A stretch of 32,537 bases of DNA from Rhodocyclaceae bacterium (GTDB lineage Bacteria > Pseudomonadota > Gammaproteobacteria > Burkholderiales > Rhodocyclaceae): NCBI GenBank assembly GCA_024709955.1, contig JANJVS010000054.1:1-32537 (forward strand). The letters are read 5' to 3'. Position 1 is the first letter of the stretch. Each line of letters starts with the position of its first letter. Below the pieces are notes generated by a model, which saw only the letters and a program-made list of their open reading frames with translations, did not search any database and was not told the origin of the DNA. Position numbers and translations under genes: made by a program. Shown here piece by piece: positions 1 to 32,537 of the stretch.

Positions 1-495
1 CTGGTTCAGGTCGGGCACCAGGAAGTAGGGGTCGTAGCCGAAGCCGCCCGCGCCGCGCGGCGTGTCGATGATCTCGCCGTGCCACTCGCCCTCGCAGATG
101 ATCGGTTGCGGGTCGTCGGCGTGGTGCACGAACACCAGCACCGCGACGTAGTGCGCGCGGCGATCCGCCTGGCCCCGCAGTTCGGCGATCAGCTTCTGGT
201 TGTTCCTGTCGTCGGACTTGGGTTCGCCGGCGAAGCGCGCCGAATACACGCCCGGCGCGCCGCCGAGCGCCCTGACGCAGATGCCCGAGTCGTCGGCGAG
301 CGCCGGCAGGCCGGTGAGCCTGGCCGCGTGGCGCGCCTTGGCGAGCGCGTTCTCGACGAAGGTGACGTGCGGCTCCTCGGCCTCGGGGATGTTGAAGTGG
401 GCCTGGGGCAGCACTTCGATGTCTACCTTGGCGAGCATCTGGGCAAACTCGCGCAGCTTGCCGGCGTTGTTGGAGGCGAGGACGATCTGTTTCAT
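1..495 (-). CDS. rdgB: RdgB/HAM1 family dITP/XTP pyrophosphatase, C-terminus cut by window edge
   Basis: This house-cleaning enzyme hydrolyses non-canonical purine triphosphates (dITP, XTP) to monophosphate and pyrophosphate in the cytoplasm. The gene is missing from the ORF track because it runs off the left edge. Reading the minus strand from the ATG at 495 gives [17 protein letters not shown], the family's N-terminal nucleotide-binding SNNxGK motif (residues 8-13). ADDSG follows at 67-71 with the likely catalytic Asp69, then [10 protein letters not shown] near residue 155. The 165 codons end in frame at base 1; from the usual length of about 200, some 35 residues are missing. Its ATG overlaps the rph stop by four bases (ATGA), so it is the last visible gene of a PP2C-rph-rdgB operon. 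Identity is clear; only the 3' end is unseen. Confidence 0.95.
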
Positions 496-1217
496 TTGAT
501 CTCCAGTGCGGCCTTCTGCGCCGCGACGATTGCGCCGATGCCCTTGTCCGCCAGCGCCAGCAGCGCGTCGAGTTCGGCGCGCGTGAAGGGCGCGCCCTCG
601 GCGGTGCCCTGGATCTCGACCATGCCGCCGGCGCCGGTCATGACGACGTTCATGTCGGTGTCGCAGTCCGAGTCTTCGCTGTAGTCGAGGTCGAGCACTG
701 GCGTGCCGCCGACGATGCCGACCGAGACGGCGGCGACGAAGTCCTTCATCGGGTGGGCCGGCAGCTTGCCGGCGGCGACGAGACCGGACAGCGCGTCGTG
801 CAGCGCCACGCAGGCGCCGGTGATCGAGGCGCAGCGCGTGCCGCCGTCGGCCTGGATGACGTCGCAATCGAGCGTGACCTGGCGCTCGCCGAGGGCGGCG
901 AGGTCGGTGACGGCGCGCAAGCTGCGGCCGATCAGGCGCTGGATCTCCTGGGTGCGGCCCGACTGCTTGCCCTTGGCGGCCTCGCGGTCGGTGCGCGTGT
1001 GCGTCGAGCGCGGCAGCATGCCGTATTCGGCGGTGACCCAGCCCTGGCCCTTGCCCTTGAGGAAGGGCGGCACGCGCTCTTCGACGCTGGCGGTGCACAG
1101 CACCTTGGTGTGGCCGAATTCGACCAGCACGCTGCCCTCGGCGTGGCGCGTGTAGTGGCGGGTGATGGTCAGCGGGCGCAGCGCGGCGGGGGCGCGGCCG
1201 TCGGTTCTCTGGTTCAT
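492..1217 (-). CDS. rph: Ribonuclease PH
   Basis: This is a phosphorolytic 3'-5' exoribonuclease that trims tRNA 3' ends, using phosphate and releasing nucleoside diphosphates. The 241-residue length matches the usual 238-240. Family motifs run through the protein: [20 protein letters not shown] near the N-terminus, then [33 protein letters not shown], and [19 protein letters not shown] with the conserved acidic active-site region. The start ATG at 1217 overlaps the end of the PP2C gene by four bases, and its stop overlaps rdgB by four bases, so translation is probably coupled through all three. The rph-rdgB pair is common in proteobacteria. Nothing looks damaged. Confidence 0.97.
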
Positions 1218-2089
1218 GTCTGCTCCTTGGCGCGCAGGCGGGCGCGGATGGTTTCGATGGCGCGGTTGATTTCGTCGTCCGAACAGTGGCCGTAAGCACC
1301 GGGCAGGGTCGCGCCCGGATCGACGGACGGCGGGCCGGGATCGCCGATGCGGTAGTTGTCGGCCCAGGCCAGCACGATCAGCGACAGGTTGTCGCCGCCC
1401 GGACCGGCGCGGGATTCTACGCGGTCGAGCAGGTCCGGCGCGGCGCGCAGCGGATCGCCGGCGGACAGCGCGGCGAAGGCCTCGTCGGGCAGCGTCCCCC
1501 AGACGCCGTCGCTGCAGAGCACCACGACGTCGCCGCGCATCAGCGGTGTCTTGCGCGAGATGTCGACGCGCGGCGGCTGCTCGCCGCCGAGGCAGCTGGT
1601 GAGGATGTTGCGCTGCGGATGGCCGCGCGCGTCGCGTTCCGTCAGCAGGCCGTCGTCGATCAGCGCCTGCGCACGCGAGTGGTCGCGCGTGCGCGCCAGC
1701 ACCTGGCCGCGCCGCAGCACGTAGAGGCGCGAATCGCCGGCGTGCGCCCAGGTGGCGCAGCTATCCTGCACGACGCAGATGGTGCAGGTGGTGCGCGGCG
1801 CATCGACCAGCTGGCGCAGGCCGCCTTGGGCGCGGATCGCGGCGTGGGCGCCCTGCATCGCCGCCGCGAGGAAGGCGGCGACGTCGGTCAGCCGCGGCCG
1901 CGCCGCCTGGTCGAAGGCGGCGACGACGCTGCGCACGGCGGCTTCGGCCGCCACCTCGCCGTGGCCGTGGCCGCCCATGCCGTCGGCGATCACCATCAGC
2001 AGCGCCTCGGCGGTGTGGCGGTAGCCGAGGCGGTCCTCGTTGTTGGTCCGTCCGCCGATGCGGCTGTCCTGGAAGATGGAGAACTTCAT
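1214..2089 (-). CDS. PP2C-family Ser/Thr protein phosphatase (PrpC/Stp1-like)
   Basis: This is a metal-dependent phosphoprotein phosphatase of 291 residues. PP2C motifs appear in order: GGRTNNEDR (residues 12-20), [13 protein letters not shown] (33-45, with metal-binding Asp36), [24 protein letters not shown], and [10 protein letters not shown] near the end of the catalytic fold. A roughly 50-residue tail (from [10 protein letters not shown]) follows the catalytic domain and is not part of the core family. No signal peptide or membrane segment is visible, so it should be cytoplasmic. The gene lies 54 bases downstream of a Ser/Thr kinase on the same strand, the usual kinase-phosphatase pairing. 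It overlaps rph by four bases, which ties the signalling pair to RNA and nucleotide housekeeping genes. The substrate is unknown. Confidence 0.93.
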
Positions 2090-2105
2090 CGCCGGTCGCT
2101 CATCT

Positions 2106-2125
2106 CACCGTGCCGCCGGCGCCGA
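2106..2125 (-). repeat. Dispersed 20-base repeat, copy 1 (kinase-PP2C gap)
   Basis: On the minus strand this reads TCGGCGCCGGCGGCACGGTG, preceded by AAAAAC. It is an exact match to copies 2 and 6. It fills much of the 54-base gap between the kinase and phosphatase genes. Confidence 0.8.
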
Positions 2126-2143
2126 GTTTTTCCGGTGGGCGCT

Positions 2144-3055
2144 TCATTCCGCCACCGGGTCGGCTTGGTCGGGGGCATCTTGCCTGGGCTGCGCCAGCAT
2201 GCGCTGCAGGGCGAACACGCTCTGCGGTCGCGCCAGCGGATCGAGGCGCATGCACTGGTCGATGGTTTCCAGCAGTTGCCGCGAATACTTGCCGGTCCAG
2301 CGCGCGGTGGCCGGCACCAGTTCGTCCTTGAGCAGGCGCGCGTCGGCGGGCTGGGGCGCGGCGGCGGCGAGGCAGGCGTACATGCTGGCGCCGACGGCGT
2401 AGATGTCGGTCCATGGACCCTGCCCCGGCTGGTTGCCGTACTGCTCGGGGGCGGCGTAGCCCGGCGTGTAGGTCGGGCGCAGCTCGGGATCGGACTGGCA
2501 GAGCGTCTGGCGCGCGGCGCCGAAGTCGATCAGCACCGGCGAGCCGTCGGTGCGCAGGTAGATGTTCGAGGGCTTGATGTCGAGGTGCAGCAGCTTGTTG
2601 GCATGCACCACGCGCAGGCCGGAGAGCAGGCGCGCGAACACGCCGCGCACGAAGCTCTCGCGCAGCTCGCCCCGGTGCTTGCGGATCTGCTCGTGCAGGG
2701 TGCGTCCCTGCTCGTAGCGCATCACCAGGTAGACGGTGTCGTTGGCGCGCAGGAAGTTGATGACGCGCACGACGTTGGGATGGTTGAGGCGCGCCAGCGC
2801 GATGCCTTCCTCGTAGAAGGCCATCATGCCGCTCTGGTAGGCGGCGCGGTTGGCGGCGGAGACTTGCGGCACCAGGCCGACGCTGCGCAGCGCCAGCGCG
2901 TTGGGCAGGTATTCCTTGATCGCCACCGGCGTGCCGCGGGGATCGTAGGCCAGGTAGACGATGGAAAACCCGCCCATCGACAGCTGGCGTTCGAAGCGGT
3001 AGCCGTCGATCACGTGACCTGGCGGCAGCGGCTGGTTGAGTTGGGGCGGCGGCAT
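2144..3055 (-). CDS. Hanks-type Ser/Thr protein kinase, soluble, catalytic domain only
   Basis: This is a eukaryotic-like protein kinase of 303 residues. Visible elements are a glycine-rich loop MGGFSIVYLA (27-36), the VAIK lysine (K47), a helix-C glutamate candidate in FYEEGIALARLNHPNVV, the catalytic HLDIKPSN (D159), the DFG metal site (D177), and an activation-segment end YTPGYAAPEQYG. The kinase fold fills almost the whole chain. There is no transmembrane segment and no PASTA, FHA or other sensory domain, so it is probably cytoplasmic and regulated through partners or the adjacent PP2C phosphatase. The start at 3055 was chosen because it gives a compact N-terminus just before the kinase domain. 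The longer overlapping frame 2100-3170 is a shadow. The gene is divergent from yicC. Confidence 0.93.
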   Translation of the reverse strand: MPPPQLNQPLPPGHVIDGYRFERQLSMGGFSIVYLAYDPRGTPVAIKEYLPNALALRSVGLVPQVSAANRAAYQSGMMAFYEEGIALARLNHPNVVRVINFLRANDTVYLVMRYEQGRTLHEQIRKHRGELRESFVRGVFARLLSGLRVVHANKLLHLDIKPSNIYLRTDGSPVLIDFGAARQTLCQSDPELRPTYTPGYAAPEQYGNQPGQGPWTDIYAVGASMYACLAAAAPQPADARLLKDELVPATARWTGKYSRQLLETIDQCMRLDPLARPQSVFALQRMLAQPRQDAPDQADPVAE

Positions 3056-3153
3056 GGCGGCCCCATTCTAGTGCCTGCCGCCGCAAAGGCGGGATGCGCG
3101 GAACGGGCGTTTCAAGTAAGCTCGCGCGATCGACCATTCCACGGACCACGTCC

Positions 3154-4023
3154 ATGAGCATCCATAGCATGACCGGCTATGCCGCCCTCGACCGGGATCT
3201 TGGCGCGGCCAACCTGCATCTTGAACTGAAGAGCGTCAACGGCCGTTTCCTCGACCTCAACTTCCGCTGCGGCGAGGAGCTGCGCTTCCTCGAAATGCCG
3301 CTGCGCGAAAGGCTTGCCGCCGCCATCGGCCGCGGCAAGCTCGACTGCCGGCTCTACCTGCAGCCCAACAGCGGCGCCGCGCCGCGGCTGACGGCGAATT
3401 TCGAGCTGGTGGGCCAGCTGGCCGGCCTCGACGCCGAGATTCGCGGCGTGCTGACCGCGGCCGCGCCGCTCTCCGTCGCCGACGTGCTGCGCTGGCCGGG
3501 CGTGCTGGCGGCCGAGGCGGTTACGCCGGAACGCCTGCAGAGCGAATGCTTCGCCCTGCTCGACGCCGTGCTGGGCGAATTCCTCGCCAGCCGCGCGCGC
3601 GAAGGCGCGCGCCTGGCCGAGGTGCTGCGCGAGCGCGCCGCGCGCATGCGCGCGGCGGTGGCGCAGGTCGAGCCGATGGTGCCGGCCGCGATCGGCGACT
3701 ACACCGAGCGGCTCGCCGCCAGGTTGCGCGAGGCGGTGGCCAACCTCGACGAGGAGCGCATCCGCCAGGAGATCGGGGTGTTCGCCGCGAAGATCGACGT
3801 CGCCGAGGAGCTGGCGCGCCTGGTCGCCCACCTCGACGAGGTGGAGCGCGTGCTCGCCAAGGGCGGCGCCGTCGGCAAGCGTCTCGACTTCCTGATGCAG
3901 GAACTCAACCGCGAGGCCAACACCCTGGCGTCGAAGTCGGTTTCCGGGCCGGTGACCGCGATCGCCCTCGAACTCAAGCTGCTCATCGAGCAGATGCGCG
4001 AGCAGGTGCAGAATCTCGAATAG
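3154..4023 (+). CDS. yicC: YicC family endoribonuclease
   Basis: This 289-residue protein belongs to the YicC/YloC family, whose members are reported to act as endoribonucleases in stress-related RNA turnover. The start at 3154 gives MSIHSMTGYAALDRD, matching the family opening M-x-x-S-M-T-G-[FY]-A. The track's earlier start at 3094 adds a non-conserved extension and was rejected. Further family motifs are LELKSVNGRFLDLNFR near residue 30 and, at the C-terminus, GKRLDFLMQELNREANTLASKS, the highly conserved YicC signature. Its position directly upstream of gmk-rpoZ-spoT, divergent from the kinase gene, matches other betaproteobacteria. No obvious Shine-Dalgarno sequence is visible, so the exact start is inferred from homology. 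Confidence 0.93.
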   Translation: MSIHSMTGYAALDRDLGAANLHLELKSVNGRFLDLNFRCGEELRFLEMPLRERLAAAIGRGKLDCRLYLQPNSGAAPRLTANFELVGQLAGLDAEIRGVLTAAAPLSVADVLRWPGVLAAEAVTPERLQSECFALLDAVLGEFLASRAREGARLAEVLRERAARMRAAVAQVEPMVPAAIGDYTERLAARLREAVANLDEERIRQEIGVFAAKIDVAEELARLVAHLDEVERVLAKGGAVGKRLDFLMQELNREANTLASKSVSGPVTAIALELKLLIEQMREQVQNLE

Positions 4024-4031
4024 GCGCGGCG

Positions 4032-4051
4032 CACCGTGCCGCCGGCGCCGA
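4032..4051 (-). repeat. Dispersed 20-base repeat, copy 2 (yicC-gmk gap)
   Basis: This is an exact copy of the 20-base core on the minus strand, flanked by the AAAAG that also precedes other copies. It starts 9 bases after the yicC stop. The preceding GGCGCGGC can pair imperfectly with the repeat, so it may form a hairpin after yicC. Confidence 0.8.
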
Positions 4052-4113
4052 CTTTTGGCCCGCCCGTGGATTTAAGCTAATCTTCCGACTATTGCGAAAG
4101 TACTGACGCCGCC

Positions 4114-4764
4114 ATGAATCTCAATCCCCACCCCCAGTTGGAGCCCACCTCCGCCGGCGCCCTCTTCATCATCTCGGCGCCCTCCGGCGCGGGCAAGACG
4201 ACGCTCGTCAAGCTGCTGATGGAACGCGACACCGGCATCCGCCACTCGATTTCCTATACCACGCGCCAGCCGCGCCCCGGCGAGCAGGACGGCCGCGAGT
4301 ACCACTTCATCGACATCGCCACCTTCTCGGCGATGCGCGACCGCGGCGAGTTCCTCGAATGGGCCGAGGTGCATGGCAACTTCTACGGCACCTCGCGCAC
4401 CTGGCTGCTCGACGAGATGAAGGCCGGCCGCGATACCCTGCTCGAAATCGACTGGCAGGGCGCCCAGCAGGTGCGCGCGCTGATTCCCGGCGCGGTGGGC
4501 ATTTTCATCGTGCCGCCGTCGATCGGCGAACTCGAACGCCGCCTGCGCGCGCGCGGCCAGGACAGCGAGGATGTGATCCAGCGCCGCGTCGCCGCCGCGC
4601 TGGGCGAGCTGCGCCATGTCGACGAGTTCGATTTTGTTATAATCAACAACAACTTGCAGGAGGCATTGGAGGATCTCGCCGCGGCTGTGCGCGCCTCCCG
4701 TCTGGATTTCGCGCGGCAGCTCGCCCGCCACCCGGACACCTTCAGCTTTCTTTCATCCCACTGA
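4114..4764 (+). CDS. gmk: Guanylate kinase
   Basis: This enzyme phosphorylates GMP to GDP with ATP in the cytoplasm, an essential purine salvage and synthesis step. The 216-residue protein has the P-loop SAPSGAGKTT (21-30), the GMP-binding region SISYTTRQPRPGEQDGREYHFI, and EWAEVHGNFYGTS, all diagnostic. An N-terminal stretch of about 14 residues precedes the usual start of the fold. No other in-frame Met lies before the P-loop, so ATG 4114 is kept. It is followed after 18 bases by rpoZ, and gmk-rpoZ-spoT is a classical proteobacterial order linking GTP supply to (p)ppGpp metabolism. A promoter-like sequence lies inside its 3' part (separate entry). Confidence 0.97.
   Translation: MNLNPHPQLEPTSAGALFIISAPSGAGKTTLVKLLMERDTGIRHSISYTTRQPRPGEQDGREYHFIDIATFSAMRDRGEFLEWAEVHGNFYGTSRTWLLDEMKAGRDTLLEIDWQGAQQVRALIPGAVGIFIVPPSIGELERRLRARGQDSEDVIQRRVAAALGELRHVDEFDFVIINNNLQEALEDLAAAVRASRLDFARQLARHPDTFSFLSSH
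4635..4643 (+). promoter_or_regulatory. Extended -10 promoter candidate inside gmk, reading into rpoZ-spoT
   Basis: TGTTATAAT is a perfect extended -10 (TGn plus TATAAT) in otherwise very GC-rich coding DNA, about 140 bases before the rpoZ ATG. It uses the rare Ile codon ATA in the gmk frame (FVIIN). A weak -35 (TGTCGA, 15-base spacing) is present, which extended -10 promoters can tolerate. The predicted start is near 4650. Confidence 0.5.
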
Positions 4765-4782
4765 ATTGCAAAAGGATTCGCC

Positions 4783-4989
4783 ATGGCTCGCGTTACCGTC
4801 GACGATTGCATGAAGCATATTCCCAACCGTTTCCAGATGACCCTGGCCGCCACTTACCGCGCCCGCCAGATCACCATGGGCAGCACGCCCCAGGTGGAGG
4901 TGGACCGCGACAAGCCCACCGTGCTGGCTTTGCGCGAACTGGCCGAAGGCAAGTACGGCGCAGAGATTCTCAACCGCAGCCAGGCCTGA
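4783..4989 (+). CDS. rpoZ: RNA polymerase omega subunit
   Basis: This is the small RNA polymerase subunit that chaperones beta-prime and, in proteobacteria, forms part of one ppGpp-binding site. The 68-residue protein opens [30 protein letters not shown], the family signature, and ends with [15 protein letters not shown]. It is slightly shorter than the E. coli protein, as is usual in betaproteobacteria. An AAAGGA ribosome-binding site sits a few bases upstream. Position between gmk and spoT is conserved and fits its role in ppGpp response. Confidence 0.96.
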
Positions 4990-5020
4990 GCGCCATGCAC
5001 TAGGGCGGGGAACATCAAGC

Positions 5021-7285
5021 ATGGCGGCGGCCACGTCTTCCCCCCCCTTGAGCGCATCCGCGCCGGCGCCGCGCCCGGCGCGGAACCTCGACGAACCGCC
5101 GATCATCCCCCTCGACATGCATCCGCCGATCGACCTGGCGGAGGACTTCGAGCATTTCCTCGCGCAGCTGCGCGCCTATCTCAAGCCGGAGGACGTGGAC
5201 CAGGTCGCGGCGGCCTACCACTTCTCGGCCAACGCCCATCGCGGCCAGTTCCGTTCCAGCGGCGATCCCTACATCTCCCATCCGCTCGCCGTGGCCGAGA
5301 CGCTCGCCCACTGGCGGCTCGACCCTCAGGCGCTGATCGCCGCCCTGCTGCACGACGTGATGGAGGACACCGCCATCACCAAGGCGCAGATCGCGCAGGA
5401 CTTCGGCAAGGTGACGGCCGAGCTCGTCGATGGCGTGTCGAAGCTCGACCGCCTGGAGCACCAGTCCTACGAGGAGGCGCAGGCGGAGAACTTCCGCAAG
5501 ATGCTGCTGGCGATGGCGCAGGACGTGCGCGTCATCCTCATCAAGCTCGCCGACCGGCTGCACAACATGCGCACCCTCGACGCGGTGCGACCGGACAAGC
5601 GCAAGCGCGTCGCGCGCGAGACCCTCGACATTTACGCGCCGATCGCCAACCGTCTCGGTCTCAACACGCTTTACCGCGAGATGCAGGAGCTCGCCTTCCG
5701 CAATCTGCACGCGATGCGCTACCGCGTGCTGGCGAAGGCGGTGCGCGCGGCGCGGGGGAACCGCCGCGAGGTGGTCGGCAAGATTCTCGCCGCGATCGAG
5801 CAGCGCCTGCCGGAGTGGCATATCGCGGCCGAGATCATGGGGCGCGAGAAGCACCTCTACGGCATTTACCGCAAGATGCGCGACAAGCACCTCACCTTCT
5901 CCCAGGTGCTCGACATCTACGGCTTCCGCATCGTCGTGCACGACGTGCCGACCTGCTACCTGGCGCTCGGCGCGCTGCATGCCCTGTTCAAGCCGGTGCC
6001 CGGCAAGTTCAAGGATTACATCGCGATCCCGAAGGCGAACGGCTACCAGTCGCTGCACACCACGCTGATCGGTCCCTATGGCACCCCGGTCGAGCTGCAG
6101 ATCCGCACGCGCGAGATGCACCATGTCGCCGAGTCCGGTGTCGCCTCGCACTGGCTCTACAAGGACGAGCAGTCGCTCTCCGAGCTGCAGCGCACCACCC
6201 ACCAGTGGCTGCAGTCGCTGCTCGAACTGCAGACGGCGTCCCACGATTCGGCCGAGTTCCTCGAACACGTCAAGGTGGATCTTTTCCCCGGCGAGGTCTA
6301 TGTGTTCACGCCGAAGGGCAAGATCCTCTCGCTGCGCCAGGGGGCGACCGCGGTGGACTTCGCCTACGCCGTGCATACCGACATCGGCAACCGCTGCATC
6401 GCCTGCAAGATCAACTACGAGCACATGCCGTTGCGCACCGAGCTGCGCAACGGCGACCGCGTCGAGATCGTCACCGCGCTCAACGCCGCGCCCAACCCGA
6501 ACTGGCTCGGCTTCGTCAAGACCGGCAAGGCGCGCGCGCAGATTCGCCACTTTCTGAAGAACAAGCAGAACGAGGAATCGGCGGCCCTCGGCCATCACCT
6601 GCTGTCCCAGGCCCTGCATGGCCTCGGCCACCGCATCGAGGAACTCGGCGCGTCCGCCTGGCAGCGCTTTCTCAACACCTTTTCCGGCAAGAGCCAGCAG
6701 GAGGTACTCACCGACATCGGCCTCGGCAAGCGCCTGCCGGCGATCGTCGCGCGCCGCCTGCTCGACGGCAGCGCCGCCGGCGGGCCGGTGGCCCAGGCCG
6801 CCGGCGCCATCCCGGTCCGGGGCAGCCAGGGCATGGCGATGCGGCTCGCCAGCTGCTGCCGGCCGATTCCCGGCGATCCGATCATCGGCGTCATCCGCGC
6901 CGGCGCGGGCCTGATCGTGCATACCCACGACTGTCCGGCGCTGCGCGGCAACAAGGTCGGCCGCGGCCCCGGCGGGCGCAAGGAATGGGTGGACGTCGAA
7001 TGGGACCCCAACGCCGTCGGCCCCTTCGAGGTGCTGGTGCGCGTCGTCGCGCAGAACAGTCCCGGCGTGCTGGCGCGGCTGGCGGCCGCCATCGCCGAGC
7101 ACGGCATCAACATCACCAACGTGCGCATGGACGCGGACGACGGCGCGACGACGGCGCTGTATTTCACGCTGCAGGTGCATGGCCGGGTGCATCTGGCGCG
7201 TATCCTGCGCAGCCTGCGCCGCCTGCCGGCGGTGACGCGCATCACCCGGCTCAAGGAAGATCAACCCACCCGGAACCATAGCTAA
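5021..7285 (+). CDS. spoT: Bifunctional (p)ppGpp synthetase/hydrolase
   Basis: This is a 754-residue Rel/SpoT protein that makes and degrades the alarmone (p)ppGpp. The hydrolase half keeps the metal-binding HD motif [10 protein letters not shown] (His111-Asp112) and [14 protein letters not shown], so hydrolysis should be active. The synthetase half has YGFRIVV and [33 protein letters not shown]-type sequence ([22 protein letters not shown]). A TGS domain follows from about residue 420 ([27 protein letters not shown]), and an ACT domain at the C-terminus (about 670-745). The intact HD site and the gmk-rpoZ neighbourhood favour spoT over relA. ATG 5021 is preceded by GGGGAAC. The next in-frame Met at 5117 is possible, as the first 30 residues are Ala/Pro-rich and not conserved. 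Confidence 0.95.
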   Translation: [754 protein letters not shown]

Positions 7286-7294
7286 GGAGGAAAC

Positions 7295-7480
7295 GTGGCC
7301 TACGAATCGGAACACACGAAGTTCATGCGCGAGTGGCTCGCGCGGCACCCCGAGGAGCTCGAAATCCAGCGCAGCGGGCGCGCCCTCTGGTGGGACCGCG
7401 GCGCGCGCGACCTCGACGAGCAGCAGCGTCTGGCGGCGGCGAAGGTGCCGCAGAAGCCGTATTACTACGATGTCAATTGA
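7295..7480 (+). CDS. DUF3460 family small protein
   Basis: This 61-residue protein of unknown function opens MAYESEHTKFMREWLARHPEE and ends VPQKPYYYDVN, which I recognise as the DUF3460 family restricted largely to betaproteobacteria. It begins at GTG 7295 with a near-perfect AAGGAGG ribosome-binding site that overlaps the spoT stop region, so it is probably cotranscribed with spoT. It is highly charged, with no signal peptide, membrane segment or cysteine. No biochemical role can be inferred beyond its conserved place next to spoT. Confidence 0.85.
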   Translation: MAYESEHTKFMREWLARHPEELEIQRSGRALWWDRGARDLDEQQRLAAAKVPQKPYYYDVN

Positions 7481-7504
7481 TTGATCAGCCAAGGAGGTAT
7501 CGCC

Positions 7505-7810
7505 ATGAAACTCGCGCACATCACCCTGTTGGCCGCCGGCATCGCGCTGGCCGGTCCCGCCGCCGCCGATCTCAAGCTCGCTCAGAAGGAGGGCTGCCTC
7601 GGCTGCCACACGGTGGACAAGAAGCTCGTCGGGCCGGCCTGGAAGGACGTCGCCGCCAAGTACAAGGGCGACGCCGGCGCCGAGGCCAAGCTGCTCAAGA
7701 AGGTGCGCGAGGGCGGCAAGGGCGTCTGGGGCGACATCGTCCAGCCGCCCAACACCACCACCTCGGACGCCGATCTCAAGACCCTCGTCAAGTTCGTTCT
7801 CGCCCTCTGA
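7505..7810 (+). CDS. Small periplasmic c-type cytochrome (c551/c8-like) lacking the axial Met
   Basis: This is a 101-residue monohaem cytochrome. A Sec signal peptide MKLAHITLLAAGIALAGPAAA precedes mature DLKLAQKEG, then the haem site CLGCH (31-35). LVGPAWKDVAAKYKG and GGKGVWGDIVQPPN follow the class I c551 pattern. In that family the sixth haem ligand is the Met in a G-V-W-G-x-x-x-M-P-P-N segment; here the position is Gln80 (IVQPPN), and the mature protein has no Met at all. It may therefore be high-spin or use another ligand. ATG 7505 was chosen over the track start because AAGGAGG precedes it at good spacing and it gives a clean signal peptide. It lies 24 bases after the DUF3460 gene. Confidence 0.9.
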   Translation: MKLAHITLLAAGIALAGPAAADLKLAQKEGCLGCHTVDKKLVGPAWKDVAAKYKGDAGAEAKLLKKVREGGKGVWGDIVQPPNTTTSDADLKTLVKFVLAL

Positions 7811-7837
7811 CGGGCGGCGCGCCGCCGCCGGCGCCAC

Positions 7838-7867
7838 GGAAATCCCGCCCGGCATGGGCGGGTTTCC
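7838..7867 (+). terminator. Hairpin after the cytochrome gene
   Basis: GGAAATCCCGCCC pairs with GGGCGGGTTTCC around a GGCAT loop (12 pairs, one bulged T). It lies 27 bases after the cytochrome stop. There is no clear following T-run, so it may be a weak terminator or an mRNA 3'-end stabiliser. Confidence 0.5.
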
Positions 7868-8010
7868 CCTCTGGCATCTCTGCCAGTCTGGCCGCAATCC
7901 CCTTCCCATCAGCCTTTGCACCGATCGTCCGCGCCCTGGGCGCGGGGCGCTGCCCGCCGTCGCGTGCGCCGATGGGGATTCCCGAGCGTCAGGCTCGACA
8001 TTTCAATTCC

Positions 8011-8024
8011 TTGATAGCCGTCAA
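8011..8024 (+). promoter_or_regulatory. FNR/ANR-type box upstream of napD
   Basis: TTGATAGCCGTCAA matches the FNR consensus TTGAT-N4-ATCAA at nine of ten positions. A TAGGAT (8047-8052) lies where a -10 element would be for an activator centred about 41.5 bases before the start (start near 8059). This is a class II FNR-dependent promoter layout, 65 bases before the napD ATG. The rest of the 313-base gap 7811-8123 holds only the hairpin at 7838. Confidence 0.8.
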
Positions 8025-8123
8025 TCTAATCGCCTGACCCGGGCAATAGGATGCGCGGGTCGCCATTCCCCCATGGCGCACGGGGTTGTTCTTTGACTGG
8101 GGTAGTCGGCAAGGGTCACGGCC

Positions 8124-8384
8124 ATGAATATTTCTAGCGTCATCGTCATTCCGCATCCGCAGCAGATCGAGGCGGTGCGTCGCCGTCTCGAGGAAATCGC
8201 CGGCGTCGAGGTGCATGCCGTGTCGCCGGAAGGCAAGACCATCGTGACCATCGAGGGCGATGGCGACCGCGAGACCACGCGCATCTTCGAACACATCGGC
8301 CAACTGGACGGCGTGCTGTCGGCGTCCATGGTCTATCACCAAAACGAATCCGATCCAGAAATGGAAATCTCAGTGGAGGCTTAG
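8124..8384 (+). CDS. napD: NapD, Tat-signal-binding chaperone for NapA
   Basis: This cytoplasmic 86-residue chaperone binds the twin-arginine signal of NapA and holds back export until the molybdenum cofactor is inserted. The sequence [45 protein letters not shown] fits the ferredoxin-like NapD fold, followed by the family's ending ([15 protein letters not shown] type). It is the first gene of the nap transcript, right after the FNR box, and is followed after 37 bases by napA. Identification rests on sequence pattern and the adjacent napA. Confidence 0.92.
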
Positions 8385-8421
8385 CCCGCCAGGCGATGCC
8401 GCAACGACAAGGAGGTCTGCA

Positions 8422-10971
8422 ATGAAAGTGACACGGCGTGAATTCATCAAGGCGAATGCGGTCGCGGCGGCAGCCGGCGTGGCCGGCATGACGGTGCCCG
8501 GCGCCCAGGCGCTCGCCCAGGCGAAGGCGGACGATGGCGTGCGCTGGGACAAGGGCGCGTGTCGCTACTGCGGCACCGGCTGCGGCGTGCTGGTCGGCGT
8601 CAAGGACGGCCGCATCGTGGCCACCCAGGGCGATCCCGACGCGCCGGTCAACAAGGGCCTCAACTGCGTCAAGGGCTACTTCCTGTCGAAGATCCAGTAC
8701 GGCAAGGACCGCCTCACCCAGCCGCTGCTGCGCATGAAGGACGGCAAGTTCGACAAGAACGGCGAATTCACGCCGATCAGCTGGGATCAGGCCTTCGACA
8801 TCATGGCCGAGAAGGTCAAGGCCACCATGAAGAATCCCGCCCAGGGGCCGTTCGGCGTCGCCATGTTCGGCTCCGGCCAATGGACGGTGTGGGAAGGCTA
8901 TGCCGCGGTCAAGCTGATGAAGGCGGGCTTCCGCTCCAACAGCATCGATCCGAACGCGCGCCACTGCATGGCTTCGGCGGTCGCCGGCTTCATGCGCACC
9001 TTTGGCATCGACGAGCCGATGGGCTGCTACGACGACATGGAACATGCCGATGCCTTCGTGCTGTGGGGCTCGAACATGGCCGAGATGCACCCGATCCTCT
9101 GGTCGCGCATCACCAACCGCCGCCTCACCGCGAACCACGTCAAGATCCACGTGCTGTCCACCTTCAGCCATCGCTCCTGCGAGCTGGCGGACAACGAACT
9201 GATCTTCAAGCCGCAGTCCGACCTGGCGATCCTCAACTACATCTGCAACTACATCATCCAGAACAACGCGGTCAACAAGGACTTCGTCGCCAAGCACGTC
9301 CATTTCTTCAAGGGCGTCACCGACATCGGCTACGGCCTGCGTCCCAATCATCCGCTTGAGCAGGCGGCCGGCAACAACGGCTATCCCGGCCCGGATGGCA
9401 AGCCGAAGGGCGATCCGAACAAGCATGCGCCGATCAGCTTCGACGAATTCGCCCAGTTCGTCTCCGAGTACACGCTGGACAAGGCCCACCAGATTTCCGG
9501 CGTGCCGAAGGATCGCCTCGAACTGCTGGCCAAGACCTATGCCGATCCGAAGACCAAGGTCTGCTCCTACTGGACCATGGGCTTCAACCAGCACACGCGC
9601 GGCACCTGGGTCAATAACATGATCTACAACGTGCATCTGCTGCTGGGCAAGATCTCCGAGCCGGGCAACGGCCCGTTCTCGCTGACCGGCCAGCCCTCCG
9701 CCTGCGGCACGGCGCGCGAGGTCGGCACCTTCGCCCACCGCCTGCCCGCCGACATGGTGGTCATGAACCCGAAGCACCGCGAGATTTCCGAGAAAATGTG
9801 GAAGCTGCCATCCGGCACGATTCCCGACAAGCCCGGCTACCACGCCGTGCTGCAGTCGCGCATGGCGAAGGACGGCAAGATCGGCTTCCTCTGGACCTCG
9901 ACCACCAACAACATGCAGGCCGGTCCGAACGTCAATGACGAGATCTATCCCGGCTGGCGCAACCCGAAATGTTTCACCGTCGTCTCCGACGTCTATCCGA
10001 CCGTGTCGGCGATGTCGGCCGACCTGATCCTGCCCTCCGCGATGTGGATGGAGAAGGAAGGCATGTACGGCAACGCCGAGCGGCGTGGCCAGATGTGGCG
10101 CCAGCAGGTCAAGGCGCCGGGCGATGCCAAGTCCGACCTCTGGCAGTACATGGAGTTCTCCAAGCGCTTCAAGACCGACGAGGTCTGGCCCGCCGAGCTG
10201 CTCGCCAAGATGCCCGAATACAAGGGCAAGACCCTCTACGAGGTGCTTTACCTGAACGGCCAGGTCAACAAGTTCCCGAAGGCCGAGACCGCGACCGTCA
10301 ATGCCCACGCTTGGGCGGGCTACAGCAACGACGAATCCGAGGCGTTCGGCTTCTACGTGCAGAAGGGCCTGTTCGAGGAATACGCGGAGTTCGGCCGCGG
10401 CCACGCCCACGACCTCGCGCCCTTCGAGACCTACCACAAGGTGCGCGGCCTGCGCTGGCCGGTGGTCGATGGCAAGGAGACCCTGTGGCGCTTCCGCGAG
10501 GGCTACGATCCCTACGTCAAGAAGGGCGAGGGCGTGCGCTTCTACGGCTATCCAGACGGCAAGGCGAAGATCTTCGCGCTGCCCTACCAGCCGGCGGCCG
10601 AGCAGCCGGACAACGAGTACGACCTGTGGCTGTGTACCGGTCGCGTGCTGGAGCATTGGCACACCGGCTCGATGACGCGGCGCGCGCCCGAGCTCTACAA
10701 GGCATTCCCCGACGCGGTGGTGTGGATGCACCCGAAGGACGCCGAGAAGCGCGGCATCAAGCGCAACGACGTCGTCAAGGTGGCGACCCGTCGCGGCGAG
10801 ATCCAGTTGCGCGTCGATACCAAGGGCCGCAACAAGCCGCCGGAGGGGCTGATCTTCATCCCCTTCTTCGACGAGCACCGTCTGGTCAACAAGCTCACCC
10901 TGGACGCCACTTGCCCGATCTCGAAGGAGACGGACTACAAGAAGTGCGCCGCCAAGGTGGTCAAGGTCTGA
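8422..10971 (+). CDS. napA: Periplasmic nitrate reductase catalytic subunit
   Basis: NapA reduces nitrate to nitrite in the periplasm using a bis-MGD molybdenum cofactor and one [4Fe-4S] cluster. The 849-residue protein starts with a twin-arginine signal [10 protein letters not shown] (4-13) and a hydrophobic [16 protein letters not shown] stretch. The cluster ligands follow: CRYCGTGC (Cys47, 50, 54) and Cys82 in GLNCVKGYF. The Mo ligand is Cys182 in [15 protein letters not shown]-terminal [18 protein letters not shown] is the molydopterin-binding segment typical of NapA. ATG 8422 follows AAGGAGG and replaces the track start at 8260, which lies in the napD gene. NapA sits with NapD, G, H and B in one transcript. 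Electrons come through NapB. Confidence 0.98.
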
Positions 10972-10989
10972 TTCCGTAACCACATGAAA

Positions 10990-11021
10990 ACGGGAAGCAA
11001 CGCAGGGGGCACGCTTCCCGT
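10990..11021 (+). other. Stem-loop between napA and napG
   Basis: ACGGGAAGC pairs perfectly with GCTTCCCGT (9 pairs) around a 14-base loop in the napA-napG gap. No T-run follows, so termination is unlikely. It ends 10 bases before the napG ATG and could stabilise the napA end of the mRNA or modulate napG translation. Confidence 0.55.
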
Positions 11022-11030
11022 CAAGAGATC

Positions 11031-11882
11031 ATGGACAATGACACCAAGTCCAGAGGTTCCGCCCGTCGTCAGTTCCTCGCCGACACCGCGCGCATGGCGT
11101 GCGGCGTCGGGCTGCTGGGGCTGGGGCTCGGCCTCTATGCGCGCCACGCCACGGCGCTGCCCCCCGCCGCCATTCGCCCGCCGGGCGCATTGCCGGAAAG
11201 CGAGTTTGCCGGCGCCTGCATCCGCTGCGGCATGTGCGTGCGCGACTGTCCCTACGACATCCTGCACCTCGCCAAGCCCGAGGAGCCGATGTCTACCGGC
11301 ACGCCCTATTTCGTCGCGCGCCAGGCGCCCTGCGAGATGTGCGAGGACATCCCATGCGTGAAGGCTTGTCCGACCGGAGCGCTGGATCATGCGCTCACCG
11401 ACATCAACAAGTCCCGCATGGGGCTGGCGGTGCTGGTGGACCAGGAAACCTGCCTCAACTTCCTCGGCCTGCGCTGCGACATCTGCTATCGCGTCTGCCC
11501 GGTGATCGACAAGGCGATCACCCTGGAACCGCAGAACAACGCGCGCACCGGCAAGCACACCCTGTTCATTCCGGTGGTGCATTCGGACGCCTGCACGGGC
11601 TGTGGCAAGTGCGAGAAGGCTTGCCCGACGGAAATCGCCGCGATCAAGGTGTTCCCGCTCTACATGGCCAAGGGCCAGCTCTCGGCGCACTACCGGCTCG
11701 GCTGGGTCGAGAAGGAGAAGGCCGGCGGCAGCCTGGTGGCGCCGGACGTCGAGCACCAGTACAACCTGCCGGAGGGCATGAAGTATGAGCATGGCAAGGG
11801 CCTGTCCGTCAGCCCGTCCGGCGACGGCGCGCCCGGCGCCGCGCCGGGTCTGCCCAAGGCGCTGCAGGGAGACAGGCTATGA
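11031..11882 (+). CDS. napG: NapG, periplasmic ferredoxin-type quinol dehydrogenase subunit
   Basis: NapG is a four-cluster iron-sulfur protein that, with NapH, passes electrons from quinol toward NapAB. The 283-residue protein has a Tat-like leader [26 protein letters not shown] (10-35). Four cysteine groups follow: [12 protein letters not shown] (63-74), [14 protein letters not shown] (101-114), a spaced C-x7-CDICYRVCP (141-157), and [12 protein letters not shown] (188-199). Each is a [4Fe-4S] site. The tail after about residue 255 is Gly/Ala/Pro-rich and not conserved. Its stop overlaps the napH start by four bases. Presence of napGH suggests that menaquinol or ubiquinol can be oxidised in addition to the NapC route. 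Confidence 0.95.
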
Positions 11883-12733
11883 GCGCGACTCCCGCACGTC
11901 CGGGCAGCGAAGCCATCGCCGAGAAGGGCTGGCTGGCCGCCCACAAGTGGCTGATCCTGCGCCGCGTCAGCCAGGTCGGCATCCTGCTGCTGTTCCTGGT
12001 CGGTCCATGGTTCAAGCTCTGGATCGTCAAGGGCAACCTCAACTACAGCTACACGCTGGACTTCCTGCCGCTGGCCGATCCCTACCTGCTGCTGCAGTCG
12101 CTGCTGGCGGGGCAGGCGCCGGAGAGGCTGGCCTTGATCGGCGTGGCGATCGTGCTGGCGCTCTACCTGCTGGTCGGCGGGCGCAGCTATTGCGCCTGGG
12201 TCTGCCCGGTCAATCTGGTGACCGATGCCGCCAACTGGTTGCGTGCGCGGCTCGGCCTCAAGGGGGGCGCGCACCTGTCGCGCGCCACGCGCTACTGGGT
12301 GCTCGGCATGACGCTGCTGGCGGCGGCTCTCGCGGGGACGCTGGTCTGGGAAATGGTCAACCCGGTCTCGATGCTGCACCGGGGGCTGTTCTTCGGGCTT
12401 GGTTTCGCCTGGGCGGTGATTCTCGCGGTATTCCTCTTCGATCTGTTCGTCATGCGCCATGGCTGGTGCGGCCACCTCTGTCCGGTGGGCGCCTTCTACA
12501 GCCTGATCGGCAAGCTGGCGCTGACGCGGATCAAGCTGCCGCGACGCGATGCCTGCAACGACTGCATGGACTGCTTCGCGGTGTGTCCGGAGCAGCAGGT
12601 GATCCGTCCGGCATTGAAGGGCATCGACGGCGCTCCGCCGGTGATTCTCGACGCGAACTGCACCAATTGCGGACGCTGCATCGACGTCTGTTCGAAGCAG
12701 GTGTTCGTCATCGGCAGTCGCTTTGGCAAATAG
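11879..12733 (+). CDS. napH: NapH, membrane ferredoxin-type quinol dehydrogenase subunit
   Basis: NapH is the membrane partner of NapG. The 284-residue protein has about four hydrophobic helices (near 33-48, 85-100, 140-158 and 172-191) and the conserved cytoplasmic motifs YCAWVCPVN (104-112) and WCGHLCPVG (197-204). Two C-terminal [4Fe-4S] motifs follow: [12 protein letters not shown] (226-237) and [12 protein letters not shown] (261-272). The last has Ser in place of the usual Pro after the fourth Cys, which should not affect ligation. The four-base overlap with napG implies coupled translation. The gene is followed by napB after 45 bases. Confidence 0.95.
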
Positions 12734-12778
12734 GCAAGTAGCACTCTGTATTCATTTCTCACGGGAAGGGAGACGATC

Positions 12779-13231
12779 ATGAAACGAACCGTCACGATGG
12801 GCATGGCACTGGCCGCCGCGCTCCTGTTTGGCTGTACCCAGCAGTTCGCCGGCGTCAAGTCGATGCGCGGCGCCGATGTCGCGGCCGGCGACAAGGCGGA
12901 CGCACCGAAGACCTACGTCGGCAAGAAGCCGGGCCTGCAGCAGAAGGTCGCGCGCACCTTCAGCACCCAGCCGCCGGTCATTCCGCACGCGGTGGAGAAC
13001 TTCGACGAGATCACCCTCGAGGAAAACCAGTGCAACAGCTGTCACGGCGCGGAGAACTACGAGAAGAAGAAGGCGCCGAAGATCGGCGACAGCCACTTCA
13101 TCAATCCGGCCACCGGCCAGAAGCTCGCCGACAGCTCGATGGCGCGCCATAACTGCGTGCAATGCCACGTGCCGCAGGTCGATGCGCCGCCGCTGGTGGA
13201 AAACAACTTCGTCGGCAACGTCAAGAACTGA
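12779..13231 (+). CDS. napB: Dihaem cytochrome NapB, with possible lipoprotein signal
   Basis: NapB is the small electron-transfer subunit that binds two c-type haems and delivers electrons to NapA. The 150-residue protein has haem sites CNSCH (85-89) and CVQCH (126-130), with the family's PPVIPHAVENF (His70) and DSHF (His106) supplying likely distal ligands. The leader MKRTVTMGMALAAALLFGCTQQ is unusual: LFGC at 16-19 resembles a lipobox, so the protein may be lipid-anchored rather than soluble. It is last in the plus-strand nap operon. A GGGAAGGGAG ribosome-binding site lies just upstream. Confidence 0.95.
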   Translation: MKRTVTMGMALAAALLFGCTQQFAGVKSMRGADVAAGDKADAPKTYVGKKPGLQQKVARTFSTQPPVIPHAVENFDEITLEENQCNSCHGAENYEKKKAPKIGDSHFINPATGQKLADSSMARHNCVQCHVPQVDAPPLVENNFVGNVKN

Positions 13232-13236
13232 CGCCG

Positions 13237-13275
13237 CCGCGCGGACGCGGGCCGCACGGCCCGAAGTCCGCGCGG
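13237..13275. terminator. Long hairpin between convergent napB and napF
   Basis: CCGCGCGGAC pairs with GTCCGCGCGG (10 pairs), and inside it CGGGCC pairs with GGCCCG around GCAC, with G47/AA as a small internal loop. It sits between the two convergent stops. There is no T-run on either side, so it could act as a bidirectional RNA end or block. Confidence 0.6.
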
Positions 13276-13291
13276 AATACCCTCCGGTCCG

Positions 13292-13774
13292 CTAGTCGCC
13301 GGCGGTCGCCATCGTGACGGCGCCGGCGGGACAGGCCGAGACGCAGGCACCGCAACCGGTGCAGCGCTCGGCCAGGATTTCCGGCCGCGCCGCGCCGCCC
13401 AGCCGGGGCGAGAAGCGGATCGCCGCCTCGCCGCAGGCATCGCCGCAGCCGCGGCACACCACGTCGCGATAAGCCAGGCAGTCGTTTGCCACCGCCGCGC
13501 GCAGGCGCCACGGCGGCGTTCCCGTCTTCTGGCGCAGCGCGCGCGGCGCGCAGGCGTCGCGGCATTTGCCGCAGAAGGTGCATTCTCCGCGGGAAAAGTC
13601 GATCTCGGGATAGCCGCGCACCTGCGCCAGGATGCCGGTCGGACAGGCCGGGACGCAGGCGCCGCAGCGCGTGCAGGCGGCGAGGAAGTCCGGCTCGGCC
13701 AGGGCCCAGGGCGGGCGCAACGGCGCCTTGCGGCCGGAAAGGTCGCCGCGCAGGAATTGTCGTCTGGTGATCAT
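13292..13774 (-). CDS. napF: NapF, ferredoxin-type accessory protein for NapA
   Basis: NapF is a cytoplasmic iron-sulfur protein that interacts with NapA before export and helps activate it. The 160-residue protein opens MITRRQFLRGDLSGRK and carries Cys groups CTRCGACVPACP (34-45), CTFCGKCRDAC (65-75, followed by Ala rather than Pro), a spaced C-x7-CRGCGDAC (99-114), and CTGCGACVSACP (138-149). Its RRQFLRG resembles a Tat motif, but NapF proteins normally start this way and are not exported. It lies opposite to napDAGHB, separated from napC by a strong terminator, so it probably has its own promoter or depends on read-through. No FNR box was seen in the 13775-13848 stretch. Confidence 0.93.
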   Translation of the reverse strand: MITRRQFLRGDLSGRKAPLRPPWALAEPDFLAACTRCGACVPACPTGILAQVRGYPEIDFSRGECTFCGKCRDACAPRALRQKTGTPPWRLRAAVANDCLAYRDVVCRGCGDACGEAAIRFSPRLGGAARPEILAERCTGCGACVSACPAGAVTMATAGD

Positions 13775-13848
13775 GGCCCGATCCTAGCAAAACCCCGCTG
13801 CGTCAGTGCTGGCGTCGCCTCGCGGCGCCGCGTCGCGGGGACGTGAAA

Positions 13849-13886
13849 CGAAAAGGGGGGCGGCCATCCGGCCGCCCCCCTTTTCG
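13849..13886 (-). terminator. Strong terminator after napC
   Basis: This is a perfect 17-base-pair stem (arms 13849-13865 and 13870-13886) with an ATCC loop. GGGGGG and CCCCCC runs flank AAAA/TTTT ends, so each strand carries a T-tract at the stem end. It begins 15 bases after the napC stop in the direction of transcription. It should separate napC from napF. Confidence 0.85.
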
Positions 13887-13901
13887 CCTTGTACGACGTT
13901 G

Positions 13902-14474
13902 TTACTCGTCGTCGTCTTCCTTCATGCCCTGCGGCTTCTTGTGGGCGATACCCTTGTGGCAGTCGATGCAGGTCTCGTTGTTCTTCTGGGCCAGTTCGTG
14001 CTGCTTGCGGCCGCGCTGCTTTTGCATCTCGGGGTTCATGCCGTCCCAGCTGTGGCAGTTGCGACATTCGCGGGAATCGGAGGCCTTCATGCGCTTCCAT
14101 TCGCGCTCGGCCATTTCCAGCCGGTGTGCCTCGAACTTCTCGGGCGTGTCGACGATGCCGGTGATCTTGCCGTAGACCTCCTTCGAGGCCTGGATCTTGC
14201 GCATGATCTTGTGCGTCCAGTCCTTCGGCACGTGGCAGTCGGAGCAGACCGCGCGCACGCCGGTGCGGTTCTGGTAGTGGATGGTCTTCTTGTACTCGAC
14301 ATAGACGTTGTCGCGCATCTCGTGGCAGGAGATGCAGAAGTCCATTGTGTTGGTGGCCTCCATGCCGGTGTTGAAGCCGCCCCAGAAGATGATGCCACCG
14401 ACGAAACCGAAGAACAGCAGGCCGATCAGCGAATACTTGGCGCTCGGCTGCTTGAGTGTGTTCCACAAGCTCAT
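13902..14474 (-). CDS. napC: NapC/NirT family tetrahaem quinol dehydrogenase
   Basis: NapC oxidises membrane quinol and passes electrons to NapB in the periplasm. The 190-residue protein has one N-terminal membrane helix (YSLIGLLFFGFVGGIIFWGG, 14-33) and four haem sites: CISCH (47-51), CSDCH (77-81), CRNCH (137-141) and CIDCH (169-173). This is the standard NapC/NirT layout and length. KKPQG near the end is also typical. AAGGGGAGGC provides a clear ribosome-binding site. In many species napC ends the napDAB operon; here it is on the opposite strand, downstream of the ccm operon, with its own FNR-like box. An alternative role feeding another reductase is possible, but napB is the obvious nearby partner. 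Confidence 0.94.
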   Translation of the reverse strand: MSLWNTLKQPSAKYSLIGLLFFGFVGGIIFWGGFNTGMEATNTMDFCISCHEMRDNVYVEYKKTIHYQNRTGVRAVCSDCHVPKDWTHKIMRKIQASKEVYGKITGIVDTPEKFEAHRLEMAEREWKRMKASDSRECRNCHSWDGMNPEMQKQRGRKQHELAQKNNETCIDCHKGIAHKKPQGMKEDDDE

Positions 14475-14535
14475 TTTTAATGCCTCCCCTTGTTGCGAAT
14501 GGGGGCATGTTAGGCCCGCGCGGCGCCAAAACGCC

Positions 14536-14549
14536 TTGATCTAACTTAA
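14536..14549 (-). promoter_or_regulatory. FNR-like box upstream of napC
   Basis: On the minus strand TTAAGTTAGATCAA matches TTGAT-N4-ATCAA at eight of ten positions, with a perfect downstream half. TAACAT (14512-14507) lies at the spacing expected for a -10 in a class II promoter. The rest of the 232-base gap 14475-14706 holds a 7-pair hairpin (14647-14665) and weak matches to the dispersed repeat. Confidence 0.55.
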
Positions 14550-14706
14550 GTCGCAATGGATTCGAGAGGCGCTCCCCGGGGAAGGGCGGACAGCCTGCCG
14601 GCGCTGACAGGTTCGCAAGGTGTGCGGCGGCGCCGATTCCCCGCTTCCGCCGTCCGCTACGGCGGGGAGCCGCAGCGGCTTCATCTGCGCCGACCGATGC
14701 CGACGC

Positions 14707-15543
14707 TCAGCGCTTGACGCCCTTGGCCTGCAGTTCCCTGACCTCGGCGATGTTGGCCTTGAGGACGCCGGCATCCTCGGAATCCGGCGGCAGCAGCTTG
14801 AGCAGGGTCTCCCAGTCGGTGAGCGCCTGGCCGTACTGCTTGGCGGCGTAGGCGGCGGTGCCGCGCAGCCAGAGCCCCTGCGGATTGGCCGGGTCGAGCT
14901 TGAGGGCCTGCTCGATGAGAGCGACGGTCTTGGCGTCGAAGCCGCCGATGCTGGCGGCCATGGTGTCGGCATAGTCGAGCAGGAGCTCGGCGTTGCCCTC
15001 GACCAGGCTGCCGGCGCGCTCGTAGGCGCGCAATGCCTCGGGCAGGCGGCCCATGGCCTTGTAGGAGCGCGCCAGCATGGCCCAGCCCTGCAGATTGTCC
15101 GGCTCCTTTTCGAGCTTGGCGGCGAGGCCGCTGACCATGCGGTCGATGTCGTCGGCGCTGAAGCGCTGCTGCTGCGGCGGATCGATGGCCGCCGGGTTGC
15201 CGAGGGTGAGGTAGAGCAGTGCGGCGCCGACGGGCAGGGCGAGGGCGAGGAGCAGCGACAGGGCGCGCGCCGGCGCCGGGGCGGCGGGCTGGGCGGTGGT
15301 CTCCTCCGCGCTGTCCTCGAGCAGGCGACGCTGCAACTCGGCGCGGGCCTGTTCGTAGTCCGCCGCGGAGAGAGAGCCCTCGGCGCGGTCGCTTTCCAGT
15401 TCGGCGAGCTCGTCGCGGTAGATGGCGGTGTTGATCTGCTTGCGGGAAAACTCGGTGCTGGCGGGACGGTGGCGCAGCGGCAGCAACAGCAACAGCAGGG
15501 CGACGCCGACGAGCAGCGTGGCGCCGATGGCGAATCCCATCAT
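14707..15543 (-). CDS. ccmI: CcmI, apocytochrome c chaperone, short form
   Basis: CcmI binds the C-terminus of apocytochromes c and presents them to the CcmF/H haem ligation machine. The 278-residue protein has an N-terminal membrane helix (MMGFAIGATLLVGVALLLLLLP), the conserved INTAIYRDELAELESDRAEGSLSAADYEQARAELQRRLLED segment, and a second helix (ALSLLLALALPVGAALLYLTLG). TPR-like repeats follow in the periplasmic part (NLQGWAMLARSYKAMGRLPEALRAYERA). It is much shorter than the roughly 400-residue CcmI of many alphaproteobacteria. ATG 15543 overlaps the ccmH stop (ATGA); the track's 419-residue frame runs into ccmH and was rejected. A copy of the dispersed repeat lies in the codons after the first helix. 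Confidence 0.92.
   Translation of the reverse strand: MMGFAIGATLLVGVALLLLLLPLRHRPASTEFSRKQINTAIYRDELAELESDRAEGSLSAADYEQARAELQRRLLEDSAEETTAQPAAPAPARALSLLLALALPVGAALLYLTLGNPAAIDPPQQQRFSADDIDRMVSGLAAKLEKEPDNLQGWAMLARSYKAMGRLPEALRAYERAGSLVEGNAELLLDYADTMAASIGGFDAKTVALIEQALKLDPANPQGLWLRGTAAYAAKQYGQALTDWETLLKLLPPDSEDAGVLKANIAEVRELQAKGVKR
15452..15471 (+). repeat. Dispersed repeat, copy 3 (inside ccmI)
   Basis: TCGGTGCTGGCGGGACGGTG differs from the core at three positions and has the AAAAC flank. It lies antisense in ccmI and codes for part of RHRPASTEF, the segment between the first membrane helix and the conserved IYRDELAELE region. Confidence 0.6.
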
Positions 15544-15998
15544 GACTGGTTTTCCTTGAGCAGCGCCTCGGCGCGTTGACGTTCTTCCTCGGAGAGCGGC
15601 GTGTCGGCGACCTGGCGCTCGCGCTTCCTCAGGTAGGCGACCAGCGCGCCGATACCGACGAGAAGCAGGATGAAGGGGCCGGCCCAGAGCAGGTAGGTCT
15701 GCGGCTTGACCTGCGGCCGGTAGAGCACGAAATCGCCGTAGCGGCTGACCAGGAAATCCTTCACCTCGGTGTCGGTCTTGCCTTCCTTGATCAGGTCGCG
15801 CACCTCGCGGCGCAGGTCCTTGGCCAGGTCGGCCTGGGAGCCGGCGAGCGATTCGTTCTGGCAGACCAGGCAGCGCAGTTCGGTGGCGATGTTCACGAGG
15901 CGCTGTTCGACCACCGGGTCCTCGGCGAGCGGCTTGGCCTCCTGCGCGGCGACGTTGAGGCAGCACAGCAGGGCGGCGAGCGCGAGCGGCTTCTTCAT
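15540..15998 (-). CDS. ccmH: CcmH (CcmL-type) thiol-reducing subunit of haem lyase
   Basis: CcmH keeps the CXXCH thiols of apocytochrome c reduced before haem ligation. The 152-residue protein has a Sec signal peptide (MKKPLALAALLCCLNVAAQ), the diagnostic LRCLVCQNES redox motif (Cys43, Cys46) in a three-helix domain, and one C-terminal membrane helix (YLLWAGPFILLLVGIGALVAYL). This is the short form without the CcmI-like TPR half found in E. coli, and CcmI is encoded next to it. ATG 15998 overlaps the ccmG stop by four bases. The track frame starting at 16307 is an extension into ccmG. Confidence 0.95.
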   Translation of the reverse strand: MKKPLALAALLCCLNVAAQEAKPLAEDPVVEQRLVNIATELRCLVCQNESLAGSQADLAKDLRREVRDLIKEGKTDTEVKDFLVSRYGDFVLYRPQVKPQTYLLWAGPFILLLVGIGALVAYLRKRERQVADTPLSEEERQRAEALLKENQS

Positions 15999-16519
15999 TT
16001 GTTGAGCTCCTGCGCCAGCGGGATGATCTTGTTCTGCAGCACCTCGGGGGTGATCGGGCCGATCTGCTTGAAGCGGATCACCCCCTGCTTGTCGATCAGG
16101 TAGGTTTCCGGCACGCCATATACGCCGTAGTTGATGCCGACGCGGCCGTCGGCGTCGTAGGCCGAGAGCAGGTAGGGATCGCCGAAGCGCGCCAGCCAGC
16201 GCTGGCCGTCCTCGCGCTTGTCCTTGTAGTTGAGGCCGACGATCGGCACCGTGCCGGTCTTGCCGAACTCGACCAGCAGCGGATGCTCCTCGCGGCAGGA
16301 CACGCACCAGGAGGCCCAGACGTTGAAGAGCCAGACCTTGCCCAGCATTTCCTTGGGCGAGAAGCTCTGGTCCGCCGCATGGAGCCGCGGCACGCTGAAG
16401 TCCGGCGCCGGCTTGCCGATCAGCGGCGAGGGCACCTCGCGCGGGTTGAGGTTGAGGCCGACCGCGAGCAGCGCGACCAGGACGATGAAGATGCCGAGGG
16501 GCAGGAGGAACTTGTTCAT
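15995..16519 (-). CDS. ccmG: CcmG/DsbE thioredoxin-like protein
   Basis: This membrane-anchored periplasmic thioredoxin passes reductant to CcmH or apocytochrome. The 174-residue protein has an N-terminal helix (FLLPLGIFIVLVALLAVGLNL), the family's LIGKPAPDFSVPRL, and the active site WASWCVSCREEHP (Cys72, Cys75). A later cis-Pro segment is YGVYGVPETYLIDKQGVIRFKQIGPI, typical of CcmG. It overlaps ccmF and ccmH by four bases each. Confidence 0.96.
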   Translation of the reverse strand: MNKFLLPLGIFIVLVALLAVGLNLNPREVPSPLIGKPAPDFSVPRLHAADQSFSPKEMLGKVWLFNVWASWCVSCREEHPLLVEFGKTGTVPIVGLNYKDKREDGQRWLARFGDPYLLSAYDADGRVGINYGVYGVPETYLIDKQGVIRFKQIGPITPEVLQNKIIPLAQELNK

Positions 16520-18465
16520 GCGGTGGCTCCGGCGGCGGCCGCGGTGGCGGCGGCGGACTGCTTGACGCGGATGCGGTAGCGGCGGTCGGCGGCGGCCAGC
16601 AGGCCGCCGAGGGACATCAGCAGGCAGCCGCCCCAGATCCAGTCCACAAAGGGCTTGAAATAGACGCGCACCGCCCAGGCCTCGCCTTCCAGCGGCTCGC
16701 CGAGGGAGACATAGACGTCACGCGTCAGGCCGGCATCGATGGCAGCCTCGGTCATCGGCATCGCCGAGGTGTCGTAGTTGCGCTTCTCCGGATAGAGCGT
16801 GCGCAGCGGCTTGCCATCCTTCGTGAGCTCGAAGCTGCCGCGCGCGGCGACGTAGTTCGGACCGCGCACGTCATGCACGCCGAGGAACTTGAAGGTATGG
16901 CCGCCGACCGTCACCGTTTCGCCGGGGGACATGCGCACGTCGCGCTCCTCTTCGTAGGTGCTCACCATCGCCACGCCGACGACGAAGGCGGCGAGGCCGC
17001 AGTGGGCGATCTGCATGCCCCACCAAGAGGCGGTGGGCTTGCCGGTCTTGAAGCGCTCGACCGTCTGCAGGACGATCGCCGCGGCGATCCAGACGGCCAG
17101 CGCCAGCGCCAGGGCGACGTAGGCGTGCCACTCGCCCGCAAGCAGCGGCAGGCCGGCGCCGGCCAGCACGGCGGCGAGGGCGGCGGGCCAGAGCCTGCGC
17201 AGGATCGGCCCGATCTCGGCATGCTTCCAGCGCGCGATCGGCCCGGCGGCGACCAGCACCAGCAGCGGCAGCATGATCGGCACGAAGACGGCGTTGAAAT
17301 AGGGCGGCCCGACCGAAAGCTTGCCCATGCCCAGCGCGTCGATCAGCAGCGGGTAAAGGGTGCCGAGCAGCACGGCGCCGCAGGCGACCACCAGCAGCAC
17401 GTTGTTGACCAGCAGCAGGGTCTCGCGCGAGAGCAGCGCGAAGCGGCCGCCGAGGCTCACCTTCGGCGCGCGCGCGGCGAACAGCAGCAGCGAGCTGCCG
17501 ACGACGATGGCGAGCAGGATCAGGATGAAGATGCCGCGGCGCGGGTCGGTGGCGAAGGCATGCACCGAGGTGAGCACGCCGGAACGCACCAGGAAGGTGC
17601 CGAGCAGCGAGAGCGAGAAGGCGGCGATCGCCAGCAGCACGGTCCAGTTCTTGAAGCTGCCGCGCTTTTCGGTGACGGCGAGGGAGTGGATCAGCGCGGT
17701 GGCGACCAGCCAGGGCATGAAGGAGGCGTTCTCCACCGGATCCCAGAACCACCAGCCGCCCCAGCCGAGCTCGTAGTAGGCCCACCAGGAGCCGAGCGCG
17801 ATGCCGAGGGTAAGGAACACCCAGGCCACCGTGGTCCAGGGGCGCGACCAGCGCGCCCAGGCGGCGTCGAGCTGGCCGGCGAGCAGCGCGGCGATGGCGA
17901 AGGCGAAGGCCACCGACATGCCGACGTAGCCCATGTAGAGCAGGGGCGGGTGGAAGACCAGGCCCGGATCCTGCAGCAGCGGGTTGAGCGAGCGGCCTTC
18001 CTCGACGGCGGGGAGCAGGCGCTCGAAGGGGCTGGAGGTCAGCAGCACGAAGGCGAGCAGGCCGAAGGTGACGAGGCCGAGCACGCCGAGCACGCGCGCC
18101 ACCATCGCCTCGGGCAGCCGGCGCGAGAACAGCGCGACGGCCTGCGCCCAGCCGGTGAGCATCAGCACCCAGAGCAGCAGCGAGCCCTCGTGACCGCCCC
18201 ACACCGCCGAGATCCGGTACAGGGTCGGCAGCTGGGTGTTCGAGTGCTGCGCGACGTACTCGACCGAGAAGTCGTTGCTGTAGAAGGACCAGGTCAGGAC
18301 GAGGAAGGAGAACAGCACGAGCAGGAAGGCGGCGGCGGTCGCCGGCCGCGCCAGCGCGACCCATTGGGGCTGGTTGCGCTGGGCCCCCAGCAGCGGCAGC
18401 ACGCCCTGCACCAGGGTGACGAGCAGGGCGAGCATCAGGGCGAAGTGGCCTAGTTCCGGAATCAT
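16516..18465 (-). CDS. ccmF: CcmF, haem lyase core subunit
   Basis: CcmF is the large membrane protein that ligates haem to apocytochrome c. The 649-residue length is typical. It starts MIPELGHFALML and has many membrane helices and the WWD signature GGWWFWDPVENASFMPW (about residues 235-250). HEGSLLLWVLMLTGWAQ and a large periplasmic domain before the last helix (VRVYFKPFVDWIWGG) are also typical. The C-terminal tail after the last helix is Ala-rich. It follows ccmE after 12 bases and overlaps ccmG. Both strands show very long shadow frames here, as expected of GC-rich coding DNA. Confidence 0.97.
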   Translation of the reverse strand: MIPELGHFALMLALLVTLVQGVLPLLGAQRNQPQWVALARPATAAAFLLVLFSFLVLTWSFYSNDFSVEYVAQHSNTQLPTLYRISAVWGGHEGSLLLWVLMLTGWAQAVALFSRRLPEAMVARVLGVLGLVTFGLLAFVLLTSSPFERLLPAVEEGRSLNPLLQDPGLVFHPPLLYMGYVGMSVAFAFAIAALLAGQLDAAWARWSRPWTTVAWVFLTLGIALGSWWAYYELGWGGWWFWDPVENASFMPWLVATALIHSLAVTEKRGSFKNWTVLLAIAAFSLSLLGTFLVRSGVLTSVHAFATDPRRGIFILILLAIVVGSSLLLFAARAPKVSLGGRFALLSRETLLLVNNVLLVVACGAVLLGTLYPLLIDALGMGKLSVGPPYFNAVFVPIMLPLLVLVAAGPIARWKHAEIGPILRRLWPAALAAVLAGAGLPLLAGEWHAYVALALALAVWIAAAIVLQTVERFKTGKPTASWWGMQIAHCGLAAFVVGVAMVSTYEEERDVRMSPGETVTVGGHTFKFLGVHDVRGPNYVAARGSFELTKDGKPLRTLYPEKRNYDTSAMPMTEAAIDAGLTRDVYVSLGEPLEGEAWAVRVYFKPFVDWIWGGCLLMSLGGLLAAADRRYRIRVKQSAAATAAAAGATA

Positions 18466-18477
18466 GGCGAAGCCTCG

Positions 18478-18918
18478 TTATTGTTTGAGGGTTTGCCCGG
18501 TTTTCTGGGCCTGGTCGACGGCGTGCTGGGCCTCGGGAGGCATGTAGTTCTCGTCGTGTTTGGCGAGCACCTCGCTGGCGGCGAACACGCCGTCGGCGCC
18601 GATGCGGCCCTGGGCCACCGCGCCCTTGCCTTCCATGAACAGGTCGGGAAGGATGCCGGTGTAGGCGACCGGCACTTCCTTGGCCGTGTCGGTGATGACG
18701 AAGTGCACGGTGAGGTTGTCGCGCCGCAGCGAGCCTTCCTTGACCATGCCGCCGACGCGGAAGGTCTTGCCCTGCGGCGCCTTGCCCTCGGCGATCTCGG
18801 TGGGGGTGACGAAGAAGGCAATGTTGCTGTTGAGGGCGTTCAGCACCAGCGCGGCGGCGATGCCCAGCGCCGCGAGGCCGCCGCCGATCAGGGCGATGCG
18901 TTTGTGACGAGGTTTCAT
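18478..18918 (-). CDS. ccmE: CcmE, periplasmic haem chaperone
   Basis: CcmE covalently binds haem and carries it from CcmABCD to CcmF. The 146-residue protein has one N-terminal helix ([23 protein letters not shown]), a beta-barrel OB-fold, and the haem-binding motif AKHDENYMP with His121 and Tyr125. [15 protein letters not shown] and [20 protein letters not shown] are conserved. Its ATG overlaps the ccmD stop by four bases. Confidence 0.97.
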
Positions 18919-19097
18919 TGTTGGTCCAGGTTTTCCGCGATGCGTTCGCGGCGCAGGCTGCGCAAAATATCCTTACGACGCTTCGACGCGAGGATTGGTT
19001 CCGCGATCATGAGCAGCGCGCAGACGCCGAAGCTGCCCCAGACGTAGAGACCGTAGCCGCCCATGGCGAAGAAGGCGGCGGGGGATTCCCAGTTCAT
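18915..19097 (-). CDS. ccmD: CcmD, small membrane adaptor of haem export
   Basis: This 60-residue single-pass protein helps release holo-CcmE from the CcmABC complex. [34 protein letters not shown] is the family pattern (AxGGYxxYVWxS), followed by a basic cytoplasmic tail [16 protein letters not shown]. It is absent from the track as a separate ORF because the 286-residue frame 18915-19775 includes it. The start at 19097 is fixed by its four-base overlap with ccmC and by the family's length. Confidence 0.93.
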
Positions 19098-19852
19098 TGT
19101 CCGGTTCCTTTCACCTCGGGCAGTTCCTTGACCCACTCGGTGTGGGCCTCGCGTTCCAGGATGATGGCGCGCACGCGGGTCAGGGCGACGGCGATCGAAT
19201 ACATCCAGAAAGCCAGCGCCATGATCAGCATGCCCCAGAGCATGGTGGCCGCCATGGTCGGCGCCTTGGTCAGCGAGACCGAGGCGCCCTGGTGCAGGGT
19301 GTTCCACCATTTCACCGAGAAATAGATGATCGGCACGTTGACCACGCCCACCAGCGCGAGAATGGCCCCGGCCTTGTCGGCGCGGCGCGGATCGTCGATC
19401 GCCGCCTGCAGCGCGATGAAGCCGATGTAGAGGAAAAACAGGATCAGCGCCGAGGTCAGGCGCGCGTCCCAGACCCACCAGGCGCCCCACATCGGCTTGC
19501 CCCAGAAGGCGCCGGTCCAGAGGGAGAGGAAGGCCATGATCGCCCCCGTGGGCGCGAGGGCCTGGGCCATCATGCCGGACAGGCGCGTGTTGAGGGCGAG
19601 GCCGAGGGCTGCCCAGCCGGCCATGACGATATAGATGAACATCGACATCCAGGCCGCCGGCACGTGGATGAAGATGATGCGGTAGCCCTCGCCCTGCTGG
19701 AAGTCGGTGGGGGCGGCGAAGAAGGTGATCCACAGGCCGATGCCGCCGAAGATCGCCGCGAGCGCCCAGAACCACGGGATCATCTTGCCGGCGAGCGGAT
19801 AGAAGCTCTGCGGCGAGGCGTACTTGAACCAGTTGATGATCTTGTTATTCAA
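19094..19852 (-). CDS. ccmC: CcmC, haem handling membrane protein
   Basis: CcmC loads haem onto CcmE. The 252-residue protein has six membrane helices, the WWD motif WGAWWVWDARLTS (122-134), and a flanking conserved His in IFIHVPAAWMSM (His63). A second conserved His lies in WWNTLHQGASVS. The start at 19852 is eight bases downstream of the ccmB stop. The C-terminal tail is hydrophilic and cytoplasmic. Confidence 0.97.
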   Translation of the reverse strand: MNNKIINWFKYASPQSFYPLAGKMIPWFWALAAIFGGIGLWITFFAAPTDFQQGEGYRIIFIHVPAAWMSMFIYIVMAGWAALGLALNTRLSGMMAQALAPTGAIMAFLSLWTGAFWGKPMWGAWWVWDARLTSALILFFLYIGFIALQAAIDDPRRADKAGAILALVGVVNVPIIYFSVKWWNTLHQGASVSLTKAPTMAATMLWGMLIMALAFWMYSIAVALTRVRAIILEREAHTEWVKELPEVKGTGQ

Positions 19853-19860
19853 GCGAATTC

Positions 19861-20526
19861 CTACTCAAGAGCGATTCTCAGGGCGGCCGTGGTCGCCCAC
19901 GGCGCGAAAAACACAGCCAGCGCGAGCAGCGCGGCCAGCAGCGACAGATGCCCGCCGGCGCCCAGGCCGGAAATGTGCGCCTCCACCGCGCCGGCGCCGA
20001 AGATCAGGGCCGGCACGTAGAGCGGCAGCACCAGCAGGGAAAGCAGCACGCCGCCGCCGCGCACGCCCAGCGTCAGCGCCGCGCCGATCGCACCGATCAG
20101 CGACAGCAGCGGGGTGCCGAGCAGCAGCGCCACCACGAGGATGCCGAGCGCCTCGGCGTCCAGGTCGAACTGGATGCCCAGCACCGGCGCCAGCAGCACC
20201 AGCGGCAGGCCGGTGGTGATCCAGTGGGCGGCGATTTTACCCGTTATCAGCAGGCCCAACGGGGTGGGAGACAGCACCATCTGCTCAAGAGTTCCATCGG
20301 CATGGTCGGGCGCGAACAGGCGCGCCAGGCCGAGCATGGTGGCGAGCAGCGCCGCCACCCAGAGAATGCCCGGGGCGATCTTCTTGAGCAGCGCGGCCTC
20401 GGGGCCGATGCCGAGGGGAAACAGGCTGACGACGATGACGAAGAAGAACAGGGCGGTGAGCACCTCGCTCTTCCTGCGCATCGCCAGCAGCAGGTCGCGG
20501 CGGATCACGGCGAGGATCGCGTTCAT
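19861..20526 (-). CDS. ccmB: CcmB, ABC transporter permease for haem release
   Basis: CcmB is the six-helix membrane partner of the CcmA ATPase. ATG 20526 gives MNAILAVIRRDLLLAMRRKSEVLTALFFFVIVVSLFPLGIGPE, the typical family N-terminus, and a 221-residue protein, the normal size. WVAALLATMLGLARLFAPDHADGTLEQMVLSP is also conserved. The track's 394-residue frame extends into ccmA out of frame and was rejected. The four-base overlap with ccmA supports the start chosen. Confidence 0.96.
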   Translation of the reverse strand: MNAILAVIRRDLLLAMRRKSEVLTALFFFVIVVSLFPLGIGPEAALLKKIAPGILWVAALLATMLGLARLFAPDHADGTLEQMVLSPTPLGLLITGKIAAHWITTGLPLVLLAPVLGIQFDLDAEALGILVVALLLGTPLLSLIGAIGAALTLGVRGGGVLLSLLVLPLYVPALIFGAGAVEAHISGLGAGGHLSLLAALLALAVFFAPWATTAALRIALE

Positions 20527-21128
20527 ATCTTGAGCACCTTGCCGTTGGGCAGCGGCATGCTCTGGTGGCTGGTGAGGATCGCCATGCCGCCGCCGGCCAG
20601 ATGTTCCTCGATCAACGCGGAGAGCATGTCCACGGCCTTGACGTCGAGGGCGGTGAAGGGTTCGTCGAGAATCCACAGCGTGGCCTTGCGCACCGCCAGC
20701 CGGGCGAGCAGCACGCGGCGCTTCTGGCCGGCGGAAAGGAAGCGCACGGCGAGATCCTCGCGGCCGCGCAGGCCGAAACGCGCCAGCGTCCCGAGGGCCT
20801 CGGTCTCGTCGAGGGGGGCGCCGTCGAGCTGGGCGGCGAGCAGCAGGTTCTCGAAGGGCGTGAGCTCTTCCTTCACCGCGCCATGGTGGCCGAGGAAGAG
20901 CATTTCGCGCCGGTAGTCCTCGGCGAGCTCGCGGATCGGCGCGCCGCGCCAGAAAATCTGGCCTTCCGCGGGCGGGGCGAGACTGGAAAGGATGCGCAGC
21001 AGGCTGGTCTTGCCGGCGCCGTTCTCCCCCTGCACGTGCAGCCATTCGCCCGGGCCGACCGCGAGATCGAGCCCGGCGAACAGGCGGCGTTCGCCGCGAA
21101 CACAGGAAAGGCCGGTGGCGGTCAGCAT
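20523..21128 (-). CDS. ccmA: CcmA, ABC transporter ATPase
   Basis: CcmA hydrolyses ATP to release haem-loaded CcmE from the CcmABCD complex. The 201-residue protein has Walker A GENGAGKTS (34-42), the signature LSAGQKRR (131-138, the family's variant of LSGGQ), and Walker B LWILDEPF (151-158). TSHQ follows as the switch His. It is the first gene of the nine-gene ccmABCDEFGHI operon, divergent from the rnf operon across a 527-base gap. A TTGACC at 21178-21173 on its strand could be a -35, but I saw no matching -10. Confidence 0.96.
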   Translation of the reverse strand: MLTATGLSCVRGERRLFAGLDLAVGPGEWLHVQGENGAGKTSLLRILSSLAPPAEGQIFWRGAPIRELAEDYRREMLFLGHHGAVKEELTPFENLLLAAQLDGAPLDETEALGTLARFGLRGREDLAVRFLSAGQKRRVLLARLAVRKATLWILDEPFTALDVKAVDMLSALIEEHLAGGGMAILTSHQSMPLPNGKVLKI

Positions 21129-21214
21129 GGGGGGCGAATTTTGCCTGAATCGGCGGAAATTGGCTTATCGGCGGTCAAGCATGGACGGCGCGGAGACGCA
21201 TGGCGCCGGGAAAG

Positions 21215-21234
21215 TCGGCGCTGGCGGCACGGTG
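21215..21234 (+). repeat. Dispersed repeat, copy 4 (ccmA-rnfB gap)
   Basis: TCGGCGCTGGCGGCACGGTG has one difference from the core and is preceded by AAAG. It is in the divergent gap, upstream of the rnf promoter. Confidence 0.75.
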
Positions 21235-21310
21235 GCGGGAGCCAGCGCCATCCCCCCGGGAAGCATGGAGGCGCACGGCGGCGGCTATATCTTCGGTAGA
21301 AAATAATTTT

Positions 21311-21363
21311 ATTGCTTGCATCAAAACCATTGCTTGTTGCGCTGCGTCATTGTTACTTATACT
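21311..21363 (+). promoter_or_regulatory. Sigma-70 promoter of the rnf operon, with an 18-base-spaced direct repeat
   Basis: TTGTTG (21334-21339), 18 bases, then TATACT (21358-21363) form a good -35/-10 pair in an AT-rich pocket. The predicted start is near 21370. ATTGCTTG occurs at 21311-21318 and again at 21329-21336, 18 bases apart, overlapping the -35. The repeat could be a regulator site; it does not match FNR. Confidence 0.6.
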
Positions 21364-21369
21364 CCGCCG

Positions 21370-21655
21370 CATCACGAACATGCACGGGGCGCAACCCCAC
21401 GCATGCCAGTCCAAAAGGGCAGCAAGCCGCCCTTTTGCCCAGTTGACCGGGGCAACCCCCGGTCGCGCCGTGATGGCCGTCGAGGCTCGTGCCCGCAAGG
21501 CGCGGGTTTCGTCCGGCCAACCAAGGTTCGGTCGCCGCGGCGCGCCTTCCGGTTTCGGAGGCGGGCCCGGGCGGTCGGTTTTCTCGGTCACGGCGCGCAG
21601 CCCCGCATTCCATTGCCGCGCGCTCGTCGTGCTTTTGTCGGGGTATGGCTGTCTC
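21370..21655 (+). other. Hairpin-rich 5' leader of the rnf operon
   Basis: About 286 bases lie between the predicted start and rnfB. Consecutive hairpins are visible: CATGC/GCATG enclosing GGGG-CGCAA-CCCC (21379-21405), CAAAAGGGC/GCCCTTTTG (about 21412-21437, nine pairs) and GACCGGGG-CAAC-CCCCGGTC (about 21446-21465, eight pairs), then CCCGC/GCGGG (about 21491-21505). The order suggests a structured regulatory RNA. I could not match it to a known riboswitch class. The rnfB frame is open through the whole region, so an N-terminal extension cannot be excluded. Confidence 0.45.
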
Positions 21656-22534
21656 ATGGAATCTATCTCGAGTTTGACGGTGGCGGGCGCCTTCATGGCC
21701 GTGCTCGGCGTGGCCCTGGCCGCGCTGCTGGCCTTCGCCAACCGCAAGCTGTTCGTCTATGAAGACCCGCGCATCGAGCAGGTCGAGGAGCTGCTGCCCA
21801 AGTCCAACTGCGGGGCCTGCGGCATGCCCGGCTGCCGCGGTTTCGCCGAGAAGGTGGTGAGCGGCGACGTCGTGCCGGCGCAGTGCACCGTGAGCTCGCC
21901 GCAGCAGCGTCAGGACATCGCCGACCTGCTCGGCGTCGCGGCGGGCAGCGTCGAGAAGAAGGTGGCGCGGCTCGCCTGCGCGGGCGGCAAGCATGTCGCC
22001 TTCACGCGCGCGCGCTACGCCGGCCTCAAGACCTGCCGCGCGGCGGCGGTGGTCGGCGGCGGCGGCAAGGAATGCGCCTGGGGCTGCCTCGGCCTCGGCG
22101 ACTGCGAAGTGGTCTGCAATTTCGACGCCCTCCATCTGGACGAGCACGGCCTGCCGGTGGTCGATGCCGACAAGTGCTCGGCCTGCAACGACTGCGTCGA
22201 GGTCTGCCCCAAGGGCCTGTTCTCGCTGGAGCCGATCAGCCATCGCCTCTGGATCGCCTGCAAGAACAAGGCGGACGGCGAGACGGCCGAGAAATCCTGC
22301 GAGGTGGCTTGCACCGCCTGCGGCAAGTGCGTCGCCGACGCGCCGCCCGGCCTGATGCAACTCGACGGCCAGCTCGCGGCGGTGCGCTACGAGCTCAACG
22401 CCTGGGCCACGCGCGCGCCGATCGAGCGCTGTCCAACCGGCGCCATCGTCTGGTTCGACACCCCCAACAAGCCGGTCAAGGGCGCGGCCGCGAAAAAGAT
22501 CCTGCGGCAGGACGCGCTGCCGACGCTGAATTGA
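21656..22534 (+). CDS. rnfB: RnfB, multi-cluster ferredoxin-type subunit of the Rnf complex
   Basis: RnfB is the membrane-anchored iron-sulfur subunit thought to accept electrons from ferredoxin. The 292-residue protein has one N-terminal helix (VAGAFMAVLGVALAALLAFANRKL), the RnfB-specific CGACGMPGC cluster site (52-60, with Cys77), then many more Cys. These include LACAGG (108), TCRAA (127), CAWGCLGLGDCEVVC (140-154), CSACNDCVEVCP (174-185), ACTACGKC (219-225) and Cys259. This long type resembles RnfB of anaerobes rather than the roughly 190-residue E. coli RsxB. ATG 21656 was chosen because the membrane helix follows at once; the in-frame ATG at 21380 would add about 90 Arg-rich, non-conserved residues. 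nifJ follows after 20 bases. Confidence 0.88.
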   Translation: MESISSLTVAGAFMAVLGVALAALLAFANRKLFVYEDPRIEQVEELLPKSNCGACGMPGCRGFAEKVVSGDVVPAQCTVSSPQQRQDIADLLGVAAGSVEKKVARLACAGGKHVAFTRARYAGLKTCRAAAVVGGGGKECAWGCLGLGDCEVVCNFDALHLDEHGLPVVDADKCSACNDCVEVCPKGLFSLEPISHRLWIACKNKADGETAEKSCEVACTACGKCVADAPPGLMQLDGQLAAVRYELNAWATRAPIERCPTGAIVWFDTPNKPVKGAAAKKILRQDALPTLN

Positions 22535-22554
22535 ATTCCCATTAGGAGCTTCCC

Positions 22555-25500
22555 ATGTTGACGAAACTGTTCCAGTCCGCCAAGAGCGAAACCGACCAGA
22601 AGCAGGTCAAGTATCCGGGCGTCCGCGATGCCGTCGATGGCAACACCGCCGTCATCCATGTCGAGCGCGAGGCCTCGGACGCCGCCGGCGCCTACCCGAT
22701 CACACCCTCGACGCAGATGGGCGAGTACTGGGCCGAGGAGGTCGCCAAGGGCCATCTCAACATCTCCGACAAGCCGCTGATCTTCATCGAGCCGGAGTCC
22801 GAGCACGCCGCCGCCGGCGTCACCGCCGGCATGGCGATGACCGGTCTGCGCGCCACCAACTTCTCCTCGGCGCAGGGCGTCGCCTTCATGCACGAGTCGC
22901 TCTACGGCGCCGTCGGCAAGCGCCTGCCCTACCTGCTCAACATGGGCTGTCGCGCCATCACCAAGGCCTCGCTCAACGTGCATTGCAGCCACGACGACTA
23001 CCACTGCGTGGACGACACCGGCTTCATCCAGGTGATGGCCAAGAACGCCACCGAGTGCGCCGACCTCAACCTGATCGGCCGCAAGGTCGCCGAGCTGTCG
23101 CTGACGCCGGCGATCGTCGGCCAGGACGGCTTCATCACCACCCACCTGATCGAATCCTGCGTGCTGCCCGAACGCGAGCTGGTGGCCGAATACCTCGGCA
23201 AGCCGGACGACCTGATCGACACGCCGACCCCGGCGCAGGCCATGCTCTACGGCTCGAAGCGCCGTCGCGTGCCGGCGATCTGGGACGTGGATACCCCGCT
23301 GGTGTCCGGCTCGGTGCAGAACCAGGATGCCTACATGCAGGCCACCGCCGGCCAGCGTCCCTACTTCTTCGACCATATCGAGGAGATCACCGACGCCTGC
23401 ATGGCCGAATACGCCGGCCTGACCGGGCGCCAGTACCAGCGCGTGTCCACCTACAAGTGCGAGGACGCCGACTACGTGATCGTCGGCATGGGCAGCATGA
23501 TCGTGCAGGCCGAGGCCGTCGCCGACTACCTGCGCGAGACGCGCAAGCTCAAGGTCGGGGTCGTCAACCTCACGATGTTCCGCCCCTTCCCGGGCGATCT
23601 GCTGGGCAAGGTGCTCAAGGGCAGGAAGGGCGTCGTCGTGCTGGAGCGCACCGACCAGCCGCTCGCCGAGGACCTGCCGCTGATGCGCGAAGTGCGCGCC
23701 ACCCTGGTCAAGTGCATCGAGAACGGCATGGTGCTCGACGGCGACAAGCCCTATGCGGGCTATGCGAGCTACGGCGCCGGCGAGATGCCGCGCCTCTACT
23801 CCGGCTGCTACGGCCTCGGCTCGCGCGACCTGCAGCCCGAGGGCCTGATCGGCGCCATCGAGAACATGCTGCCCGAGGGCGCCAAGCGCAAGTTCTTCTA
23901 CCTCTCGATCGACTTCGCGCGCGACCCGCTCAATCCGAAGGACGAGGTGCACCAGCAGGACCTGCAGGAGAAGTATCCGCAGATCAAGGCGCTCGGCATC
24001 CGCGGCAGCGAGAACCCCAACCTGCTGCCCAAGGGTGCCATCACCGTGCGCATGCACTCGGTCGGCGGCTGGGGCGCGATCACCACCGGCAAGAACCTGG
24101 CGATGACCCTTTACGAGCTGCTCGGCTGGGACATCAAGGCCAACCCGAAATACGGTTCCGAGAAGAAGGGCCAGCCGACCACCTACTACCTTTCCGCCGC
24201 GCCGGAGCCGATCCGTATCAACTGCGAATACACCTACGTGGATGTCGTGCTCTCCCCCGACCCCAACGTGTTCGGCCACTCGAACCCGCTCTCCGGCCTC
24301 AAGAAGGGCGGCTTCCTGATCATCCAGTCGAACCTCGGTGACGAGACCTGGGCGAGCTTCCCGGTCTGGGCGCAGAAATTCATCGTCGATAACGACATCC
24401 GCGTCTACCATCTCGACGCCTTCCAGATCGCGCGCGAGGAGGCCGGTTCGCCCGAGTTGCAGTTGCGCATGCAGGGCATCGCCTTCCAGGGCGCCTTCTT
24501 CGCCGCCAGCCCGGTGATGCAAAGCGCCAACCTGACCGAGAACGCGCTGTTCGCGGCGATCGAGGCGCAACTGCAGGCCAAGTTCGGCGGCAAGGGCGCG
24601 CGTGTCGTGCAGGACAACCTGCGCGTCGTCAAGCGCGGCTACACCGAGCTCAAGGAGATCACCGACAAGCAGGTCGGCGTGACGCGCAAGCAGCTCGTCA
24701 AGAAGGACGCCGGCCTGCCGATCATGCTGCAGCAGCTGCCGGCCGGCGACGGCAAGATCGCCGACATCCACCGCTTCTGGGAACAAACCGGCAACTTCTA
24801 TCTGACCGGCAAGGGCTCCGACAACCTCGTCGATCCCTTCATCGGCACCGCCGTGATGCCCGCCGCCACCGGCGTTTACCGCGACATGACCGGCATCCGC
24901 TTCGAGCATCCGGTGTGGATCGCCGAGAACTGCACGGCCTGCGGCAACTGCTACACCGAGTGCCCGGATTCGGCGATCCCCGGCCTGGTCAGCTCGATCG
25001 GCGACGTCTTCAACACCTGCATCAACCGCATCGAGACCGGCGGCACGCCGACGCGCTTCCTGCGCCGCGCCTCGCGCACCGTCGAGAAGAAGCTGCGCAA
25101 CCTGGTCGATACCGTCGGCGGCCCGGTACGGCCGCTGATCGACCGCGCCATGAGCGAGACCGTCGCCGAGGCGCCCGAGGCCGACCGCCACAGCATGTCG
25201 TCCGAATTCACCCTGCTGCAGGTGCAGCTCGCCGGCTTCCAGTTCGCCGCCACCAAGCCCTACTGGAACCAGAAGGAGAAGAAGGCCAAGGGCAGCGGCG
25301 GCCTGTTCTCGATCACCATCAACCCCTACACCTGCAAGGGCTGCGCGCTGTGCGTCACCGTCTGCGAGGACGACGCGCTCAAGATGGTCACCCAGACCGA
25401 GGAGTCCACCGACAAGCTGCGCCGCGACTGGAACTTCTGGCTCGACCTGCCGACCACGCCGAAGGAATACAGCCGCATCGACAGCCTCGACGAGAAGATC

Positions 25501-27471
25501 GGCGCGCTGGAAACCCTGCTGCTCGACAAGCGCAACTACGGCTCGATGAACTGCGGCGACGGCGCCTGCCTGGGCTGCGGCGAGAAGACCGCGATCCACC
25601 TGTTCACCGCGACGGTCACCGCGCTGATGCAGCCGCGCGTCAAGGCCTTCGTCGAAAAGCTCGACGACCTGATCGCCCGCCTCGAACAGCACATGCGCAT
25701 CAAGCTCGCCTCGGCGGTGGATCTCACCGACGCCAGCGCCGTGGTGAAGGCCGTCGAAGCCGCCGGCCAGCACGACCTGACCCTGTCCAACCTCGCCGCC
25801 AAGCTCACCGAGAACAAGCCCTCGCAGCTGCTCGACCCGCAGTGGGTGAAGAACACCGCCCAGCTGCTCGAAAAGCTCAAGGACCTCAAGTGGCGCTACG
25901 TCGAGGGCCCGACCAAGCGCGGCCGCGCCGAGATGGGCATCGTCAACTCCACCGGCTGCACCTCGGTGTGGGGCTCCACCTATCCGTTCAGCCCCTATCC
26001 CTTCCCCTGGACCTCGCACCTGTTCCAGGACTCGCCCTCGGTGGCGATGGGCCTGTTCGAGGGCCACATGGCCAAGATGGCCGACGGCTTCAAGGCGGTG
26101 CGCATGGCCGAGAAGGAACTCGCCGGCGACTACCTGCCGGACCGCGACGACGACTTCTTCCGCCGCTTCACCTGGAGCAAGTTCTCCGAGGACGAGTGGC
26201 AGCTCTGTCCGCCGGTCGTCTCCCTCGGCGGCGACGGCGCGATGTACGACATCGGCTTCCAGAACCTCTCGCGCGCCATGATGTCGGGCATGCCGATCAA
26301 GGTGCTGGTGGTCGACACGCAGGTGTATTCGAACACCGGCGGCCAGGCCTGCACCTCGGGCTTCATCTCGCAGGTCTCGGACATGGCGCCCTTCGGCGCG
26401 GCGCAGCGCGGCAAGCAGGAGACCCGCAAGGAGATCTCGCTGATCGGCCTCGCGCACCGTACCTCCTACGTCAGCCAGAGCACGATCGCCCACGTTAACC
26501 ACCTGATCGAGAGCTACATCGACGGCCTCAACAGCCGTCGTCCGGCGCTGTTCAACATCTACGCCGTCTGCCCGCCCGAGCACGGCGTCGGCGACGACAA
26601 GAGCTTCGACCAGAGCAAGCTCGCGGTCGAGAGCCGCGCCTATCCGCTGTTCCGCTTCGACCCGGACGCCGGCATCACCTTCCACGAGACGGTCAGCCTC
26701 GAAGGCAACCCGGCGCCCGACGCCGACTGGCCGACCTACACCCTCAAGTACCGCGACGAGTCCGGCGCCGAGCAGAGCATGGAGCTGCCGATGACCTTCG
26801 CCGATTTCGCCGCCACCGAGGCGCGCTTCCTCAAGCAGTTCAAGAAGGCGCCGCCGGAGACCTGGAACGAGAACATGGTCATGCTCGCCGACTTCCTGAA
26901 GCTGGACGCCGACGAGCGCGAGGGGAAGTTCCCCTTCATCTGGGCCGTCGACGGCAAGAACCGCCTGATGCGCCTGCTGGTCACCGAGGATCTGGTGCGC
27001 TCGACCGAGGAGCGCCTGCACTTCTGGCGCCAGCTCAAGAACATCGCCGGCGTCGATGCCCGCGCCGGCGACGAGAGCGCGGTGGCAGAGCGCGTGCGCG
27101 CCGACCTGCTGGCCAAGATCTCCGCCAGCCTCGGCCTCGGTGGCGGCGACGGCGCGCCAGCCGCGGCCACCGTCGCGCCAGCGCCGACTTCCGCCGGCGC
27201 GGCGGAGGGCGCGCGCGGCGACTACGAGCCGGTCTGGGTTGAAACGCCCGAGTGCACGGCCTGCGACGAGTGCATCAACCTCGCGCCGAAGACCTTCGCC
27301 TACAACGACCAGAAGCTGGCGATCGTCATCGATCCGAAGGGCGCGAAGTTCGCCGACATCGTCAAGGCGGCCGAGAAGTGCACCGCCGGCTGCATCCATC
27401 CCGGCACGCCGTGGAACATGGCCGAGCCGGGCGTCGACAAGCTGATGGCGCGCGCCGCGAAGTTCAACTGA
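22555..27471 (+). CDS. nifJ: Pyruvate:ferredoxin oxidoreductase-like enzyme (NifJ family) with C-terminal ferredoxin domain
   Basis: This is a thiamine-diphosphate enzyme oxidising a 2-oxoacid, probably pyruvate, to acyl-CoA and CO2 with electrons to ferredoxin. The 1638-residue chain shows domains in order: the pyrimidine-binding domain (AYPITPSTQMGEYWAEE, 46-62; EPESEHAA near 79), the Cys sites CTACGNCYTECP (from 793) and CKGCALCVTVCE (from 927), CGDGACLGCGEK (from 1000), and the TPP Mg motif GGDGAMYDIGF (1225) with NTGGQACTSG (1260). A Gly/Ala/Pro linker (about 1530-1560) then leads to a ferredoxin-like domain CTACDECINLAPKTF (from 1567) and CTAGCIHPGTP (from 1609). Ordinary members are about 1170-1200 residues, so it is roughly 400 longer, with extra sequence around 820-920 and 1010-1100. 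Substrate is inferred. It sits between rnfB and rnfC; AGGAG precedes the ATG. Confidence 0.88.
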   Translation: MLTKLFQSAKSETDQKQVKYPGVRDAVDGNTAVIHVEREASDAAGAYPITPSTQMGEYWAEEVAKGHLNISDKPLIFIEPESEHAAAGVTAGMAMTGLRATNFSSAQGVAFMHESLYGAVGKRLPYLLNMGCRAITKASLNVHCSHDDYHCVDDTGFIQVMAKNATECADLNLIGRKVAELSLTPAIVGQDGFITTHLIESCVLPERELVAEYLGKPDDLIDTPTPAQAMLYGSKRRRVPAIWDVDTPLVSGSVQNQDAYMQATAGQRPYFFDHIEEITDACMAEYAGLTGRQYQRVSTYKCEDADYVIVGMGSMIVQAEAVADYLRETRKLKVGVVNLTMFRPFPGDLLGKVLKGRKGVVVLERTDQPLAEDLPLMREVRATLVKCIENGMVLDGDKPYAGYASYGAGEMPRLYSGCYGLGSRDLQPEGLIGAIENMLPEGAKRKFFYLSIDFARDPLNPKDEVHQQDLQEKYPQIKALGIRGSENPNLLPKGAITVRMHSVGGWGAITTGKNLAMTLYELLGWDIKANPKYGSEKKGQPTTYYLSAAPEPIRINCEYTYVDVVLSPDPNVFGHSNPLSGLKKGGFLIIQSNLGDETWASFPVWAQKFIVDNDIRVYHLDAFQIAREEAGSPELQLRMQGIAFQGAFFAASPVMQSANLTENALFAAIEAQLQAKFGGKGARVVQDNLRVVKRGYTELKEITDKQVGVTRKQLVKKDAGLPIMLQQLPAGDGKIADIHRFWEQTGNFYLTGKGSDNLVDPFIGTAVMPAATGVYRDMTGIRFEHPVWIAENCTACGNCYTECPDSAIPGLVSSIGDVFNTCINRIETGGTPTRFLRRASRTVEKKLRNLVDTVGGPVRPLIDRAMSETVAEAPEADRHSMSSEFTLLQVQLAGFQFAATKPYWNQKEKKAKGSGGLFSITINPYTCKGCALCVTVCEDDALKMVTQTEESTDKLRRDWNFWLDLPTTPKEYSRIDSLDEKIGALETLLLDKRNYGSMNCGDGACLGCGEKTAIHLFTATVTALMQPRVKAFVEKLDDLIARLEQHMRIKLASAVDLTDASAVVKAVEAAGQHDLTLSNLAAKLTENKPSQLLDPQWVKNTAQLLEKLKDLKWRYVEGPTKRGRAEMGIVNSTGCTSVWGSTYPFSPYPFPWTSHLFQDSPSVAMGLFEGHMAKMADGFKAVRMAEKELAGDYLPDRDDDFFRRFTWSKFSEDEWQLCPPVVSLGGDGAMYDIGFQNLSRAMMSGMPIKVLVVDTQVYSNTGGQACTSGFISQVSDMAPFGAAQRGKQETRKEISLIGLAHRTSYVSQSTIAHVNHLIESYIDGLNSRRPALFNIYAVCPPEHGVGDDKSFDQSKLAVESRAYPLFRFDPDAGITFHETVSLEGNPAPDADWPTYTLKYRDESGAEQSMELPMTFADFAATEARFLKQFKKAPPETWNENMVMLADFLKLDADEREGKFPFIWAVDGKNRLMRLLVTEDLVRSTEERLHFWRQLKNIAGVDARAGDESAVAERVRADLLAKISASLGLGGGDGAPAAATVAPAPTSAGAAEGARGDYEPVWVETPECTACDECINLAPKTFAYNDQKLAIVIDPKGAKFADIVKAAEKCTAGCIHPGTPWNMAEPGVDKLMARAAKFN
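27168..27187 (-). repeat. Dispersed repeat, copy 5 (inside nifJ linker)
   Basis: On the minus strand TCGGCGCTGGCGCGACGGTG differs from the core at three positions. It encodes part of the linker TVAPAPTSAG between the oxidoreductase and its ferredoxin tail. Confidence 0.6.
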
Positions 27472-27477
27472 TGCGGA

Positions 27478-27503
27478 GCGGGAGCGGGGCGTCCCGCTCC
27501 CGC
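27478..27503 (+). other. Strong stem-loop between nifJ and rnfC
   Basis: GCGGGAGCGGG pairs perfectly with CCCGCTCCCGC (11 pairs) around GCGT, seven bases after the nifJ stop. No T-run follows, so it is more likely an mRNA stabiliser or processing site that sets the ratio of nifJ to rnfC products than a full terminator. Confidence 0.7.
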
Positions 27504-27527
27504 CCCGCGGTGCCCGACTAGGACATC

Positions 27528-28895
27528 ATGAAACTACTCAGCTATTTTCGCGGCGAAGCCTTCCAGCGCGGCGTGCATCCGCCGGCCAACAAGCTGACCG
27601 CGCGGCAGAAGATCCGCCGCCTGCCGTTCCCGCCGAAGGTGGTCGTGCCGCTCTCGCAGCACATCGGCAAGGCGCCCCACCCGATCGTCAAGGTCGGCCA
27701 GGAAGTGGTGCGCGGCGAGCCGATCGCGCGCACCGACGACTGGCTGTCGGTGCCCCATCACGCGCCCGTCACCGGCGTGGTCGAGTTCATCGGCCTGCGG
27801 CCCGGCGCGCGCGGACCGTGGGTCGAGTCCATCGTCATCCGCGCCCATCCGGGCGCGACGCAGCAGGATCTCTGGGGCCAGCCGCGCGACATGGCGTCGC
27901 TGTCCGGCGCCGACATCCTGCAGGCGGTCTGGGACACCGGCATGGTCGGCCTCGGCGGCGCCGCCTTCCCGACCCACGCCAAGCAAACCCTGCCGAAGCA
28001 GGCCCACGTGCAAACGCTGGTGGTGAACGGCTGCGAATGCGAGCCCTATCTGACCTGCGACCATCGCGTCATGATCGAGCAGGCCGACGACCTGGTGACG
28101 GGCATCCGCTACGCGATGCGCGCCACCGGCGCCGTGCGCGCCATCGTCGGCATCGAGGACAACAAGCGCGACGCGCGGGACGCCGTGCGCGCGGCCATCG
28201 AAAAAGCTGGCAAGGTGCCGGAGGGGGAGATCCACGCCGAGCTGGTGCCGACCAAGTATCCGCAGGGCTCCGAGAAGATGCTGATCATGGCGCTGTTCGG
28301 CGTGGAAATTCCCGCCGGCGGCCTGCCGGTGTCCCTTGGCATGGTGGTCAACAACGTCGGTACGCTGGCCGCGCTGGGCCGGTTGCTGCCGGCCGGGCGC
28401 GGCCTCACCGAGCGCGTCGTCACGGTCACCGGCCCCGGCGTGGCGCGGCCCGGCGACTACATCGTGCCGCTCGGCACGCCGCTCTCCTTCATCCTCGACC
28501 ATGCCGGCGCCCCGAACGCGGATGCCCGGCAGATCATCCTCGGCGGGCCGATGATGGGCCAGGCCGCCGCTTCCCTTGACGTGCCGATCACCAAGGGCAT
28601 CTCCGGCGTGCTGGTGATGCGCGCCGACCAGGTTGCCGACGGCCTGGCGCGCAGGACCTTTCCGTGCATCAAGTGCGCCGAGTGCGTCGAGTCCTGCCCG
28701 ATGGGCCTCAATCCCTCGCAGCTCGGCATGCTGGCGGCGAAGCGCGAATACGACCTGATGGGCTCGCGCTACCACCTCGGCGAATGCTTCGAGTGCGGCT
28801 GCTGCTCCTACGTCTGTCCCTCCAACATCCCGCTGGTGCAGCAGTTCCGCGTCGCCAAGCAGATCCTGCGCGAGAAAGCGATGGCCGCCAAATGA
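27528..28895 (+). CDS. rnfC: RnfC, NADH-binding subunit of the Rnf complex
   Basis: RnfC carries FMN/NADH sites and two [4Fe-4S] clusters and links the complex to NAD. The 455-residue protein opens with FRGEAFQRGVHPPANK, has a barrel-sandwich region, GMVGLGGAAFPTHAK and NGCECEPYLTCDH of the Nqo1-like nucleotide domain, then CIKCAECVESCP (380-391) and CFECGCCSYVCP (420-431). It lacks the long Ala/Lys-rich C-terminal extension of E. coli RsxC. Its stop overlaps the rnfD start by four bases. AGGA lies before the ATG. Confidence 0.96.
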   Translation: MKLLSYFRGEAFQRGVHPPANKLTARQKIRRLPFPPKVVVPLSQHIGKAPHPIVKVGQEVVRGEPIARTDDWLSVPHHAPVTGVVEFIGLRPGARGPWVESIVIRAHPGATQQDLWGQPRDMASLSGADILQAVWDTGMVGLGGAAFPTHAKQTLPKQAHVQTLVVNGCECEPYLTCDHRVMIEQADDLVTGIRYAMRATGAVRAIVGIEDNKRDARDAVRAAIEKAGKVPEGEIHAELVPTKYPQGSEKMLIMALFGVEIPAGGLPVSLGMVVNNVGTLAALGRLLPAGRGLTERVVTVTGPGVARPGDYIVPLGTPLSFILDHAGAPNADARQIILGGPMMGQAAASLDVPITKGISGVLVMRADQVADGLARRTFPCIKCAECVESCPMGLNPSQLGMLAAKREYDLMGSRYHLGECFECGCCSYVCPSNIPLVQQFRVAKQILREKAMAAK

Positions 28896-30055
28896 GTATC
28901 GAGATCCGTTCCGCGCCCCACATCAAGGGGCCGAAGAGCGTCGAGCAGATCATGCGCCATGTCGTCTGGTCGCTGCTGCCGATCTGTGCCTTCTACGTCT
29001 ATCAGTACGGCCTGTCGGCCATGGCCTCGCTCGTCGTCGTCACCGGCAGCTGCCTGCTCGCCGAGCGCTGGTTCGTCAAGACCGGCACCCAGTCCGGCGA
29101 CATCTCCGACTATTCGGCGGTGATCACCGGCCTGCTGCTGGCGCTTTCGCTGCCGCCGGGCTTCCCGCTCTGGATGGGCGCCGTCGCCGGCCTCGTCGCC
29201 ATCGCGCTGGGCAAGGCGCTGTTCGGCGGCATCGGCTTCAACGTCTTCAACCCGGCGCTGGTCGGGCGCGCCTTCGCCCAGGCCGCCTTCCCGCAGGCGA
29301 TCGCCACCTACACGCCGTCCTTCCTGCCGGGCCGCTTCCACGAGATGATCCCGTCCTCGATGGCGCTGCCGCTGATGCAGCCGGCCGACGTCGCCGCCTG
29401 GCTCAAGCTCAAGCAGCTCGACGCGCTCGCCGGTGCCACGCCGCTGGCCAAGTGGAAGTTCGAGGGCGTGCTGGCCGGTGCCGAGGAACTCATCACCTCG
29501 CTCTCCGGCCACATGGCGGTCGGCCCCTCGCCGGCGCTGATCCTGGTCTGCGGCGCCTACCTCGCCCTGCGCCGCTACATGGACTGGCGCATCCCGGCGG
29601 CGATCCTCGGCAGCGCCGCCCTGACGGCCTGGCTGCTGTTCGCCTTCGACGGCACGCGCTACCCGAACCCCTTCTTCATGCTGTTCTCCGGCGGCCTGAT
29701 CCTCGGCGCGGTGTACATGGCGACCGACATGGCGACCTCGCCGGTGACGCCCAGGGGCATGTGGGTGTATGGCGCGCTGATCGGCATCCTCACCGTGGTG
29801 ATCCGCTACTACAGCGGCCTGCCGGAGGGCGTCATGTACGCGATCCTGCTCGGCAACGCCGCGACGCCGCTGATCGAGAAGATCACCCAGCCGACGCCCT
29901 TCGGCAAGGGCGCCTCGTCGCTCCTCGGCCGCCAGAAGAAGGGCGCCTCCTATCCGCTGCATCCGGGCTACATCTCGCGCGAGGACGCCGGCGCCGTGAC
30001 GCCGAAGAAGCGCTTCCTGCCGAACAAGCCGAAGAAACAGGACCGAGAGCCATGA
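28892..30055 (+). CDS. rnfD: RnfD, flavinylated membrane subunit
   Basis: RnfD is an integral membrane subunit with covalently bound FMN. ATG 28892 (ATGA overlap with rnfC) gives 387 residues, opening MSIEIRSAPHIKGPKSVEQIM. Many membrane helices are visible, and the FMN-attachment Thr183 is in DALAGATPLAKW (GATPL). GDISDYSAVITGLLLALSLPP and GGIGFNVFNPALVGRAF are conserved RnfD/NqrB motifs. A hydrophilic tail of about 40 residues rich in Lys/Pro follows the last helix. The track's 463-residue frame from 28664 is an upstream extension inside rnfC and was rejected. Confidence 0.95.
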   Translation: MSIEIRSAPHIKGPKSVEQIMRHVVWSLLPICAFYVYQYGLSAMASLVVVTGSCLLAERWFVKTGTQSGDISDYSAVITGLLLALSLPPGFPLWMGAVAGLVAIALGKALFGGIGFNVFNPALVGRAFAQAAFPQAIATYTPSFLPGRFHEMIPSSMALPLMQPADVAAWLKLKQLDALAGATPLAKWKFEGVLAGAEELITSLSGHMAVGPSPALILVCGAYLALRRYMDWRIPAAILGSAALTAWLLFAFDGTRYPNPFFMLFSGGLILGAVYMATDMATSPVTPRGMWVYGALIGILTVVIRYYSGLPEGVMYAILLGNAATPLIEKITQPTPFGKGASSLLGRQKKGASYPLHPGYISREDAGAVTPKKRFLPNKPKKQDREP

Positions 30056-30738
30056 ACGCCGAAGCGACCCTGCCGCAAACGACGCCCGCCGCGGCGATGG
30101 TCCGCACCCTCGGGCTGATCTCCGCCATCTGTGGCCTGATCATCGTCGCCGCCTACCAAGGCACCTACGACGCCGTGCAGGAGAACAAGCGCATCGCCGT
30201 CGAGCGCGCGGTGTTCAAGGTGATCCCCGCCGCCAAGTCGATCGCCGAGTACGTCGCCACCGCAGCGGGCGAAGTCGAAAAACTCGGCGCCGGCGGCACG
30301 GTGCCGGCCGGCGCCGTGAAGTTCTACGCCGGTTACGACGCCGCCGGCAAGCTCGCCGGCATCGCCGCCGAGGGCGGCGCCAAGGGCTACGCCGACACGG
30401 TGCGCATCCTGTTCGCCTGGGACCCGGAGAAAGCCGCAGTGACGGGCTTCGGCGTGGTCTCCTCGCGCGAGACGCCGGGCATCGGCGACAAGATCCTCGT
30501 CGACAAGGACTTCCTCGCCAACTTCCCCCTGGAGGCCAGGCTCGCCGCCGACGGCCAGGCGCTCGCCCACCAGATCCGCGCCGTCAAGCACGGCAGCAAG
30601 GCCAATCCCTGGGAAGTGGATGCCATCGCCGGCGCGACCATCACCTCGCGCGCCGTCGGCAAGGCGATCAACGACACGGCGCAGGCGCTGCTGCCGCGCA
30701 TCGCGCCGCATCTCGACAAGCTTAAGGAAAAGTCATGA
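30052..30738 (+). CDS. rnfG: RnfG, periplasmic flavinylated subunit, with a repeat-encoded segment
   Basis: RnfG carries covalent FMN on the periplasmic side. The 228-residue protein has an N-terminal helix (MVRTLGLISAICGLIIVAAYQGTY), GFGVVSSRETPGIGDKI (the RnfG/NqrC motif) and the flavin-attachment site DAIAGATITSRAV with Thr196. ATG 30052 overlaps the rnfD stop by four bases. An exact copy of the dispersed 20-base repeat lies in frame at residues 77-84, translated KLGAGGTV, in a stretch that is not a conserved family motif. It therefore looks like an in-frame insertion tolerated in a surface loop. Confidence 0.94.
   Translation: MNAEATLPQTTPAAAMVRTLGLISAICGLIIVAAYQGTYDAVQENKRIAVERAVFKVIPAAKSIAEYVATAAGEVEKLGAGGTVPAGAVKFYAGYDAAGKLAGIAAEGGAKGYADTVRILFAWDPEKAAVTGFGVVSSRETPGIGDKILVDKDFLANFPLEARLAADGQALAHQIRAVKHGSKANPWEVDAIAGATITSRAVGKAINDTAQALLPRIAPHLDKLKEKS
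30284..30303 (+). repeat. Dispersed repeat, copy 6 (inside rnfG)
   Basis: This is an exact 20-base core preceded by AAAAAC, as in copy 1. It is in frame in rnfG and translates to LGAGGTV after a Lys codon. Confidence 0.8.
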
Positions 30739-31373
30739 GCCAGACGACTGTACGTACCTGGGACGAGTTCATGGAGGGCGTCTGGCGCCAGAACCCGGTG
30801 TTCGTCATGGTGCTGGGCCTCTGCCCCGCGCTGGCGGTGACCGTATCGGCGGTGAATGCCCTCTCGATGGGATTGGCCACCACCTTCGTGCTGACCTGCT
30901 CCTGCGTGCTGGTGTCGCTGCTGCGCAAGCTGATCCCGAAGGAGGTGCGCATCGCCACCTACATCGTCATCATCGCCACCTTCGTCACGGTGGTGGATTA
31001 TCTGATCCAGGCGGTCAGCCTCGCCCTCTACGACGCGCTCGGCGCCTTCATCCAGCTCATCGTGGTGAACTGCATCATCCTCGGCCGCGCCGAGGCCCAC
31101 GCCTCGAAGAACCCGCCGTTCAAGGCGATGGTGAACGCCCTCGGCATGAGCCTCGGCTTCACCATCGGTCTGTTCGCGCTCGGCGCCGTGCGCGAGATTC
31201 TCGGCGCCGGCAAGCTGTTCGGCGTCGCGCTGTTCGGCGCGAACTTCCAGCCCTGGGTCGTCATGGTGCTGCCGCCCGGCGGCTTCTTCGTGCTCGGCAT
31301 GTGGCTGCTGGTGTTCGCCGCCGTTGCCCGGCGCAAGCAGCGCAAACTCGCGGAGGTGGCACAAAATGCATGA
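30735..31373 (+). CDS. rnfE: RnfE, membrane subunit
   Basis: RnfE pairs with RnfA in the membrane core; the homologous NqrD/NqrE pair holds an Fe-S centre between subunits. The 212-residue protein has about six helices and the conserved Cys30 (VLGLCPALAVT) and Cys113 (IVVNCIILGRAEA), the positions expected to bind metal. It overlaps rnfG by four bases and rnfA by eight. Nothing unusual in length. Confidence 0.96.
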   Translation: MSQTTVRTWDEFMEGVWRQNPVFVMVLGLCPALAVTVSAVNALSMGLATTFVLTCSCVLVSLLRKLIPKEVRIATYIVIIATFVTVVDYLIQAVSLALYDALGAFIQLIVVNCIILGRAEAHASKNPPFKAMVNALGMSLGFTIGLFALGAVREILGAGKLFGVALFGANFQPWVVMVLPPGGFFVLGMWLLVFAAVARRKQRKLAEVAQNA

Positions 31374-31944
31374 GAGCGCCTGGCAGATCTTCATCAGCGC
31401 CTTCCTCGCCAACAACTTCGTGCTGGCGATGTTCCTCGGCCTGTGTCCCTTCATCGGCGTCTCGGGCAAGCTGGAGACCGCCGCGCCGATGGGCGCGGCG
31501 ACCACCTTCGTGATGCTGGTCGCCTCGTTGTGCGCCTACGGTCTCAACCTGCTGCTCACGAGCTTCAATCTGGAGTTCCTGCGCCTGATCGCCTACATCG
31601 TGATCATCGCCTCGGCGGTGCAACTGGTCGAGATGGTCCTGAAGAAATACAGCCCGGCCCTGTTCCGCGCCCTCGGCATCTACCTGCCGCTGATCACCAC
31701 CAACTGCGCGGTGCTCGGCGTCGCCCTGTTCCAGACCGCGCGCGAGTACGACTTCGTCCAGTCCGTGACCTTCGCCGTCGGCGCCGGCGCCGGCTTCACC
31801 CTCGCCCTGGTGTTGATGGCCAGCGTGCGCGAGCGCCTGACGCTCTCCGACGTGCCGTCGGTGGCGCAGGGCACCGCGCTGTCGCTGATGCTCGCCGGCA
31901 TCCTCTCGCTCGCCTTCATGGGCTTCGCCGGCCTCGGCGGCTAA
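31366..31944 (+). CDS. rnfA: RnfA, membrane subunit
   Basis: RnfA is the second subunit of the membrane metal-binding core. ATG 31366 gives MHESAWQIFISAFLANNFVLAMFLGLCPFIGVS, 192 residues, the usual size. Cys27 (GLCPFIGVS) and Cys114 (TTNCAVLGV) mirror those of RnfE. The start overlaps the rnfE stop by eight bases. The track's earlier start at 31324 lies within rnfE. It is followed after 109 bases by a small Cys-rich membrane gene. Confidence 0.96.
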   Translation: MHESAWQIFISAFLANNFVLAMFLGLCPFIGVSGKLETAAPMGAATTFVMLVASLCAYGLNLLLTSFNLEFLRLIAYIVIIASAVQLVEMVLKKYSPALFRALGIYLPLITTNCAVLGVALFQTAREYDFVQSVTFAVGAGAGFTLALVLMASVRERLTLSDVPSVAQGTALSLMLAGILSLAFMGFAGLGG

Positions 31945-31999
31945 GAAATGACCGCCCACGGCCCCGCCGGGATTCCCTTCGCTCACGACCCCGGTGCGC

Positions 32000-32018
32000 C
32001 GCTCCCCACTGGGGGGCG
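32000..32018 (+). other. Hairpin after rnfA
   Basis: CGCTCCCC pairs with GGGGGGCG (eight pairs with one T-G) around ACT in the 109-base rnfA to small-gene gap. No T-run follows. It may reduce, but should not fully stop, transcription into the small gene. Confidence 0.4.
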
Positions 32019-32053
32019 CGGTTGCCCTTGGGGCGGCCCGGCAGGCAACTGAC

Positions 32054-32245
32054 ATGTCCCTCTACCTCACCGCCATCGGCCTGATCTTCGCCCTCATGCT
32101 CGCCGGCATCGGCGTGGACCGCCTCTACCGCGCCTTCGCCGCGCGCAATCCGCGGCTCGGCCCGTTCCGCAAGAAGGACGGCGGCTGCGGCAGCTGTTCC
32201 GGCGGCAGCGGCTGCAGTGGCGGTGACAAGTCCTGCGACGCCTGA
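32054..32245 (+). CDS. Small Cys-rich single-helix membrane protein, possible NqrM-like Rnf assembly factor
   Basis: This is a 63-residue protein: one membrane helix (YLTAIGLIFALMLAGIGVDRLY), a basic linker (AARNPRLGPFRKKDG), then a short tail with Cys-x2-Cys, Cys and Cys (GGCGSCSGGSGCSGGDKSC). I recognise no specific family. The layout, one helix plus a four-Cys tail, resembles NqrM, which is needed to insert iron between NqrD and NqrE; those are homologues of RnfE/RnfA encoded just upstream. That parallel is the basis for the proposal and remains inference. It could instead be a FeoB-associated-type Cys-rich peptide. No clear Shine-Dalgarno sequence is visible (GGCAACTGAC precedes). Confidence 0.7.
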   Translation: MSLYLTAIGLIFALMLAGIGVDRLYRAFAARNPRLGPFRKKDGGCGSCSGGSGCSGGDKSCDA

Positions 32246-32253
32246 TCTCCAAA

Positions 32254-32265
32254 GTCGGCGCCGAC
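32254..32265. repeat. Partial dispersed repeat / palindrome
   Basis: GTCGGCGCCGAC is a perfect 12-base palindrome nine bases after the small gene's stop, with AAA before it. It matches the first ten bases of the repeat core after the AAAG flank and then diverges, so it looks like a truncated copy. Nothing further is recognisable between 32266 and 32458. Confidence 0.45.
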
Positions 32266-32458
32266 GAAGCAAAGCGCCGCGATACGGTCGAGCAAACCAC
32301 GCCTGCCCATGAGCGGCAGAGCCTGGGTGGGTGGCGAACCGGGGGAATGGTGGAGTGGCATGCCCATCCGGCTCCCGATCATCCGGCCCAGGCGGCCACG
32401 CGACTGGATGCCGTGCCGGGGTTGCGGCCACGATGCAGCTATGCGACCCCCAAAACGA

Positions 32459-32486
32459 AAGCGGCTTCCATCGCTGGAAGCCGCTT
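32459..32486 (-). terminator. Terminator downstream of tRNA-Lys
   Basis: AAGCGGCTTCCA pairs perfectly with TGGAAGCCGCTT (12 pairs) around a TCGC loop. On the minus strand it is followed by TTTCGTTTT. It lies seven bases after the tRNA 3' end. Confidence 0.85.
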
Positions 32487-32492
32487 GAATCC

Positions 32493-32537
32493 TGGTGGGC
32501 CGTGTAGGGGTCGAACCTACGACAAACGGATTAAGAG
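32493..32537 (-). tRNA. tRNA-Lys(CUU), 3' part
   Basis: The minus strand reads CUCUUAA as the anticodon loop (anticodon CUU), then a T-arm GUAGG-UUCGACC-CCUAC, acceptor ACGGCCC, discriminator A and encoded CCA. The 5' half (acceptor, D-arm and anticodon 5' strand) lies beyond the window edge. Confidence 0.85.

Follow-up and report, generated by a model that had tools for sequence, protein, structure and literature searches.

Pyruvate:ferredoxin oxidoreductase (PFOR) and the membrane complex Rnf are usually depicted as linked through a freely diffusing ferredoxin pool. A locus in a Rhodocyclaceae draft genome (assembly GCA_024709955.1, contig JANJVS010000054.1) raises the question of whether this link can also be built into the oxidoreductase itself, as a PFOR-type gene ending in a ferredoxin domain lies inside an rnf operon there. 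The whole stretch of DNA analyzed, hereafter the window, comprises 32,537 nucleotides. It belongs to a gammaproteobacterial genome (in the GTDB sense; 95% complete, 4% contaminated), whose closest named relatives belong to the Rhodocyclaceae, Sulfuritalea among them.

The fused gene (22555..27471, + strand) is a single frame without interruption and encodes a 2-oxoacid:acceptor oxidoreductase of 1638 aa with a C-terminal tethered ferredoxin. It starts 20 bases 3' of rnfB (21656..22534, +), which encodes a long form of RnfB with 292 aa and 20 Cys (Pfam FeS PF04060, 3e-13), and ends 56 bases 5' of rnfC (27528..28895, +; 455 aa; Complex1_51K 1e-46, RnfC_N 5.8e-25), the gene found directly downstream in related loci as well. 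The same strand continues with RnfD (28892..30055; PF03116, 2.5e-95), RnfG (30052..30738; FMN_bind, 7.8e-15), RnfE (30735..31373; Rnf-Nqr, 2.2e-64) and RnfA (31366..31944). The last of these was assigned from its translation, its position after RnfE, and RnfA/E-type matches at the equivalent place in related loci. With rnfB, C, D, G, E, and A together in a single cluster, the gene content identifies the ion-pumping membrane complex Rnf, a predicted ferredoxin:NAD oxidoreductase. Upstream of the operon, the window holds napB, a gene for a NapF-like four-cluster ferredoxin, and a ccm cytochrome c maturation cluster (12779-21045), mostly on the strand opposite to the rnf operon.

The body of the fused protein contains the Pfam domains POR_N (1.2e-44), POR (9.5e-28), PFOR_II, and TPP_enzyme_C in the same order as in PFOR, and its top PDB matches were the PFORs of M. 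thermoacetica and D. africanus. Domain V carries two [4Fe-4S] motifs (24931..25365, +; C793/796/799/803 and C927/930/933/937), which are separated by an insertion of ~110 residues. Alignment to solved PFORs located the ligands of the proximal cluster (C1005, C1008, C1135, and C1339) and the TPP motif (GDG 1226-1228 and N1260) within 25567..26571 (+). All eight domain-V cysteines were kept in 16/16 fused proteins, and so were T50, E83, and R133 (TPP/carboxylate), the GDG, N1260, and the four proximal cysteines. Since the catalytic and cluster residues are all present, the fused protein is expected to be catalytically active and to contain four clusters. The domain order and the TPP, carboxylate, and proximal Cys residues place it in the PFOR / 2-oxoacid:acceptor oxidoreductase superfamily. 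It scored 403.8 bits against TIGR02176, the pyruvate-specific NifJ equivalog, far under the cut-off of 911.35; the protein is therefore filed as PFOR-type, and pyruvate is a substrate that we infer.

A first-pass annotation, made from the letters and the open reading frames, had placed a ferredoxin-like domain at the C-terminus of the oxidoreductase. This domain (27226..27468, +; residues 1558-1638) comprises the cluster ligands C1567, C1570, C1573, and C1609, an invariant HPG, and a C-terminal helix; the reading frame was found intact and the motifs lie where the annotation had put them. Searched alone against Pfam, the tail matched Fer4_13 at 6.3e-9, with 36.8 bits against a curated cut-off of 24.5, and among PDB entries it matched D. 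africanus ferredoxin I (FdI) at 2.6e-7, so that the match is well above chance. Its cysteines follow the pattern C1567-x2-C1570-x2-C1573-x35-C1609-x3-C1613. The four ligands were without variation in sets of 25 and 56 diverse relatives, and several relatives have I or V in place of C1613, which identifies C1567, C1570, and C1573 together with C1609 as the ligands. C1613 thus appears dispensable and need not bind the cluster. The annotation had drawn the last ligand from the distal cysteine pair; this was right for C1609, but a joint role for both cysteines was dropped on account of the replacements. The single-cluster layout with four cysteines was also recognized correctly, although it is the normal state of the D. 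africanus FdI type and not an unusual one, and the same applies to the Ala (residue 1577) in place of the usual extra Cys.

The structure prediction agreed with this assignment. An AlphaFold2 model of residues 1530-1638, based on 56 aligned sequences, reached pLDDT values of 87-95 in the domain, and the best PDB match with Foldseek was 1fxr, D. africanus ferredoxin I (E 7.3e-5), on which the model superimposed with an rmsd of 0.7 Å over 58 columns and a TM of 0.86 over the target. The modeled fold is accordingly that of a ferredoxin, rather than a different fold or one with cysteines too distant to bind a cluster. Together with the Fer4_13 match, this makes it near certain that the domain is real and a ferredoxin of the D. 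africanus FdI type, with a single predicted [4Fe-4S] cluster.

Between the PFOR body and this domain lies a Gly/Ala/Pro-rich segment of 29 residues (27139..27225, +; residues 1529-1557), as the annotation had noted. Its pLDDT was mostly <50 in both the model of residues 1530-1638 and a larger one of residues 760-1638. The larger model (879 aa) was poor overall (pTM 0.37) and unusable for judging how the domain docks on the PFOR body; its tether was again disordered. Across the 81 fused proteins, the tether varies in length and sequence while the flanking domain is constant: it is A/G/S/P-rich, ranges from short to about 118 residues, and includes A/P repeats in Rubrivivax. Within the domain, all 81 share the x35 spacing from C3 to C4 and a tail of 21 residues. 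The tether is thus predicted to be flexible. We hypothesize that the tethered ferredoxin is a swinging-arm carrier between the PFOR-type enzyme and RnfB, a reading that we consider probable and in favor of which we count the pairing of an invariant domain with a variable A/G/P/S-rich tether. Alternatively, the domain could sit permanently on the PFOR dimer, adding a fourth cluster in line and widening the exit port, while soluble ferredoxin still feeds Rnf. Such a relay would extend the in-line wire that domain V already provides in known PFORs (PMC5020499), and it would fit the lack of length variation inside the domain. However, a tether that is predicted to be disordered, reaches from short to >100 residues, and includes A/P repeats in Rubrivivax suits a mobile arm, and one relative has three tandem copies of the domain, which leaves permanent docking unlikely.

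The distribution of the fusion was surveyed at several levels. The domain was present in 24/61 close relatives and in 29/369 genomes of the class. When the domain profile was run across the phylum, 3/399 genomes had a match, all of the same order as the host, so that the result says little on other classes. A scan of named genomes returned at least 572 related stretches, and the best 80 of these were examined, in a ranking by similarity to the present domain that favors the fused type. They include Rhodocyclaceae, Rhodocyclus, Rubrivivax, Rhodoferax, Sedimenticola, Thiodiazotropha, and Thiothrix, as well as tubeworm symbionts and one SAR324 genome. In 80/80 of these best loci the domain is the C-terminal part of a PFOR from this one subfamily, and some of these proteins are interrupted by contig ends or frame breaks. 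Among the same 80, rnfC is next downstream, with L100 stopping at the contig edge, and rnfB is immediately upstream wherever the contig extends that far. The arrangement recurred in 16 further fused loci, the exceptions being L069, with rnfB at the opposite end of the operon, and L077, with a contig that begins within the fused gene. The search for the fusion in other genomes that the first-pass annotation had called for thus found it in many, inside the rnf operon, and an assembly artefact of one genome is ruled out by this presence in many. In L120, part of the ferredoxin domain is doubled in tandem ahead of the full copy, either as an assembly error or as a partial duplication. We found no description of the fusion in the open-access literature, where absence is not proof, and the words "PFOR" and "fused" are absent from a 2025 Rnf review. 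The arrangement is therefore conserved in many bacteria and apparently undescribed within that literature.

With the PFOR body alone as the query, a search of the class recovered 11 uninterrupted orthologues (>=64% identity), all from fusion-carrying genomes. The next relatives of the body are two-subunit enzymes with 42-45% identity, which are without the ferredoxin domain. No rnf genes were seen around two of these that had full flanks (L208 and L210). In a tree of the domain, every fused copy fell on one side of a branch supported by 97/94 and the others on the opposite side, which fits a single origin of the fusion to PFOR; the domain is too short to resolve the deeper forks.

The strict rnfB-PFOR-rnfC order, combined with published facts on RnfB, FdI, and tethers, makes the swinging arm the best explanation. 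Cytoplasmic ferredoxin is known to deliver its electrons to the C-terminal cluster domain of RnfB (PMC12174285). The complex between D. africanus PFOR and its FdI is transient and weak (PMC10052474), a weakness that a tether would cure. Flux went up four- to five-fold in an engineered hydrogenase-ferredoxin tether and clearly depended on how long the linker was (PMC2847965). From the gene linkage, the conservation of the domain, and the known acceptor role of RnfB, we infer that the tail transfers electrons and hands them directly to RnfB, as the annotation had suggested, perhaps in place of a soluble carrier. The arm would load single electrons at the distal [4Fe-4S] cluster in domain V of the PFOR and unload them at the poly-cluster tail of RnfB. 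From there they would travel via RnfA/E, RnfG, and RnfD to RnfC and finally NAD, in a transfer coupled to ion pumping. In the forward direction, pyruvate oxidation would yield NADH and pump ions; in reverse, NADH and the ion gradient would power the reductive carboxylation of acetyl-CoA to pyruvate. The reductive direction seems at least as likely, because a pyruvate dehydrogenase is present in the host genome. In either direction, the tether would give the low-potential electrons a route of their own and keep them out of a soluble pool.

The presumed electron partner is the long RnfB of the window, whose 20 cysteines recur without exception in 69 orthologues from PFOR-linked operons. The genome encodes two other RnfB proteins, both short and with 14 Cys each, in a second rnf set on contig C19, alongside nifH, and a third on contig C41. 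No second ferredoxin of the Fer4_13 type was found in the host genome, this count being restricted to that type. The presence of nifH could suggest that the arm is a general acceptor that serves several low-potential partners, e.g. nitrogenase, and not RnfB alone. However, nifH shares its contig with a different rnf set, which weakens a link to nitrogen fixation, and the fused gene lies consistently within its own rnf operon. We therefore regard a general arm as very improbable and retain RnfB as the presumed partner of the proposed swinging ferredoxin.

Further evidence on the role of the domain came from ten sister loci (L060, L061, L064, L065, L070-L074, and L076), where the same domain ends a different protein of ~800-860 aa. 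The order of these operons is KorA-KorB-(ferredoxin protein)-RnfB-PFOR-like-RnfC, in some cases with sucC and sucD, and the PFOR-like genes sit between rnfB and rnfC or sucCD. The PFOR-like proteins are without the ferredoxin tail. They have lost the TPP residues and all proximal cysteines in 10/10 cases and have retained all eight domain-V cysteines in 10/10. These residue patterns are most simply explained by a transfer of catalysis to KorAB that left the PFOR-like protein as an electron wire, an apparent pseudoenzyme beside the catalytic KorAB. In L060, the ferredoxin domain (9649-9945) is in a shifted frame right past the end of the ~750-aa partner gene. The reading frames make a frameshifted tail of the neighboring gene more likely than a stand-alone ferredoxin gene, and the shift is probably either a real frameshift or a sequencing error.

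These loci also bear on whether the tail merely stabilizes the enzyme or protects it from oxygen, as C-terminal domain VII does in D. africanus PFOR. The two tails occupy the same position in the polypeptide, and domain VII is a long arm that reaches over the other subunit (PMC5020499). A protective tail would, however, hardly explain why its four cluster ligands are all invariant, or why sister operons retain the domain on other proteins even though the active site of their PFOR-like body is gone, and we give this explanation very little weight. We instead count it for the swinging arm that ferredoxin and domain-V clusters persist in the sister operons while the catalytic residues of the PFOR-like body are lost. 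Genes for korAB, "PFOR-like" proteins, and rnf have been reported in Endoriftia and its relatives, which are tubeworm symbionts (PMC6315080, PMC11636981), and the fused type occurs in tubeworm symbionts too. The parts of these two reports consulted mention neither a tethered ferredoxin nor a lost PFOR active site.

The domain also occurs away from Rnf. In L021, L022, and L059 it is part of a PFOR-derived protein, and rnf genes were absent from the stretch examined. L021 and L059 adjoin an Nfn-type pair, consisting of a DHODB-type Fe-S/flavin subunit and a Fer4_20/pyridine nucleotide oxidoreductase; Nfn is another enzyme class that uses ferredoxin. The L059 protein (6152-9067), which also adjoins KorAB, carries three tandem ferredoxin domains on Ala/Pro-rich linkers. 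The occurrence of the domain beside Nfn-type genes, once in three copies, is likewise counted for the swinging arm. With somewhat less confidence than for the window itself, we lean toward a natural class of swinging-arm ferredoxins on varied partners that wires 2-oxoacid oxidoreductases to Rnf or Nfn, with the dead sister PFOR acting as a pure wire between KorAB and RnfB.

If true, the tethered carrier would turn PFOR and Rnf into one insulated machine, and it could explain how facultative aerobes, sulfur oxidizers, and phototrophs keep electrons from leaking to oxygen or competitors during very low-potential chemistry. The wider pattern of a mobile domain, a dead PFOR as wire, and a three-copy arm would be more novel still if borne out. 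Cultured carriers exist in Rhodocyclus, Rubrivivax, Rhodoferax, and Sedimenticola, so that the question is directly testable.

Compared with the homodimeric PFOR / NifJ enzymes (D. africanus 1b0p, Moorella 6cin), the fused protein shares the domain order, the TPP- and carboxylate-binding residues, and three internal cluster motifs. It differs by insertions within domain V and ahead of the TPP domain, by a C-terminal ferredoxin where those enzymes have domain VII, and by being encoded between rnfB and rnfC. The ferredoxin domain itself is like D. africanus ferredoxin I (1fxr/1dax) in its fold, in the C-x2-C-x2-C motif with one distal Cys, in the Ala at the optional Cys, and in the CIH after the distal Cys. 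D. africanus FdI is soluble and transiently bound, whereas the present domain is fused to the oxidoreductase and has an extra conserved tail of 21 residues and the invariant HPG.

A PFOR with an electron acceptor fused at its C-terminus is known from Euglena and Cryptosporidium as pyruvate:NADP+ oxidoreductase (PNO), where the acceptor is a flavin reductase module making NADPH. In the present protein the fused acceptor is instead a ferredoxin, proposed to serve a membrane pump. Mobile carriers on Ala/Pro-rich linkers are also found in the lipoyl domains of pyruvate dehydrogenase E2, which occur in one to three copies. Their fold and carrier are unrelated and the likeness is one of analogy only, in which the three-domain L059 protein resembles the multi-lipoyl arms. 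The tether also has a counterpart in engineered hydrogenase-ferredoxin fusions, where a flexible linker insulates the electron path and linker length matters (PMC2847965). Those fusions are synthetic and place the ferredoxin on a hydrogenase, whereas here it is found on PFOR; the arrangement would thus be a natural counterpart to the ferredoxin-tethering strategy of synthetic biology.
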